Shown in pieces: positions 1 through 64,000 of a stretch of 64,000 nt of DNA. The notes beneath the pieces were generated by a model that saw only the letters and a list, made by a program, of their open reading frames with translations, ran no database searches and was not told the origin of the DNA. Each line of letters starts with the position of its first letter. Within the stretch, counting starts at the first letter, position 1. The position numbers and the translations under genes were made by a program. The DNA is from Bacteroidia bacterium 43-41 (GTDB taxonomy: Bacteria > Bacteroidota > Bacteroidia > Bacteroidales > Dysgonomonadaceae), in the NCBI GenBank assembly GCA_001898165.1, contig MKTD01000050.1, positions 41,691-105,690 on the forward strand, read 5' to 3'.

Positions 1-21
1 GTCGTTCTCTTTTTCACTCAT
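1..21 (-). CDS. Start of a divergent gene, possibly MutY
   Basis: The reverse complement of the first 21 bases is an ATG-led open frame (MSEKEND) that runs off the window edge. The gene would be divergent from the HU gene. In Bacteroidales the HU and RNase G genes are commonly preceded by a divergent A/G-specific adenine glycosylase (mutY), so that is the likeliest identity. This is inference from gene order only; seven codons cannot identify a protein. Confidence 0.35.
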
Positions 22-132
22 TGTTTTTACAAAATCTGATACAAAACTACGTTAAAAACACGCTTAAGCAAGAAAATAAGAGAAAAAAATAAAATTAAAT
101 CGTATTTATTTTTTGGGATGAAAAAAAAGCTA

Positions 133-140
133 TATATTTG
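133..140 (+). promoter_or_regulatory. Bacteroidetes -7 promoter box for the HU gene
   Basis: TATATTTG matches the Bacteroidetes primary sigma -7 consensus TAnnTTTG. It lies about 57 bases upstream of the HU start codon in a very A+T-rich stretch, which gives a leader of roughly 50 bases. Confidence 0.6.
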
Positions 141-197
141 CAGTCCAAAATTTTAAGAATTAACTATATTATCACTAACATTAAAAAAAGTAATAAA

Positions 198-485
198 ATG
201 ACTAAGGCAGACATTGTAAACGAAATTGCAAAGAATACGGGTGTGGATAAGGCATCTGTTTTGGCAACAGTAGAATCTTTCATGGAAGTTGTAAAAGATT
301 CGTTAGCAAATAAAGAAAACGTTTATTTAAGAGGTTTCGGTAGTTTTATCGTGAAAAAAAGGGCCGAAAAAACTGCTCGCAATATTTCTAAAAATACGAC
401 CATAATTATCCCCGCACACAATATACCTGCTTTCAAACCGGCAAAAACATTTGTTGCTCAGGTTAAGGATAATACAAATAAATAA
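198..485 (+). CDS. HU-family DNA-binding protein
   Basis: Ninety-five residues, the normal HU/IHF length. It should bind and bend DNA non-specifically as a dimer in the nucleoid. The N-terminal helices (MTKADIVNEIAKNTG) are followed by the typical beta-arm region with VYLRGFGSFIVKKR and a proline-containing stretch (PAHNIPAFKPAKTF). The ORF track starts 20 codons earlier at position 138, but that extension overlaps the promoter, and the ATG at 198 gives the standard HU N terminus. The small ribosomal-protein-like ORF and RNase G/E follow on the same strand and may be co-transcribed. Confidence 0.95.
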   Translation: MTKADIVNEIAKNTGVDKASVLATVESFMEVVKDSLANKENVYLRGFGSFIVKKRAEKTARNISKNTTIIIPAHNIPAFKPAKTFVAQVKDNTNK

Positions 486-517
486 CAGGATTACGTAATT
501 TTTAAAAACTAAAGAAA

Positions 518-610
518 ATGCCAAGCGGAAAAAAAAGAAAAAGGCATAAAATGGCTGTTCACAAACGGAAGAAAAGACTGAGGAAAAATAGGCATAAAAA
601 GAAGAAATAG
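518..610 (+). CDS. Tiny basic ribosomal protein, bS22/mS38 (AURKAIP1/COX24) type
   Basis: A 30-codon ORF, too short for the ORF track, 33 bases after the HU stop. The product is almost entirely Lys, Arg and His (MPSGKKRKRHKMAVHKRKKR, ending RHKKK). This composition and the KRKRHKM..HKRKKRLRK pattern match the AURKAIP1/COX24 C-terminal domain, known as mS38 in mitochondrial ribosomes and bS22 in some bacterial small subunits. It is probably a small-subunit ribosomal protein threaded through rRNA. The family call is from memory of the motif; the ribosomal role is inferred from the family. No competing ORF covers this stretch. Confidence 0.75.
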   Translation: MPSGKKRKRHKMAVHKRKKRLRKNRHKKKK

Positions 611-783
611 TCTTTTCTAAAGTTTTTCAAGCACAATTATATACGGGAACAAACTTAAAAGATTATATCGGAAAAGTTTGTTCTTTGTATATAAACAGTC
701 CAAATGTGTTCGTGAGAACACTGCTTTCTGGTCAGAGGAGCAGAAAGCCTGATTAATTAAACATTTAAAAACAAAAAAAAATT
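611..783 (+). promoter_or_regulatory. Structured leader upstream of RNase G/E
   Basis: This 173-base interval contains three consecutive hairpins. GAACAAACTT (647-656) pairs perfectly with AAGTTTGTTC (674-683). GTGTTC (706-711) pairs with GAACAC (716-721) across a GTGA (GNRA-type) tetraloop. GCTTTCTG (723-730) pairs with CAGAAAGC (741-748). No good TAnnTTTG box is visible here, so the leader is probably part of a transcript from the HU promoter. A role in control of RNase G/E is inferred; E. coli rne is known to autoregulate through its 5-prime leader. Confidence 0.45.
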
Positions 784-2352
784 GTGGCAAGCGAACTTGT
801 AGTGGATGTCCAGCCTAGGGAGATTACGCTGGCGGTTCTCGATAATAAAAAACTCGTAGAGTTACAGCAAGAGAGCCAGAGCGAATCTTATGCGGTTGGA
901 AACATCTATTTAGGCAGGGTCAAAAAGTTGATGCCTGCTCTAAATGCTGCATTTGTTGATGTAGGACACAAAAAGGACGCTTTTCTTCACTATTTGGATT
1001 TAGGGGTAGAATTTAACTCTGTTACGGGTTTTCTGAAAGCGGTTGAAGATAAGAAAAAAAATTTACAGGTTCAGAAAATGAAACTGCAGCCCGAAATCGA
1101 AAAAGACGGCTCTATTTCGGACAAGCTGAAAGTGGGACAGGAGATATTGGTACAGGTTGCCAAAGAACCTATTTCGACAAAAGGCCCGAGATTGACAGCC
1201 GAAATTTCATTTGCCGGAAGATTTATGGTATTGATCCCGTTCATCGACCGCGTTTCGGTTTCACAAAAAATTAAATCGCGCGAAGAACGCGCACGTCTTC
1301 GACAACTGGTTCAGAGCATCAAGCCCAAAAACTTTGGCGTAATTATTCGTACTAACGCCGAGGAAAAGAGAGTGGCAGAACTTGATGCAGAGTTAAAGGT
1401 ATTGCTTAAACGCTGGGAGGATACCGCCGAAAAGCTGCCTAAGGCAAAAGCACCGTCGTTGGTTTTCGAAGAGACGGGGCGCACGGTCGGATTACTTCGC
1501 GATATTTTCAGCCCATCGTTTGAACAGATCCACATCAATGATCCGGATGTGGCAAAACAGATTGCCGAGTATGTCGGTTTAATTGCTCCCGACCGGAAAA
1601 ATGTAGTAAAACTTTACAACGGGGCATCGCCAATCTTAGACAACTTCGGCATCACAAAACAGGTTAAATCGCTCTTTGGCAAAACCGTTACATTTAAGAA
1701 CGGCGCTTATCTTATTATCGAACACACCGAGGCATTGCACGTTATTGACGTGAACAGCGGAAACCGCAACAAACAATCGCTCGGACAGGAAGACAGCGCC
1801 TTTGAAGTAAATGTTGCCGCCGCCGAGGAAATTGCCCGCCAACTGCGCTTGCGCGATATGGGCGGCATTATTGTGGTAGATTTCATCGATATGAGTTCGG
1901 GCGATCATCGCAACAAACTGTTCAACAAAATGAACGAGTTTCTGGCATCGGACAGAGCGAAACACAAAATTCTTCCATTGAGTAAATTCGGGTTAATGCA
2001 GATCACGCGTCAGCGGGTGCGCCCCGAAATGGAAGTCGCCACAAGCGAGATGTGCCCCACTTGCTTTGGAAAAGGGAAGATTAAATCATCGATTTTATTT
2101 ACCGACACGTTGGAAGGGAAAATCGATTACTTGGCTAATAAGCTGAGAGTGAAGAAATTCAGTCTGCATATACATCCATATGTTGCAGCATATCTTCAAC
2201 AGGGTTTGTTTTCGTTGAAATACAAATGGAAAAAGAAATACAATATTGCTATGAAAGTAATACCCAATCAAAGTTTGGGATTCCTGCAATATGTGTTTTA
2301 CGATAAAGAGAACAACGAAATAGACCTGAAAGAAGAGATTGAAATGAAATAA
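784..2352 (+). CDS. rng: Ribonuclease G/E family endoribonuclease
   Basis: A 522-residue enzyme of RNase G size, lacking the long C-terminal scaffold of enterobacterial RNase E. It should cleave single-stranded A/U-rich RNA in rRNA maturation and mRNA decay. An N-terminal S1-like segment (near 35-125) is followed by the catalytic core. Two metal-binding aspartates lie in HVIDVNSGN (D322) and GGIIVVDFIDM (D366), and the Zn-link cysteines in CPTCFGKGK (C424, C427). The start is GTG at 784; the protein begins MASELVVDVQPREITLAVL, usual for Bacteroidetes homologues. It follows the HU and bS22-like genes and converges on priA. Confidence 0.95.
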   Translation: MASELVVDVQPREITLAVLDNKKLVELQQESQSESYAVGNIYLGRVKKLMPALNAAFVDVGHKKDAFLHYLDLGVEFNSVTGFLKAVEDKKKNLQVQKMKLQPEIEKDGSISDKLKVGQEILVQVAKEPISTKGPRLTAEISFAGRFMVLIPFIDRVSVSQKIKSREERARLRQLVQSIKPKNFGVIIRTNAEEKRVAELDAELKVLLKRWEDTAEKLPKAKAPSLVFEETGRTVGLLRDIFSPSFEQIHINDPDVAKQIAEYVGLIAPDRKNVVKLYNGASPILDNFGITKQVKSLFGKTVTFKNGAYLIIEHTEALHVIDVNSGNRNKQSLGQEDSAFEVNVAAAEEIARQLRLRDMGGIIVVDFIDMSSGDHRNKLFNKMNEFLASDRAKHKILPLSKFGLMQITRQRVRPEMEVATSEMCPTCFGKGKIKSSILFTDTLEGKIDYLANKLRVKKFSLHIHPYVAAYLQQGLFSLKYKWKKKYNIAMKVIPNQSLGFLQYVFYDKENNEIDLKEEIEMK

Positions 2353-2357
2353 CAACG

Positions 2358-2392
2358 TAAAAACCGGGCTGCCCCGCAGTTCGGTTTTTTTA
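2358..2392 (+). terminator. Intrinsic terminator after RNase G/E
   Basis: An AACCG...CGGTT stem with an inner CTGC...GCAG pairing, followed by a run of seven T. The A run on the 5-prime side could let it also terminate priA transcription from the other strand, since the two genes converge here with 45 bases between stop codons. Confidence 0.7.
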
Positions 2393-2397
2393 ATAAG

Positions 2398-4635
2398 TCA
2401 TCCCGTCACATCCACGTCATAATGGAGGACGATATACCTGAAGTCTATATTCTCCCTGAAACGGGCTTCGACGGATTGAATAAACTGCCGGATTTTAGCC
2501 GGGGACAGATTATTGTCGAGTTTCAACAAAATATCGCGGATATGATACTGTTGAATGCGGCTTATGAGTGGTTTGTTGGGACCCAGCACCATCTCTCCGA
2601 GCGATTGTTTAAGTAGGCGGGCAAAAAAATCCGCTCCCGATTCCACCTTGTCTTCATCTTTGTGTTTGAAAACAATCAATATCAATCGTTTAAAAGGCGG
2701 ATAGTTGAATAGTTTCCGTTCTGCGAGCTGAGAACGGAAGAAACCTTCGTAGTCGTTTGCCTGTAAATACCGATAAACAGGTTGCCCCGGATCGGCGGTT
2801 TGAATGACAACTTCGCCTTGCCGGTTCTTCCTTCCGGCACGCCCGGCGGCCTGTAGCATCAGTTGAAAGCCCCGTTCGTGCGAGCGGAAATCGGGGTGAT
2901 TGAGTAGCCCATCTGCTGAAATAATACCCGCCACACTCACATTATCAAAGTCCAACCCTTTCGATAGCATTTGAGTACCAATTAAAATCTGCACTTTTTT
3001 GTTCTGGAAATCGGAGATTATCTTCTCATAACTCTCTTTTCCGCGTGTAGTATCGGTATCCATCCGCGCAATAGAGGCATCGGGGAAGAGTTTCGCCACT
3101 TCTTCTTCCAGCTTCTCGGTACCCATCCCGATAAGCTCTACGCTTTCTTCGTGACAAACAGGGCATTCACGGACCGGTTTATATGTCTTGTTGCAGTAAT
3201 GGCATTTCAACTCCTGGCGATTTTTGTGATAGGTAAGCGATACGTCACAACGACTGCATTTCGGTGTCCAACCGCAAAGCTTGCACTCCAGCATCGGGGC
3301 AAACCCGCGCCGGTTGCGAAACAGAATCACCTGTTCCCCGGACTCTAATGCCTTGTTTATCTTTTCGATAAGAGCGGGAGCGAGCACCGTTTTCATTTTT
3401 TTTGTCCGGCGGAGCTCTTGGGTGTTCTCGAATGTGATTTTGGGAAGCTCAATATTGTCGAATCGTTGTTCGAGGGTTACCCATCCGTATTTTCCGGTTT
3501 TGGCGTTATAAAACGTTTCGATGGCCGGCGTAGCCGAACCCAGTAATGTTTTCGCTTCAAAAGTTTGTGCCAGTACTATTGCCGTATCACGCGCGTGATA
3601 CCGGGGTGCCGGTTCCTGTTGCTTGTAGCTGGTCTCGTGCTCCTCATCCACGATGACCAGACCCAGTTGCCTGAAGGGCAGGAAAAGCGATGAACGTACG
3701 CCGATAACGATTTCATAAGGGGATTCCGACAGCATTTTTTGCCAGATCTCCGTACGTTCGCTGTCGTTTATTTTGGAGTGATAAATTCCGAGCTTATCTC
3801 CAAAGACAGCTTGAAGCCTTGAAGTCAATTGCGTGGTGAGTGCGATTTCGGGAACCAGGTAAAGCGTCTGTTGTTTCAGTTTCAGGCGCTCTTCGATAAG
3901 GTGGATATAGATTTCGGTTTTCCCGCTCGACGTGACACCGTGCAAAAGACAGACATTCTTTTCTTCGAAGCAGCGGTTTATCTCTTCAAATGCTTTTTGC
4001 TGCTGCACATTTAATTTAAACGGTTTACGCGATGCTGCCACTTGCTTGTCGAGCCGGCTTACCTCTTCGGCATACTGGATCACTATTTTTTTTTCAATCA
4101 GGCCCTTTAAAACGCTGTCGCTGCATCCGGTTTTAGCCACAATCTCTTTTTTAGGGATCTGTTTCCCGCTCTCTTCCGAAAACAATTTTTTCAACGCCTG
4201 ATAAAGCTCTGCTTGCTTTTTGGCTCTCCCGATGAGTTGTTTAATATCGTTGATGCCGGTGTTTAAACGAATAAATGTTTCTGTTTTGGATTTAAATTTT
4301 TCCTCCAAATCTTGCGGCTTCATCAACGATGGCACGGCTGCTTTATAAACATCGCCAAGCGAAGCCATATAATAAAAAGAGATCCATTCCCACAATCGAA
4401 CCTGATGCTCGTTCACCATCGGACGTGAATCTATGAGGGAATGAATCTCTTTTACTTCAACTCCTTTTGGAGGGTTGTTGTGCAGCCGGAGAATGATTGC
4501 TGTGTAGAATTTCCGTTTTCCAAAAGGGACTATCGCCCTGAACCCGATACCTATCTTTCTTTGCATTTCTGCAGGGACAGCGTAGGTAAAAGATCCGGCC
4601 AAGGGAAGCGGGAGGACTACATCAACAAAATACAT
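2398..4635 (-). CDS. priA: Primosomal protein N-prime (PriA replication restart helicase)
   Basis: A 745-residue DEXH helicase that recognises abandoned forks and reloads the replisome. The N terminus (MYFVDVVLPLPLAGSFTYAVP) is the PriA 3-prime-DNA-binding domain. Walker A GVTSSGKTE lies near 233-241 and Walker B DEEH near 330. A cysteine-rich zinc region follows (CKLCGW, CSRCD, CHYC, CPVC), then helicase motifs such as QMLSKGLDFDNV and QAAGRAGR. Length is typical. The start lies 2 bases after the stop of the upstream barrel gene, so the two are very likely one operon. Confidence 0.96.
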   Translation of the reverse strand: MYFVDVVLPLPLAGSFTYAVPAEMQRKIGIGFRAIVPFGKRKFYTAIILRLHNNPPKGVEVKEIHSLIDSRPMVNEHQVRLWEWISFYYMASLGDVYKAAVPSLMKPQDLEEKFKSKTETFIRLNTGINDIKQLIGRAKKQAELYQALKKLFSEESGKQIPKKEIVAKTGCSDSVLKGLIEKKIVIQYAEEVSRLDKQVAASRKPFKLNVQQQKAFEEINRCFEEKNVCLLHGVTSSGKTEIYIHLIEERLKLKQQTLYLVPEIALTTQLTSRLQAVFGDKLGIYHSKINDSERTEIWQKMLSESPYEIVIGVRSSLFLPFRQLGLVIVDEEHETSYKQQEPAPRYHARDTAIVLAQTFEAKTLLGSATPAIETFYNAKTGKYGWVTLEQRFDNIELPKITFENTQELRRTKKMKTVLAPALIEKINKALESGEQVILFRNRRGFAPMLECKLCGWTPKCSRCDVSLTYHKNRQELKCHYCNKTYKPVRECPVCHEESVELIGMGTEKLEEEVAKLFPDASIARMDTDTTRGKESYEKIISDFQNKKVQILIGTQMLSKGLDFDNVSVAGIISADGLLNHPDFRSHERGFQLMLQAAGRAGRKNRQGEVVIQTADPGQPVYRYLQANDYEGFFRSQLAERKLFNYPPFKRLILIVFKHKDEDKVESGADFFARLLKQSLGEMVLGPNKPLISRIQQYHIRDILLKLDNNLSPAKIRQFIQSVEARFRENIDFRYIVLHYDVDVTG

Positions 4636-4637
4636 TC

Positions 4638-5264
4638 TTAGAAATAGAGGGCTGCGGTAACGGACCAGAATCCGGCCTTTTGATTAAAGACATCTTTAAA
4701 ATCCGGTTCATCTACAGAGTAATCGTCTGTTAATTTCATTCTGTAATTAAACCCTACGGCCACACGTCTGATTACTTCCAGACCGGCTCCCAGATTAATG
4801 CCTGCTTCAAATTTCTTTGCCTCAACATTGTCTTTGAAATCTGCATACTTAAAATCATCTCCCGACAGCCAAAAATTGGCGTAAGGGCCGGCAGCTAAAA
4901 ACACTTTTACCGGAGAGATAAGCCCGATTTTGTATTTTAAGTTTACCGGAATGTCAATGGAATGGCTGGAAATATCTTCTACGGTAGTTTTGATTCCCCC
5001 CTCACTTACTTTTTTTACATTCATTTTCTTGTTGCTGTATAAAACCGATCCCTCTATTCCAAAATCTACAACAGGGAGCATAAATTCTATCGTTGGCCCC
5101 ACCTTGAAATCATTCATATTCTCCACCGAGTACAAATTCTTGGTGAAAGAAGGTTTGTTGATCCCTACTTCTCCTCTTAATCCAAACCGTAATTGCGCAC
5201 TTACCGTACTTCCCATCATAAGAAAGACAAAAAGGCCGGTTACAAATAATTTTCCTGATTTCAT
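4638..5264 (-). CDS. Outer-membrane beta-barrel protein (PorT-like)
   Basis: A 208-residue secreted protein with a clear Sec signal (MKSGKLFVTGLFVFLMMGSTVSAQ). Alternating amphipathic strands follow, and it ends in aromatic ALYF, as expected for an outer-membrane barrel. Family features suggest the Bacteroidetes outer_membrane beta-barrel/PorT-like group (LRFGLRGEVGIN, VKVFLAAGPYANF, AGINLGAGLEV). Specific function unknown. It is the first gene of a two-gene unit with priA, and its promoter region has a long inverted repeat. Confidence 0.75.
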   Translation of the reverse strand: MKSGKLFVTGLFVFLMMGSTVSAQLRFGLRGEVGINKPSFTKNLYSVENMNDFKVGPTIEFMLPVVDFGIEGSVLYSNKKMNVKKVSEGGIKTTVEDISSHSIDIPVNLKYKIGLISPVKVFLAAGPYANFWLSGDDFKYADFKDNVEAKKFEAGINLGAGLEVIRRVAVGFNYRMKLTDDYSVDEPDFKDVFNQKAGFWSVTAALYF

Positions 5265-5306
5265 AATTGATCTGTTTTTTAAAATTAATCAAACCCTTTG
5301 CAAATG

Positions 5307-5381
5307 CAAATCTAAGAAATTGTTTTGAATTCTTTATGCACTGTTTCTTAGTCATTTTTTGATGGATTCAAAACAATTTCT
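5307..5381 (-). promoter_or_regulatory. Promoter and 16-bp inverted repeat upstream of the barrel-priA unit
   Basis: On the minus strand TAGATTTG (5307-5314) is a -7 box about 43 bases upstream of the barrel start. Directly upstream of it, AGAAATTGTTTTGAAT (5315-5330) and ATTCAAAACAATTTCT (5366-5381) form a perfect 16-bp inverted repeat with a 35-base spacer. The near arm abuts the -7 box, as an operator would. No T run follows in the direction of transcription, so it is not an obvious terminator. Confidence 0.5.
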
Positions 5382-5454
5382 AACTGTTTAGACAGTTGAA
5401 ACGGCAAAAAGTTAAATCAAAAATGTTAATTAATCATATTTTAGGCTGGGTATC

Positions 5455-5494
5455 AAAAGAAAAGCGTTCTGCCCCGCGCAGGAGCAAAACGCCT
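5455..5494 (-). terminator. Intrinsic terminator of the sdhCAB operon
   Basis: Read on the minus strand, GCGTTTTGC pairs with GCAGAACGC (nine pairs, one G-U) and is followed by TTTTCTTTT. It lies 22 bases after the sdhB stop. Confidence 0.8.
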
Positions 5495-5515
5495 TGTCTG
5501 TTGATATATAATTGG

Positions 5516-6271
5516 TTAGTCCTTGAATTTTGCTTTCAGGAATTCGCGGTTCAATCGGGCAATATGGCTGATGGAAATATTTTTGGGACATTCCTGTTCG
5601 CAAGCGCCTGTATTGGTACAGTTCCCGAACCCGAGTTCGTCCATTTTAGCAACCATCGCTTTGGCACGTTTAGCGCGTTCTGCTTTTCCTTGCGGGAGCA
5701 AAGCCAGTTGGCTTACCTTTGCCGAAACAAAGAGCATTGCCGATCCGTTTTTACAGGTTGCCACACAAGCCCCGCAACCGATACAGGCGGCAGCATCCAT
5801 GGCTTCATCGGCAGCGTATTTGGGAATTGGAATAGCATTTCCATCGGGAACGCCGCCGGTATTTACCGAAACATAGCCTCCTGCCTGGATAATTTTATCG
5901 AAAGCCGTCCGGTCAACCATCAGGTCGCGGATTATGGGGAATCCTGCTGAGCGCCACGGTTCTACCGTGATGGTGTCCCCGTCGTTGAATTTGCGCATAT
6001 GCAGCTGGCAGGTGGTAACATCTTCATCCGGCCCGTGAGGGAATCCGTTGATATACAAACTGCACATTCCACAGATGCCTTCGCGGCAATCGTGATCGAA
6101 AACAACCGGGTCTTTTCCTTCGTTGATGAGTTGTTCGTTCAGGATATCCATCATTTCAAGGAAGGAACTGCCTTGCGAGATATCTTTCAATTCGTAGGTT
6201 TCAAAATTTCCTTTTACTTTCGGGCCTTTTTGACGCCATACTCGTACTTTGATATTTATATTTTTGTCCAT
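5516..6271 (-). CDS. sdhB: Succinate dehydrogenase/fumarate reductase iron-sulfur subunit
   Basis: 251 residues. It carries electrons between the flavoprotein and the membrane cytochrome b. Cluster ligands are visible as CREGICGMC plus a later Cys ([2Fe-2S]), [11 protein letters not shown], and [12 protein letters not shown] for the other clusters. It is last in the order sdhC-sdhA-sdhB, 20 bases after sdhA, and is followed by a terminator. In Bacteroidales this complex usually works as fumarate reductase in anaerobic respiration; direction cannot be read from sequence, so frdB is an equally valid symbol. Confidence 0.95.
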
Positions 6272-6291
6272 AGGATGATACGATTTTTAAA

Positions 6292-8295
6292 TTACGACTT
6301 ATAATTACGTTGTTGTCTCACGATAAATTCATAGTCGAGAGGCTCTTTGTACATAACCGGAGCTTTGTCTTCGCCCTGATATTCCCAACAGGAAACATAA
6401 GAGAACTTGTCGTCGTGACGTAAGGCTTCCCCTTCTTCGGTTTGATGTTCCAGACGGAAGTGACCGCCGCAGGATTCTTCCCTGTCTAGCGCATCGTGGG
6501 CCATAAGTTCGCCTATCTCGATAAAATCGGCCAGACGAAGCGCTTTGTCCAACTCAACGTTCAACGAGCTCTTTTCTCCCGGGATCCGTACATTTGCCCA
6601 GAACTCCTTCTTCAGTACCTTCAACTCTTCGATGGCTTTCTTCAAGCCTTCGGCTTCACGACCCATCCCCACTAAATCCCACATGATGTGTCCGAGTTTC
6701 TTATGGAAGTGGTCCACCGAGTGTTTGCCTTTTATGTTCATAAGCCTTTCCATGCGTGCATCGATATCTTTTTCTGCTTTTGCAAACTCAGGACTGTCGG
6801 TGCTGAACCTTGGCACGGTGATCTGGTCGGCAAGATAACTTTGGATGGTGTACGGCAAAACAAAATATCCGTCGGCCAATCCCTGCATCAATGCCGAAGC
6901 ACCCAGGCGGTTTGCGCCGTGATCGGAGAAGTTGGCCTCGCCGATGGCGAAAAGGCCGGGTATGGAAGTCATCAGTTCATAATCTACCCAAATACCTCCC
7001 ATGGTATAGTGGATGGCGGGATAGATCATCATCGGTGTTTCGTACGGGTTATCGTCAACGATTTTTTCATACATCTGGAAAAGGTTCCCGTAGCGGGCCT
7101 CCACCACATCTTTCCCGAGGCGTTTGATGGCATCGGCAAAATCGAGATAAACGGCCAACCCGGTCGTCCCGACTCCATAACCTGCATCGCAGCGTTCTTT
7201 GGCTGCGCGTGATGCCACGTCGCGGGGAACAAGGTTGCCGAAAGCGGGATAGCGGCGTTCCAGGTAGTAATCGCGATCTTCTTCTTTTATCTCTGTCGGC
7301 CTCAGTTTCCCTTCACGGATTGCCCGGGCATCCTCAATTTTCTTAGGAACCCATATCCTGCCGTCGTTGCGCAACGATTCCGACATCAACGTCAGTTTCG
7401 ATTGGAATTCACCGTGAACGGGAATACAGGTCGGGTGAATTTGTGCCATACAGGGGTTGGCAAAGTAAGCCCCTTTCTTGTAGCATTGCCAGGCAGCTGA
7501 TCCGTTGGATGTCATTGCATTGGTGGAGAGGAAAAACGTGTTCCCGTATCCGCCGGAGGCAATAACGACGGCGTGAGCCGCAAATCTCTCTAATTTCCCG
7601 GTTACGAGGTTGCGGGCAATAATCCCGCGGGCGCGCCCGTCGATTATCACGAGGTCAACCATCTCGTACCGTGTATATAATTTCACCTGTTTTTTATTTA
7701 TAGCACGGCTCAATGCACTGTAAGCGCCAAGAAGCAATTGCTGTCCGGTCTGCCCGCGTGCATAAAAAGTACGCGATACCTGTGCGCCCCCGAAAGAGCG
7801 GTTATCGAGCAAACCACCGTATTCGCGTGCAAAGGGAACGCCCTGGGCTACGCACTGATCGATGATGTTGTTGGAGACTTCGGCAAGGCGGTAAACGTTC
7901 GCTTCGCGTGCGCGGTAGTCGCCACCCTTTATGGTGTCGTAGAACAGGCGATAGACGGAGTCACCGTCGTTTTGATAGTTTTTTGCAGCATTGATACCCC
8001 CTTGTGCGGCAATGGAGTGTGCGCGCCGGGGTGAATCCTGAATGCAGAAATTCAACACGTTGAATCCCAATTCGCCTAACGATGCCGCAGCCGATGCTCC
8101 GGCAAGCCCCGTTCCAACGACGATAATATCGAGACGGCGTTTATTGGCAGGGTTCACCAATTTTTGATGTGCCTTGTAGGATGACCATTTCTCGGCCAAC
8201 GGCCCTTTTGGAATTTTTGAGTCCAATTTTATTTTATTGTCTGTTACAGTAGTTTTGTTTTCTACTTTTGCAGTTTCGTCTTCTTTGTTTATCAT
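6292..8295 (-). CDS. sdhA: Succinate dehydrogenase/fumarate reductase flavoprotein subunit
   Basis: 667 residues. The FAD-binding Rossmann motif is [17 protein letters not shown], the covalent-FAD histidine region is [14 protein letters not shown], and the substrate-site region includes [11 protein letters not shown] and [13 protein letters not shown]. The C terminus has the usual capping helices. The first about 25 residues ([16 protein letters not shown]...) are a charged extension before the conserved [11 protein letters not shown]; a later start is possible but no better ATG is evident. It sits between sdhC and sdhB in one operon. Confidence 0.95.
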
Positions 8296-8322
8296 AATGT
8301 TTTTAAATTTTAGTAAGTAAAA

Positions 8323-9009
8323 TTACGCGCCAAAGCCGAGCAGATAATAAACCGGAACAGAAATGAACAACAAACAGATAATCGTTGCAACAACGTAAGA
8401 TAATGTTTTCAGGCGGGGCAGCCAAATCCGGTTGTTCCATCCCAATGTCTGCATTGCGCTCCAGAAACCGTGTGTAAGGTGAAACCATATCGCAACAAGC
8501 CACACAATATATATAATGCTGTAGAGCGGTTGAGTGAAGAGTTCACGGATAAAATAGGCGCCATCCGTCGGATCGTGGAAGCCTGCAGCAGCGTAGTTGT
8601 GCCCGTGCATCAGCTCTACCAATTGCATTTTAGACCAGAAATTGATCAAGTGCAACACCAGGAAGCCGAAGATTATCGTACCCAGGATGAACATGTTTTT
8701 CGATGCCCAGGTGACGGTCTTTTGCGACTTAGCAACAGCGTACTTGTTTGACCCTCGTGCTTTCTGATTTTGAAGCGTTAAGACGGAGGCATAAATAATA
8801 TGGATGATGAAACCCAAAGCGAGAATTCCGGTTCCGATAAGGGCATACCAGTTAGCGCCCAGTGCGGCTGCGATGGCGTTGTATGCATCGGCCGAAATGA
8901 TAACTACGAAATTCATCAAACTGTGGAACATCAAAAATAGGACGAGAAACAAACCAGAGATACTCATAATCAGCTTCCGTCCGATAGAAGAATTAATTAG
9001 CCAGCTCAT
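8323..9009 (-). CDS. sdhC: Succinate dehydrogenase/fumarate reductase cytochrome b subunit
   Basis: 228 residues with about five hydrophobic membrane segments, typical of the single-anchor type B (Wolinella/Bacillus-like) complex that binds two hemes. The opening MSWLINSSIGRKLIMSISGLFLVLFLMFHSLMN and the internal histidines (for example HLINFW, HLTHGFWSAMQ) fit heme ligation. First gene of sdhCAB; no separate sdhD is present, as expected for this type. Confidence 0.92.
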   Translation of the reverse strand: MSWLINSSIGRKLIMSISGLFLVLFLMFHSLMNFVVIISADAYNAIAAALGANWYALIGTGILALGFIIHIIYASVLTLQNQKARGSNKYAVAKSQKTVTWASKNMFILGTIIFGFLVLHLINFWSKMQLVELMHGHNYAAAGFHDPTDGAYFIRELFTQPLYSIIYIVWLVAIWFHLTHGFWSAMQTLGWNNRIWLPRLKTLSYVVATIICLLFISVPVYYLLGFGA

Positions 9010-9344
9010 AAAGTTGTTGTTTAAAAATTTATTTAGTAATTATATTGATTTTCAGTTATGGTGATAAAAAAAACAGTTTCTAGCTCTAAAGGAATGTGGA
9101 AATTCAATTCAGAGCACAAAAATAGCATTTTAAAATATCAAAAAAGAATAATTTCCGGAATAATTTATCGGGCTCTCTTATTTAGAATCATTCTTTTTAG
9201 TTGTTTTCATGTCCGGAATATCCGATTTTTATTTTCGTAATTATGTTTATTAAGTGTAATTTTGGAGAATTGAATAATTCAATATTTGCATGCATTCCGT
9301 CGGTGTACTTGTAAAAGTTCAGTAAATAATTAAAATAGTTCCGA
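9010..9344. promoter_or_regulatory. Divergent intergenic region with promoters for sdhC and the phosphatase-fold gene
   Basis: A 335-base A+T-rich region with no convincing gene; the track ORF at 9058-9240 lacks recognisable features. On the minus strand, CAAAAATA at 9117-9124 reads as TATTTTTG and could be the -7 box for sdhCAB, leaving a leader of about 100 bases. On the plus strand, TAATTTTG at 9257-9264 is a -7 box about 80 bases before the next gene. Nothing else stands out. Confidence 0.45.
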
Positions 9345-10196
9345 ATGAAAAAAATAGTACTCTCCTTTCTGCTGTTTTTCAGCTTGATTTTAATGGGCTG
9401 TTCACAAGCCGCAAAAGATTTCACTATGAATATCGCCACATATAATATCCGTATGGATACTGAGGCAGATAGCCTTGATGCCTGGCAGCATCGTAAAGAG
9501 ATGGTGAAAGGGTTGGTCCGTTTTCACGATTTCGATATTTTTGGTACGCAGGAGGCGTTTAAACATCAGTTGGCCGATATCCTCGAACTAGAGAATTATG
9601 CTTACGTTGGGGTGGGGCGCGATGACGGGAAAGATGCTGGCGAGCATTCTGCCATTGTTTACAGGAAGGACAGGTTTGATGTGTTGAAAAACGGCGATTT
9701 CTGGTTCGCGGAAAACCCGGATGTGCCGGGTAAGGGCTGGGATGCTGTCTGCTGCAACAGAATCTGTTCATGGGCAAAGTTTAAAGATAAAAAAACAGGT
9801 AAGGAGTTTTTTGTTTTCAACTCACACTTCGATCATCAGGGGCAGGAAGCGCGAAAGAATTCATCGCTTCTGCTTCTGAAAAAGATAGAAGAGATTGCTG
9901 GAAAGGGTGTCGTTTTCTGCACAGGGGATTTCAACGCCACTCCCGATGACGAACCCATACAAATCCTGATGAATGACGGGAGGTTGAAAGATTCCTTCCG
10001 GGTTTCGGCATGTCCGCCTTACGGGACGGAAGGAACCTTTAATTCATTCAGGCTGGATTTCCCGATGAGAGACCGTATTGATTATATCTGGGTTTCGGAA
10101 GGTGTGAAAGTGAATAAATACGGCGTCTTAAATGATGTACAATACGGTCATTTCCCGTCCGACCATTTTCCGGTGATGGTCAATGTGACGTTCTGA
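9345..10196 (+). CDS. Endonuclease/exonuclease/phosphatase-family lipoprotein
   Basis: 283 residues. A lipoprotein signal (MKKIVLSFLLFFSLILMGC) predicts export and lipid anchoring. The mature part has the full EEP set: ATYNIRMD, GTQEAF (metal-binding Glu), NSHFDHQG, TGDFNATPDD, DRIDYIW and FPSDHFPV, so it should be an active metal-dependent phosphodiesterase or nuclease. Bacteroidetes homologues are often annotated as endonuclease/phosphatase; substrate unknown. Its last 17 bases overlap the convergent aminotransferase gene. Confidence 0.9.
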   Translation: MKKIVLSFLLFFSLILMGCSQAAKDFTMNIATYNIRMDTEADSLDAWQHRKEMVKGLVRFHDFDIFGTQEAFKHQLADILELENYAYVGVGRDDGKDAGEHSAIVYRKDRFDVLKNGDFWFAENPDVPGKGWDAVCCNRICSWAKFKDKKTGKEFFVFNSHFDHQGQEARKNSSLLLLKKIEEIAGKGVVFCTGDFNATPDDEPIQILMNDGRLKDSFRVSACPPYGTEGTFNSFRLDFPMRDRIDYIWVSEGVKVNKYGVLNDVQYGHFPSDHFPVMVNVTF

Positions 10197-11370
10197 GTTT
10201 TTCCAATGCACCCTTCACCCTGGAAATGGCTTTTTCTATGTTTTCGTCCGATGTGGCATAAGAGAACCGGATGTGACCCGGTGCGCCAAACGCGTCGCCG
10301 CCCACACAGGCAACATGCCCCTGTTCCAAAAGATACATGGCCAGGTCGGTAGCTGTCTCTATTCTCCCTTTTCCCAGGTAACTGCCGCATTCAACAAAAA
10401 TATAAAATGCGCCCTCGGGATCATTTACTTTTAATCCCGGTATTTCTCTCAGGAGTTTTGTGATCAGGTTTTTTCTTCTTTCAAACGCAACGCGCATCTC
10501 TTCTACGCAATCCTGACTCCCGGTATAAGCGGCTTCGGCTGCTTTTTGTGAAATCGACGATGCCCCCGATGTGTATTGTCCTTGTAGCAATCCACAGGCG
10601 GAAGCAATCCATTTTGGCGCGGCAATCCATCCGATGCGCCAGCCCGTCATGGCATAGCCTTTGGAAACTCCGTTCACAACGATTACCCGCTCGCGGATTT
10701 CCTGGAATTGAGCAATGCTTTCGTGCTTCCCTACGTAATTTATGTGCTCGTAGATCTCGTCGGAAATAACGTAGATATCAGGATATTTTGCTAAAACCAA
10801 AGCCAGCGATTTCAATTCTTCACGCGTGTAAACACTTCCGGTCGGATTGGAGGGAGAGCACAAAATCAGCGCCCTTGTTTTTGGCGTAATGGCTTCTTCC
10901 AATTGCTTTGCCGTGATTTTAAAATTCTGCCCGATGCCGGCATACACAAAAACAGGCTTCCCTTCGGCAATTTTTACCATCTCGGGATAGCTCACCCAAT
11001 AAGGGGCGGGAATGATTACTTCTTCGCCTTTATCTACAATAGACAGGATGACGTTGCAAAGCGACTGTTTGGCTCCGCTTGAAACCACTATTTGTGCCGG
11101 ATCAAAATCAAGGTTATTCTCATTTTTCAGTTTCGTACAAATGGCTTTTCTCAGCTCTGGAAATCCCGGAACAGGAGAGTAGAAAGAAAAATTATTGTCG
11201 ATTGCCTTTTTGGCAGCTTCTTTTATATGGGCGGGTGTGGAGAAATCGGGCTCGCCAACACTCATGTTAATTACATCAATTCCTTGAGCTTTTAGCTCGT
11301 TGCTTTTTTGCGCCATCGCGAAAGTTTCGGATGGGGAGAGCGATTGCAGTCGTGAGGATAAAGGATTCAT
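10180..11370 (-). CDS. Class I/II pyridoxal-phosphate aminotransferase (aspartate type)
   Basis: 396 residues from the preferred ATG at 11370 (MNPLSSRLQSLSPSETFAMAQKS); the track start at 11415 adds 15 residues that overlap the promoter. It should transfer amino groups between amino and 2-oxo acids. Fold-type I markers: GEPDFSTP, SSGAKQSLCNVI, CSPSNPTGSVYTREEL, VISDEIYEHINY, the PLP-lysine motif VNGVSKGYAMTGWRIGW, and C-terminal Arg region IRFSYATSD. Probably aspartate/aromatic-type transaminase; exact substrate is not clear from sequence. Convergent with the upstream EEP gene. Confidence 0.9.
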   Translation of the reverse strand: MNPLSSRLQSLSPSETFAMAQKSNELKAQGIDVINMSVGEPDFSTPAHIKEAAKKAIDNNFSFYSPVPGFPELRKAICTKLKNENNLDFDPAQIVVSSGAKQSLCNVILSIVDKGEEVIIPAPYWVSYPEMVKIAEGKPVFVYAGIGQNFKITAKQLEEAITPKTRALILCSPSNPTGSVYTREELKSLALVLAKYPDIYVISDEIYEHINYVGKHESIAQFQEIRERVIVVNGVSKGYAMTGWRIGWIAAPKWIASACGLLQGQYTSGASSISQKAAEAAYTGSQDCVEEMRVAFERRKNLITKLLREIPGLKVNDPEGAFYIFVECGSYLGKGRIETATDLAMYLLEQGHVACVGGDAFGAPGHIRFSYATSDENIEKAISRVKGALEKLRTSH

Positions 11371-11412
11371 ATCAATTTTATCTTTTTTATCTTTTCTCTG
11401 TGAAAAACTGTG

Positions 11413-11420
11413 CAAATATA
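11413..11420 (-). promoter_or_regulatory. -7 box for the aminotransferase gene
   Basis: Minus-strand TATATTTG matches TAnnTTTG and lies about 43 bases upstream of the chosen ATG at 11370. This supports the shorter N terminus. Confidence 0.6.
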
Positions 11421-11473
11421 GTCAAAAGTAACAACTATCCGGATCATTTTTTGCAAAATAACGGTAAAATACT

Positions 11474-11521
11474 TACAAAAATAAAAAAGCATCGTTCTGT
11501 TGAAACAGGAACAATGCTTTT
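11474..11521 (-). terminator. Intrinsic terminator of the peroxiredoxin gene
   Basis: On the minus strand AAAAGCAT pairs with ATGCTTTT, with further pairing inside (GTT and CTGT against ACAG and AAC, one bulge), followed by TTTTTTATTTTTG. It is 22 bases beyond the peroxiredoxin stop. Confidence 0.75.
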
Positions 11522-11543
11522 CGCAATAATGAGGTGTAAAAAG

Positions 11544-12176
11544 TTACTTTTCGGAAAGATAGGAAGCGATACCTTCCTGGGTTGCGATAAGGCCTTTATC
11601 CCCTTTGTGCCAGTCGGCAGGGCAAACCTCACCGTGCTCCTCGGTAAACTGGAGTGCGTCGATCACTCTTAATATTTCGTCAACGCTTCTTCCCAGCGGC
11701 ATATCGTTCACCACCTGATGACGGACAATACCCTTCTTGTCTATCAGGAACAATCCCCTGTATGCTTCGGGGGAGCCTACAAAAATAGGGTTATCCGAAG
11801 AATCCGCATCATATTCGCCGGCTAATACATCGTATGCCATGGAGATTGTCAACGCGTGATCTGCTACAATGGGATAAGTTACCCCCTGAATCCCTCCGTC
11901 CGATTTAGGTGTTTGCAGCCATTTCCAGTGTGAAACCGCAGAGTCGGTAGAACAGGCTACCACTGCTGTGCTGCGATCTTCAAACTCTTTTATTTTTTCT
12001 TGGAATGCGTGCAATTCAGTTGGGCAGACGAAAGTAAAATCCGCCGGATAAAAGAAGAAAACTACATATTTCTTTCCTAAATAATTATCTAATGAGAAAT
12101 TATCTTCGATAATATTCCCATCAAGAACTACGGGAGCCTGAAATACCGGCGCCCTTTTTCCTACTAATACTGACAT
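11544..12176 (-). CDS. 2-Cys peroxiredoxin (AhpC/Prx1 type)
   Basis: 210 residues from the ATG at 12176 (MSVLVGKRAPVFQAP); the track start at 12215 overlaps the promoter. It should reduce hydrogen and organic peroxides using a thioredoxin- or AhpF-type donor. The peroxidatic Cys is in FYPADFTFVCPTEL and the resolving Cys in GEVCPADW near the C terminus, so it is a typical 2-Cys enzyme. It stands alone with its own promoter and terminator; no ahpF neighbour is visible. Confidence 0.93.
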   Translation of the reverse strand: MSVLVGKRAPVFQAPVVLDGNIIEDNFSLDNYLGKKYVVFFFYPADFTFVCPTELHAFQEKIKEFEDRSTAVVACSTDSAVSHWKWLQTPKSDGGIQGVTYPIVADHALTISMAYDVLAGEYDADSSDNPIFVGSPEAYRGLFLIDKKGIVRHQVVNDMPLGRSVDEILRVIDALQFTEEHGEVCPADWHKGDKGLIATQEGIASYLSEK

Positions 12177-12212
12177 GTTCTTAAAATTTTTATTAATTTT
12201 TGAATGATTACC

Positions 12213-12220
12213 CAAAGGTA
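12213..12220 (-). promoter_or_regulatory. -7 box for the peroxiredoxin gene
   Basis: Minus-strand TACCTTTG matches TAnnTTTG, about 37 bases upstream of the ATG at 12176. Confidence 0.6.
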
Positions 12221-12423
12221 CAAAAAAATAAACAGTTAACCGGGATTTTTATTCACTTATCAGCTATTGAATGTTTCTATAATGGTGTTGAATGTTTCGT
12301 ATATATCAAGTTACATGATTGCGACTAAAGCGGAGGTCTTTTAGCTATTTTACGGGGGACCCATAGCTCGCGATAAACGTAAAAAAAATGCATTAAAATC
12401 GCTGCGTTTCAATAAAAAAGAGT

Positions 12424-12431
12424 TACTTTTG
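12424..12431 (+). promoter_or_regulatory. -7 box for guaB
   Basis: TACTTTTG followed by C, 29 bases upstream of the guaB ATG. The 12221-12423 interval shows no gene, and I see no clear riboswitch fold in it. Confidence 0.6.
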
Positions 12432-12441
12432 CATGCAATAA

Positions 12442-13938
<1,497 letters not shown>

Positions 13939-13953
13939 GTTTAAAAAAATCAC

Positions 13954-13961
13954 TACCTTTG
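13954..13961 (+). promoter_or_regulatory. -7 box for ileS
   Basis: TACCTTTG followed by CA, 36 bases upstream of the ileS ATG at 13998, in the short gap after guaB. Confidence 0.6.
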
Positions 13962-13997
13962 CAGACAATTTTTTCAAGTGGTATAAAAACGTTGACA

Positions 13998-16900
13998 ATG
14001 AGTAAAAAATTTACCGAATATAGTCAGTTAAATTTGTCGGAGATCAATAAGGAGATATTGCGTCAATGGGATGAGCGGGACGTGTTTCATAAAAGCCTGG
14101 AGATACGCGAAGGCCATCCGGAGTTTGTGTTTTATGAAGGTCCGCCCTCGGCAAACGGAATGCCGGGCATTCACCACGTAATTGCGCGTTCCATAAAAGA
14201 TATTTTCTGCCGTTATAAAACGATGAAGGGCTTTTTGGTAAACCGGAAAGCCGGTTGGGATACACACGGGCTTCCTGTGGAGTTGAGCGTGGAAAAATCG
14301 CTTGGCATAACCAAGGAGGATATCGGTAAAACCATTTCCGTAGAAGAATACAACAATGCTTGCCGCACCGAGGTGATGAGATACACCAAGGAGTGGGAAG
14401 ACCTCACCCGGAAAATGGGCTATTGGGTGGATATGAACGATCCGTACATCACCTACGATAATCGCTATATAGAGACGTTGTGGTATCTGCTTAAGGAAAT
14501 TTACAAAAAAGGATACCTCTATAAAGGCTATACCATTCAACCTTACTCGCCGGCGGCAGGAACCGGGTTGAGTACGCACGAACTGAATCAGCCCGGCTGT
14601 TACCGCGACGTAAAAGACACGACCTGCACGGCGCAATTTAAAATAATAGATCCGCTTCCGGAATGGACACGGTTTGGCGAAGCGTTTTTTCTGGCCTGGA
14701 CAACCACACCCTGGACATTGCCATCGAATATGTTGCTGGCAATGGGCCCGAATATTGAATATGCCGCCGTTCAGACTTTCAATCAATATACGGGGAAACC
14801 GATGACCGTGGTACTGGCTAAAAGCCTTCTCGGGTCTTATTTCTCCGTGAAGAACAGTCAGCTGAAGCTTGAAGATTATAAGGAAGGCGATAAAAATATT
14901 CCTTTCCGCGTGTTGGAAAAGACATGGACCGGCTCGGAGCTGGCCGGTATGGGATACGAACAGCTTTTCCCGTGGGTAAAGGTTACGGAAAAAGCTTTTA
15001 AAGTAGTCTGCGGCGATTTTGTAACTACCGAAGACGGGACAGGAATTGTACATATCGCACCTACTTTTGGAGCCGACGACGCAAGAATAGGCAAAGAGAA
15101 CGATGTGCCCGGGCTAACGCTTGTCGATAAAGACGGGAACACACGTCCGATGGTGGATTTAACGGGGAAATTCTTCCGCATTGAAGATATGGATGCCGAT
15201 TTTGTGAAAAACAACGTGAATGTCGATTTGTACAAGGAGTTTGCCGGAAGGTATGTAAAAAATGAGTACGATGAGGCGTTGTCGGAAGATGAAGCAACCT
15301 TGGACATCGACCTCTCTGTTTCCCTCAAACTTCGGAATCGCGCTTTTCGCATCGAAAAGTTTGTCCACAGCTACCCGCATTGCTGGCGTACCGATAAGCC
15401 TGTGTTGTATTATCCGCTCGACAGCTGGTTTATCCGCTCGACGGCCTGCCGCGAAAAGATGATGGAGCTCAATGATACCATCAACTGGAAGCCGCAATCT
15501 ACCGGAACGGGGCGTTTTGGAAAATGGCTCGAGAACCTGCAAGACTGGAACCTGAGCCGGAGCCGCTATTGGGGAACGCCACTTCCAATCTGGCGTACAG
15601 AAGACGGCAGGGAAGAAAAATGCATCGGCTCGGTAAAAGAGCTGTGTCGTGAAATGCAAAAAGCGCTTGATGCCGGTGTGATGACCGAGTTACCCTGGAA
15701 GGAGTTTGAACTGAAGGATTATGCCGATTTGGAATACGGAAAAATAGACCTCCACCGCCCCTATGTGGATAATATCGTGTTGGTTTCCGAAAGCGGAAAA
15801 CCGATGCATCGCGAACTCGATCTGATAGATGTCTGGTTCGATAGCGGCGCCATGCCTTTTGCCCAGTTCTTCTATCCACATATACCGGAAGAAGAGTTTG
15901 CGAAAGTTTACCCTGCCGACTTTATTGCCGAGGGGGTTGACCAGACCCGGGGATGGTTTTTCACCCTTCATGCCATCAGTGCGATGGTGAAAGGCAGCGT
16001 CGCCTTTAAGAATGTGATCTCAAACGGATTGGTTCTCGACAAGAACGGCAATAAAATGTCGAAACGGCTGGGAAATGCTGTTGACCCGTTTGAAACAATT
16101 GAAAAATTCGGCTCCGACCCGCTGCGCTGGTACATGGTTACCAATGCCGCACCGTGGGATAACCTGAAGTTCGATATTGACGGCGTGGAAGAAGCCCGCC
16201 GCAAGTTTTTCGGAACGTTGTACAATACCTATTCTTTCTTTGCCCTTTATGCGAACGTGGATGATTTCCACAACCAATATCCACAGATTGAATGGGCAAA
16301 GCGCCCCGAAATAGACAGGTGGATCTTGTCGCTCCTCAACTCGCTGATAAAAGAAGTGGACGGAGATTATGCCCACTACGAGCCTACCAAGGCGGGAAGA
16401 GCGATTAATGATTTCGTGAACGACAACCTCAGTAACTGGTTCGTGCGCCTGAATCGTAAACGTTTTTGGGGTGGCGGGATGACGGAAGATAAGATGTCGG
16501 CGTATCAAACCCTCTATCAGTGTTTGGTTACGGTGGCGAAACTGATGGCTCCCATTGCTCCGTTTTATGCCGACAGGCTCTATCTGGATCTGGTGAAAGT
16601 TACCGGCAGCGAAAGTTTTGAATCAGTGCACCTGGCTGATTTCCCTGCCGTTGATGAGTCGGCAGTTGATACTGTCCTCGAAGAGCAGATGTATCTGGCG
16701 CAAACAGCATCTTCCATTGTGTTGGCGTTGCGCCGTAAAGTGAATCTAAAAGTCCGCCAGCCGTTGACAAAAATCATGATTCCCGTTATAGACGATGAAC
16801 AGCGGAGAAATATCGAGGCGGTGCAGGCACTTATTCTCAGTGAGGTAAACGTGAAAGAGCTTGAACTTGTGGATTCGGCAAACGATATGCTTGTGAAACG

Positions 16901-17411
16901 GGTGAAGCCCGATTTCAAGAAGCTCGGGCCTAAATACGGAAAGATAATGAAGCAACTCGCTGCACGCATTCAGGAGATGTTGCAGGATGAGATAAGCGAG
17001 TTGGAGAAAAACGGCCGTTTTGTATTCCTGATAGACGGGCAGGAAGCTGTGATTGATCTGGCCGACGTGGAAATTATTTCGGAAGATATCCCGGGATGGC
17101 TTGTAGCCAACGAAGGCCGGTTGACCGTTGCTTTGGATATCACCGTGACCGGCGAGCTCCGCAAAGAGGGTATTGCCCGCGAACTGGTAAACCGTATCCA
17201 GAATTTACGCAAGTCGAAAGATTTTGATATTACCGACCGCATCGCTGTCCGGCTTTCGTCGAACTCCTTGTTTGATGCTGCTGTTAAAGAATTTAGCGAC
17301 TACATTAAGACGCAGGTGCTTGCCGATTCAATAGAAATAGAGGCACAGGATTTTGAAGATGAAATAGAAATTGATGACGAGAAATTAACTGTCGATATCC
17401 GTAAACAATAG
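13998..17411 (+). CDS. ileS: Isoleucyl-tRNA synthetase, long (eukaryote-like/IleS2) type
   Basis: 1137 residues from the ATG at 13998 (MSKKFTEYSQLNLSEINKEI); the track start at 13959 adds 13 residues overlapping the promoter. It charges tRNA-Ile and edits mischarged valine. The class I signature is GPPSANGMPGIHHV, the editing-domain threonine-rich motif is AWTTTPWTLPSN, the catalytic KMSKR is in GNKMSKRLGN, and the anticodon-binding region follows. The length and GWDTHGLPVELSVEKSLG context place it with the long IleS2/eukaryote-like type rather than the shorter E. coli type. It heads the ileS-dksA-like-lspA cluster common in Bacteroidales. Confidence 0.96.
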   Translation: MSKKFTEYSQLNLSEINKEILRQWDERDVFHKSLEIREGHPEFVFYEGPPSANGMPGIHHVIARSIKDIFCRYKTMKGFLVNRKAGWDTHGLPVELSVEKSLGITKEDIGKTISVEEYNNACRTEVMRYTKEWEDLTRKMGYWVDMNDPYITYDNRYIETLWYLLKEIYKKGYLYKGYTIQPYSPAAGTGLSTHELNQPGCYRDVKDTTCTAQFKIIDPLPEWTRFGEAFFLAWTTTPWTLPSNMLLAMGPNIEYAAVQTFNQYTGKPMTVVLAKSLLGSYFSVKNSQLKLEDYKEGDKNIPFRVLEKTWTGSELAGMGYEQLFPWVKVTEKAFKVVCGDFVTTEDGTGIVHIAPTFGADDARIGKENDVPGLTLVDKDGNTRPMVDLTGKFFRIEDMDADFVKNNVNVDLYKEFAGRYVKNEYDEALSEDEATLDIDLSVSLKLRNRAFRIEKFVHSYPHCWRTDKPVLYYPLDSWFIRSTACREKMMELNDTINWKPQSTGTGRFGKWLENLQDWNLSRSRYWGTPLPIWRTEDGREEKCIGSVKELCREMQKALDAGVMTELPWKEFELKDYADLEYGKIDLHRPYVDNIVLVSESGKPMHRELDLIDVWFDSGAMPFAQFFYPHIPEEEFAKVYPADFIAEGVDQTRGWFFTLHAISAMVKGSVAFKNVISNGLVLDKNGNKMSKRLGNAVDPFETIEKFGSDPLRWYMVTNAAPWDNLKFDIDGVEEARRKFFGTLYNTYSFFALYANVDDFHNQYPQIEWAKRPEIDRWILSLLNSLIKEVDGDYAHYEPTKAGRAINDFVNDNLSNWFVRLNRKRFWGGGMTEDKMSAYQTLYQCLVTVAKLMAPIAPFYADRLYLDLVKVTGSESFESVHLADFPAVDESAVDTVLEEQMYLAQTASSIVLALRRKVNLKVRQPLTKIMIPVIDDEQRRNIEAVQALILSEVNVKELELVDSANDMLVKRVKPDFKKLGPKYGKIMKQLAARIQEMLQDEISELEKNGRFVFLIDGQEAVIDLADVEIISEDIPGWLVANEGRLTVALDITVTGELRKEGIARELVNRIQNLRKSKDFDITDRIAVRLSSNSLFDAAVKEFSDYIKTQVLADSIEIEAQDFEDEIEIDDEKLTVDIRKQ

Positions 17412-17458
17412 TAGCCCTATTTGTGTTTATGATTGATAAATCGGTAACGAAATTTTGT

Positions 17459-17466
17459 TATCTTTG
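17459..17466 (+). promoter_or_regulatory. -7 box for the DksA-like gene
   Basis: TATCTTTG followed by CG, 128 bases upstream of the DksA-like start; the remaining leader shows no obvious strong structure. Confidence 0.5.
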
Positions 17467-17593
17467 CGAACACAACTACAAATAAAATTATTTTGACAGG
17501 AACAATTATCGACACTTCCTTTGCCGATAATTTATGGATTGGTATTAAGAGTTAGGAAAAACAATTGATAAAAATTATAAAACATTTACTGTT

Positions 17594-17974
17594 ATGAGTG
17601 AGAAGACGAGATACTCTGATGAGGAATTGGAAGAATTCCGAACGATCATTAACGAAAAACTGGAGGTTGCCAAGCAGGAATACGAAAACTATCGGGCGGC
17701 GGTAACCAATGCAGATGGCAATGATACGGTGGACACATCACCAACTTATAAGGTGTTGGAAGAAGGCGCGTCAACGTTATCGAAAGAGGAGGCAGGACGT
17801 TTGGCACAACGTCAGATGAAGTTCATTCAAAACTTACAGGCAGCATTAGTACGTATTGAAAACAAGACCTATGGTGTTTGTCGCGAAACCGGCAAACTTA
17901 TTCCTAAAGAGCGTCTTCGTGCCGTGCCGCACGCGACATTAAGCATCGAAGCAAAACAAGGGAAAAGAAAATAA
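17594..17974 (+). CDS. TraR/DksA-family regulator lacking the zinc cysteines
   Basis: 126 residues. DksA-family proteins enter the RNA polymerase secondary channel and modulate initiation with ppGpp. An N-terminal coiled-coil (residues about 5-90) precedes the usual zinc-finger region, here YGVCRETGKLIPKERL...ATLSIEAKQ. Only one of the four Cys ligands remains (C97); the positions near the end read Ser and Ala. The global fold signature PKERLRAVPHATLSIEAK is nevertheless typical of Bacteroidetes members, so this looks like a zinc-independent lineage rather than a damaged gene. Placed between ileS and lspA. Confidence 0.85.
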   Translation: MSEKTRYSDEELEEFRTIINEKLEVAKQEYENYRAAVTNADGNDTVDTSPTYKVLEEGASTLSKEEAGRLAQRQMKFIQNLQAALVRIENKTYGVCRETGKLIPKERLRAVPHATLSIEAKQGKRK

Positions 17975-18058
17975 TCGTTAGCGAATGATTTCAACGACAA
18001 CACGAATGATCAGAGAACAGGAGATTTGTATTTCTGTTCCGGGCCGGATTGTGTATAA

Positions 18059-18721
18059 ATGGCTACCCGAATGAATAGTACCACAAAAAAAGGAATTATT
18101 GCCGTTTTAGTTATCATCTTGGTTTTACTCGTCGACCAAGTTAGTAAGATTTGGGTGAAAACCCATATGGCTCTTTACGATATGATTCATATAACCGATT
18201 GGTTTAAAATCTATTTTGTAGAGAATAACGGCATGGCGTTCGGTATAGAAGCCATAGGGAAATTATTTCTTTCCCTTTTCAGAATAATAGCCGTGGGAGC
18301 TATTATTGTATATTTAATCCGGATTGTTAAAGAGAATTACAAAATCGGATTTATTGCCTGTATCGCATTGGTGTTGGCAGGCGCGTCGGGAAATATTATC
18401 GACAGCGTTTTCTACGGTGTGTTTTTCCAGGCAAGCTATCCCGGACATGTTGCTTCCGTAGTGCCTTTCGGCGAAGGATACGCTTCCTTTCTCCACGGGA
18501 AGGTGGTGGATATGTTTTACTTCCCGATTATCGAAGGAACATATCCCAATTGGTTTCCGGTTCTGGGAGGGAAAGAGTTTTTGTTTTTTCGCTTCATCTT
18601 TAATATTGCCGATTCTGCCATATCCGTAGGGGTGGTATTATTATTGATCTTTTATCGAAAAACGCTTTCATATTCACTTCTATCGAAAAAAGACAAAGAG
18701 AAGTTAGACCGTGAAAGGTAG
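18059..18721 (+). CDS. lspA: Lipoprotein signal peptidase (signal peptidase II)
   Basis: 220 residues. Inner-membrane aspartyl protease that removes signal peptides from prolipoproteins. Four hydrophobic segments are visible. The motif GNIID (about 111-115) is followed by KVVDMF (D151) and FNIADSAI (D185), the expected catalytic aspartate pair. It is longer than the roughly 160-residue proteobacterial enzyme because of a loop between GNIID and VVDMF (VFFQASYPGHVASVV...), common in Bacteroidetes. The next gene encodes a lipoprotein. Confidence 0.93.
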   Translation: MATRMNSTTKKGIIAVLVIILVLLVDQVSKIWVKTHMALYDMIHITDWFKIYFVENNGMAFGIEAIGKLFLSLFRIIAVGAIIVYLIRIVKENYKIGFIACIALVLAGASGNIIDSVFYGVFFQASYPGHVASVVPFGEGYASFLHGKVVDMFYFPIIEGTYPNWFPVLGGKEFLFFRFIFNIADSAISVGVVLLLIFYRKTLSYSLLSKKDKEKLDRER

Positions 18722-18740
18722 GAACAATTAGAAAAAAAAG

Positions 18741-19604
18741 TTGTCCGTGAATCGTAAAGTTGTTGCATATCTCCTGACTTCGGTACTGCTGGGCATCCTG
18801 TTCTCTTTTTGCAACAGGCCAAAGGAAGTGCTGAACCGGAAAGATATGGAAAAACTGATGTACGATGTTTACATTGCCGAAGCAATGATCGAAAACGATT
18901 ATCAGAACTTCGACACACCGGAAAAAAAAGAGGCGCTTATCAGTGAAGTTTTTAGAAAACACAAAACAACGCAGGCGCAATGGGATACCTCCCTTTCGTG
19001 GTATTCGGATAAGATTGAGATCTACTTGAAAATGAACGATTCGGTTAAGGCCCGCCTGCAACGCCGGCAGAAAGAGAGCGAACAGATAATGAACCGTCAG
19101 GTCCAACAGGAGCAATCGTTTGCAGTCCGGTCTCATTCGCCTTCTTATATCCCGGACAACTACTCGTTTGACGAACTGAATCCGAAAAACGGGTTCCGAT
19201 TCCAATTAGACACAACTGAGATTACCAAGAAAATAACCAATGCCGATTTCGGTTTCGGCTTTGATGTTGTCGGGGTCCCCGCAAATTCGAATCCGAATTT
19301 ACGAGTGATGTTGATGCTCGAATATAAAGACACGGTCATTTACCGCTCCGAAAGGATTACTGAGAACAGGAACTACTTGCTGCACGGGCAAAAATATATC
19401 CTGAACGATACGATTCGGGGAATCACAGGGTTTGTGAGGTTGCAAGATACCATCGGCATATATCGGAATATCCGGTTTAAGAATATCTTTTTGGATAACC
19501 CTAACGACTCTGTCCGGAAAACTCCTGGCAACGCATTGACACCCAAGGAAAGAGCACTTACCGATGAGAGGCCGCGACCGCAGGCGGCAACTACTCATAT
19601 ATAA
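18741..19604 (+). CDS. DUF4296-domain lipoprotein
   Basis: 287 residues. The N terminus has a short signal with a lipobox-like cysteine (LLGILFSFC). The following segment (KDMEKLMYDVYIAEAMIEND...KHKTTQAQWDTSLSWYSDKIEIY) matches the DUF4296 pattern. The C-terminal half is beta-rich; function unknown. The frame can open at TTG 18741, 19 bases after lspA, or two codons later at GTG 18747; no ATG is available and both fit. It follows lspA in the same orientation and probably shares its transcript. Confidence 0.75.
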   Translation: MSVNRKVVAYLLTSVLLGILFSFCNRPKEVLNRKDMEKLMYDVYIAEAMIENDYQNFDTPEKKEALISEVFRKHKTTQAQWDTSLSWYSDKIEIYLKMNDSVKARLQRRQKESEQIMNRQVQQEQSFAVRSHSPSYIPDNYSFDELNPKNGFRFQLDTTEITKKITNADFGFGFDVVGVPANSNPNLRVMLMLEYKDTVIYRSERITENRNYLLHGQKYILNDTIRGITGFVRLQDTIGIYRNIRFKNIFLDNPNDSVRKTPGNALTPKERALTDERPRPQAATTHI

Positions 19605-19616
19605 CAATATTTTTAC

Positions 19617-19624
19617 TAAATTTG
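19617..19624 (+). promoter_or_regulatory. -7 box for ppdK
   Basis: TAAATTTG followed by CA, 55 bases upstream of the ppdK ATG. Confidence 0.6.
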
Positions 19625-19678
19625 CAGAGAATTACAGCACTTAATCTAAATTAATCAATAAATAAATTTTTCAAAAAG

Positions 19679-22396
19679 ATGGAAAAAAAGAGAGTTTACA
19701 CCTTTGGCAACGGACTGGCCGAGGGCCGTGCGGATATGAAGAATCTGCTGGGTGGAAAAGGCGCTAATCTTGCTGAGATGAACCTGATTGGTGTTCCCGT
19801 CCCTCCGGGATTTACCATTACAACCGAAGTGTGTACCGAATACAACCAGCTTGGCAGGGATTATGTGGTAGATGTGTTGAAGCCAGATGTGGAAAAAGCT
19901 ATCGAGAACATCGAAAAACTGATGGGATCTAAGTTCGGTGACAGGGAAAACCCTTGTTTGGTTTCTGTGCGTTCCGGCGCCCGCGTTTCCATGCCCGGTA
20001 TGATGGATACGGTTTTGAATCTCGGCTTGAATGACGATGCCGTTGAAGGGATTGCCAGGAAATCAGGCAACGAACGTTTTGCGTGGGACTCTTATCGTCG
20101 TTTTATACAGATGTATGGCGATGTGGTGTTGGGAATGAAACCGCAAAGCAAGGAGGACATCGACCCGTTCGAAGAGATCATGGAAGAGGTGAAACACGCC
20201 AAAAGGGTGGAGCTCGATAATGATTTAACGGTTGAAGACCTGAAAGAGTTGGTGAAACGCTTTAAGGCTGCCGTGAAAGAACGTACCGGAAGTGATTTTC
20301 CCGAAAGCGCGTGGGAGCAACTATGGGGAGCGGTTTGCGCCGTTTTTGACAGCTGGATGAACGAGCGCGCTATCCTTTACAGGAAAATGAATAATTTCCC
20401 CGAAGAGTGGGGAACCGCCGTTAATGTTCAGGCCATGGTTTACGGGAACATGGGCAAAACATCCGGGACAGGGGTGGCTTTCACCCGCGATGCCGCTACC
20501 GGCGAAGATATTTTTAACGGGGAGTACCTGATTGACGCACAGGGAGAAGATGTGGTGGCAGGCGTACGTACACCGCAGGAAATAACCCTCGAAGGTTCAC
20601 GCCGTTGGGCAAAACTGCAAGGAGTATCGGAAGAGGAACGTGCCGCTAAATTCCCTTCACTCGAAGAGGCCATGCCCGACTGTGCCAAAGAGCTTATCGA
20701 AACGCAACAAAAACTTGAAGACTACTTCAAAGATATGCAAGACCTTGAATTTACCATACAAAACGGTAAGTTATGGTTGTTGCAGACCCGCAGCGGCAAG
20801 CGTACCGGGGCAGCTATGATCAAAATTGCCATCGATATGCTTCATCAGGGGTATATCGACGAAAAAACAGCATTGAAACGCTGTGATCCCGAAAAATTAG
20901 ATGAACTGCTACACCCTGTTTTCGATAAAAAAGCATTGGCTGCAGCTAAACCTGTGACCCACGGGCTTCCCGCATCGCCGGGGGCTGCCGCGGGACAAAT
21001 TGTCTTCCATGCCGACGAAGCCGAAGAGTGGGCAAAAGACGGAAAGAAAGTGATCCTCTGCCGCATTGAGACTTCTCCCGAAGACTTACGCGGTATGGCA
21101 ACCGCACAGGGAATCTTAACTGCCCGCGGGGGGATGACCTCACACGCAGCCGTTGTGGCCCGCGGTATGGGGAAATGTTGCGTGTCGGCTGCGAACGGTG
21201 TAGTCATCAACTACAAGGAAAGAAAAATGACCGTAAACGGAAAAGTGTTCAACGAAGGGGATTGGATTTCATTGGACGGAACAACCGGAAATGTTTACGA
21301 AGGCAAGATCCAGACTCAGGATGCAGAGCTGGGCTCCAATTTTATCGAGTTGATGAAGATCGCCGATAAATATACCCGTATGAACGTAAGGACCAATGCC
21401 GACACACCGCATGACGCAAAAGTGGCGCGTAATTTCGGAGCCACCGGGATCGGTTTATGCCGTACCGAGCACATGTTCTTCGAGGAAGATAAGATCATAC
21501 CCATGCGGGAAATGATTCTGGCCAAAAACGAAGAAGGCCGCCGCAAAGCATTGGAAAAACTGCTGCCGTTACAAAAAAAGGATTTTAAGGGAATTTTTGC
21601 GGCAATGGACGGATATCCCGTGACCGTTCGTTTGCTGGATCCTCCTTTGCACGAATTTGTTCCTCACGATGAAAAAGGACAAATGGAAATGGCGAGAGTA
21701 ATGGACATTTCGTACAGTGATATTCACGAACGTGTGGAGAGCCTGATGGAATCGAATCCGATGCTCGGGCTGCGCGGTTGCCGCCTCGGGAACCTCTATC
21801 CCGAAATTACTGAAATGCAAACCCGTGCCATCATGGAAGCCGCGCTTGAGTTGAAGAGAGAAGGTATCAAGGCTGTTCCCGAAATTATGGTCCCGCTGAC
21901 GGGTATCGTGTATGAGTTCCAGGCTCAGAAAGAGATTATCGAAAGAACCATTCAGCAGGTCTTCAGCGAAAACAGCGATTCTATCGAATACAAGATCGGG
22001 ACAATGATCGAAATTCCCCGTGCTGCCCTCACGGCTCACAAGATCGCCAGGGAAGCCGATTTCTTCTCGTTCGGTACAAACGATTTGACGCAGATGACGT
22101 TCGGTTACAGCCGGGATGACGTTGCTAAGTTCTTGCCGTTGTATATCGATAAAGGTATCCTGAAACAAGATCCGTTTGCGGTACTCGATCAGAACGGAGT
22201 CGGACAATTGGTAAGCATGGCCGTACAAAACGGACGTGCCGTGAAACCGACGCTCAAATGTGGTATCTGCGGCGAACACGGCGGTGAACCTTCATCGGTG
22301 AAATTCTGTCACCGCGTAGGGCTCAACTATGTTTCCTGCTCGCCGTTCCGCGTGCCTATTGCACGTTTGGCCGCAGCTCAGGCAGCTATTGAGTAA
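19679..22396 (+). CDS. ppdK: Pyruvate, phosphate dikinase
   Basis: 905 residues, typical length. It interconverts pyruvate, ATP and Pi with PEP, AMP and PPi. The N-terminal ATP-grasp domain begins GNGLAEGRADMKNLLGGKGANLAEM. The central swivelling domain has the phospho-histidine motif GGMTSHAAVVARG near residue 485. The C-terminal PEP-binding barrel has GLCRTEHMFFE, GLRGCRLG, EIPRAALTAHKIA and catalytic GICGEHGGEP. Stand-alone gene with its own promoter and a strong terminator. Confidence 0.97.
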   Translation: MEKKRVYTFGNGLAEGRADMKNLLGGKGANLAEMNLIGVPVPPGFTITTEVCTEYNQLGRDYVVDVLKPDVEKAIENIEKLMGSKFGDRENPCLVSVRSGARVSMPGMMDTVLNLGLNDDAVEGIARKSGNERFAWDSYRRFIQMYGDVVLGMKPQSKEDIDPFEEIMEEVKHAKRVELDNDLTVEDLKELVKRFKAAVKERTGSDFPESAWEQLWGAVCAVFDSWMNERAILYRKMNNFPEEWGTAVNVQAMVYGNMGKTSGTGVAFTRDAATGEDIFNGEYLIDAQGEDVVAGVRTPQEITLEGSRRWAKLQGVSEEERAAKFPSLEEAMPDCAKELIETQQKLEDYFKDMQDLEFTIQNGKLWLLQTRSGKRTGAAMIKIAIDMLHQGYIDEKTALKRCDPEKLDELLHPVFDKKALAAAKPVTHGLPASPGAAAGQIVFHADEAEEWAKDGKKVILCRIETSPEDLRGMATAQGILTARGGMTSHAAVVARGMGKCCVSAANGVVINYKERKMTVNGKVFNEGDWISLDGTTGNVYEGKIQTQDAELGSNFIELMKIADKYTRMNVRTNADTPHDAKVARNFGATGIGLCRTEHMFFEEDKIIPMREMILAKNEEGRRKALEKLLPLQKKDFKGIFAAMDGYPVTVRLLDPPLHEFVPHDEKGQMEMARVMDISYSDIHERVESLMESNPMLGLRGCRLGNLYPEITEMQTRAIMEAALELKREGIKAVPEIMVPLTGIVYEFQAQKEIIERTIQQVFSENSDSIEYKIGTMIEIPRAALTAHKIAREADFFSFGTNDLTQMTFGYSRDDVAKFLPLYIDKGILKQDPFAVLDQNGVGQLVSMAVQNGRAVKPTLKCGICGEHGGEPSSVKFCHRVGLNYVSCSPFRVPIARLAAAQAAIE

Positions 22397-22419
22397 TACT
22401 TCGGAAGGAAGTAATTCTT

Positions 22420-22453
22420 GTAAAGACGCGATCCATCGCGTCTTTACTTTTTA
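22420..22453 (+). terminator. Perfect-palindrome terminator between ppdK and the SMR gene
   Basis: GTAAAGACGCGA, loop TCCA, TCGCGTCTTTAC: a perfect 12-bp stem followed by TTTTTATT on the plus strand. It lies 23 bases past the ppdK stop and directly after the convergent SMR stop. Only the plus side has a T run, so it terminates ppdK best. Confidence 0.8.
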
Positions 22454-22792
22454 TTGTCTGGACACCAGATTCAGCCCGATAATTGACAAGACCAGGGTAC
22501 AAAGGAAAAAGATCCGCCAGAAGGCAGTGGACTCTCCCAGGAAAAGAATACCGGCCAATACCGTAAACACTGCGCCAATCCCACCCCACACGGCGTATCC
22601 CGTACCTATGGCCACGGCATTTTCGCCGCTTATCGCCTTGAAAAGTAAAAACATACTGATGGAAACGCTGGCCAGAAATGACAGAAACCACATGACGGCC
22701 GTTTTACCGGTGCTTACCGATACTCTTTCCAGACTGAAGGCAAAAACAGCTTCAAACAATCCGCCAACAATAAGAAATATCCAATTCATCAT
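22451..22792 (-). CDS. Small multidrug resistance (SMR) family transporter
   Basis: 113 residues from the tandem ATGATG at 22792/22789 (MMNWIFLIVGGLFEAVFAF); the track start at 22825 would overlap the promoter. Four hydrophobic helices. The essential membrane-embedded Glu is in GGLFEAVF, and GTGYAVWGGIGAV is the SMR signature in helix 3. It works as a dual-topology dimer exporting cationic compounds (EmrE-like) or guanidinium (Gdx-like); I cannot decide between these. Single gene convergent to ppdK. Confidence 0.9.
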   Translation of the reverse strand: MMNWIFLIVGGLFEAVFAFSLERVSVSTGKTAVMWFLSFLASVSISMFLLFKAISGENAVAIGTGYAVWGGIGAVFTVLAGILFLGESTAFWRIFFLCTLVLSIIGLNLVSRQ

Positions 22793-22814
22793 AATTGTAA
22801 AAATGTAAAGGGTG

Positions 22815-22822
22815 CAAATATA
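22815..22822 (-). promoter_or_regulatory. -7 box for the SMR gene
   Basis: Minus-strand TATATTTG, 23-26 bases upstream of the ATGATG start. This argues against the longer N terminus in the ORF track. Confidence 0.55.
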
Positions 22823-22874
22823 CACTTTTTATGTTTTTTCCCGATAAAGCCTTGCTCTATTTAGTAATAAACAC

Positions 22875-22901
22875 TAAATTTGAACGTTAAAAAATAACGT
22901 T
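22875..22901 (+). promoter_or_regulatory. -7 box and adjacent palindrome before the amidohydrolase gene
   Basis: TAAATTTG (22875-22882) is directly followed by AACGTTA (22883-22889) and its exact inverse TAACGTT (22895-22901) over five A. The palindrome would cover the transcription start, a usual place for a repressor site or a small leader hairpin. Confidence 0.45.
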
Positions 22902-22956
22902 ACGAATTCCGTCAAAATAGAACTATTCAATCAATCAGACAAATACTCCCGTTTAA

Positions 22957-24030
22957 ATGAAAGTATTATTGATAATTTTTTCTTGTTTGGCTTTGTCCGT
23001 CTCCTGTCAAAAAAAAATGGAATATTACAACAACAGTGATTTTAAATCCGTGAAAAAGGTGGATGCGCACCTGCACATCAATACGGAAGATGCCCGGTAC
23101 CTGGAATTTGCTGCCCTGCAAAACTTCAGCATACTTTCTCCAAACGTCGATGCCGGAACACCTGTCGAAAAGCAGTTAAGTATTGCCGCGGCACATCGGC
23201 GGAATTACCCCGGAAACTTTGCTTTCCTGGGAACGTTCACGACAGATAGTTTTGGTACCGCCGGTTTTGTCCAAAACGTGATCGGCCAGATTGACCGTGC
23301 CGTTGAGCAGGGCGCTTCCGGAGTCAAGATCTGGAAAAACATCGGAATGACCCTGAAGGACAGTAACAACAGGTACGTCATGGCGGATGATCCGGCCTTC
23401 GACCCCATATTTCAATACCTGACGGACAAAAAAATACCCTTGATGGCTCATTTGGGCGAACCGCGCAACTGTTGGCTCCCGTTGGAACAGATGACCGATT
23501 CCGGTGATTACAGTTACTTCAGGAGTCACCCCGAATACCACATGTTGCTGCACCCCGAAGCGCCGTCTTATGAAGATCAGATCAATGCCCGCGATAATGT
23601 ACTGAAAAAGTTTCCGGGTCTCACTTTTGTGGCGTCTCATATCGCCAGCTTGGAGTGGAACTTGGATGAGGTTGCCAAAAGGCTTGATCTCTATCCGTCG
23701 ATGAGTATCGACTTATCGGCACGAATTGCGCACGTTCAGCGCCAATCGATTGCCGACTATGAAAAAGTACGCGATTTTTTTATCCGGTATCAGGATCGGA
23801 TTTTATACGGCATTGATATCACGATTAGCGAAGGCGGTGACCGTTTCGATGCTGTTTCGTCGGAGATGCTCCGGAAGTGGAAATCAGACTGGGCATACCT
23901 GGCAACCGATTCCACGCAGGTTATAGAGAATATAAGCGGCGACATCAGGGGCCTTCACTTGCCCAGAACTGTGATCGACAAGGTATATTATGAAAATGTG
24001 AACCGTCATTTCAACGCTTTTAAGAAATAA
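22957..24030 (+). CDS. Amidohydrolase-family lipoprotein
   Basis: 357 residues. Lipobox at SVSC (Cys17) after a short signal, so it is exported and lipid-anchored. The mature part is an amidohydrolase-2-type TIM barrel with metal-binding DAHLH near residue 39, MAHLGE, VASHIAS and a late GIDIT aspartate. Such enzymes hydrolyse or decarboxylate small ring or amide substrates; the substrate is unknown. Monocistronic by spacing, with its own promoter. The following 182 bases (24031-24212) hold no gene. Confidence 0.82.
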   Translation: MKVLLIIFSCLALSVSCQKKMEYYNNSDFKSVKKVDAHLHINTEDARYLEFAALQNFSILSPNVDAGTPVEKQLSIAAAHRRNYPGNFAFLGTFTTDSFGTAGFVQNVIGQIDRAVEQGASGVKIWKNIGMTLKDSNNRYVMADDPAFDPIFQYLTDKKIPLMAHLGEPRNCWLPLEQMTDSGDYSYFRSHPEYHMLLHPEAPSYEDQINARDNVLKKFPGLTFVASHIASLEWNLDEVAKRLDLYPSMSIDLSARIAHVQRQSIADYEKVRDFFIRYQDRILYGIDITISEGGDRFDAVSSEMLRKWKSDWAYLATDSTQVIENISGDIRGLHLPRTVIDKVYYENVNRHFNAFKK

Positions 24031-24212
24031 ACCGGATAGTATCTGGCGGTCAGTTCGTGAGTGGGCAATCCCGCACAACGGCATTGCTTTGCCTTGTGGA
24101 TTTCCTGAGGCAGCAACTGCTAAATGTTTTTGTATCTTTTAATAATTGATTTGTTGCCCGATAATTTTATTATAATTACTTTTACACTCAACTTTTCAAA
24201 AACCTGTCAAAG

Positions 24213-25583
24213 ATGAAATTTTCTGCAAAAATACTATTATCGCTTGTCGTTTTTACGTTGATGGTGAATAGTGCCATTTCTCAAAATAACATTATCGATG
24301 AGATTGTCTGGGTGGTGGGCGACGAAGCCATACTTAAATCGGAAGTGGAGGAATACCGAAAGGATATACAGATGCAAAACCAGCGTATCGAGGGAGACCC
24401 TTATTGCTTTATCCCTGAACAGATGGCCATAAATAAACTGTTCCTCGACCAGGCAAAACTCGATAGTATTGAAGTAAAGGACGCTAACGTAAACCGGATG
24501 CTGGAATATTATATGAACGAGTATATCGCCTCTTCGGGATCGGCGGAAAAGCTGGAAGAGTATTTTGGTAAAAGTTTGAAAAGCATTCGCGAAGACCTTC
24601 GTGCCCAGTTGCGTGAACAACAATTGATCCAAGGTGTGCAACAAAAACATTTTGAGAATGTTTCACTCACCCCTTCCGAAATCAGGAAATTTTACAACGC
24701 CATTCCGCAGGATAGTTTGCCGTTTATTCCAACCACCATGGAAGTGCAAATAATAACCGTTGAACCCGAAGTGCCGCTAAAAGAGATAGATGCGGTGAAA
24801 AACAAGCTGCGTGAATATACGGAGGAGATTAATTCAGGGAAGAGCTCGTTTTCCACACTGGCTTTGTTGTATTCGGAAGATCCCGGGTCGGCGCTCAAGG
24901 GCGGTGAAATGGATTTTCAAACGAGAGCGCAACTTGTTCCTGAGTTTTCGAATGTGGCGTTTGCACTGAACGACCCGACCAAAGTGTCAAATATTGTTGA
25001 AACAGAATATGGATATCACATTATTCAACTTATCGAAAGGAGAGGGGATATGGGTAAATTCCGCCATATCTTGCTGAAGCCGAAAGTGCCACAAGAGGAA
25101 CTGGATACGGCTCTCGTTAGGCTCGATTCCATCAGGAACGGGATTGTGAGCAAGAAAATCTCTTTCGACGAAGCGGCCACTTTCCTGTCGGCCGATAAAG
25201 ATACCCGGAACAACAAAGGCATTATGGTCAACAACCGGCCTAACTCGCACAATTTGGGAACCCCCCGTTTCCAGTTAAGCGAACTCAATCAGGATATCGC
25301 CAAGGTGGCGGGTGAAATGAAGGTGGGCGAATTATCGAAACCCTTTTTGATGGTTACCGATAAGGGCAAGCAAGTGGCGGCCATGGTGAAAGTCGCTAAT
25401 CGGAACGACGGACATAAAGCCAACATCAACAACGATTACCAAATCATCAAGCAGATGGCTGAAAATGCTCGCCGTCAAGAGCTTACAGATGACTGGCTCC
25501 AGAAGAAAATAGAAACGATCTATGTCAGGATTGATCCCCAGTGGAAAGGTTGTGATTTCAAGTATAAAGGCTGGTTGAAGTAG
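24213..25583 (+). CDS. Periplasmic peptidyl-prolyl isomerase, SurA-like
   Basis: 456 residues with a Sec signal (MKFSAKILLSLVVFTLMVNSAISQ). A SurA-N-like helical segment (IIDEIVWVVGDEAILKSEVEEY) is followed by a clear parvulin domain (about 175-275: STLALLYSEDPGSALKGGEMDF, EYGYHIIQLIERR) and a second, more degenerate one. It should chaperone outer-membrane proteins in the periplasm. It opens a run with the OstA-like gene 13 bases downstream, consistent with an envelope-biogenesis unit. Confidence 0.9.
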   Translation: MKFSAKILLSLVVFTLMVNSAISQNNIIDEIVWVVGDEAILKSEVEEYRKDIQMQNQRIEGDPYCFIPEQMAINKLFLDQAKLDSIEVKDANVNRMLEYYMNEYIASSGSAEKLEEYFGKSLKSIREDLRAQLREQQLIQGVQQKHFENVSLTPSEIRKFYNAIPQDSLPFIPTTMEVQIITVEPEVPLKEIDAVKNKLREYTEEINSGKSSFSTLALLYSEDPGSALKGGEMDFQTRAQLVPEFSNVAFALNDPTKVSNIVETEYGYHIIQLIERRGDMGKFRHILLKPKVPQEELDTALVRLDSIRNGIVSKKISFDEAATFLSADKDTRNNKGIMVNNRPNSHNLGTPRFQLSELNQDIAKVAGEMKVGELSKPFLMVTDKGKQVAAMVKVANRNDGHKANINNDYQIIKQMAENARRQELTDDWLQKKIETIYVRIDPQWKGCDFKYKGWLK

Positions 25584-25596
25584 CGGGCCCCGACAA

Positions 25597-27216
25597 ATGA
25601 AAAAAATAAGTCCACATCTGAAGTCTGCAAGCATACTCTTTTTGAGTGTGCTTTTTGTACTTATGCTGTCGGCCCGCCCGCAACAACCTCCGCCCGTTAA
25701 CCCAAACGTCAAGATTGTCGAGTTGAAGAAAGCAGACATGCTTTATAAACGAGAAAACTCCGATGCCCAAGTCTTAAAAGACAATGTGGTCTTATATCAC
25801 GAAGGTGCTTTTATGTATTGCGACAGTGCTTACCTATTTGAAAAAACAAACTCTTTCGAAGCTTTTAGCAATGTCCGGATGGAGCAGGGCGATACCATCT
25901 TCGTGTATGGCGATTACCTGTATTACGACGGAAACACCCGCCTTGCACGCCTTCGCGACAATATCCGCATGGAAGATAAACAGGTTACGCTTTTTACCGA
26001 CAGCCTGAACTACGATCGTATGGCAAACCTGGGGTATTACTTTGACGGGGGAATGCTGGTGGATGAAAAAAATGAACTGACCTCCTTTTGGGGACAATAT
26101 GACCCGGTAAGCAAAGACGCCCTGTTCAGCGACAGCGTGAAACTTGTAAATGAAGATTACACCATATACGCCGATACGTTAAAATACAATACGGAGAACA
26201 AGGTTGCCGATATCCTTGGTCCATCGACCATTGTGTCGGACAGCGGGTTTATCAAAACTTCACGCGGATGGTACAACACCGTCACAGACGATACACGGCT
26301 GTTTGACCGTTCTGAAATTTATAGCAGTGACAGTACAAAAATGCTTGTGGGAGATACCGTTTTCTACAATCGCATAACCGGATTGGGAGAGGTCTTCGGC
26401 AATATGTACTTGGAGGATTTTAAACAGAAGGCCATCTTACGCGGGAACTACGGGATTTATAACGAGAAAACCGAATACGGAATGGCCACTGACTCGGCTT
26501 ACGCTGTTGATTATTCACAAAAAGACAGTCTTTTTCTGCACGGAGACACGTTGAAAATGTTTGCCGATTCCATTTATAAAGACATCAAGGCGTATTACAA
26601 CGTCCGGTTTTATCGGGACGACATCCAGGGTGTTTGCGATTCCATGAACTACGTTCAGAGAGATTCCATTTTGTACCTTCTCGGCAATCCGGTTATTTGG
26701 AACAAAAGCAATCAGATTCTCGGAAATCGCATCGATATTTATGTGAACGACAGCACTATCAACAAAGCGCATGTAAGGGATTATGCCCTCGCCATCCAGG
26801 ACAGGCAAACCGCGGGACAGTACAACCAGATAAGCGGAAGGGATTTGAAGGCTTTTTTTGAAGAAGGTGAGCTCAGGCACGTTCTGGTGGAGGGAAATGC
26901 CGAGTCGCTCTATTATCTGGCTGAAGAAGATAGCGCGCATACCATTATCGGGCTGAACAAAACCGAGAGCGCGTACCTGTCCATGGATTTCTTAGACGAT
27001 GAATTACAAAAACTGAAACTTTGGTCGGCTACACAAGCGGTAACTACTCCATTGAGCCAGTTGAAATCGGAAGAATCGAAATTAAAAGGATTTATGTGGC
27101 TCGACTACCTGAGGCCGAGCTACGGAATGGATATCTTCCGGCGCAACCAACGCCAGGGCTCCGATAGCGAGGTGAAGGCGCCGAGAAGATTCTCACGGGA
27201 TGATGCGGTTGAATAA
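25597..27216 (+). CDS. OstA-like (LptA-family) protein
   Basis: 539 residues with an N-terminal signal. The body is made of repeated beta strands with the pattern of the OstA/LptA jelly-roll (DNVVLYHEGAFMYCDSAYLFEKT, YGDYLYYDGNTRLARLRDNIRMED, LFTDSLNYDR and similar repeats). LptA proteins bridge the periplasm for LPS transport; this long Bacteroidetes form is annotated OstA-like. Its neighbour SurA is an outer-membrane chaperone. Role in LPS transport is inferred from the fold pattern. Confidence 0.85.
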   Translation: MKKISPHLKSASILFLSVLFVLMLSARPQQPPPVNPNVKIVELKKADMLYKRENSDAQVLKDNVVLYHEGAFMYCDSAYLFEKTNSFEAFSNVRMEQGDTIFVYGDYLYYDGNTRLARLRDNIRMEDKQVTLFTDSLNYDRMANLGYYFDGGMLVDEKNELTSFWGQYDPVSKDALFSDSVKLVNEDYTIYADTLKYNTENKVADILGPSTIVSDSGFIKTSRGWYNTVTDDTRLFDRSEIYSSDSTKMLVGDTVFYNRITGLGEVFGNMYLEDFKQKAILRGNYGIYNEKTEYGMATDSAYAVDYSQKDSLFLHGDTLKMFADSIYKDIKAYYNVRFYRDDIQGVCDSMNYVQRDSILYLLGNPVIWNKSNQILGNRIDIYVNDSTINKAHVRDYALAIQDRQTAGQYNQISGRDLKAFFEEGELRHVLVEGNAESLYYLAEEDSAHTIIGLNKTESAYLSMDFLDDELQKLKLWSATQAVTTPLSQLKSEESKLKGFMWLDYLRPSYGMDIFRRNQRQGSDSEVKAPRRFSRDDAVE

Positions 27217-27250
27217 TTTTTAATTTTGCGTAACAATAAAATTTACAGCT

Positions 27251-27589
27251 ATGGGAATGTTCTTTTTTTACAACAATAAAAAACCTCGGAAATTTAGTCA
27301 TTCGCCCATTCTTTATGATCCGGAGAAGGAAGAACGGAAAGAACAGATGGAAAAAAGAATCCGGAGGATCAGGGAAGAGGTAGCCAGAGAAGAGGGCAGG
27401 ACAATCGAAACTCCGCAAGAGACCGGGAAAACCGATTTTGGCGAAGAGTTTCTTTCACAGACCAAGTATTTGAAACGCAGAAAAGAAAAAGAGAAAGAGG
27501 GTAACAGGTCGTTTTTTACCAACAACGTCACTATCGTTTTGTTGATAATCGTGTTGCTCGCCATTTTCTATTTTGTGTTTCTGAGCTAA
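27251..27589 (+). CDS. Small membrane protein with charged N-terminal helix
   Basis: 112 residues. A basic and acidic helical stretch (DPEKEERKEQMEKRIRRIREEVAREEG) fills the first two thirds, and one strongly hydrophobic helix (TIVLLIIVLLAIFYFVFLS) ends the protein, predicting a C-terminally anchored membrane protein with a cytoplasmic coiled coil. I do not recognise a named family; similar small proteins lie before mutL in related genomes. It is spaced 34 bases after the OstA-like gene and 17 before mutL, so co-transcription is likely. Confidence 0.7.
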   Translation: MGMFFFYNNKKPRKFSHSPILYDPEKEERKEQMEKRIRRIREEVAREEGRTIETPQETGKTDFGEEFLSQTKYLKRRKEKEKEGNRSFFTNNVTIVLLIIVLLAIFYFVFLS

Positions 27590-27606
27590 CCGCTACAATA
27601 AAAGAA

Positions 27607-29430
27607 ATGACGGATATAATTCATCTGTTGCCGGATTCCATTGCCAATCAGATTGCCGCCGGTGAGGTTATTCAACGGCCTGCTTCGGTAGTGAAAGAAT
27701 TGGTGGAGAACTCGCTCGATGCCGATGCCAGGCATATCCACATCATCATAACGGATGCCGGACGAACACTTGTTCAGGTCATTGATGATGGCAAAGGGAT
27801 GAGTGCGACCGATGCCCGGATGTCGTTTGAACGTCACGCTACGTCGAAGATTAAAACCACCGGCGATCTGTTTGCTTTATATACCCGCGGGTTCCGTGGT
27901 GAAGCGCTTGCTTCCGTTGCGGCCATCGCGCAGGTGGAGCTTAAGACCCGGCGTGCGGAAGACGAGATGGGGACATTATTGAAAATTGCCGGGTCGAAGG
28001 TAGAAAGTCAGGAGGCCGCTTTTTGTGCCGTAGGGACTACTATTTCCGTGAAGAATATTTTCTTTAATGTGCCGGCCCGCCGCAAATTTCTGAAATCGAA
28101 CGAGACCGAACGACGGAATATTTTCACGGAAATAGAGCGTATTGCGCTTGTGAACCCGGCTATCGAGTTTACGGTTATCGAAAACGATGTGCAAACGATG
28201 CATCTGCCGCCTGCCAATCTGCGTCAACGCATCGTACAAATGCAAGGGAAAGGCATCAATCAGCAGCTTATCGAAATAAACGAAGAGACTACACTGGCAA
28301 AAATTCACGGATATATTTCAACGCCTCAGTTTGCTAAAAAGGGCAGAACCAGCCAGTTCTTTTTCGTAAACAACCGTTATATCCGCCATCCGTTTTTTCA
28401 CAAGGCCGTAATGACAGCTTATGAGCCTTTGATCTCGGCGGCCGAAAATCCCAATTATTTCATCTGTTTCGAGGTGGAACCGGATACCATAGATGTGAAT
28501 ATCCATCCCACGAAGACCGAAGTGAAGTTCGAGAATGAACGTACCCTGTGGCAAATCCTGATGGTGACGGTAAAAGAGTCGCTCGGCAAGTTCAATGCCA
28601 TTCCCAGCATTGATTTTGATACGGCCGATGCACCCGATATTCCAATTTTTGACCCGTCAAAACCTGCCTCGATGCCAAAAGTAAGTGTCAATCCCGACTA
28701 CAACCCTTTTCAGGCTTCACACGGCGATGGCAGTAGGGCTTCGAGGCCCCGGCTCGATTGGGAGCAACTGTACAAAGGTTTTGAAAATGAGGGGAAAGAA
28801 ACATCCGTTTCACCTGATCCGAACGCTGCTCTTTTTCAAGCCGGCCATTCGTCCTCTCTTACCTCTCCAAAGCATTATCAATACAAGCAGAAATATATCC
28901 TCACATCGGTAAAATCGGGTTTGATGATTATTGACCAGCATCGGTCACATGTACGTATTCTTTTCGATAAGTACCTTTCACAAATAACAGACAGAAAAGG
29001 CATTTCTCAGCGTGTGTTGTTTCCTGAAATGATCGAACTGACATCGTCCGAAGCTTCTTCTTTGTCCGAGATTATGGAAGATATGGAGGCTTTGGGCTTC
29101 GAACTGAGCGATTTGGGCAACAATACTTTTGCCATTCAGGGAGTCCCGTCGGAATTGCAAAACATTGATGCTGTTGCGTTGGTGCGCTCAATGATTGATA
29201 AGAACATAGAAACCGGCTGCAACATACAAGAAGAAGTACACGAGTCGCTGGCGTTGTCAATGGCGAACTTTACGGCAATTCCCGTTGGAAAATTACTTTC
29301 GGAAGAAGAGATGCAGCTGATGGTCAATCAACTGTTTGCTTGCCAGTCGCCCAATCACACTCCCGATGGAAAAGCAATCATAACAGTTATTTCTGATGAC
29401 GAGATGGATAATAAATTGAAATCATTTTAA
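27607..29430 (+). CDS. mutL: DNA mismatch repair protein MutL
   Basis: 607 residues. GHKL ATPase motifs: ELVENSLDADA, VIDDGKGMS, RHATSKI and TRGFRGEALASVAAIA. The C-terminal dimerization domain contains IDQHRSHVRILFDKYL, the position of the DQHAxxExxxxE endonuclease motif, but the glutamate is missing here. The later SPNHTPDGKA region is the usual CPHGRP position and is also altered. It couples MutS mismatch recognition to repair. Fourth gene in the surA-ostA-small membrane protein-mutL run. Confidence 0.95.
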   Translation: MTDIIHLLPDSIANQIAAGEVIQRPASVVKELVENSLDADARHIHIIITDAGRTLVQVIDDGKGMSATDARMSFERHATSKIKTTGDLFALYTRGFRGEALASVAAIAQVELKTRRAEDEMGTLLKIAGSKVESQEAAFCAVGTTISVKNIFFNVPARRKFLKSNETERRNIFTEIERIALVNPAIEFTVIENDVQTMHLPPANLRQRIVQMQGKGINQQLIEINEETTLAKIHGYISTPQFAKKGRTSQFFFVNNRYIRHPFFHKAVMTAYEPLISAAENPNYFICFEVEPDTIDVNIHPTKTEVKFENERTLWQILMVTVKESLGKFNAIPSIDFDTADAPDIPIFDPSKPASMPKVSVNPDYNPFQASHGDGSRASRPRLDWEQLYKGFENEGKETSVSPDPNAALFQAGHSSSLTSPKHYQYKQKYILTSVKSGLMIIDQHRSHVRILFDKYLSQITDRKGISQRVLFPEMIELTSSEASSLSEIMEDMEALGFELSDLGNNTFAIQGVPSELQNIDAVALVRSMIDKNIETGCNIQEEVHESLALSMANFTAIPVGKLLSEEEMQLMVNQLFACQSPNHTPDGKAIITVISDDEMDNKLKSF

Positions 29431-29441
29431 TTTTTTAACTT

Positions 29442-30407
29442 ATGAAATACGCATTTTGTGGAAAAAGTGGCTTACAGTTGCCCAAAATTTCGCTCGGGTT
29501 GTGGCATAATTTCGGTTATACCGACGATTTTGAAGAAGCGCGGAACATGATTATCCATGCTTTCGATCAGGGAATAACTCATATTGATATTGCCAACAAT
29601 TACGGCCCGCCTCCGGGATCGGCCGAATCCAACTTCGGAAAGATACTGAAAGAGAACCTGGCTTCGCACCGCGATGAAATGATCATCTCATCCAAAGCCG
29701 GATATTTAATGTGGGACGGGCCGTACGGCAACGGTTCCTCAAGGAAATACCTGATGGCGAGCCTCAACCAGAGCTTAAAGCGAACGGGGCTTGACTATTT
29801 CGATATTTTTTATTCACACCGGTACGATTCAACTACTCCCATTGAGGAAACCATGCAGGCGTTGATCGATATGGTGAAACAGGGGAAAGCCTTGTATGTG
29901 GGCTTGTCAAATTATCCGCCCGACAAAGCCCGTGAGGCAATGGCCTATCTAAATGCCCAGCATGTCCCGAGCCTTATCTATCAAGGCAAGTACAGTATGT
30001 TCAATCGGCAGCCCGAAGAGGAGATCTTATCGGTTACCAAAGAATTCGGTTCAGGATTCATCGCTTTTTCACCTTTGGCGCAAGGGGTTCTTACCGACAA
30101 ATACCTGCATGGAATTCCGGAACAGAGCCGTGCTGCCGACCCTGCCGGTTTTCTAAAAAAAGAGCAAGTTACTGAAGAGCTTGTCGGCAAGGTGAGAAAA
30201 TTAAACGAGATTGCCCGGCAACGCGGGCAGAGTATGGCTGAAATGGCTATAGCCTGGACGTTGCGCGATGAGCGTGTGACATCGGTAATCGTAGGGACGC
30301 GAAATGTAAAACAGTTGCAGGACAATTTAGGCTCATTGAATAATCTCAGTTTTACCCAAGAAGAATTAACGTTGATCGACAATATTTTAGGAGGGGCAAC
30401 GTTATAA
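29442..30407 (+). CDS. Aldo/keto reductase
   Basis: 321 residues. A TIM-barrel NADPH-dependent oxidoreductase, close to the YghZ/Kv-beta-like branch (L-glyceraldehyde 3-phosphate reductase type). The tetrad is visible as Asp in THIDIANNYGPPPGSAESNFG, its following Tyr, Lys in IISSKAGY and His in YSHRYD. The cofactor-binding C terminus has SVIVGTRNVKQLQDN. Physiological substrate unknown. Eleven bases after mutL on the same strand. Confidence 0.9.
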   Translation: MKYAFCGKSGLQLPKISLGLWHNFGYTDDFEEARNMIIHAFDQGITHIDIANNYGPPPGSAESNFGKILKENLASHRDEMIISSKAGYLMWDGPYGNGSSRKYLMASLNQSLKRTGLDYFDIFYSHRYDSTTPIEETMQALIDMVKQGKALYVGLSNYPPDKAREAMAYLNAQHVPSLIYQGKYSMFNRQPEEEILSVTKEFGSGFIAFSPLAQGVLTDKYLHGIPEQSRAADPAGFLKKEQVTEELVGKVRKLNEIARQRGQSMAEMAIAWTLRDERVTSVIVGTRNVKQLQDNLGSLNNLSFTQEELTLIDNILGGATL

Positions 30408-30431
30408 CATAAACGTTGTTCCTGTATTTAA

Positions 30432-30884
30432 ATGAGAAGATCGATATTTATTCTTTTTTTTATTCTTCTGCTTTCGGTTGTTTCCTGTATAGATGAGGCA
30501 TCCCGCTTTACGGTTCCCTATTCCCGGGTGTTCTTCCAGATCGACGTCAACGGGTTGGATTCCGATTTGACTTTTTTCGGCCACAAAACTTTTACTCAGG
30601 GGCGGACTGTCGGAGAACAAACAGGATACGGTGGCCTGTTGGTCTTCAGAACAACCGAAGGCAATATTTTTGCTTACGATCTCTGCTGTCCTTATGAGGA
30701 TAATCGCGAGATAAAAGTGAAACCTACCGATAACGGCAAGGCCGTTTGTCCTGAATGTGGCAGTGTCTTTGTAACGATGTACGGTTTAGGCACTGCCGAA
30801 TCGGGGCCGGCTGATGAATCGTTGCAACGTTACACGGTGAGAAAAAATTCCAACCGCGAAGGCGCTTTTGTGATTACAAATTAA
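30432..30884 (+). CDS. Lipoprotein with a Rieske-like framework but cysteine-only ligands
   Basis: 150 residues. Lipobox SVVSC (Cys19). The framework resembles a Rieske domain: a strand ending in AYDLCCPYEDN, then AVCPECGSVF, then SGPADESLQRYTV, the usual glycine-proline and tyrosine tail. In a true Rieske protein these would read CxH and CxxH. Here the candidate ligands are Cys85/86 and Cys106/Cys109 with no histidine, so it could bind zinc, iron in rubredoxin style, or nothing. Placed 24 bases after the aldo/keto reductase gene. Function unknown; the Rieske relation is my reading of the motif order. Confidence 0.6.
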   Translation: MRRSIFILFFILLLSVVSCIDEASRFTVPYSRVFFQIDVNGLDSDLTFFGHKTFTQGRTVGEQTGYGGLLVFRTTEGNIFAYDLCCPYEDNREIKVKPTDNGKAVCPECGSVFVTMYGLGTAESGPADESLQRYTVRKNSNREGAFVITN

Positions 30885-31065
30885 GTTAAAACGTCTGTTC
30901 GTTTTTGTTGCAGTTGATTTTAAGGAGATTTCGGGTCCCCTTTGACTTTTTTATGCTGCAGCCCAACTATCTTCACTAAAAAGTTTACCAAAAATTGAGT
31001 TTTACAAACATTTTGCGTAATATTGCACTCGCTGCCTGACTCTGTCGAGCGGTGTTTTTTTTAAT

Positions 31066-31638
31066 ATGGATAGTGAATATTTTAAAATAATATATAAGAA
31101 ATACTTCAATGTGCTTCATGCTTATTCACTTCGTATTGTGCTGAACGAAGAAGTGGCGGAGGATATTGTGCAGGAAGTATTTCTGGAGTGTTGGAACCGG
31201 CGCAGGTCGATAGATGTGGCTAAATCCATGAAGCCTTATCTATATACGTTGGCCCGCACGAAGAGCATCGATTATTTAAGGAAAGCAGAGAATAAGAACC
31301 TCTCGTTCTCTGAGGTTGAAACTCGTCTGGACCAGCTCTTTTTTGAAACACTTGCGTTGGATGACCCTGTTGATACCGGGGAGATGGGGCAGATCATTGA
31401 GAAAACCATCCTGTCGTTGCCTCCAAAATGCAAAAAAGTTTTTCTGTTAAGCCGGAAAAACGGAATGAAGAACAAACAGATAGCCGAACTCCTCGATCTT
31501 AGTGTGAAGGCCGTTGAGAAACACATCACCAAAGCTGTAAAACAGATTCGATTGGTACTGGAAGAAAAAGGGTACCTGCCTTTTTTTCTTATTTTTTTCT
31601 TATCTTTTTACAAAACGTGGAGAATATTTCCGTTTTGA
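31066..31638 (+). CDS. ECF-type RNA polymerase sigma-70 factor
   Basis: 190 residues. Region 2 is YFNVLHAYSLRIVLNEEVAEDIVQEVFLECW; region 4 is LPPKCKKVFLLSRKNGMKNKQIAELLDLSVKAVEKHI, matching the Bacteroidetes sigma-70 expression-site subfamily. A short hydrophobic C-terminal tail (FFLIFFLSFYKTW) is common there. It is followed by a FecR-like anti-sigma gene and SusC/SusD genes, so it very probably activates that uptake locus when the SusC receptor signals. The 181 bases before it hold no gene. Confidence 0.93.
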   Translation: MDSEYFKIIYKKYFNVLHAYSLRIVLNEEVAEDIVQEVFLECWNRRRSIDVAKSMKPYLYTLARTKSIDYLRKAENKNLSFSEVETRLDQLFFETLALDDPVDTGEMGQIIEKTILSLPPKCKKVFLLSRKNGMKNKQIAELLDLSVKAVEKHITKAVKQIRLVLEEKGYLPFFLIFFLSFYKTWRIFPF

Positions 31639-31707
31639 GGTAGGGTATTTTCACGTTCATTCGTGTAATATAACAGAGACTTTAAAATCTATTAAAATAA
31701 ACAGGGA

Positions 31708-32682
31708 TTGAAAGATATTGACTCACTCATTGTGAAATATTTAGATAATGAAGCTGCTGACGAGGAGAAGGCAATGCTTGATGAGTGGATAAATTTTTCG
31801 CAAGACAATAAGCATTATTTCAACCGTATGGTAAAGGCATGGGAGCAGTCCCGTATTTATCTGCAGGATGAGGGCTCCACGGGGAAGCGCTTTCTCCGTT
31901 TCCGGCAATTGCTCCATCAGGGGAGACTGCGCCGGATAGCCTATGGCTCCTCCGCCGCGGCGGCTGTTGCGCTGATTGTGCTCGCGATCCGTTTTTTTGT
32001 GCCTTCACCGGTTGTTGTATTGTTGTCGGAGGCTGCTTTCGACCAGAAGAAGGAAGTAGTGATGCCCGACGGGTCGGTGGTTTGGCTCAATAAGAACAGC
32101 CGTATTCAATATCCGGAGGATTTTGTTTCGCACAGGAAAGTCTATTTGACCGGAGAAGCCTATTTTGATGTGACCGAAAACAGAGGCCGGCCGTTTGTTG
32201 TGGAGACTTCCGACCTCACTGTGCGAGTGTTAGGTACCCGGTTTGTAGTGACGGATTACAACGATGAAGAGGTTGCGGAAGCCGTGCTTGAGTCCGGAAA
32301 GATCCAACTGGTCACACAAAAAACGGGAGAGGCGTTCCTGCTGCATCCCGGTCAAATGGCCTCTCATAACAGGACCTTGGGCGAAACGCGGTTGGAATCG
32401 GTGGATGCGCGCCACTTTACCGACTGGATCAAAAATCGCCTGGTGTTTGAAAATACCGATCTGAAAGATGTATTCATGCAACTCGAAAAATGGTACGGCA
32501 TTAAAATCAAATGTGCGGATGCTGCCTTTCTGCAAACGCCTGTTTCTCTTACTGTTGACGTCGAAACAAAAGAAGAGATCCTGAACACGCTCCAGATGGT
32601 GGTGCCTTTTATCTGGAGACCGGAACCGAATCACGGGGAAAGATCTCCTACCGTCACTGTTTTACCGGCGTTGCCACACTAA
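31708..32682 (+). CDS. FecR-family anti-sigma factor
   Basis: 324 residues from a TTG start at 31708. An N-terminal cytoplasmic sigma-binding segment (residues about 1-85, IVKYLDNEAADEEKAMLDEWI) precedes one transmembrane helix (AAAAVALIVLAIRFFV). The periplasmic FecR domain contains VVMPDGSVVWLNKNSRIQYPEDF and GEAYFDVTENRGRPF, and the C terminus has the DUF4974-like LVFENTDLKDVFMQLEKWYGIKI. It should hold the adjacent ECF sigma factor and receive a signal from the STN domain of the next SusC. Confidence 0.93.
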   Translation: MKDIDSLIVKYLDNEAADEEKAMLDEWINFSQDNKHYFNRMVKAWEQSRIYLQDEGSTGKRFLRFRQLLHQGRLRRIAYGSSAAAAVALIVLAIRFFVPSPVVVLLSEAAFDQKKEVVMPDGSVVWLNKNSRIQYPEDFVSHRKVYLTGEAYFDVTENRGRPFVVETSDLTVRVLGTRFVVTDYNDEEVAEAVLESGKIQLVTQKTGEAFLLHPGQMASHNRTLGETRLESVDARHFTDWIKNRLVFENTDLKDVFMQLEKWYGIKIKCADAAFLQTPVSLTVDVETKEEILNTLQMVVPFIWRPEPNHGERSPTVTVLPALPH

Positions 32683-32834
32683 GTGTTTTATCCGTAAATA
32701 GGCTTCTATCAGGTAGTTTCCTCAGTACCATATGCGCCTTAGGTAATACCTCTGATACTGTGAAGCCATGTAAAAAAACGCTGTAATAAATGATTAAATA
32801 TAAGCTCTTTATAAAATTAAAATAATGTATATTT

Positions 32835-35800
32835 ATGAAAAGGAGATCTATGATTCAATTGGTCAGGCATGTAATGGCAAAAGCGGTCCTAATCTTAGGA
32901 TTTATTGGCATACCATTTATTTTACAAGCGCAGACGGTAACGCTGAATTACCAAAATAAGCCGCTTGAAATTGCATTAAAGTCGATAACAGATCAAACCG
33001 GATATAAATTCGTTTATTCCAATTCTGTAATCGACACCAAACAAGTTGTATCGGTAAATGTAAGTAGCAGTAACATAAATACATTGCTGAACGAATTATT
33101 TAAAAACACGCCGATTGTTTATCGAATAGTGAACAAACAGATAGCGCTTTCCCTTAGCCGGGAAAATTCCACCCCCCCGCAGCAGAAAGAGAGCCCGCTC
33201 CTCATAACGGGAAAAGTGACAGAAGCGGATACCGGCAGTGCTATGGATTTTGTAACTGTATATGTATCGGATCAAAATGATAACATAATATCCTCCACCG
33301 CAACAAATGCCAATGGGGAATTCACGATCACATCAAACTCTCCTCATTCCGATCGCCTGGGAGTAAGATTCGTGGGCTATGAACCCCAATTGATCGATGT
33401 AAAGGGACGCAACACCATCAATGTAGTCCTGCAAACGGATATTAAAACGATAGATGAGGTTGTGGTAATCGGGTACGGGACTACTTCGGCCAAGGATCTG
33501 ACCGGGGCGGTATCCACTGTCGGCAAGCGGCAACTGGAAAACCTGAATGCCACCAATGTGTCCTCCCTGCTTCAGAACCTGGCATCCGGGGTACAGGTAA
33601 GCCAAAGCACCGGAAGGCCCGGCGAACGGGTGAATATACGTGTCAGGGGAGCAACATCGTTCGGCTCGAACGACCCGTTATACATTGTGGATGGGGTACC
33701 CATTGAAAGTTACAGCCTGATCGAATCCCTGTCTCCCGGCGATATACAATCCATGGATGTTCTTAAAGATGCTTCTGCAGCGGCCATTTACGGATCGAGG
33801 GCAGCCAACGGCGTCATTATCATAACTACTACAAAAGGGGTTATAAGTGAGAAACCGACGATCTCTTTTAACTACAACTCTACTATCGATACGGAAATAA
33901 GGAATTTCCGTATATTGACCGGGGATGAGTGGCGCAATACGCTCACCGGCTTCGCCCGGCAGACATTGGTGTATGATCCTTCCAATAAAGAGGCGGACGA
34001 AATAGTCAATACCCCCGGTCAAATATTCGGGGATGCGGATACAAACTGGTTTGATGAAATAAAACAACCCGCCTGGAGGCACAATGCCGATTTTTCGATA
34101 AGAGGTGGTTCCAAAACGAACAAATATATGATCAGCCTGGCGGTATTGGACCAGACAGGCATGGTGCGGGGTGACGACCTGACCCGCTACACCGGGCGTG
34201 TCTCTCTCGATACCGATATCCTGCCGGTTCTCCGCTTCGGGATCAACACCAACCTGGGATATATGCAACGGAATGTGTCGGGCACAAGCATGTTTACGTC
34301 ACAAGGGTTCCGGCCCGACTTACCGGTTTACGACGAAAACGGCAATTACGATATGTCAACGGGAGCGGCTAACCCTGTGGCAAATACGCATATAAAGAAC
34401 CGTACCGATACTTACAATTTCTTGGGTACGATTTACGGTGAATTGGATATCATCCCGGACTTAACGTTCCGTTCAAGTTTATCGGGAACAGTGTATAGCG
34501 GGACGAAAGAGGGTTTCTCCCCCAGTTTTCTATACAGGAACAAGAGAGCCCGCGGTTCTGAATATCATTCGAACAATTTCAGTACCGTATTCGACAATAC
34601 GCTGAGCTACAAGAAAAAGTTCGCCGATATACACTCCATAGATGCAGTTGTGGGTGTTTCGTTTGAAAACTACGAAAGCAAATCCACTTACATAAGCGGC
34701 GATACCTATCCCGACGACTATATCTATAACAATATCGGCAGCGCCACTTCCACAACTGTTGATAGCGAAAGCGGCTACAAAAGCTCTAAAGGGCTGTTTG
34801 CTTCTTTTGGACGAATCAACTACAGGTTGAAAGATCGTTATTTGTTCACGGTTACCACCCGCTATGACGGCTCTTCTCTGTTTGGAGCGAATAACCGTTA
34901 CGGATTCTTCCCTTCGGGAGCAATCGCCTGGCGTATTTCGGAAGAACCGTTTATGGAGAATGTGGAGTTTGTGAACGACTTGAAAATAAGAATGAGCGCC
35001 GGGGTGACCGGGGTTACGAATATTGGCCTCTACAGGAACCTCGATCTGTACAGCGCGGGAAGCTATAATGACCTGCCCATGATCTATCATTCCCAATCGG
35101 GGAACAAAGATATAAAATGGGAACAAACTACCCAGCGTGACATTGGAGTGGATTTTGTATTGTTCGACAGCAGGCTGAGAGGATCCGTATCAGGATATAT
35201 AAAAGATTCCAAAGACCTTATATGGAATTTCAACTACTCAAACAGCTCCAAAGGATATACAGTGCCGAGAAATATCGCTTCTGTAAAGAACAGAGGAGTT
35301 GAATTGAACCTCACTAGCTACATCATCCAAAATAAAGATTGGCAATTTGATGTAACCCTGAATGTAACCAGAAACGTCAACAAGATCACCAAGCTTGTTC
35401 CGGAAGGCGCATATACCGATCCCAACGGAGTGCTGATACACGGCAGCGGACAACAGGTTTTGGCGTTGGACAAACCGATGGGGGCGTTTTTTGGATACGA
35501 ATATAACGGTATTATACAAACGCAGAAACGCGTTGATGAACTGAATGCATTGGCCAAATCGAAAGGATTTTCGTATTATGATGGTAATATGTTAAGGCCC
35601 GGGCATCTGGAGATAAAAGATTTGAACGGCGACGGGAGGATAGATAGCAATGACAGGACGGTTATAGGCGACCCTAATCCCCGATTCTACGGGGGGTTAA
35701 CCACTAACCTTGCCTATAAATCATTCAGCCTGTTTGCCAATTTCGGTTTTCAATCCGGGGGAAAGAAAATATACGGCCAAACATTGCAAAATGTGCCCGC

Positions 35801-36155
35801 CCAGCTTACAGGGCTTATCGATTATGGCCTGAACGACAGGTGGAACGACAACCATAAAGATGCAAAATATCCGGCACTCTATATAGGCGACGGAGTTCCT
35901 AAAATGACAAGCCTGTCCCTGCACAGCACTACGCATTTACGGCTGCAGGAGCTCCGTATCGCATATAGATTACCTGAGTTCAATAAATACATGAACGCTC
36001 AGATCTATGTGTCGGGAACCAATCTGTTCACGATATCTCCTTATCCCGGGACCGATCCGGCTACCGCGAACTATCAGTCGTCATACGGAGGAAATTACGA
36101 AACATCGTATCCGGGAATACGTTCATTCTCATTTGGTTTGAAGTTTAATTTATAA
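32835..36155 (+). CDS. SusC/RagA TonB-dependent transporter with STN signalling domain
   Basis: 1106 residues. After the signal peptide comes an STN domain (about 38-95, NYQNKPLEIALKSITDQTGYKFVYSN), then a carboxypeptidase-like beta domain (ITGKVTEADTGSAMDFVTVY), the TonB-box-like DEVVVIGYG, plug domain with IRVRGATSFGSNDPLYIVDGVP, and a beta barrel ending SFGLKFNL. The STN domain signals to FecR-type anti-sigma factors, matching the two upstream genes. Substrate unknown; no glycan enzyme is next to it. Confidence 0.95.
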   Translation: MKRRSMIQLVRHVMAKAVLILGFIGIPFILQAQTVTLNYQNKPLEIALKSITDQTGYKFVYSNSVIDTKQVVSVNVSSSNINTLLNELFKNTPIVYRIVNKQIALSLSRENSTPPQQKESPLLITGKVTEADTGSAMDFVTVYVSDQNDNIISSTATNANGEFTITSNSPHSDRLGVRFVGYEPQLIDVKGRNTINVVLQTDIKTIDEVVVIGYGTTSAKDLTGAVSTVGKRQLENLNATNVSSLLQNLASGVQVSQSTGRPGERVNIRVRGATSFGSNDPLYIVDGVPIESYSLIESLSPGDIQSMDVLKDASAAAIYGSRAANGVIIITTTKGVISEKPTISFNYNSTIDTEIRNFRILTGDEWRNTLTGFARQTLVYDPSNKEADEIVNTPGQIFGDADTNWFDEIKQPAWRHNADFSIRGGSKTNKYMISLAVLDQTGMVRGDDLTRYTGRVSLDTDILPVLRFGINTNLGYMQRNVSGTSMFTSQGFRPDLPVYDENGNYDMSTGAANPVANTHIKNRTDTYNFLGTIYGELDIIPDLTFRSSLSGTVYSGTKEGFSPSFLYRNKRARGSEYHSNNFSTVFDNTLSYKKKFADIHSIDAVVGVSFENYESKSTYISGDTYPDDYIYNNIGSATSTTVDSESGYKSSKGLFASFGRINYRLKDRYLFTVTTRYDGSSLFGANNRYGFFPSGAIAWRISEEPFMENVEFVNDLKIRMSAGVTGVTNIGLYRNLDLYSAGSYNDLPMIYHSQSGNKDIKWEQTTQRDIGVDFVLFDSRLRGSVSGYIKDSKDLIWNFNYSNSSKGYTVPRNIASVKNRGVELNLTSYIIQNKDWQFDVTLNVTRNVNKITKLVPEGAYTDPNGVLIHGSGQQVLALDKPMGAFFGYEYNGIIQTQKRVDELNALAKSKGFSYYDGNMLRPGHLEIKDLNGDGRIDSNDRTVIGDPNPRFYGGLTTNLAYKSFSLFANFGFQSGGKKIYGQTLQNVPAQLTGLIDYGLNDRWNDNHKDAKYPALYIGDGVPKMTSLSLHSTTHLRLQELRIAYRLPEFNKYMNAQIYVSGTNLFTISPYPGTDPATANYQSSYGGNYETSYPGIRSFSFGLKFNL

Positions 36156-36172
36156 TCCGAAAATTTACAGTT

Positions 36173-37660
36173 ATGACACAACGTATTATTTTATATTTCA
36201 CCTTGTTTTTATTTCTCTTCAGCTCTTGTCAGCTGGTGGACGTTTTGGACAAGTATCCGGAGAACCAGGCCGATGCCGATCAGGCAATTACAAACCCTAA
36301 TGCGGCTGAGCTGGCGCTGAGAGGAATATATTTTTACTTGCCCGGCGGCAAGTCAGATGTGATTTACCCCACTGTATCGGGTAGTTTCAAAGCCGGCACC
36401 ATGCTAAGGCAAGACCTTGTTAAAGTAGGCAATGCCGTTTATTTTTCGGAACGAACGCTGCCCGTTCTCTCTTACAGTGATGGTACCGAATGGGATTCTG
36501 ATTATGAGATCATCAAAAACAGCATCCTGTTAGAGCAGGCATTGACAAAAATAGATAAATCAAGTTTCGAAGGGAACAGGGCGGATGAAATTATAGGTGA
36601 AATTGCCTTCCTGCGTGCGCTTGCCAATTTCAGACTGCTTGTCAGGTATGGTGAATTTTGGGATGAGAACAGCGAATACGGTATTACATTGAGAACGGAA
36701 GTCCATACGGTAGCCAACTCACCCAAAGCAAGGAGCAGCGTAAAAGAAACTTATGAGCATATCATGAGCAACCTTGAAACAGCCATTGCTCATGCTCCCC
36801 ATTTTTCATCAGCAAGCGCTGCCTCCAAAGAAGCGGCCTTGGCATTAAAAGCGAAAGTGCTTTTTTATGCCGGCAGATACGATGAAGCGCTCACCGCTAT
36901 TGAAAAGGTGTTGCCTTTAGTTAAATTCGAGAATAACTATGCCGATATTTTCATAAAAGCGACAACCCCCGACAACAAGGAGATCCTCTTTCAAAGAGTG
37001 TTCGGTAAAGAAGAAATTCCTTCTCTCTATATGAGGGAAAGCGCTTTTGGCAACAGCGTGAATAAAAATGAAGGGTATTGGGGGCCGACAAAATCGTATA
37101 TCGACCTGGTGGGCGATGACCCTCGCGCCGAAGCGATATTTGCAAATGTGGACAGTTTAGATTCGCGGGGAAAGGTTGGTTACAACCTCACCACTGTGAA
37201 AAAGACGCTGAACAGCGATAACACCATGCCTGTATTCTTTCTGAGGTCGGACGAATTGCAATTGATGAAAGCCGAAGCTTTGATGAGGACCAATGCAAGT
37301 ATTGCGGCAGCCTATGAACCCATCAGGATGTTAAGGACGCGGGCAGGTGCGCCGGTCGTTGTTCCTGCAACCCGGGCAGAGCTTGAAGATGCTATTTTTA
37401 ATGAATGGTTGATAGAGATGTCGTTCGAAAACTGGCATGAATGGTTTCTCATGCTCCGGTTTGCCGGATTAAAAGAGGCCAATCCCGATTTTTCGCGTTT
37501 GCTTGCCATGAACAGAATGTTGCGTGAGGCTTATGAAAAAGAGGTTAAAGCCGGCAAAGGGGAAGAATACCTGGAGCGTATAAAATCTCGCAGGATCGAT
37601 GCTATCCCAACCAGCGAGATAAATAGCAATTTGGAATCAAAACAAAATCCCGGATATTGA
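36173..37660 (+). CDS. SusD/RagB-family nutrient-binding lipoprotein
   Basis: 495 residues with lipobox FSSC (Cys19). TPR-like helices and the SusD C-terminal region (RSDELQLMKAEALMRTN, ELEDAIFNEWLIEMSFENWHEWFLMLRFAG) are present. It caps the adjacent SusC barrel and captures substrate at the cell surface. Seventeen bases after the SusC stop. Confidence 0.93.
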   Translation: MTQRIILYFTLFLFLFSSCQLVDVLDKYPENQADADQAITNPNAAELALRGIYFYLPGGKSDVIYPTVSGSFKAGTMLRQDLVKVGNAVYFSERTLPVLSYSDGTEWDSDYEIIKNSILLEQALTKIDKSSFEGNRADEIIGEIAFLRALANFRLLVRYGEFWDENSEYGITLRTEVHTVANSPKARSSVKETYEHIMSNLETAIAHAPHFSSASAASKEAALALKAKVLFYAGRYDEALTAIEKVLPLVKFENNYADIFIKATTPDNKEILFQRVFGKEEIPSLYMRESAFGNSVNKNEGYWGPTKSYIDLVGDDPRAEAIFANVDSLDSRGKVGYNLTTVKKTLNSDNTMPVFFLRSDELQLMKAEALMRTNASIAAAYEPIRMLRTRAGAPVVVPATRAELEDAIFNEWLIEMSFENWHEWFLMLRFAGLKEANPDFSRLLAMNRMLREAYEKEVKAGKGEEYLERIKSRRIDAIPTSEINSNLESKQNPGY

Positions 37661-37665
37661 AAATC

Positions 37666-38832
37666 ATGAAGAGAAAATCAACAATGCTTTTATTGATACT
37701 GGCGCTGATAATTCCGATCAGCGCCATGGGACAAGGAATTACCTTTTTCGAAGGTACATGGGACCAGACTGTTAACGAAGCGAAAAAAGAGAATAAACTA
37801 ATTTTTGTGGACTTTTACGCCCAGTGGTGCGGCCCATGTCTGAATATGGCCGAGACAGTATTCCCGTTGCCGGATGTCGGAAGTTTCTACAATACTCATT
37901 TTATCAGCGCTAAGATTGATGCCGAAAATGGAGAAGGCATAGCATTGGCTAAAAAGTACGGTGTGACCAAATACCCTACTTACCTGTTTATCGATCCGGC
38001 CACAGAGGAGGTTGTACATGAAAGCAGCAGCAGGCAGTCCGGTGAACAATTTATCTATACGGGACATTCGGCCGTGACGCCCCGGTTAAGGTCTTTCTAC
38101 CTGACAGAGAATTATGAGAAGGGAGTTCATGATACCGATTTTCTTCTCCATTTTATACAATTTCAATCTTCTGTCTATAATTCAAAGATGGTGAGGGAAG
38201 CGTTTGATAAATTGATGGCTAATGGTGAAAAACTGTCCGACCCGAAAATATGGAATGTTTTTGTAGAGAATCTTCCCGGCCATGATAATCCGTATATTCA
38301 ATATGTGTCGGATAACTATACTGCTTTTTACAATCTTTTCGGGAAAGAAGTGGACAAGAAGCTTGCGAAAGAAACAACCTATATGCCTTTGGAATCATTG
38401 GATAATCTGCACGATTTTGAAGGAAAAGAGTTCAATAGAAAAATGATCGTGATTGATTTGGCCATCAAATCGAAAAACTACAGCGAAGCAGCAAAGGATA
38501 TAGATGCGCTGTTACAAGACCCGGCGACCGACAAAGAAGAACTGATCAACCGTCTCGAACCCATTGCAAGAGCCGGATTACGCCAGAAAGAGTCTAAAGA
38601 ATGGTTCGAAGAATGCCTTAATTATGCAAGATACATTGCCTATAATAAATCAGACAGAAAAGATCCGTACATTCACCAGGACTATGCCTCGGCGTTAGAA
38701 ACAGTGATCAAACAGGTCATCAACGGTGAGTCAAAAGCGCTTCCCGCTTTTTTAGGCGAGGAGCCGAAATACGGCAAAAAAGAATACTCGATGCGGCACG
38801 ATAAGTTAAAAGCCAAACCGGTAAAGAAGTAA
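37666..38832 (+). CDS. Exported thioredoxin-fold protein with helical C-terminal extension
   Basis: 388 residues from ATG 37666 (the track opens at a TTG that overlaps the SusD stop). Signal peptide MKRKSTMLLLILALIIPISAMGQ. A thioredoxin domain at about 25-135 has the redox motif DFYAQWCGPC and cis-Pro region KYPTYLFI. The remaining 250 residues are helical, without a motif I recognise. It closes the ECF/FecR/SusCD unit, suggesting a periplasmic redox step tied to the imported substrate. Exact role unknown. Confidence 0.85.
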   Translation: MKRKSTMLLLILALIIPISAMGQGITFFEGTWDQTVNEAKKENKLIFVDFYAQWCGPCLNMAETVFPLPDVGSFYNTHFISAKIDAENGEGIALAKKYGVTKYPTYLFIDPATEEVVHESSSRQSGEQFIYTGHSAVTPRLRSFYLTENYEKGVHDTDFLLHFIQFQSSVYNSKMVREAFDKLMANGEKLSDPKIWNVFVENLPGHDNPYIQYVSDNYTAFYNLFGKEVDKKLAKETTYMPLESLDNLHDFEGKEFNRKMIVIDLAIKSKNYSEAAKDIDALLQDPATDKEELINRLEPIARAGLRQKESKEWFEECLNYARYIAYNKSDRKDPYIHQDYASALETVIKQVINGESKALPAFLGEEPKYGKKEYSMRHDKLKAKPVKK

Positions 38833-38870
38833 AATCTGATTTTTTGGCGGGAGAATTAATAAATGGTTGT

Positions 38871-41800
38871 TCACTCTGTTGACTCTCTGTATTCCTTGGG
38901 AGTTTTGCTGTATTTTTTAAGAAACTCTCTATAGAAATAGGCCTTATTATTGAACCCGGATGCATACATAACCTCTTGAACGGTTTTGTTGGTGGTTTTC
39001 AGAAGTTTTCCCGCATTCTTAAGCCTGATTGAACGAATAAATTCAGTGGGTGTTTTTTTAGTGATCTCTTTTATTTTGCGATAAAGTTGTATTTTGCTGA
39101 TTGCCGTTTCATTTGCAATAAAATCGATGGTGAGCTCTTCGTTATCAATATTATCATAAATAACTTTTGTAATATTCAGAATTATATCTTTGTCTTCTTT
39201 GTGGATAAGCGAGCCTTCATGTTGTTCAAGAGCGGAGTATGGGGAATTGCCGTACTCCGTTAATATATTTTTTTTGTGAAGTAAGCTTTTTACAATTACT
39301 TCTAAATGACGAAAATTGAAGGGTTTGTTTATATAGGCATCGGCACCTACTTCGAACCCCTCAATTTGGCTTTCGATGGAACTTTTTGAAGATAAAAGTA
39401 TGATGGGGATATGGTTGGTGATCTCCTGCGTTTTCATTATTTTCACAAATTCAACCCCATTCATTTTTGGCATGATAATGTCGCTGATAACCAATATTGG
39501 AAACTGTTTGTTTACAACCTGCAATGCTTCCATCCCATTGGAAGCTTCTATTATATTGTAGTTTGGGCTTAAAAGGTCTTTTATCATTAAACGGATATCT
39601 TGATCGTCTTCAACTATCAAAATAAATCCATCGTTTGAAATATAATCTTTTTCCGGTAATTCATCCTTTTCCTCTAAGAAATTGATTTCACTTGATGCGA
39701 TCGATTTTAACGGTGATAAATCGGGAGTATGATATGCTTGTCCGGATTGTTCGGATGTTTCCTCTAAGTTTGGGATGCGGACTTCAAACAATGTATATGT
39801 TTCTCCGTCGCTTTCAATCCTAATGTCTCCTTTTAGGATGTTTACGATACTTTTACATAAAGCCAATCCAATGCCATGTCGGGGATAGTCGCCGATAGTC
39901 ATTTGTTTTTCAAGACGGTTAAGGACTTCAAATCTATCGAATAAAATATCATAGTATTCTGATTTTATTCCGATGCCGGTATTTTTAATTGAGATGGATA
40001 ATACCTCGTTCTCCACGTTAACGCTAATTTCGATATGCTCTTCTTCGGATGTGTATTTTACAGCATTGGATAACAGATTGAAGATGATTTTTTCGAGGTT
40101 ACTCCTGTCTGTATTCCAAATTATATTTTCATCGGGGATAAACGTAGTAGTGTAATCAATCTTTTTTTGTTCCAATATTTCGATAAAGTTGTCGATTACA
40201 AATTTAATCAACTCAGAAATATCTACCGTTTCAATTTTTAGCTTGAGATGTCCGGTCTCGGCTTTTCTGAATTCCACGAGCTGCTCTATCAGATTCTGCA
40301 TCCTTTCCGAATTGGATTTTATTACCTGCAGATATTTTTTTGTATAGTTATCGTTCTCTTTCTCCTTCAACAATTTATCACAAGGACCATAGATAAGTGT
40401 CAATGAGTTGGAAAACTCGTGTGCTATATTGGTGAAAAAACGGAGTTTCCCTTGATGGATCTCTTCTGCTTTTTGTTTTTCCAGCTCTTTCATCCGTATA
40501 TTGTTGTTAAGCCTTATGCGATACAATATCATCTTCCTTATAATTGCCAGGATACATAAGAAAGAAACAAAGTAAAGGAAATAGGCCAGGTTGCTTTTCC
40601 ACCATGGAGGGGTTATTTCAATGGGTAAACTGTAGAGGGTTTTACCCCATATTTTATTGGCATTGCTCGTCTTGACTTTAAGTACATACTTCCCTTTTGG
40701 CAGATTAGTGAATACTATTGCATTTGATGTCCCTAAGTTAACCCAGGCATCGTGAAACCCTTCTAGCATATATGCTATTTCGCATTTGGCCGGAGCGATG
40801 TAGTCAATAGGGATGAAGCGGAAGCTGAAAGATTTGTACTTGTGTGATAAAGTAAGAATTTTAAGGTTGTTTTTTTGCACTAAATAATCGGACAAATCAG
40901 TCTCTGTATTATCAACATGAAATGCATCTAACCAGAGTTCGGGTATATATTCATTTTGAATAATTTCAAGAGGATTGAATTCATTGAATCCGCTGATGCC
41001 TCCAAAGTAAAAAAGGGAGGAGTACGGACTGGAATAATACGACCCGTCTGAAAACTCATTGTCCTGCAATCCATCATCTGTAAAGTATGAAACAATGTGA
41101 TAGGAATCTTCATCCGTTCCATCCGGAATAAGTTTTGCCAGTCCGTGATTGGTACTTACCCACAAATTATTATTTCTGTCTTCTAAAATGCCGTGAATGG
41201 TGTTGTTGGGCATTCCGTTTTTTTCACTGAAGTTAAAGACCGCAGGATGTTCTTTATTTCTCCATGTCAGCTTATTTAACCCCATACTTGTGCCGACCCA
41301 TAAACTTCCATTACTCTCTTTATACATACACAGCACATCGTCGCTACCATAGCTGTTTCCGGAAAATTTGAATATTCGAAAAGTCTCGTCAATGATGTTA
41401 AATCTGTTTACTCCTCCCCCTCGTGTACCAATCCATAAGTGGGTACTGTCTTCTTTTATAATTGAATATACAATGTTGTTGCTCAACGAAGATTTCCCTT
41501 CGTGAAAAATAAATTGCTTGTAATCAACAACCCGATAAGGAGTTGTTGAGAGATCTATCTTCAATTTGTACATGCCATAACCGCTTGTTCCTACCCACAA
41601 GATATTGTCACCGTCCGGTAAAATGGCATAGATGGATGACAGGGTTAAATTATCGGGGATATTCAGGCTGCGGATATTTTTCGTATTCTTATCATAATAA
41701 TTGATTCCGTTTCCATCCGTTCCAATCCAGTACTCATTCTTGAAGCCTTTTGCTATTTTATAAACAGAGTTGCTTAATAACCCATTCTCCATACTGAAGC

Positions 41801-42923
41801 GGTTCCTGAGTTTTAATTCTCCGGTTCCCCGACTTCTTGTAAAGTGATATATGCCTGAGCCTTTAGTGCCAACCCAAAGAGTCCGGCTTTCGTCCTCAAA
41901 AATAGTTCTCACGGCAGAATTACCAAAATTGGAGATGTTTTCTGATGAGTAGGCTCTGAATTTTTCATCAGAAGGAACAATTTTAACTATTCCTTTCATA
42001 TCTGTGCCTACCCATATAATATTTTGAGTGCCTCTATATACATTCAGCACAGGAGTATTTTCTATTATCGGGACAATATCAGTGTTAAAATCGTACAGGT
42101 ACAACCCTTTGTTCGTACCTAAAAAAACTGACCCTTCATTAAATTCAATGTCATTGATATTGCCAATATCGCCATTGAGAGGGAGCATCGTAAGCTTATC
42201 CCGATATTTATTATATGTATATACTTTATAATCTGATGTTTGTATAAGTATGTCGCCTGATTTGAGATTAAAGAAATTCTCAATGTTCTTTAATGGAAAT
42301 TGACGGGTATCACGTACAATCAAACGGCTATCCTGTGTTTGCAATGTAGCTGTAAACAGGTTTTTTTCTGTGGTTAACATCCATAAATTGTCATCACGGT
42401 CAAAAATGATTTTTTTTACATTCAGCTCTTTATTGAAATTCAGAGGTTTAAAATGTTTTTTTTCAAAGTCAAAATAGTACAGGCCTTGTTGATAAACGGA
42501 TACGACAATTCTGCCCTGAGAATTACGGGCGATTAAATAAGAGTGTTCATTTGTTATTTCCCGACTTAAAGAATCGACAAAAAAACGTTCAAAAACTTTT
42601 TCCCTGACATTAAATCTGTTTATGCCGATGTCTGTGGCAACCCACAAATAATCCCTCTTCTCTTCAACAATATCTCTGACGATGTTGTTACTTATACTTT
42701 GAATATTGCCCGGAGAAGGTTTATAAACTTGAAACTCTTTCCCATTATACAAGTTAAGCCCATCCCACGTTCCAAACCACATCAGTTGGTTCGAATCCTG
42801 AAAAACAACATTTATGGAACTGTTTGACAAACCGTCTTTGTTTGTCAGGGTTTTAATATCAAAATCAATTGCATACCCTGTTACCGGTAAAATGAGAAAG
42901 AATATGCAAATAATTTTTTTCAT
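38871..42923 (-). CDS. Hybrid two-component system sensor/regulator (HTCS)
   Basis: 1350 residues in one chain: signal peptide, many beta-propeller repeats (MWFGTWDGLNLYN-type, to about residue 660), a Y_Y_Y domain, a membrane helix near 790, histidine kinase core, receiver and AraC-type DNA-binding domain. The kinase His is H835 in AHEFSNSLTLI, where the usual R-T-P is S-N-S. The ATPase G1 box reads NTGIG rather than DTGIG. The receiver Asp is D1148 in ISDIIMPKMNG. The tail has AraC helices (RKIKEITKKTPTEFIRSIRL). Divergent from GH130, it should sense an oligosaccharide and activate the 43-52 kb locus. Confidence 0.95.
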   Translation of the reverse strand: MKKIICIFFLILPVTGYAIDFDIKTLTNKDGLSNSSINVVFQDSNQLMWFGTWDGLNLYNGKEFQVYKPSPGNIQSISNNIVRDIVEEKRDYLWVATDIGINRFNVREKVFERFFVDSLSREITNEHSYLIARNSQGRIVVSVYQQGLYYFDFEKKHFKPLNFNKELNVKKIIFDRDDNLWMLTTEKNLFTATLQTQDSRLIVRDTRQFPLKNIENFFNLKSGDILIQTSDYKVYTYNKYRDKLTMLPLNGDIGNINDIEFNEGSVFLGTNKGLYLYDFNTDIVPIIENTPVLNVYRGTQNIIWVGTDMKGIVKIVPSDEKFRAYSSENISNFGNSAVRTIFEDESRTLWVGTKGSGIYHFTRSRGTGELKLRNRFSMENGLLSNSVYKIAKGFKNEYWIGTDGNGINYYDKNTKNIRSLNIPDNLTLSSIYAILPDGDNILWVGTSGYGMYKLKIDLSTTPYRVVDYKQFIFHEGKSSLSNNIVYSIIKEDSTHLWIGTRGGGVNRFNIIDETFRIFKFSGNSYGSDDVLCMYKESNGSLWVGTSMGLNKLTWRNKEHPAVFNFSEKNGMPNNTIHGILEDRNNNLWVSTNHGLAKLIPDGTDEDSYHIVSYFTDDGLQDNEFSDGSYYSSPYSSLFYFGGISGFNEFNPLEIIQNEYIPELWLDAFHVDNTETDLSDYLVQKNNLKILTLSHKYKSFSFRFIPIDYIAPAKCEIAYMLEGFHDAWVNLGTSNAIVFTNLPKGKYVLKVKTSNANKIWGKTLYSLPIEITPPWWKSNLAYFLYFVSFLCILAIIRKMILYRIRLNNNIRMKELEKQKAEEIHQGKLRFFTNIAHEFSNSLTLIYGPCDKLLKEKENDNYTKKYLQVIKSNSERMQNLIEQLVEFRKAETGHLKLKIETVDISELIKFVIDNFIEILEQKKIDYTTTFIPDENIIWNTDRSNLEKIIFNLLSNAVKYTSEEEHIEISVNVENEVLSISIKNTGIGIKSEYYDILFDRFEVLNRLEKQMTIGDYPRHGIGLALCKSIVNILKGDIRIESDGETYTLFEVRIPNLEETSEQSGQAYHTPDLSPLKSIASSEINFLEEKDELPEKDYISNDGFILIVEDDQDIRLMIKDLLSPNYNIIEASNGMEALQVVNKQFPILVISDIIMPKMNGVEFVKIMKTQEITNHIPIILLSSKSSIESQIEGFEVGADAYINKPFNFRHLEVIVKSLLHKKNILTEYGNSPYSALEQHEGSLIHKEDKDIILNITKVIYDNIDNEELTIDFIANETAISKIQLYRKIKEITKKTPTEFIRSIRLKNAGKLLKTTNKTVQEVMYASGFNNKAYFYREFLKKYSKTPKEYRESTE

Positions 42924-42978
42924 ATGATTGATTTACCCTTTTGGCGATATTATCCCAATTTTTATTATATTATAAACG

Positions 42979-42986
42979 CAAATTTA
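42979..42986 (-). promoter_or_regulatory. -7 box for the HTCS gene
   Basis: Minus-strand TAAATTTG, 56 bases upstream of the HTCS ATG. Confidence 0.55.
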
Positions 42987-43125
42987 CTTGTTTTCTCTTT
43001 AAATTCAGTCTGTTTTCATATCCTAAAAGTATATTATCTTTCATAAAAGAGTATATATTTTTAAATTGTAAGAGGAGTGTACTGTTTTGAAAGTTTAGGA
43101 TACCTCTGTTTGTCTTTAATCGTAT

Positions 43126-43133
43126 TAATTTTG
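43126..43133 (+). promoter_or_regulatory. -7 box for the GH130 locus
   Basis: TAATTTTG lies 29 bases upstream of the GH130 ATG at 43162, in the divergent region shared with the HTCS gene. The HTCS AraC domain would be expected to bind just upstream, but I cannot point to a specific site. Confidence 0.45.
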
Positions 43134-43161
43134 GTTGAATTTAATAAAAAACGCTTATATC

Positions 43162-44205
43162 ATGGATATTGCAAAACGCTTCAATGAAAACCCATTGTTA
43201 CGTCCTTCGGACTTAGAACCGGGAATAGAAGGAATGGAAATAACCTGTTTACTTAATCCCGGAGTGTTCAGGATGAATGGCAAAACCTGGCTTTTATTGC
43301 GTGTGGCAGAACGCCCAAAACAAGTTGAAGGAAAGATAAGCTTTCCTGTCTATAATGAAGATGGAAGAATAGAGGTACTTGTTTTCGACAAAGATGACCC
43401 TCAGTTAGATGCTTCAGACCCCCGGGTGATAAGATATAAGGGGCAAAATTATCTTACTACTTTATCGTATTTGCGCCTTGTTGTTAGTGACGACGGTGTG
43501 CATTTCCGTGAAGATCCCGCTTATCCGCCTATATTCGGCAAGGGGGCGCTGGAATCGTTTGGTATCGAAGATTGCCGCGTGGCGACAATGAAAGATGGGT
43601 TTTTCCTTACCTATACAATGGTATCGCCCGTGGCGGTAGGGGTGGGGCTGATTATCACAAATGATTTCAAAACTTACGATCGGCAGGGGATGATATTCCC
43701 TCCACACAATAAGGATTGCGCTATTTTTGAAGAAAAGATAAACGGAAAATATTATGCCCTGCATCGTCCGAGTAGCCCCGAACTGGGCGGAAATTACATC
43801 TGGCTGGCCGAATCTCCCGACAGGCTTCATTGGGGAAACCACAAGTGCATTGCCGTTACCCGTCAAAACAGTTGGGATTCGGCGCGTGTGGGAGCCGGAG
43901 GCGCACCCGTTAAAACACCGGAAGGGTGGCTCGAAATATACCACGGTGCAAATACCGACCACCGGTATTGTTTGGGTGCGTTGCTGCTGGATTTGAAAGA
44001 CCCGTCGAAAGTGCTGGCGAGGAGTGTGGAGCCTATCATGGAGCCTGTTGCCGAATACGAAAAAAACGGATTTTTCGGCAACGTTGTCTTCACAAACGGA
44101 CATTATGTGGAAAACGATACCATCCAACTGTTCTACGGAGCGAGTGACGAGGTTATTTGCGGAGCTGAATTCTCAATTCAGGAAATTCTCAATTCATTAA
44201 AATAG
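43162..44205 (+). CDS. Glycoside hydrolase family 130 enzyme (beta-mannoside phosphorylase type)
   Basis: 347 residues from ATG 43162 (MDIAKRFNENPLLRPSDLEPG). No signal peptide, so cytoplasmic. Five-bladed propeller family; GIEDCRV carries the family proton-donor Asp (D137), and GNYIWLAESPDRLHWG and WLEIYHGAN are typical GH130 segments. GH130 enzymes cleave beta-linked mannosides, by phosphorolysis or hydrolysis. I cannot assign the linkage, although the sequence suggests the oligomannan/mannobiose group more than mannosylglucose phosphorylase. First gene of the HTCS-controlled operon; the next gene is 4 bases away. Confidence 0.9.
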   Translation: MDIAKRFNENPLLRPSDLEPGIEGMEITCLLNPGVFRMNGKTWLLLRVAERPKQVEGKISFPVYNEDGRIEVLVFDKDDPQLDASDPRVIRYKGQNYLTTLSYLRLVVSDDGVHFREDPAYPPIFGKGALESFGIEDCRVATMKDGFFLTYTMVSPVAVGVGLIITNDFKTYDRQGMIFPPHNKDCAIFEEKINGKYYALHRPSSPELGGNYIWLAESPDRLHWGNHKCIAVTRQNSWDSARVGAGGAPVKTPEGWLEIYHGANTDHRYCLGALLLDLKDPSKVLARSVEPIMEPVAEYEKNGFFGNVVFTNGHYVENDTIQLFYGASDEVICGAEFSIQEILNSLK

Positions 44206-44209
44206 AGAC

Positions 44210-45466
44210 ATGTCAAAAAACATATTGGGAGAATATAGGTTCTTTCGTTCTCAACCGCTGAATATAAGGACACTGCTTGTTACAAACATGTTGTACGCAC
44301 TCATATTGCCCATCATCGAGATTTTTGTGGGGGCGTATATCATGCGTAACACAGGTAACCCGGCTTATGTTGCATTTTATCAGCTGTGCATGTACTTCGG
44401 GATACTGGTTACGTCGGTGCTTAACGGGTTTATGTTGAAAAGGTTCAAAGCCTCGTTGCTTTACGCTTTCGGCATTTTGTTGTCGGCAGTTGCATTAATG
44501 GCAATGATGTTTGTGAACTCCATCGGGATCATGGAACTGGGACTGTCCGGATTTGTCCTGGGGGCATCCACCGGATTTTTCTGGACTAACCGTTACCTGC
44601 TCACGTTAAACTCAACAAACGATGAAAACCGAAATTACTTTTTCGGGTTGGAGTCGTTCTTTTTCTCGTTGTGGAGCATTACTGTTCCGTTAATTGTAGG
44701 GGCTTTTCTGGTGTCGATAGATGGATTCGTCTTTCTTGGAAAGGTGCTGGATGTGAATAATGGCTATCAGTTTATTACTGTGTTCAGCTTGCTTATCGCA
44801 ATAGCTGCCGTATTTGTTTTGTCGAAAGGGCGCTTTGAAAACCCGGTGCAAAAAAAATTCTTCTATACCCGTTTTCATATACTCTGGCAAAAGCTTTTGA
44901 CCCTTGCCGGGCTCAAAGGAATGGTGCAGGGATTTTTGGTGACAGCGCCGGCCATATTGGTTATGCGCCTTGTCGGTAACGAGGGGTCTTTGGGGTTGAT
45001 ACAAGGTGTTGGCGGGTTGCTCACGGCAATTCTGGTTTACACGTTGGGAAGGATTGCCAAACCCAAACATCGGATGGCAATCTTTGGACTTGGATTGTTT
45101 GTCTTTTTTCTGGGGACACTCTTTAACGCCATTCTTTTTTCGGCCGTTGGCGTCATTATTTTCGTGTTGTGTAAAGTGTTGTTTCAACCCTTGCACGACT
45201 TGGCCTATTTCCCAACCATGATGAAAACTATTGATGCTGTGAAAGCAATTGAAAACAGGAATGAATATGCCTATATCCTTAGTCATGAGATAGGATTGTT
45301 TATTGGGCGCGCTTTCGGAATGGGATTGTTTATATCACTGACTTATTGGGTATCGGAAGATTTCGCCTTGAAATACGCGTTGGTGATTGTAGGAGGCATT
45401 CAATTATTATCACTGCCGCTTGCTAAAAATATTATCAGCGATATAGATATTAAGTATAACAAATGA
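44210..45466 (+). CDS. MFS transporter, probably oligosaccharide permease
   Basis: 418 residues with about 12 hydrophobic segments and an MFS-like layout, including a central basic loop. It lies directly between the cytoplasmic GH130 and an exported lipoprotein, so it most likely imports the disaccharide that GH130 attacks across the inner membrane. Specificity is inferred from context only. Confidence 0.85.
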   Translation: MSKNILGEYRFFRSQPLNIRTLLVTNMLYALILPIIEIFVGAYIMRNTGNPAYVAFYQLCMYFGILVTSVLNGFMLKRFKASLLYAFGILLSAVALMAMMFVNSIGIMELGLSGFVLGASTGFFWTNRYLLTLNSTNDENRNYFFGLESFFFSLWSITVPLIVGAFLVSIDGFVFLGKVLDVNNGYQFITVFSLLIAIAAVFVLSKGRFENPVQKKFFYTRFHILWQKLLTLAGLKGMVQGFLVTAPAILVMRLVGNEGSLGLIQGVGGLLTAILVYTLGRIAKPKHRMAIFGLGLFVFFLGTLFNAILFSAVGVIIFVLCKVLFQPLHDLAYFPTMMKTIDAVKAIENRNEYAYILSHEIGLFIGRAFGMGLFISLTYWVSEDFALKYALVIVGGIQLLSLPLAKNIISDIDIKYNK

Positions 45467-45470
45467 TATT

Positions 45471-47201
45471 ATGAGATTGATATTTAATTTATTAACATTT
45501 GCCTGCATTGCCTCCCTGTTGTCGTGCAATACTGCGGAGGTTTATTATGGAGACCCTGTTGTTCAGGTTAATATTAACAGGGTGGAACTTATGCCCAACA
45601 TGCCGCAACCTTACGATTTGCTGGATTGGAAAGAAAAGGCCGGGCAATTTGATGGTTATGTTTTTGATTTTGATTCCAGGCTGCCTGCCGGACCGATGAT
45701 TTGGCTTGACAATAATCAACGCAATTTGCCGCAGCAGACCTTTGGATTATTTACCGCGGTTCATGACGTGCGCCAGGGAGCAGATGTGAACAACGGCGAA
45801 TTTCATGAAAGCCTCAACTCCTTAGCGGCAATATTAGGTGCCGGATTGATAGGGATTGATAAAACCAATCAGAACGGGTACAACTTTGTGAAAATGATCC
45901 AAAACTATTTTAATACAGATAATGGATGGAATATAATGATGAACAACACGACCCCCGAAGTGGCTCTTTTGGGTGGAGGCTACGGAAGGGACTGGTGGTA
46001 TGATGTCTTTCCGAACGTGCTGTTTTATAATGTATGTGACGTTTTTCCGGGTGTGGAGAATGCCGAAAATATACAGCGCACCATTGCAGAACAGTTTTGT
46101 AAAGCTGACTCGGTGTTAAATGGAAATTACGATTACTCTTACTTTGATTACGCTCAAATGAAGGGCATGATAAACAACATTCCGCTGCAACAGGATGCTG
46201 CCGGAGGGCACGGTTATGTGCTGTATGCGGCATACAAACAGTTTGGAGATAAGCGCTACCTGGCGCGGGCAAAATCAGCTATCGAGGCGTTAAACAATCA
46301 AACCGAAAGCCGTTTTTACGAAGTGTTGCTGCCTATTGGCGCTTACACGGCCGCCCGCTTAAATGCCGAAGAAGGGACAGAGTACAACGTAGGAAAGATG
46401 CTTGACTGGGTTTTTGAAGGCGTAAAAAGCGAAAACGGGCGTACCGGATGGGGGATAATAGTGGACAAATGGGGTGAATATGATGTTAGCGGCCTGCAAG
46501 GAAGCATTACTGACGGTGGTGGTTACGCGTTTCTGATGAACAGTATAAAGATGGCCATGCCCCTTGTCCCGATGGTAAAGTATGAGCCTGAATTTGCGAG
46601 GGCTATAGGTAAATGGATGCTGAATAATGCAAATGCTTCGCGGCTTTTCTTCCCCGATAAAATACCTGATGGTAATCAATGGCTCCCGGGGATGCAGGGT
46701 TATACGAACTCCGTTGTTGCTTATGAAGGTTTGCGTTACGCGGACGATTTGAATAACCCCCGGTTGACAGGCGTGCATCCTGTTGCAATCGGCGATGGGC
46801 CTAAGTGGCATAAAGACAATCCCCCGGAATCGATGTTCAGTCTTTACAGTACGGCTCCCGTCGGCATATTCGGGGCCATGATAGAGAAAACCAATGTCGA
46901 AAAAGTACTCAAACTTAACTGCAATGTTACTGACTTTTATTCAGACCGGACCTATCCCGTTTTTTTGTTATACAATCCGTATAACGAATCTGTGAAAGTG
47001 AAGTACACACCCGTGAAAGAGGGGGTTGACCTTTTTGATATCGTTTCAAAAACGTATTTAGCCAGGTCGGCCGGAGGTAGTGCGGAGATAGAGATACCGG
47101 CCGATCAGGCCTGTGTTGTTGTGGAGTTGCCGCCAGGCGTAGGAATAAAAAGAGAGAACAACAAGCTTTGGGTGGATAAAAAAATTATATCGTATAAATA
47201 A
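45471..47201 (+). CDS. Unrecognised 576-residue lipoprotein, possible glycan-active enzyme
   Basis: Lipobox SLLSC (Cys19) predicts a lipid-anchored envelope protein. The body is rich in aromatic and helix-turn segments (GGGYGRDWWYDVFPNVLFYNV, GHGYVLYAAYKQFGDKRYLARAKSAIEAL, GGGYAFLMNSIKMAMPLVPMVKYEPEFA), reminiscent of an alpha/alpha-barrel, and the last about 90 residues look like a beta sandwich (VFLLYNPYNESVKVKY). I do not recognise a CAZy or Pfam family. It is the only candidate extracytoplasmic depolymerase between the permease and SusC, so a new glycoside hydrolase or lyase is a reasonable hypothesis. It could instead be a surface glycan-binding protein. Confidence 0.6.
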   Translation: MRLIFNLLTFACIASLLSCNTAEVYYGDPVVQVNINRVELMPNMPQPYDLLDWKEKAGQFDGYVFDFDSRLPAGPMIWLDNNQRNLPQQTFGLFTAVHDVRQGADVNNGEFHESLNSLAAILGAGLIGIDKTNQNGYNFVKMIQNYFNTDNGWNIMMNNTTPEVALLGGGYGRDWWYDVFPNVLFYNVCDVFPGVENAENIQRTIAEQFCKADSVLNGNYDYSYFDYAQMKGMINNIPLQQDAAGGHGYVLYAAYKQFGDKRYLARAKSAIEALNNQTESRFYEVLLPIGAYTAARLNAEEGTEYNVGKMLDWVFEGVKSENGRTGWGIIVDKWGEYDVSGLQGSITDGGGYAFLMNSIKMAMPLVPMVKYEPEFARAIGKWMLNNANASRLFFPDKIPDGNQWLPGMQGYTNSVVAYEGLRYADDLNNPRLTGVHPVAIGDGPKWHKDNPPESMFSLYSTAPVGIFGAMIEKTNVEKVLKLNCNVTDFYSDRTYPVFLLYNPYNESVKVKYTPVKEGVDLFDIVSKTYLARSAGGSAEIEIPADQACVVVELPPGVGIKRENNKLWVDKKIISYK

Positions 47202-47217
47202 CTTAACTTTTTAAAAC

Positions 47218-50200
47218 ATGAAGAGAACATTATTTTTTGTAATGGTGGTTTGTGCTGCTTTGGGATTGCATGCTCAAACAACTGTCAACGTCAGGGGTTC
47301 TGTTAAAGATGCCCTGTCTAATGAAGAATTAATCGGAGTGACTGTACTTGTTATTGAAACGGGTAATGGAACTGTTACCGACATTAACGGAAACTTTGAA
47401 TTAACCGTTCCGGTAAATAATACCCTGAGAATATCGTACGTGGGATATTCTAATCAGGAAATTGTTATAACCAATCAAACGGTGTTGGAGATTAACCTTC
47501 AGCCCAAGACTCAGCTGATGGATGAAGTGGTGGTGGTTGGATACTCCGCACAAAAAAAGTCAACCCTTACCGGGGCGGTGGCGCCTGTTAACGTTGATGA
47601 TATGGAGCGGCGCCGCGTTGCCGATGTAAGGCAGGCGCTTCAAGGACAAGTAGCTGGTGTGCAGGTGACCCAAAGCACCGGCGCCCCCGGTGATGAGATA
47701 GATATCAGAATCAGGGGAGAGGGCACCATCGGCAACAACAATCCGCTTTATGTTGTGGATGGAGTTCCTACCCGGGAATTGGCGTTTATCAACCCGTCCG
47801 ATATCGAATCCATGACTGTGTTGAAAGACGCCTCTGCTGCTGCCATTTACGGTTCGAGAGCCTCGGCCGGGGTAATTGTCATTACAACAAAGGGCGGTGT
47901 TGCCGGAAAAACTAAATTCGAGGCAAATTTTTACAGCGGCATACAATACGCTTCAAATCTTCCTAAAATGCTGAATGCCGAACAGTATATGAATGTTGTG
48001 GAAAAAGCGTGGAACAATGCCGGTTATTCCGGCACAAATCCCTATACCGCGGATAAAGGGCGAAGTGATTTTGCAGACACCGACTGGTTAGATGAACTTT
48101 TTGAGCCGGGCCATATGCAGAATATTCAGATGACGGCAAGTGGAGGCAGTGATAAGTTACAGTACTTACTCTCCCTAGGATACGTTAATCAGGACGGTAT
48201 TGTTGTGTATGATAACGATAAATACAAGCGTTTTAATTTTCGCACGAACATCAATGCCAACCTGACGGAAAGAATAAAAATAGGGACCAATATGCAACTT
48301 TCCTATGCTGTTCAGGATAAACTGTCGTCGAAAGGCGATGCCCCCGGAATCATAAGGCACGCACTTCTACGTCCACCGGTTATTCCGGTATTCAAGTCGC
48401 CCGACGATCCCACCTATTCGGAGAGGAATCCCTTTACCGACCTTCCTTTTTATGTTCATAACAACAGAGATACGGGCGGTTGGGAAAGCGATAAGTACGA
48501 ATGGACACAAAATCCGATTGCCCTGGCTTATTTCACTGATGACACCCACTCACATTTCAAAACATTCGGCAACATTTTCGGGGAAATCTCCTTCTTACCC
48601 GAAAAAGAACTGACTTACAGAACCAATGCGGGTATTGATTTAAACTTTCTGCATGACAAGGCTTTTTATGCCAATTTTGGGGATGATGATGGCGGTGGTA
48701 GTCAGATAGATCGCGGCTTAGGACGCCAAAACAGGCCCAATGGATTAAATGAATACAGGGGTGAAGAGCTGACCTTTACCTGGAACAACACATTGAGTTA
48801 TAACAAAATGTTCAATCTCCATTCTTTAAATGCCTTGGTAGGGAGTGAATTTATCACCAATTACGGTTCGGGAATAAATGCTTCAAGAAGAAGATATGAG
48901 TATGATACCGAGAAGTTCAGATATATTGATTTTGGAAGTACCGAACAGGATTTATGGAATGGGGGAAGCGGCTCGGAATGGGCGTTGATGTCTTACTTCA
49001 CCTCATTGACTTATGTGTATGACATGAGGTATATGCTCACGGCAAACTTCAGGGCAGATGCCTCTTCCCGGTTTGCAGAAAAAAACCGATGGGGATATTT
49101 CCCTTCCTTGTCAATCGGCTGGAAGTTATCTGAAGAACAATTTCTAAAAAAACAGGAGTGGCTTTCCGACTTGAAACTGAGGGCAAGCATCGGGCAGTTA
49201 GGGAATCAGGAAATTGCTAACTACGCTTATCTTACGTTGATAAAAAAAGATGGAGACAAATACCTTATCTCAAGATATGGGAATCCCGACTTAAAGTGGG
49301 AAACCACCACACAGTATAACGTAGGACTCGATGTAGGTGTCTTAAGAAACAGGTTGTATTTCACCGCAGACTATTTTCAGAAATATACCACGGACATCCT
49401 GTTGCCTATAAGCCTTCCGAGTATCGTAGGTGACGTACAGCCCACTATCGTTAATGCAGGAGAAGTGAGTAACCGTGGTTGGGAATTTGGCATAACGTTG
49501 CGCAATTCCGAAAGTGTATTTAAATACAACATCAATGCCAACATATCCACCGTAAAGAACCGGGTGGAAAAACTGCACCCTAACCTTCCCAGTTTGGTTG
49601 GATCAGTCACAAGAACGGAACCGGGGCAACCGCTTAATGCCTATTACGGATATGTTTTTGAAGGAGTATATCAAAATACGAATGAAATAAAGACTCATTT
49701 GCATGGCACCACTAACCCAACGCCCGTACCCGGTGATATTCGATTTAAAGATTTAAATGGCGATGGCAGAATTGACGACAACGACAGGGATTTCATCGGC
49801 GATCCTAACCCGGGATTGTTGTATGGATTAAATTTTTCCGGTTCGTATAAAAATTTCGATGTGGCGATACTCTTTCAAGGTGTTGGAAATGTGGACAGGT
49901 ATAACGACTCTAAAAAGATAATTGATTATGATACGCGTCCGTTTAATTACACCACAAATATTTTGAACGCATGGGATGGAGAGGGATCAACCAATACAAT
50001 TCCCCGTGTGAGCTTTACCGATAACGGAAGTAGCAGAATATCAAGCATATTTGTTGAGGATGCTTCTTACCTCAGGTTGAAAAATGTTGAAGTCGGATAT
50101 TCTTTTACAAACATCAGAAAACTGGGCTTGCAAAATATAAGAATCTATGTGTCAGCTCAAAATCTCTTTACACTGACCAATTATACAGGGCTTGACCCGG

Positions 50201-50277
50201 AATCTACGGATTTAATTGATATGGGGACTTATCCGCAGTCGAGATCTTTTATTTGTGGAATAAATTTTTCTTTTTAA
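47218..50277 (+). CDS. SusC/RagA TonB-dependent glycan transporter
   Basis: 1019 residues without an STN domain, as expected for a SusC controlled by an HTCS rather than by sigma/anti-sigma. Signal peptide, carboxypeptidase-like beta domain (VRGSVKDALSNEELIGVTVLV), DEVVVVGYSAQKKS, plug (DIRIRGEGTIGNNNPLYVVDGVP) and barrel ending CGINFSF. It pairs with the SusD gene 21 bases downstream. Confidence 0.95.
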   Translation: MKRTLFFVMVVCAALGLHAQTTVNVRGSVKDALSNEELIGVTVLVIETGNGTVTDINGNFELTVPVNNTLRISYVGYSNQEIVITNQTVLEINLQPKTQLMDEVVVVGYSAQKKSTLTGAVAPVNVDDMERRRVADVRQALQGQVAGVQVTQSTGAPGDEIDIRIRGEGTIGNNNPLYVVDGVPTRELAFINPSDIESMTVLKDASAAAIYGSRASAGVIVITTKGGVAGKTKFEANFYSGIQYASNLPKMLNAEQYMNVVEKAWNNAGYSGTNPYTADKGRSDFADTDWLDELFEPGHMQNIQMTASGGSDKLQYLLSLGYVNQDGIVVYDNDKYKRFNFRTNINANLTERIKIGTNMQLSYAVQDKLSSKGDAPGIIRHALLRPPVIPVFKSPDDPTYSERNPFTDLPFYVHNNRDTGGWESDKYEWTQNPIALAYFTDDTHSHFKTFGNIFGEISFLPEKELTYRTNAGIDLNFLHDKAFYANFGDDDGGGSQIDRGLGRQNRPNGLNEYRGEELTFTWNNTLSYNKMFNLHSLNALVGSEFITNYGSGINASRRRYEYDTEKFRYIDFGSTEQDLWNGGSGSEWALMSYFTSLTYVYDMRYMLTANFRADASSRFAEKNRWGYFPSLSIGWKLSEEQFLKKQEWLSDLKLRASIGQLGNQEIANYAYLTLIKKDGDKYLISRYGNPDLKWETTTQYNVGLDVGVLRNRLYFTADYFQKYTTDILLPISLPSIVGDVQPTIVNAGEVSNRGWEFGITLRNSESVFKYNINANISTVKNRVEKLHPNLPSLVGSVTRTEPGQPLNAYYGYVFEGVYQNTNEIKTHLHGTTNPTPVPGDIRFKDLNGDGRIDDNDRDFIGDPNPGLLYGLNFSGSYKNFDVAILFQGVGNVDRYNDSKKIIDYDTRPFNYTTNILNAWDGEGSTNTIPRVSFTDNGSSRISSIFVEDASYLRLKNVEVGYSFTNIRKLGLQNIRIYVSAQNLFTLTNYTGLDPESTDLIDMGTYPQSRSFICGINFSF

Positions 50278-50298
50278 ACAACTTAAATCTTTTGGATA

Positions 50299-51783
50299 AT
50301 GAAATTTTATAAGAATCTGTTTTTAATGATAATCGGGATGCTCCTGTTGTCAGGATGCGAAGGCTATCTGTCGAAAGACCCGATAGGCCTGTTGACGCCC
50401 GATCAGGTTGATATGCAGCCAACGACTACCACTGTACAATATGCGGTGAGTTCATCTTATCAGCTGCTTTCGAGTACGTTGAATATTATCGGAGAGTGGG
50501 GATGGAATGACGGAACAGTTACCAGAGGCGACTTTATCCTCCAGGACATCGCTTCCGATGATGTGCAGAAAAAATGGAATCCCGATGGAGATCAGGCTTG
50601 GATGGATGAGCTCAATAATTTTAGTTTTATTGCCTCAAATGCTGGATTCAATGGACAATGGGCGTATGATTATGAAGGAGTTTCGAGAGTAAATACGGCT
50701 ATCGACTATTTAACCAATGAGGAGATGATGGCTAAGCTTAATTTCAATAAATCGGAACAAGACAGGCTTTTAGGAGAGGTGTACTTTCTAAGGGCTTTTT
50801 ACTATTTTGATTTGGTGACGAATTTCGGAGGGGTTCCATTGTTATTGAAGCCGTTGACATCTTTTAATGAGGCTTACGAAGTTGCTGTAAGGGCAACAGC
50901 CGATGAGGTCTGGGCACAGATTGATAAGGATTTGAACGATGCCAGGGGGTTGTTGCCCGATGCCAAATATTCTCATCAACAAGAAAAATGGCGTGTGTCG
51001 AAAGGGGCGGCTATAGCCCTTCAGGCGAAAGTAGCGCTGTTTAACGAAAGATGGCAGGAAGTAATTACTCGTGTAGAGGAACTCGAAAACACGGGGTATT
51101 ACAACTTAAACAACAATTATTTCGATAGCTTTGATGTGAATAAACAATTCCAAGAACAAGAAGTGATCTTTTGCTATAATCACGAATCAGCCCAGACTCC
51201 GAGAAAAGGGAACGGTTTATGTGCTCTGCTGGGTTGGGGATTCGTGGCGCCTGAAGCATCATTTATTGCGGCTTTTGAGGAAAATGATCCAAGATTGCTC
51301 TATACTGTAGATGTTGGATCAAAAAATATAAATAAAATTTTGGGAACGCTCGACGGGAAATATAAAGGTGATGATGATGCGCCAAGCAGCCGGGTTTATA
51401 TTCGTTATGCCGATGTTCTCTTGTGGAAAGCGGAAGCGTTGTTAAAAACCGGAAAATTACAAGCGGCTATCGGTATTATCAACCGGGTTCGCCAAAGAGC
51501 CAGGAACTCGATGGCCGCTGACGGGACTCAACCGCCGGCCGGAACATTGCCCGACAGAGATGTCAATGAGTCAAATGCGTCTGTTGTCTCAAACTGGTTG
51601 ATTCACGAAAGAAGAGTTGAATTTGGATTTGAATCTCACCGTTTTCGCGATCTTAAACGCTGGGGTATTGCAGAAGAAGTGTTAGGCGCCCGGGGATTTC
51701 AAAGTGTGCATTATCTGTACCCTATCCCTCAAAGGGAGATAGATAAATCTGGAGGAAGCATAGTTCAAAATGACGGATACTGA
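50299..51783 (+). CDS. SusD/RagB-family glycan-binding lipoprotein
   Basis: 494 residues with lipobox LLSGC (Cys20). Typical SusD content: LLGEVYFLRAFYYFDLVTNFGGVPLLLKPL, RYADVLLWKAEALLKTG, INRVRQRARNS and HERRVEFGFESHRFRDLKRWG. It should cap the upstream SusC and bind the target glycan at the surface. Last gene of the GH130 locus, followed by a strong terminator. Confidence 0.95.
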   Translation: MKFYKNLFLMIIGMLLLSGCEGYLSKDPIGLLTPDQVDMQPTTTTVQYAVSSSYQLLSSTLNIIGEWGWNDGTVTRGDFILQDIASDDVQKKWNPDGDQAWMDELNNFSFIASNAGFNGQWAYDYEGVSRVNTAIDYLTNEEMMAKLNFNKSEQDRLLGEVYFLRAFYYFDLVTNFGGVPLLLKPLTSFNEAYEVAVRATADEVWAQIDKDLNDARGLLPDAKYSHQQEKWRVSKGAAIALQAKVALFNERWQEVITRVEELENTGYYNLNNNYFDSFDVNKQFQEQEVIFCYNHESAQTPRKGNGLCALLGWGFVAPEASFIAAFEENDPRLLYTVDVGSKNINKILGTLDGKYKGDDDAPSSRVYIRYADVLLWKAEALLKTGKLQAAIGIINRVRQRARNSMAADGTQPPAGTLPDRDVNESNASVVSNWLIHERRVEFGFESHRFRDLKRWGIAEEVLGARGFQSVHYLYPIPQREIDKSGGSIVQNDGY

Positions 51784-51826
51784 GAAGAACCACCGGAAGC
51801 TTAAACGCAAATCTTGAGAGGTTGAA

Positions 51827-51873
51827 AAATAAAGTAGGAGGGAAGTAGAATATTTTCCTCCTACTTTATTTAC
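51827..51873 (+). terminator. Terminator of the GH130-SusCD operon
   Basis: AAATAAAGTAGGAGG (51827-51841) and CCTCCTACTTTATTT (51857-51871) form a perfect 15-bp stem 44 bases past the SusD stop. The flanking A and T runs would make it work in both directions. Confidence 0.85.
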
Positions 51874-51968
51874 TTCGGATTTCTTGCAATGGAGCCCGAA
51901 GAGATGTTCATGTAGTATATCGTCCTAATTTTTTGGTGGATTCTCTTGTATAAATCAAGAAACATTTC

Positions 51969-51976
51969 TACATTTG
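51969..51976 (+). promoter_or_regulatory. -7 box for the tRNA pair
   Basis: TACATTTG followed by CA, about 110 bases before tRNA-Gly. The intervening leader has a C/T-rich tandem repeat but no gene. Confidence 0.5.
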
Positions 51977-52036
51977 CAGTCGCAAAAATAAAAGGCGACT
52001 CATTATTGAACTTTTAGATGATCTGGGAGGGAAGAG

Positions 52037-52073
52037 TCTTGGTCTTTTGTCTTTGCTCTTTGTTCTTTGCTCT
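52037..52073 (+). repeat. Short tandem repeat, TCTTTGY units, before tRNA-Gly
   Basis: The segment reads TCTTGG, TCTTTTG, TCTTTGC, TCTTTGT, TCTTTGC, TCT: about five units of 6-7 bases ending seven bases before tRNA-Gly. It is a pyrimidine-rich strand tract in the presumed tRNA leader. Confidence 0.6.
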
Positions 52074-52079
52074 AAAAAT

Positions 52080-52152
<73 letters not shown>

Positions 52153-52160
52153 CAAGGTCT

Positions 52161-52244
52161 GCTCGGATGGTGGAATGGTAGACACGCAAGACTTAAAATC
52201 TTGTGACCATTACGGTTGTGCGGGTTCAAGTCCCGCTCCGAGTA
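52161..52244 (+). tRNA. tRNA-Leu (UAA)
   Basis: An 84-base class II tRNA. The acceptor GCTCGGA pairs with TCCGAGT (first pair G-U), the anticodon loop CTTAAAA gives TAA at 52194-52196, and there is a long variable arm (TGACCATTACGGTTGT region). The T arm contains GGTTCAAGTCC. Eight bases separate it from tRNA-Gly. Its 3-prime end borders the mobile element; tRNA-Leu is a known integration target of Bacteroides NBU1-type elements. Confidence 0.95.
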
Positions 52245-52247
52245 CTC

Positions 52248-52286
52248 CAAAAGGCTGTAAGTCAATTGATTTACAGCCTTTTGTGT
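52248..52286 (+). terminator. Terminator after the tRNA pair
   Basis: CAAAAGGCTGTAA (52248-52260) pairs perfectly with TTACAGCCTTTTG (52271-52283). The loop is itself nearly palindromic, giving an almost continuous hairpin, followed by a T-rich run. Confidence 0.8.
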
Positions 52287-52292
52287 TTCTTA

Positions 52293-52312
52293 GGGGCGCC
52301 AAAGGGGCGCCC
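52293..52312 (+). repeat. Paired GGGGCGCC repeat near the element edge
   Basis: GGGGCGCC occurs at 52293-52300 and again at 52304-52311 with AAA between. Each copy contains the palindrome GGCGCC, and together they can also pair as a hairpin. Its G+C richness stands out in A+T-rich surroundings, just beyond the tRNA terminator. It could be a recombinase-binding site or part of the attachment region. Confidence 0.4.
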
Positions 52313-52398
52313 AAATCAAAATAACAAAAACCTTAAGCATCTTTAACGGTCAGATAATAATTTAACGGATAAATTCCTGATATTTTCCATTTTATCGC

Positions 52399-52406
52399 TA
52401 TTTTTG
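52399..52406 (+). promoter_or_regulatory. -7 box for the RteC-like gene
   Basis: TATTTTTG followed by CC, 27 bases upstream of the ATG at 52433. Confidence 0.5.
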
Positions 52407-52432
52407 CCGATAATGCTTTTCCGGAATAATTT

Positions 52433-53272
52433 ATGGAATCAACTTTTTTCCGCCTCCAACATATCGTAAACCAATACACTTCCTATCGTTTAAGAAAAGC
52501 CATCCAACTTTTTGGTTTAAAATCTGAGTATTGGGATAAAAAGACTTTGTATTCCCACATTGAGGAGGAAATTTACAATTCATCCCTTGAACTTATCGAA
52601 CTTCACGACAAATATCCTATCCTGCATATCACCACCAATTTCTCCGATTTGAAAAACGTGCTATGGGAAAGTACGTTTATCGAATCGCTTTCACCCGATG
52701 AAAGAAAAAAGTATTGGAATTCCGAACAATTATCGTTGAGATTTGAAAAGTTGAAAAACGATAACACCATTTACGATGAACAAATTCCATACTTTTCCGG
52801 TATTCTTTCATCCGTTTATTTAACCGAATACATTGCCTACCTGCAATCGCAATTGCCCAAAGAACAACCGGCACAAACTTTGACCGCATTAGAAACGAAA
52901 TCCACTTTTGAAGCCGGGTTCACACTTCCTCAAATAGAATTATTGACACAATGCGTGAACGAAGTGCGCTTATTTACCGAAAACATTGCAATCGAAACAT
53001 TTGAAAATATTTTATCCTGCACACTTGCCGGACCGCTGAAATCACGCAACAACCGATTGTTGGTATATTTCTTCTCCGCTTTAGACGACCGCAGCCTGAT
53101 AAACCGCAATTGGCAAGCCGTTATCCATAAAAACCGCCTGTTTCTTTCCTCCGGAAAAAACAATCCACTTACTCAAACAGATTTATCTTCTGCCAAAACC
53201 GAATTAAAAGATTCCTCGCCGAAAGGTTCGGAAATCATCGACAAGTACCTCAAAGAACTGAAAAATCATTGA
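52433..53272 (+). CDS. RteC-domain protein
   Basis: 279 residues. The helical sequence (FRLQHIVNQYTSYRLRKAIQLFG early; STFEAGFTLPQIELLTQCVNEVRLF centrally; LLVYFFSALDDRSLINRNWQAVIHKNRLFLSS late) matches the RteC pattern. RteC of CTnDOT-type elements activates excision genes, and RteC-like proteins occur in many mobilizable elements. It lies 53 bases before the excisionase-like promoter, which would be its natural target. Intact frame. Confidence 0.75.
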   Translation: MESTFFRLQHIVNQYTSYRLRKAIQLFGLKSEYWDKKTLYSHIEEEIYNSSLELIELHDKYPILHITTNFSDLKNVLWESTFIESLSPDERKKYWNSEQLSLRFEKLKNDNTIYDEQIPYFSGILSSVYLTEYIAYLQSQLPKEQPAQTLTALETKSTFEAGFTLPQIELLTQCVNEVRLFTENIAIETFENILSCTLAGPLKSRNNRLLVYFFSALDDRSLINRNWQAVIHKNRLFLSSGKNNPLTQTDLSSAKTELKDSSPKGSEIIDKYLKELKNH

Positions 53273-53324
53273 GAATAGGTTGATAACTCAACCATTGTCA
53301 ATTACACCCCTGTTTTTCATCCTC

Positions 53325-53356
53325 TACTTTTGCCCTTGTAATTACAAAAACAAGGG
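53325..53356 (+). promoter_or_regulatory. -7 box with overlapping palindrome before the excisionase-like gene
   Basis: TACTTTTG (53325-53332) is followed directly by CCCTTGTAATTACAA, which contains the perfect 12-bp palindrome TTGTAATTACAA (53336-53347), and then CAAGGG (53351-53356) pairing with CCCTTG (53333-53338). The structure covers the expected transcription start, a likely operator for the RteC-like or HTH protein. Confidence 0.5.
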
Positions 53357-53397
53357 TATGCAGACCCATTTGTATTCATCTATAAAAATAAAAACAA

Positions 53398-53694
53398 ATG
53401 GAAAATTCAACAACAGTTTTGGAGCAACGCATCCAACAGTTAGAAAAGAGCCTGTATCAGGCAAAAAAGATTCTCAGTTTCGAAGAAGCGTGCGCGTTTC
53501 TCAACTTTTCGAAAAGCTATCTCTACAAACTCACATCAGCGTGTGCCATTCCGCACTACAAACCAAGCGGGAAGATGGTTTATTTCGAACGGGAAGAACT
53601 GGAAAACTGGCTCCGGCAAAATCCGGTAAAAACCCGTGAACAAATCGAAATGGAAGCCAACGCGTACATTTTGAAGAATAGTAAGAGACGATGA
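53398..53694 (+). CDS. Excisionase-family helix-turn-helix protein
   Basis: 98 residues. A MerR-like winged helix (ILSFEEACAFLNFSKSYLYKLTSACAIPHYKPSGKMVYFEREELENWL) is the excisionase/DNA-binding HTH signature of Bacteroidetes mobile elements. An N-terminal coiled-coil (TVLEQRIQQLEKSLYQAK) may dimerize. It probably controls or assists excision and element gene expression. The stop overlaps the ATG of the next gene (ATGA). Confidence 0.88.
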   Translation: MENSTTVLEQRIQQLEKSLYQAKKILSFEEACAFLNFSKSYLYKLTSACAIPHYKPSGKMVYFEREELENWLRQNPVKTREQIEMEANAYILKNSKRR

Positions 53695-54902
53695 AAAGGG
53701 ATAAGGCTCAATACAAGGATACTCAATCGGGTAAACAATCCAAAAACGAGCGCATCGAAACCTTTCTTCGGGGCGAGTTTGACTTTCGTTTCAACACCGT
53801 CAAATCCCGGACAGAGTATAAGGAAAAGGGTTCCGAGAAGCCCTTTTCCGTACTCACCAAGTTCGACATCAACTCCATCCGGCGCATATTGGACAGTAAA
53901 GGCGGCATCTATACCTCGCCCGACAACATCCGTAACATCCTGGAGAGCAATTTTGCACCGAAAGTAAATCCCATAAAAGAATACTTCCAAAACCTGCCCG
54001 CTTACCCATCCAACGACGACACGTCACCCATTACGGAGCTGGCGAAGTGCGTAACGGTTAAAAATACCAACAATTGGAACGGATACCTGCTCAAATGGCT
54101 GGTGGCAGTAGTGGCCAACGCGATGGACGATACCGCGTGCAAAAACCACACCTGTCTGGTGCTGACCGGCAGGCAGGGAGAGTATAAAACCACTTTTCTG
54201 GATATGCTTTGTCCCACAGGCCTTCAGAATTATCTTTTCACCGGTAAAATCGATCCGCAGAACAAGGACGTCCAAACCCTGATGGCGGAATTCCTGCTTA
54301 TCAATATCGATGACCAACTTCGAGCACTAAACAAACGGGATGAAAACGAACTGAAAAATCTGATCACGACACCTTTCGTGAAGTACCGCCGTCCGTATGA
54401 CATCTACATCGAAGAACATCCGCACAGGGCAAGCTTTATGGCGTCGGTAAACGGAAACGACTTCCTGACCGATTCCACCGGAAGCCGCCGTTTCCTGCCG
54501 TTTGAAGCGTTATACATCGACATAGACAGGATGAAAGATACGGATATGGACAACGTGTTCAGCCAGGCATATCATCTTTACAAATCGGGATTCAGGTATT
54601 GGTTCAACAAAGACGAAGTGATGGAACTCAATTACTCCAACAACGAGTTTCAGATGCAGACGGTGGAATACGAAATGTTGATAAAGGGATTTACGGAGCC
54701 GGATGAAAACGGCACGCAAGACTGTTTTTATACCACCACGGAAATTGTCGATTACCTGCAACCCTTTTGTTCCACCCGCCTTGTTGTAAAACAGATGGGC
54801 GAAGCCTTACGTAAAAGTTCATTCAAAAGGGAATCAAGACGTGTAAACGGCAAGCCCGTTTGGGGCTACCTGCTGAAACAGGTAATCCCCGTGCCGTTTT
54901 AA
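53691..54902 (+). CDS. VirE/VapE-family P-loop ATPase (primase-helicase type)
   Basis: 403 residues. A C-terminal ATPase of the VirE family with phosphate-binding loop GRQGEYKTTFLDML (160-169), Walker B-like EFLLINIDDQLRAL, and PYDIYIEEHPHRASFMASVNGNDFLTDSTGSRRFLPF, a stretch typical of these proteins. Such proteins act in element replication, usually beside a CHC2/Toprim primase, as here. Translationally coupled to the upstream HTH gene by ATGA. Intact frame. Confidence 0.85.
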   Translation: MKRDKAQYKDTQSGKQSKNERIETFLRGEFDFRFNTVKSRTEYKEKGSEKPFSVLTKFDINSIRRILDSKGGIYTSPDNIRNILESNFAPKVNPIKEYFQNLPAYPSNDDTSPITELAKCVTVKNTNNWNGYLLKWLVAVVANAMDDTACKNHTCLVLTGRQGEYKTTFLDMLCPTGLQNYLFTGKIDPQNKDVQTLMAEFLLINIDDQLRALNKRDENELKNLITTPFVKYRRPYDIYIEEHPHRASFMASVNGNDFLTDSTGSRRFLPFEALYIDIDRMKDTDMDNVFSQAYHLYKSGFRYWFNKDEVMELNYSNNEFQMQTVEYEMLIKGFTEPDENGTQDCFYTTTEIVDYLQPFCSTRLVVKQMGEALRKSSFKRESRRVNGKPVWGYLLKQVIPVPF

Positions 54903-55192
54903 CTTTCACTATTTCTACTTACTACCTTACTACAACCTAAAAAAATAAAGAATAATACAGTGAAAGAAAAAGAGTTGTGCTGTCGTAACATCTTTTTCGG
55001 ACAAGTTACGACCCACTTACGACATTACTACACGGGTGCACGATGTAGTAGGACAAATCAACAACCGTCGTAAGATGAAAACAGAAAATAACGATACTTT
55101 TTTCTTTCACTGTCAATGAATTAAACAGATGTAGTACGTAGTAAGAGAAAAACCCAAACCTCCAAAGTACATAACACTAAAAAACAAAAAAA
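54903..55192. repeat. Iteron-like candidate replication origin between ATPase and primase
   Basis: No gene in these 290 bases. Four copies of an octamer (G/C)TTACGAC are present: GTCGTAAC 54982-54989 (reverse), GTTACGAC 55005-55012, CTTACGAC 55016-55023 and GTCGTAAG 55067-55074 (reverse). They are enclosed by ACAGTGAAAGAAAAAG (54957-54972) and its near-exact inverse CTTTTTTCTTTCACTGT (55097-55113). TACTAC/GTAGTA motifs recur on both sides. The arrangement between replication genes suggests an origin or autoregulatory region of the element. Function is inferred. Confidence 0.5.
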
Positions 55193-56098
55193 ATGAAAAC
55201 CTCAATAGAAAACCTCAAACAAAAATCCATTAAACGGTATTTAGCCGAAAACGGCATCTACCCGGCGAGAGAATATTCCGGTTACGGAATCTATAAAAGT
55301 CCGTTCCGTAACGAACGAAAAGCAAGCTTTAAAGTAGATTATCACAAGAACTTGTGGCGCGACTTCGGAAGCGATGAAGGCGGAAGCATCATCGACTTGG
55401 TAATGAAAATGAAACAATGCTCCTTTATTTAAGCCGTAAGACACTTGGAAGAAAAAGCCAACTTTCCTGTAAACGTCAAGACCGCTTTTTCTCCTTCAAC
55501 GGAATCGGTCGGACGGATGAAGTTGATCAAGGTGAACCAACTCCTTCCGCCCCACCTCGAAAAGTACATCCGGGACAGATGTATTCCCTCTGACTTAACG
55601 AAAGAATACCTGACCGCCGTTTATTACGACGTAAACGGCAGAGAGTATTCCGCATTGGGATTTAAAAACGACAAAGGAGGTTTTGAACTTCGGAATCGCG
55701 ATTTTCAAGGATGTTATCCGCCCAAAACGATAACCACCTTTGACCACAACACCACCACCTGTAACCTGTTCGAAGGATTTACCGACTTTTTAAGTTACCT
55801 GACTTTGTATCCGATGAAAGAAAAAAGTCTTTCACCGGAATCGGCAGTGGTGTTGAACTCCACGGGCAACCTCGAAAAAGCCCTTCCGTTTCTCTCAAAA
55901 CATACCCAAATTTATACTTACTTGGATAACGATGAAGGTGGAAAAACGGCAATGCAGAAACTTAAAAAAATGGGATTTCTGGTAACCGACTGTTCCCATC
56001 TCTATGCAAAGGACAACGATTTAAACGACTTTTTGCAGCGGATGATCCGACAAAAGACTACTCAAAATATCACCAAATCCAAGCGGATAAAATTCTAA
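55193..56098 (+). pseudogene. Toprim primase split by an in-frame stop codon
   Basis: Two ORFs (55193-55432 and 55445-56098) lie in the same reading frame, separated only by TAA at 55430-55432. Read through, they form one roughly 301-residue primase: an N-terminal CHC2-like fold without the zinc cysteines (GIYKSPFRNERKASFKVDYHKN, then LWRDFGSDEGGSIIDLVMKM) followed by a Toprim domain (NLFEGFTDFLSY, YTYLDNDEGGKTAMQKL). A single change, for example CAA to TAA, explains the break. It may be a mutation, a sequencing error or, least likely, programmed readthrough. It lies after the VirE-type ATPase and before the mob genes. Confidence 0.8.
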
Positions 56099-56281
56099 AT
56101 ACAGACCGCTAAACATCAATAAGACCGTAATAAATGAGATGAAAAACAAGGTTAAATTCGCTGAGTAAACAACGAAGCACGAATCTCGAAGAATGTAAGA
56201 AGCAGGTTTGTGTTTCGGGCAGCCCGAAACCTTGTTTTTCATCCCGTTGGTCTCCATTTACACCCATAAACAAGTACAGAA
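56099..56281. other. Candidate oriT: nested inverted repeats upstream of the mob genes
   Basis: A 183-base gap without a gene. GATGAAAAACAAGGTT (56138-56153) and AACCTTGTTTTTCATC (56228-56243) are a perfect 16-bp inverted repeat separated by 74 bases. Inside, GTTTCGGGC (56212-56220), one A, GCCCGAAAC (56222-56230) forms a tight hairpin that shares bases with the right arm, so the two folds are mutually exclusive. Position directly before the mobilization genes is where oriT normally lies. It could alternatively be a terminator or attenuator; the T run after the right hairpin (CTTGTTTTTC) allows that. Confidence 0.5.
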
Positions 56282-56638
56282 ATGACATCAAAAATACCCA
56301 CAAAAAAAGGCGGACGCCCTGCCAAAAGTTTAGTCGAAAAACGCAGGTACCGGCTATCCTTAAAACTGAACACGAACGAATATTTTCAACTCAAAAGTAA
56401 GGCACGCACAGCCGGAAAAAACCGATGCGATTTCCTTCGGGAGTTTATTCTGACCGGAGAAGTCAGACAACGATTCACCCCGGAGCAAAACAAAGTGTTG
56501 AGTCAAATAAGCGGAGAAAGCAACAACCTGAACCAGCTCGTAAAATTGGCACACACCCAAGGCGTATGGTATATCGAAATAAAGGCTAAAGACCCTATGG
56601 CAGAATTGGACGAACTGTTAAAACGCATCCGGCTATGA
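56282..56638 (+). CDS. MobC-like relaxosome accessory protein
   Basis: 118 residues. A basic N terminus (KKGGRPAKSLVEKRRYRLSLKLNTNEYFQL) leads to a ribbon-helix-helix-like segment (KARTAGKNRCDFLREFILTGEV), followed by LSQISGESNNLNQLVKLAHTQG, the usual MobC pattern. It would bind oriT and help the relaxase nick DNA. Its stop overlaps the relaxase ATG (ATGA). Intact. Confidence 0.85.
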   Translation: MTSKIPTKKGGRPAKSLVEKRRYRLSLKLNTNEYFQLKSKARTAGKNRCDFLREFILTGEVRQRFTPEQNKVLSQISGESNNLNQLVKLAHTQGVWYIEIKAKDPMAELDELLKRIRL

Positions 56639-57415
56639 CGGCAAAAATCATCAAAGGAACAAGTTTTTCGGGTGCAATCGGCTATATGTTGAGCAAAAAA
56701 GAGAAAGCTGAAATTCTGAAAGCCGAAGGTGTACGCATCGAACCGAAGGAACTCACGGTAAAAAGTTTCGAGTTGCAAGCATCGATGCACCCAAACGTTA
56801 AGAAACCCGTTTGGCATATCTCGCTCAACTTTTCGGAACAGGATAAGCATAAATTGACCAACAATAAAATGGTAAAAATTGCCGAAGAATACCTGCAAAA
56901 AATGAACATCAAGAACGCAGTACCTGATTGTCCGGCATCACGACCGACAGCATCCGCATATCCATCTCTGCATCAACCGCATTGATAACGACGGCAAGCT
57001 GATATCGGACAAGAACGAAAAATACCGCAGTACCGCCGTTTGCAAAGAACTGACCAAAGCGCACGATTTATATTTTGCCAAAGGAAAAGAAAACGTAAAC
57101 CGCGAACGGCTGATCGGAAACGATAAAATCAAGTACGAGATTTACGATGCGTTGCAACGAGCCATTCCCAAAAGCAAAACGCTGCAAGAATCCGAACGAC
57201 AATTGGATAATTTGCTGTATAATCAGCTGTCGTTAACAAACGAAGTAATCGGAGCCATTGACTCGCTTTTCTCATTTCTTGGGGATTCCCTGGGATCGTT
57301 TCTCGAACCGAGCAGCCCGCATTATGATGCAACTCTTGCCGACTACATCAAAAGAATGAGAGCCAAGAAGAATGCCCGGTTGAATAGGGTACGTATAAGC
57401 AGGGTGCGTTTTTAA
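56635..57415 (+). pseudogene. MOB relaxase, frameshifted and probably internally deleted
   Basis: The first frame (56635-56985) encodes MTAKIIKGTSFSGAIGYMLSKK and continues to residue 96 or so, then loses homology. The other frame from 56921 reads YLIVRHHDRQHPHIHLCINR, containing the HxHxH metal motif, and continues without a stop to 57415. The shift lies near 56915-56921; AACGCAG probably lost two bases. After AIPKSKTLQESER the sequence jumps to QLDNLLYNQL, so a central segment seems to be missing as well, which is inference from memory of full-length relatives. As read, no functional relaxase is made. Confidence 0.8.
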
Positions 57416-57466
57416 ATTCAACAATTAAGCAGTTTAACAAAATAACAAAACAACAAATTAAAAACT

Positions 57467-58045
57467 ATGGCAACGACAGATAATGACAACATCCTGATGA
57501 TGTTTGAAGAAATCAACCAAAAGCTGGACAGAGCTAACCAACAAATCGAGAAAATCGGGCAAAAGCAGCCGGAAGAAACCGGTAACGAGCAAATATTGGA
57601 ACTCAAAACAGTGATGGAAGACTTTCACGAAAGCCAATCCGAAAAACTGAATGAGATAGAAAATGCCGTCCGTAAAGAAAAACGAAAAATTGAATTTACA
57701 CCTAATTCGGTCAACACGATAATCGTTTTGCTTTCATTGATGGTGTTTGTATTGGGTTTTCTTTGGTGGAATGCTAGGCTTCACGAACAATTGGCACAAT
57801 ATGCGGATAACGATTTGAAATACCGGTATATTTTAATGCAAGGAAAAACAACGCCGGAAACATTGAGTCATCTGGAGAATATTTTTGAAAGCAAGAGTGA
57901 CAGCGCTAAAATTATCCGTAAACAGGTAGAAAATTACGAGAAAAACTTGATGGAAGAAATCAAACTCTTGAATAAGGCAAGGCTGAAGGAGCAGGAAGCA
58001 GAAAGGGTTAGAGAGGAATTGGAAATTCTAAGAAACAATAAATAA
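57467..58045 (+). CDS. Coiled-coil membrane protein of the mobilization module
   Basis: 192 residues. An N-terminal coiled coil (MMFEEINQKLDRANQQIEKIG and ESQSEKLNEIENAVRKEKRK) is followed by one membrane helix (VNTIIVLLSLMVFVLGFLWW, about 86-105) and a second charged coiled coil to the end. No catalytic motif. Proteins of this layout occur after relaxase genes in Bacteroidetes elements; function unknown. It lies 51 bases after the relaxase remnant and appears intact. Confidence 0.65.
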   Translation: MATTDNDNILMMFEEINQKLDRANQQIEKIGQKQPEETGNEQILELKTVMEDFHESQSEKLNEIENAVRKEKRKIEFTPNSVNTIIVLLSLMVFVLGFLWWNARLHEQLAQYADNDLKYRYILMQGKTTPETLSHLENIFESKSDSAKIIRKQVENYEKNLMEEIKLLNKARLKEQEAERVREELEILRNNK

Positions 58046-58145
58046 ACTTTCTTCTTTGAGGATAAAGAATATCATAGCTTCAATTTTTAAAATGAACATG
58101 CTGAATTAATTCAAAAATTAAAACATTTAAGCACTTCATTTTTCA

Positions 58146-58153
58146 TATCTTTG
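58146..58153 (+). promoter_or_regulatory. -7 box for the restriction-modification genes
   Basis: TATCTTTG followed by TA, 33 bases upstream of the hsdM-hsdS fusion ATG. Confidence 0.55.
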
Positions 58154-58185
58154 TAAATATATAAATAAAATCAAAATAATCATTA

Positions 58186-60858
58186 ATGGGACGCTCAACA
58201 GTACACTACGCAGACAATAAAACCAATAACGCACTCAAACAACTTCACAATAAATTACGTCCGGCAGGTACACCTGTACAGCGAGTTGAATATATTATTG
58301 AACTTTTATTGCTTCGAATTTTTGAAGCAAAACTTAAAAAGGATGGTGAGTTCAAGCAATTACGTCAGTTATTCACACCTGATTACCGTTGGAAAAATCC
58401 TAAAACAGGAAAAGATGAGTCGAACGAAAATCGTCTTTTTTCATATCTTTCCACTGTCTCTAACGAGCAGATTTTATCTGAGTTAAACGACAACTTTTTC
58501 CCTTTTTATTCGTCAATTCTTCAAAATGCTCGTCAGGTTTACAAAACCAATCTACCGCAGAAAGTACAAGACCAGTTGGTGCTAATCGAAGAAGTTTTCA
58601 GCAACTCAAATTTCACTAATAATGTAAACAGCGGAAATTTGGGTGAGGTTATCAGTATTGTAACTAATGACATTGAAGAAGACAGATTGCTAAAAACAGA
58701 CCTTTTGGGCGATGCCATTGAATCGGCTTTAAGCGAAACAGGCGGGACAAAAGACATTGGACTATATAGAACACCAGACCACATAAGGCAGTTTATGACT
58801 GCATTAGTAGAGCCAACATTCGCCGATACCATATTTGACCCCGCTTGTGGAACAGGCGGTTTCCTCTTTGATGCCTTTGAGTTTGTTATGAGGCGTGTTG
58901 ACGGAAGCCAAAAATGGCCCGGAGCTAAAGCGCACAAAGAGCTTTCAAAATGGTTTAATGGGTATTTCAAAAACAACAAGTTGGATTTCCCAAGCATAGA
59001 ACAAACCACCCAATTTTACAGGAGTGGAGTTACAGGAATTGAGTACCTTGGAGTTATCCGAAAAATGGCTTCTATAAACTTCTACATTCGTGGATTAAAT
59101 CCTGCCAATATAGAGCAGGGAGATTCATTACAGAAATATTCCCCGGTTACGGATCACGAAAGCAAATCGGTTATACTCGCAAATCCTCCCTTTGGAGCAC
59201 AGCGAGATCAAGACGCCTACCCCGATGTTTGGAGCGAATTTTCAAAAGAATCGGAAACCACCATTCTTTTTGTAAAGTTAATGTTTGAGCAATTAAAATC
59301 CGGCGGACGTTGTGCTGTGGTTGTATCGGAAGGATTTAATACGTGGGATCAGTTTAGTGCAAAAGCTCTGCGAAAAATGCTGTTGGATGAAGCGCAACTG
59401 AAAGCCGTGATTTCTTTGCCTCAAGGTTTATTCGTTAGCAAAAGCGGAGTTGGTCCTAAAACGTCAATTCTTCTCTTTGAGAAAGGCGGGAAAACAGACT
59501 GGACGTGGTTTTACAAAGTCACTAATGATGGGTACACGATGGGTACTAATCGCAAAGAACAAGCCGGATGTCAGTTGGTTGAATGTCTCGATTTGTTTCA
59601 CAAGTATGTAAAAAAAGGCATTCAGCCCCCTGAAACAAAAAACCAATTTTGTGCCCCTGCCGAATGGATTAAGGTGTTGGATCCTCGTATTAAAGAGAGC
59701 ATTCGGATTGAAACACGCACTGAACTGCAAGCGAAAAACGATATTGACAGAAAAAAGAAAATCAAAGATTTAGACACGAAAGTTAAATCAAAAAAAATAA
59801 CGCAAGCTGACAAACAAATGGAACTGAAGGTTTTCGAACAAATGCTCGAAAACCGCATTCAAAACGAAATTGCAAAACGAATAGATAAGGCGCACAATTA
59901 TTCGTTCAATATGGCTAATTACAAAAGCTCTTTAAGCGACAGCCAAATTACCGATTGGGCTGAAATCATTTCTCATATCGAACCGAATGGAGCAACCACT
60001 TTGGATGAAATATATAGGAAACTAAAATCAAGCAGGCCCGAAAAAATTCTGCCTTACTTAGTAAAGCTAAATCCTGCCAATGCCCTTGAAACTGACATTG
60101 CACGTGAGTACGTAAACAATGTCGAAGAAACTATTGTGGCTGAAAACAAGGAAATTTACAAGATAAAAAAAGTGTTGATGAGCGGTGCAAAATACCCGAT
60201 CGTTAAACTCAAAGACTATCTAATCCTGAATGAGAACAAAATAAAACCCTCAAGAAATCCTGATGTTAGCTACAAAGTACTGGGAGTGAGCAATGAAATA
60301 GGGGTTTTTAGAAATGATAAGCTTCAACCGGAAGAAACCTCTCAAAGCTATTTCCTTGTCAAACAGAATGAATTTTGCTACAATCCATATAGAATTAACG
60401 TAGGAAGCATTGGGCTAAACACTTTTGACTTAGATAATCAGATTATCAGCGGTGCATACATTGTTTTCGGATGTAAAGAAGACGAACTCAACCCGCTCTA
60501 TCTGAAAGCATTATTCGAAAGCGATATGTTTCTTGAATATGTAAATGACAAAGCAAGTGGCGGTGTGCGGATGAATTTTAAGTTTGAAGATATGGAAGCG
60601 TGGGAAATCCCTTTGCCAAGTATCGAAGATCAAGAAAAAATTGTGTCCAAAATTGAAAAACAAATGGCTATAATTGGTGTCTGTAATAAAGTTTCTAATA
60701 ATTTTAATGTTCAAATTGAGAATAATAAAATAATCATAGACTTTTTGGGAAATAAAAATCCAATCACAATCAAGAGAATTTCAAAAGGCAAAATTAATAA
60801 AATTTTGGCAGAAGTTTGGGGCTTAGAATATATTGAACCAATAACAGAAGAAAATTAA
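58186..60858 (+). CDS. Type I methyltransferase-specificity fusion (HsdM-HsdS)
   Basis: 890 residues. An HsdM N-terminal helical domain (1-165) precedes the methyltransferase core with SAM motif DPACGTGGF (218-226) and catalytic NPPF (333-336), the N6-adenine signature. From about residue 669 (KYPIVKLKDYL) the chain becomes a single HsdS-like target recognition domain (SYFLVKQNEFCYNPYRINVGS, WEIPLPSIEDQEKIVSKIEKQ) with its following helix. There is no separate hsdS in the window. One TRD per chain predicts that two copies pair to read a symmetric bipartite site. Its stop abuts the hsdR ATG. Confidence 0.9.
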   Translation: MGRSTVHYADNKTNNALKQLHNKLRPAGTPVQRVEYIIELLLLRIFEAKLKKDGEFKQLRQLFTPDYRWKNPKTGKDESNENRLFSYLSTVSNEQILSELNDNFFPFYSSILQNARQVYKTNLPQKVQDQLVLIEEVFSNSNFTNNVNSGNLGEVISIVTNDIEEDRLLKTDLLGDAIESALSETGGTKDIGLYRTPDHIRQFMTALVEPTFADTIFDPACGTGGFLFDAFEFVMRRVDGSQKWPGAKAHKELSKWFNGYFKNNKLDFPSIEQTTQFYRSGVTGIEYLGVIRKMASINFYIRGLNPANIEQGDSLQKYSPVTDHESKSVILANPPFGAQRDQDAYPDVWSEFSKESETTILFVKLMFEQLKSGGRCAVVVSEGFNTWDQFSAKALRKMLLDEAQLKAVISLPQGLFVSKSGVGPKTSILLFEKGGKTDWTWFYKVTNDGYTMGTNRKEQAGCQLVECLDLFHKYVKKGIQPPETKNQFCAPAEWIKVLDPRIKESIRIETRTELQAKNDIDRKKKIKDLDTKVKSKKITQADKQMELKVFEQMLENRIQNEIAKRIDKAHNYSFNMANYKSSLSDSQITDWAEIISHIEPNGATTLDEIYRKLKSSRPEKILPYLVKLNPANALETDIAREYVNNVEETIVAENKEIYKIKKVLMSGAKYPIVKLKDYLILNENKIKPSRNPDVSYKVLGVSNEIGVFRNDKLQPEETSQSYFLVKQNEFCYNPYRINVGSIGLNTFDLDNQIISGAYIVFGCKEDELNPLYLKALFESDMFLEYVNDKASGGVRMNFKFEDMEAWEIPLPSIEDQEKIVSKIEKQMAIIGVCNKVSNNFNVQIENNKIIIDFLGNKNPITIKRISKGKINKILAEVWGLEYIEPITEEN

Positions 60859-63240
60859 ATGGCAAGAAAAATCAACGAAGCTACCTCAACTGACCTGCCC
60901 ATTATTCAAACCTTGGTAAATGAATATGGTTGGAAAGTTGGCGACACGCTGTTGTATCAGCAAATCTACGATATTCCGGAAAGTTTGCGAAAGGAATACG
61001 CCCAATACAAAAACATTCGGCCGGATATTGTATTGCAGGATTTCAATGGAGATGTCATTGCAGTAATCGAAAATAATTTAGACCGCGAGCGCAAAGATTT
61101 TCTGAAACTTCGCACCATTATTTATCAGGTGTTGAAACCTCGCTTTCTCTATGCTTGCAGTACGGAAACGATTTGGTTTTACGATACGGCTTGGCGCGGG
61201 TTGGATGCAGGGGAGTTCAAGCAGGTAACCGGATTTATGTCATTGGAAGAGATGAAACGAAAGGTAGAACAGCAGAAAAAAATTGATACCAATCGTGAAA
61301 TCATTATTGATACTACCATAGCAGGCGGATTTGACCCCAATATCGGGAAAGACCGGTACTACCAGCTTCAATGTATCCGTACTATCATTGACAATTACAA
61401 GGCAGGCAAGCAGAAAATGCTAATTCACATGGCTACCGGATTAGGAAAAACACGTACTGCCGTGGCATTGGTGAAATCTTTATTTAGTAGTGGATTGGCT
61501 AAGCGGGTACTTTTTGTAGTTGACAGACGTATGCTTGCCAAACAGGCAGTTGATGATGGTTTTTCACTCATAAGTAAAGACTATTCTTCTGTATGGCTCA
61601 CTACTTCCAATTTCCGCTCACGCAAAAACGCTTCCATTCACGCTGTTGTTATAGACACACTTGAAATAATTCACAGCGAACTTCCTTCCAATTTTTATGA
61701 TTTAATCATTGTCGATGAATGTCATAGAAGCATAAATGTAAACCGAAAATTAATCTTCGACCATTTTCTTTGTCCACGTGTGGGGCTTACAGCCACGCCA
61801 CGCTCCGCCGTTGCAAAAGATGGACACGATGTTGCAGATGAAGATTTAGCTATTTTAGACACTTATAAACTCTTCGGATGTGAAACAGGAGAGCCGGATT
61901 TCCAATTCGATATGGCAAGGGGAATTGACGAAGGCTTCTTAGCCCCATACAAACCCATTGAAATAAAATCAGCGCTCATACAAGAAGCTGAAAATGAAGG
62001 GGTCGAATTTGATTATGTGCTTGACCCGCAAGAAAAGTATGTTATTCAGTTGGGAGAAAACAAAAGAGTAAAATTAGAGCAACTGAACAGAAAATACATA
62101 TCGGAAGAAAACTGTTTGCGTATTGCGGAAGAAATAAAAAAACATTCGCATTATGGTGAGAAAATTATTCTATTCGGCGTGAGTCAGGCTCATTGCATAG
62201 AATTAGCCAAAGCCATAAATAAGGTATTTGACAATGACAATGCAGAAAAACCATATTATGCCGAAGCAGTTATTTCTGAAAACAGCGAACTGAACGAAAC
62301 ACTCAAAGCTTGGTTCAAGAAACCATATCAAAAGCCTTATGTAGTTACTTCGGTAGATATTTTAAGCACAGGAGTTGACATACCTTGTGTGCGTTACATA
62401 GCATTCGCTTCACTTACCAATTCGGTTGGACAATACATTCAAATGATTGGTCGTGGCACTCGTCTCGACCCCAAAACAGGTAAGTTTAGCTTTCAGGTTC
62501 TCGATTTCGTAGGACTTTGCCAGCGTATGGAAGATAACGGCAAGGGTACATTAAAAGAAAACAAGAAAATCACCAAAGGCATTCAGATGCCGGTGGCTGT
62601 TACACCGCCAATCAACAAACCCAAAGGTGATTATTTTTTGATTGATAATGTTGACCCTGAAAGCATGATACAACGCATTGAACTTCATGGCGATAAAATT
62701 CAAATCAAAGACAATATCCCAATTGCGGAAGCAAGGCGTATTTTTGAAGAAGAATTAAAAAATTCACAAGAACCTGAAATTGCTGAAATCAAAGAAAAAG
62801 CAAAGCTAAAAGACTATCAACCTACTGACGAAGAAATAAACAAACTTCTTCTATGGCTGAAAAATCCAAATACGTTTTTAGATGAAGGGCATTTACAAAA
62901 AATGTATGATTATCCGCAAGGTTCAATATGGGACTTTTTGCTCCATGCTATGGGTATGAAAAAAATACCTTCCCAAAAAGAACGAATCGAGAAAAGTTAT
63001 GAGTCGTATTTACGCACCTATGATTTTACCGATGATCAAATAGACGTGTTGAGAAAGATAAAGAATGTTTATATATCCAATGTTACCACAAATAAAGAAT
63101 TAGAGATAGGAGATATTTTCGGAAACCCGATATACGAACGTCTCATTGGCTCGTATGAATCTGTTAACAATGTTTTCGACGGAAAATTCAACACCATTTT
63201 AGCAGATATGAAACATACATTTTTTTATAAAATAAATTAG
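60859..63240 (+). CDS. Type I restriction enzyme R subunit (HsdR, EcoEI-like)
   Basis: 793 residues. The N-terminal nuclease region has RPDIVLQDFNGDVIAVIENN (PD at 55-56, E71); the expected Lys two residues after the Glu is Asn73. A superfamily 2 translocase follows with Walker A HMATGLGKTRT (190-200), DECH (286-289), LTATPRS, SVDILSTGVDIP and QMIGRGTRLD. The C terminus resembles the EcoEI_R_C domain (YPQGSIWDFLLHAMG). It starts immediately after the fusion gene, so the two are one operon. The unusual nuclease motif makes actual cleavage uncertain. Confidence 0.88.
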   Translation: MARKINEATSTDLPIIQTLVNEYGWKVGDTLLYQQIYDIPESLRKEYAQYKNIRPDIVLQDFNGDVIAVIENNLDRERKDFLKLRTIIYQVLKPRFLYACSTETIWFYDTAWRGLDAGEFKQVTGFMSLEEMKRKVEQQKKIDTNREIIIDTTIAGGFDPNIGKDRYYQLQCIRTIIDNYKAGKQKMLIHMATGLGKTRTAVALVKSLFSSGLAKRVLFVVDRRMLAKQAVDDGFSLISKDYSSVWLTTSNFRSRKNASIHAVVIDTLEIIHSELPSNFYDLIIVDECHRSINVNRKLIFDHFLCPRVGLTATPRSAVAKDGHDVADEDLAILDTYKLFGCETGEPDFQFDMARGIDEGFLAPYKPIEIKSALIQEAENEGVEFDYVLDPQEKYVIQLGENKRVKLEQLNRKYISEENCLRIAEEIKKHSHYGEKIILFGVSQAHCIELAKAINKVFDNDNAEKPYYAEAVISENSELNETLKAWFKKPYQKPYVVTSVDILSTGVDIPCVRYIAFASLTNSVGQYIQMIGRGTRLDPKTGKFSFQVLDFVGLCQRMEDNGKGTLKENKKITKGIQMPVAVTPPINKPKGDYFLIDNVDPESMIQRIELHGDKIQIKDNIPIAEARRIFEEELKNSQEPEIAEIKEKAKLKDYQPTDEEINKLLLWLKNPNTFLDEGHLQKMYDYPQGSIWDFLLHAMGMKKIPSQKERIEKSYESYLRTYDFTDDQIDVLRKIKNVYISNVTTNKELEIGDIFGNPIYERLIGSYESVNNVFDGKFNTILADMKHTFFYKIN

Positions 63241-63539
63241 TCGGACTTCAATGCAATTCAAAAATTGGGATAGGTTGTAAAATAAAAGTCTAACAAAAAA
63301 GCAAGAATCAGCCAAGCGAGGACAACCGATTGATAATGTGTTGGTAAAGTCCTTTGTTTGGCTATTCTTTTAGACGGCAAAAGCCACCGATAGACAAAGG
63401 TAAGACAAAGTTCGGTTACCACCTCATTACCTAAAGGCTAAATGCGAATTGCTTGTAAGTCTTTATTTGTCTGCTGTTTGTACTACGTGTCATAACCTCT
63501 CATAACTCAAAGTAAACTAATTTTGTAACGTTTAAAACT
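63241..63539. other. Intergenic region before the integrase with repeats
   Basis: No gene in 299 bases. An imperfect inverted repeat joins GTCTAA..AAGAATcAGCCAA (63288-63315) with TTGGCTATTCTTTTAGAC (63358-63375). AGACAAAG occurs twice, 11 bases apart (63392-63399 and 63403-63410). TAATTTTG at 63518-63525 is a -7 box for the integrase. The repeats may be integrase arm-binding sites or a terminator of hsdR. Confidence 0.4.
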
Positions 63540-63545
63540 TTGAGT

Positions 63546-63941
63546 ATGCGCAGCACTTTCAAAACACTCTTTTATTTAAAGAAGAACAGCCCTAAGCCTG
63601 ATGGAACAGTTCCTGTAATGGGTAGAATCACTATTGACGGAACTATTTCACAATTCAGTTGTAAAATGACTGTTCAACCTCACCTTTGGGATACCAAAGC
63701 GGGACGGCTGACAGGCAAAAGCACATTGGCGGTAAAAACCAACCTTGCGTTGGATAAAATCCGTGTAGATATAAACCGCCATTATCAAGAAGTAATGCAA
63801 ACAGACGGCTTTGTAACAGCCGATAAGGTGAAGAATGCTTATTTGGGTTTGGGAGTTAAGCAAGATACATTCCTTGCTCTTTTCGACAAGCACAATCAAG
63901 AGTTTTCCCGAAAGGTGGGTTATAATATACCCAAGAATTAG
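63546..63941 (+). pseudogene. Tyrosine recombinase (integrase), truncated by an insertion
   Basis: From ATG 63546 the ORF has the N-terminal arm-binding domain of Bacteroidetes integrases (MRSTFKTLFYLKKNSPKPDG, VPVMGRITIDGTISQFSCKM, TVQPHLWDTKAGRLTGKS) and the start of the SAM-like core-binding domain (TFLALFDKHNQEFSRKVG). It then runs into VGYNIPKN and stops after 131 residues, without the catalytic Arg-His-Arg-Tyr domain. Homology appears to end near 63914, where an IS-like end begins. The remainder of the gene, if present, is outside the window. Confidence 0.8.
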
Positions 63942-64000
63942 GACAACAGGTTAAGCCAAAATAAATGCTTAATTTTGTGATATGAAAAAGACAAGAAAAC
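63915..64000 (+). mobile_element. Left end of a probable IS3-family insertion sequence
   Basis: The segment starting TGGGTTATAATATACCC and continuing through AATTAGGACAAC has the TG start and GGACAA motif usual in IS3-family terminal repeats. About 68 bases later an ORF begins MKKTRK, as many IS3 orfA proteins do. A -7 box TAATTTTG (63970-63977) sits just before it. The right end and any target duplication are outside the window. Confidence 0.6.
63982..64000 (+). CDS. Start of a probable IS3-family transposase orfA
   Basis: Six codons, ATGAAAAAGACAAGAAAA, are visible before the window ends (MKKTRK). The lysine/arginine-rich opening and the IS3-like end upstream suggest the helix-turn-helix orfA protein. 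Too short for a firm identification. Confidence 0.4.

Follow-up and report, generated by a model that had tools for sequence, protein, structure and literature searches.

Beta-1,2-mannan is a sugar chain of some yeasts and other microbes. In the open-licence literature, phosphorylases and exo-mannosidases have been described for beta-1,2-mannosides; no endo-beta-1,2-mannanase or other enzyme cutting the beta-1,2-mannan chain was found there. The GH130 beta-1,2-mannoside phosphorylases include Uhgb_MS, Teth514_1788/1789 and Lin0857, the last a beta-1,2-mannobiose phosphorylase (PMC8950772). The GH130 beta-1,2-mannosidases BT3780 and BACOVA_03624 are extracytoplasmic five-bladed beta-propellers acting in exo mode on alpha-mannan caps, and within GH130 a Lys is the likely beta-1,2 determinant, with Tyr replaced by Glu next to the catalytic acid (PMC4599007).

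Here we analyzed a 64,000-nt stretch of DNA from Bacteroidia bacterium 43-41 (the window), in which a lipoprotein gene lies between a GH130–permease pair and a SusC/SusD pair. Taking together what was computed on the family, its predicted fold and conserved acids, the operon, its co-inheritance and the specificity residues of the GH130, we infer, with a probability of roughly 0.6, that this lipoprotein is a hydrolase of an undescribed (alpha/alpha)6-barrel family that cuts beta-1,2-mannan or oligomannosides in an extracytoplasmic position, probably on the periplasmic side. Like BT3780 and BACOVA_03624, it would thus act on beta-1,2-mannosides outside the cytoplasm, and a BT3780-type enzyme shares a locus with one member of its family, but the fold of these mannosidases is unrelated to that of the lipoprotein. 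Uhgb_MS, Lin0857 and Teth514_1788/1789 belong to the same predicted pathway, but they carry out a cytoplasmic downstream step and are likewise unrelated to the lipoprotein.

The operon and its lipoprotein gene

The first-pass annotation of the window had listed GH130, permease, SusC, SusD and HTCS genes around a 576-residue lipoprotein, and all five were borne out by their Pfam domains. The features are as follows.

38871..42923, minus strand: HTCS hybrid two-component regulator, divergent from the operon (Reg_prop, Y_Y_Y, HisKA, HATPase_c, Response_reg, HTH_18)
43135..44205, plus strand: GH130, predicted cytoplasmic beta-1,2-mannobiose/oligomannoside phosphorylase (PF04041, 1.5e-46; Glu145, Lys193)
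44210..45466, plus strand: MFS permease, predicted importer of short oligosaccharides (MFS_1)
45471..47201, plus strand: lipoprotein, predicted (alpha/alpha)6-barrel glycoside hydrolase of an undescribed family
45471..45527, plus strand: lipoprotein signal peptide and lipobox to Cys19 (sequence; family comparison)
45627..46880, plus strand: lipoprotein helical barrel, residues 53-470 (AlphaFold secondary structure; conservation)
46908..47192, plus strand: lipoprotein C-terminal beta-rich domain, residues 480-574 (AlphaFold secondary structure)
47218..50277, plus strand: SusC-type TonB-dependent transporter (CarbopepD_reg_2, Plug, TonB_dep_Rec)
50299..51783, plus strand: SusD-type glycan-binding lipoprotein (SusD_RagB, SusD-like_3)

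The operon order is GH130, MFS permease, lipoprotein, SusC and SusD, with gaps of 4, 4, 16 and 21 nt; the true start of the GH130 may be an in-frame ATG about 27 nt downstream of 43135. Scans for promoters and terminators gave no more matches than in shuffled sequences. According to Pfam, the operon encodes no glycosidase besides the GH130, the lipoprotein aside, and a known beta-mannanase domain was absent from all operon genes scanned, which agrees with the earlier remark that the locus holds no known depolymerase. An HTCS also adjoins many relatives of the lipoprotein.

The lipoprotein reading frame is open over its 576 codons and starts with a signal peptide and lipobox (...SLLSC19NTAEV...), and, as had been noted at first, no known family matches it: no Pfam or NCBIfam family reached its cut-off (the top Pfam score, 16.1 bits, fell short of the 23.3 required) and a sequence search of the PDB was empty. 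A profile built from 56 family sequences returned only noise from the PDB, and no GH5, GH26, GH113 or GH134 domain, representing the known beta-mannanase families, was found by Pfam in the lipoprotein or the 56 family members. Since 55 relatives could be aligned to it, with 33-84% identity and 27 invariant columns, the reading frame is not a chance one. By these sequence searches the family is probably undescribed, although a CAZy family that has no Pfam or NCBIfam model could exist.

Predicted fold and candidate active site

AlphaFold models of the window lipoprotein and of a distant long-form relative (pLDDT 93.6 and 95.0, respectively) both showed an (alpha/alpha)6 barrel followed by a beta-sandwich. 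In the window lipoprotein, the helical barrel spans residues ~53-470 and the beta-rich part residues ~480-574, matching the helical body and beta tail first read from the sequence. Foldseek searches with both models placed GH127/GH146 at the top, followed by other (alpha/alpha) barrels, with TM-scores that were low (0.3-0.5); most of the best solved matches were (alpha/alpha)6 glycosidases. The superfold of the modelled lipoprotein is therefore clear but its placement in a family by fold is not, as no solved fold is close.

The best solved matches of both models, the GH127/GH146 beta-L-arabinofuranosidases HypBA1 and Ara127N, have the same combination of (alpha/alpha)6 barrel and beta-sandwich, but share only ~8-13% identity with the lipoprotein family, at low TM-scores. 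None of the 56 family members matched the Pfam GH127 catalytic domain (PF07944), and the profile-profile comparison with GH127 by hhalign gave 2.8%, which is under the 10.7% of a SusD negative control. In GH127 enzymes the nucleophile is a Cys located at a zinc site, and neither the catalytic nor the zinc-binding Cys residues have a counterpart in the lipoprotein family, where no Cys is conserved. Membership of GH127 was ruled out by the sequence profile and this absence of a conserved Cys. The GH76 endo-alpha-1,6-mannanases, GH88, GH116 and GH94 also have the superfold in common with the lipoprotein, with weaker Foldseek matches, but their identity to the family is ~10% and no family member matched them in Pfam.

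Among the 56 sequences, E113, E284, E419, D442 and D488 never vary, D or E occupies position 242 throughout (56/56), and D174 and D338 are each kept in 55/56. E113, D174, D/E242 and E284 precede by 1-2 residues the helices starting at 114, 175, 243 and 286, which are successive alternate helices. In (alpha/alpha) barrels, such alternate helices usually form the inner layer, and the catalytic groups of (alpha/alpha)-barrel enzymes are usually located at helix N-ends. The family alignment contains no invariant His or Cys; no His column exceeds 70% conservation, and, apart from the lipobox, the most conserved Cys column reaches 57%. Conserved carboxylates together with the lack of an invariant His or Cys are, at the level of sequence, the pattern of a carboxylate-based hydrolase, and the conservation of the acids and their position at the predicted helix ends would fit a putative acidic pocket. 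The first-pass annotation had proposed an alpha/alpha-barrel enzyme on the basis of position and composition, as a new family filling a depolymerase gap, and had suggested structure prediction with Foldseek as a check. The two models, which represent distant members, support such a fold; the top matches are enzymes, the fold is not of a purely binding type, and no characterized binding-protein family matches. With no family found in Pfam, NCBIfam or the PDB, the new-family proposal gained support as well, catalysis being suggested by the predicted enzyme fold.

The partner GH130 and the likely substrate

The window GH130 matched Uhgb_MS with 610 bits and 74% identity, one Uhgb_MS entry being a complex with 1,2-beta-mannobiose, and Lin0857 with 328 bits and 48% identity. 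It carries Glu145 beside the catalytic Asp and Lys193 at the position equivalent to BT3780 Lys199, which places it in the beta-1,2 class. Among GH130s from family loci, the Glu was found in all and the Lys in 48/49. Of 11 control GH130s, six had Tyr and Arg (GH130_2-like) and five had Glu and Lys; the Glu/Lys pair, being present in 5/11 controls too, therefore marks a class of GH130 and not the lipoprotein locus alone. NCBIfam scores by themselves fail to split beta-1,2 from beta-1,4 GH130s, because only beta-1,2-type models and BtaManbiosPhlase, a name left unexplained, fired. In the SusCD locus of a distant short-form relative (L058), the GH130 scored 641.8 bits as a beta-1,2-mannosidase (BT3780) against a cut-off of 550, so that the family is associated with phosphorolytic as well as hydrolytic beta-1,2 enzymes.

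The GH130 partner and its specificity residues thus point to beta-1,2-mannosides as opposed to beta-1,4-mannan or N-glycan. The latter two substrates are disfavoured by a GH130 with Glu/Lys and not the Tyr/Arg of the GH130_2-like controls.

Co-inheritance and distribution of the family

In 47/52 loci, the family gene has a GH130 no more than 10 kb away. Among the five others, two are cut by contig ends (L015, L023), one lies on an 11.6-kb contig (L066) and one 5 kb from a contig end (L061); the genome of the fifth (L022) has no GH130 relative at all. GH130 relatives were present in 19/19 family-positive genomes compared to 132/396 overall (p ~3e-10, with phylogeny not corrected). The converse fails, as GH130s 62-65% identical to that of the window occur without the lipoprotein family. 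Such GH130s were observed alone in a conserved chromosomal neighbourhood at three loci (L104, L105, L108), without MFS, SusCD or lipoprotein, which indicates another role for this GH130 clade there.

Across 32 complete loci, distances of the lipoprotein co-varied with those of the MFS permease (r = 0.93) and GH130 (0.88) more than with SusC (0.58), and SusC and SusD co-varied with each other at 0.98. GH130, MFS permease and lipoprotein therefore form a cassette joined to varying SusCD pairs, which fits an enzyme feeding its product to the permease and phosphorylase.

Relatives of the lipoprotein were found at 33 GTDB loci, all titled as Bacteroidota groups, and in 19/396 sampled Bacteroidota genomes, with the nearest relatives in Proteiniphilum and Petrimonas. 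The family has two forms, a short form like the window protein and a long form of ~1,040 aa with additional Ig/PKD-like and Laminin_G_3 domains and a type IX secretion tail; some loci carry both forms, or a tandem pair of short copies (L008, L026). Two plasmid copies were found, on Persicobacter pPP5 (both forms) and Aureibacter pAT2, where the short form is annotated 'hypothetical protein'. These large Persicobacteraceae plasmids carry the complete HTCS–GH130–MFS–lipoprotein–SusCD–LamG locus (L100 12683-27155 on pPP5, L101 9686-18335 on pAT2), and on pPP5 an alpha-amylase-family gene lies between this locus and the long form. N-runs of ~3.1 kb adjoin the GH130 genes in L020, L114, L115, L117, L118 and L119, at the site and with the length expected of the long form, and for this reason its presence or absence was set aside as evidence. 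In distant Bacteroidota (L063, L114-L119), an ABC-transporter-type locus was observed with two GH130s, a GH2 and a GH94-like gene; here a 420-450 aa protein (cluster c8) lies beside the GH130s, and the two sampled had no Pfam family match.

Cellular location and proposed pathway

Acid-rich residues after the lipobox Cys are a surface-export mark in Bacteroidota. The window lipoprotein has only one acid at positions +2 to +6 after Cys19 (NTAEV), and the mean number of acids in the five positions after the lipobox Cys was 0.75 for the short form, compared to 2.86 for the LamG binding protein of the same loci and 1.54 for SusD, the comparison resting on the 24/58 family members that were recognized by a lipobox regular expression. 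Because of these few acids, the short form is placed, with moderate confidence, on the periplasmic side.

In the pathway that we propose, SusC/SusD would carry the glycan over the outer membrane and the lipoprotein would cut it, in endo or exo mode, to short oligosaccharides, probably with beta-1,2-mannobiose among them; the MFS permease would import these, phosphorolysis by the GH130 would give mannose-1-phosphate, and the HTCS would sense a breakdown product. Cleavage may proceed by an acid/base mechanism, probably inverting, with two of E113, D174, D/E242, E284, D338, E419 and D442 as candidate catalytic residues. In some relatives, a T9SS-secreted, LamG-bearing paralogue could make the first cuts outside the cell.

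More tentatively, the family may be a new GH family of true endo-beta-1,2-mannanases, comprising a short form in the periplasm and a long LamG form secreted by the T9SS and occurring on plasmids as well, that represents the missing depolymerase step in Bacteroidota beta-1,2-mannan catabolism. The novelty would probably be that of a new family inside a well-known locus type. If the proposed function is correct, the family supplies the chain-cutting step of beta-1,2-mannan use, and this step could be tested with named genes of cultured Proteiniphilum, Labilibaculum, Bacteroides ihuae, Parapedobacter and Persicobacter. The family would then also reveal which Bacteroidota are able to use beta-1,2-mannans from yeasts, trypanosomatids or bacterial O-antigens.

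Alternative functions

SusC/SusD operons usually encode a binding protein besides SusD, and in the window operon no separate gene for a LamG binding protein follows SusD, so that the lipoprotein, by its place in such an operon, could be a non-catalytic glycan-binding or chaperoning protein (SusE/SGBP-like) using the (alpha/alpha) barrel as a binding scaffold. This appears distinctly unlikely considering that conserved acids are found at the N-ends of the barrel helices and that the top fold matches are enzymes. The features of SGBP/SusE-type proteins were not seen either, with a helical barrel instead of a beta-sandwich binding fold and few acids after the Cys. Moreover, many relatives' loci encode a separate LamG/FIVAR lipoprotein whose acid-rich export signal fits the binding role, the long form has a LamG domain and secretion tail of its own, and the lipoprotein co-varies with the MFS permease and GH130 more than with SusCD.

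A hydrolase of the same fold could instead act on another bond, removing caps or branches or working in exo mode on a mixed glycan to leave beta-1,2-mannosyl remnants for the GH130. The identity of the GH130 reveals only which bond is split last, that of the final disaccharide, and other linkages could be present in the polymer; GH2 and GH94-like genes are also found in distant loci, and beta-1,2-mannose is known to cap alpha-mannan (PMC4599007). We consider this unlikely, since the window operon encodes no other glycosidase, so that a mixed glycan would need enzymes from elsewhere, and since a beta-1,2 glycan most simply accounts for a family that is paired both with beta-1,2 phosphorylases and with a beta-1,2-mannosidase. 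That the lipoprotein is an epimerase or lyase built on the (alpha/alpha) superfold is very improbable. AGE-type epimerases and a mannose isomerase did appear among the fold matches of the second model, but His is required by AGE enzymes and by many (alpha/alpha) lyases, and no His column in the family is conserved above 70%; in addition, the lipoprotein lies outside the cytoplasm, and mannan lacks the uronic acid on which a lyase or C5-epimerase would act. The matches to a C5-epimerase C-terminus and to LanC, which would also favour an epimerase or lyase, were sub-threshold, covered only ~30-40 residues and were read as generic (alpha/alpha) repeat similarity.

Other genes of the window

The HTCS gene (38871-42923) has a G+C content of 0.36-0.38, which is below that of the operon it faces (~0.41-0.46). 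Upstream, at 32835-38832, a second SusC/SusD pair is followed by a thioredoxin-like protein instead of a glycosidase. In the region 52080-58045, tRNA-Gly and tRNA-Leu genes lie directly downstream of the operon, followed by a probable mobilisable element with VapE-like (53691-54902), Toprim (55445-56098) and MobC/NikA-like (56282-56638) genes. The region 58186-63240 encodes a type I restriction-modification system, in which N6_Mtase and Methylase_S domains are found in a single 890-aa reading frame, followed by an HsdR-like subunit.
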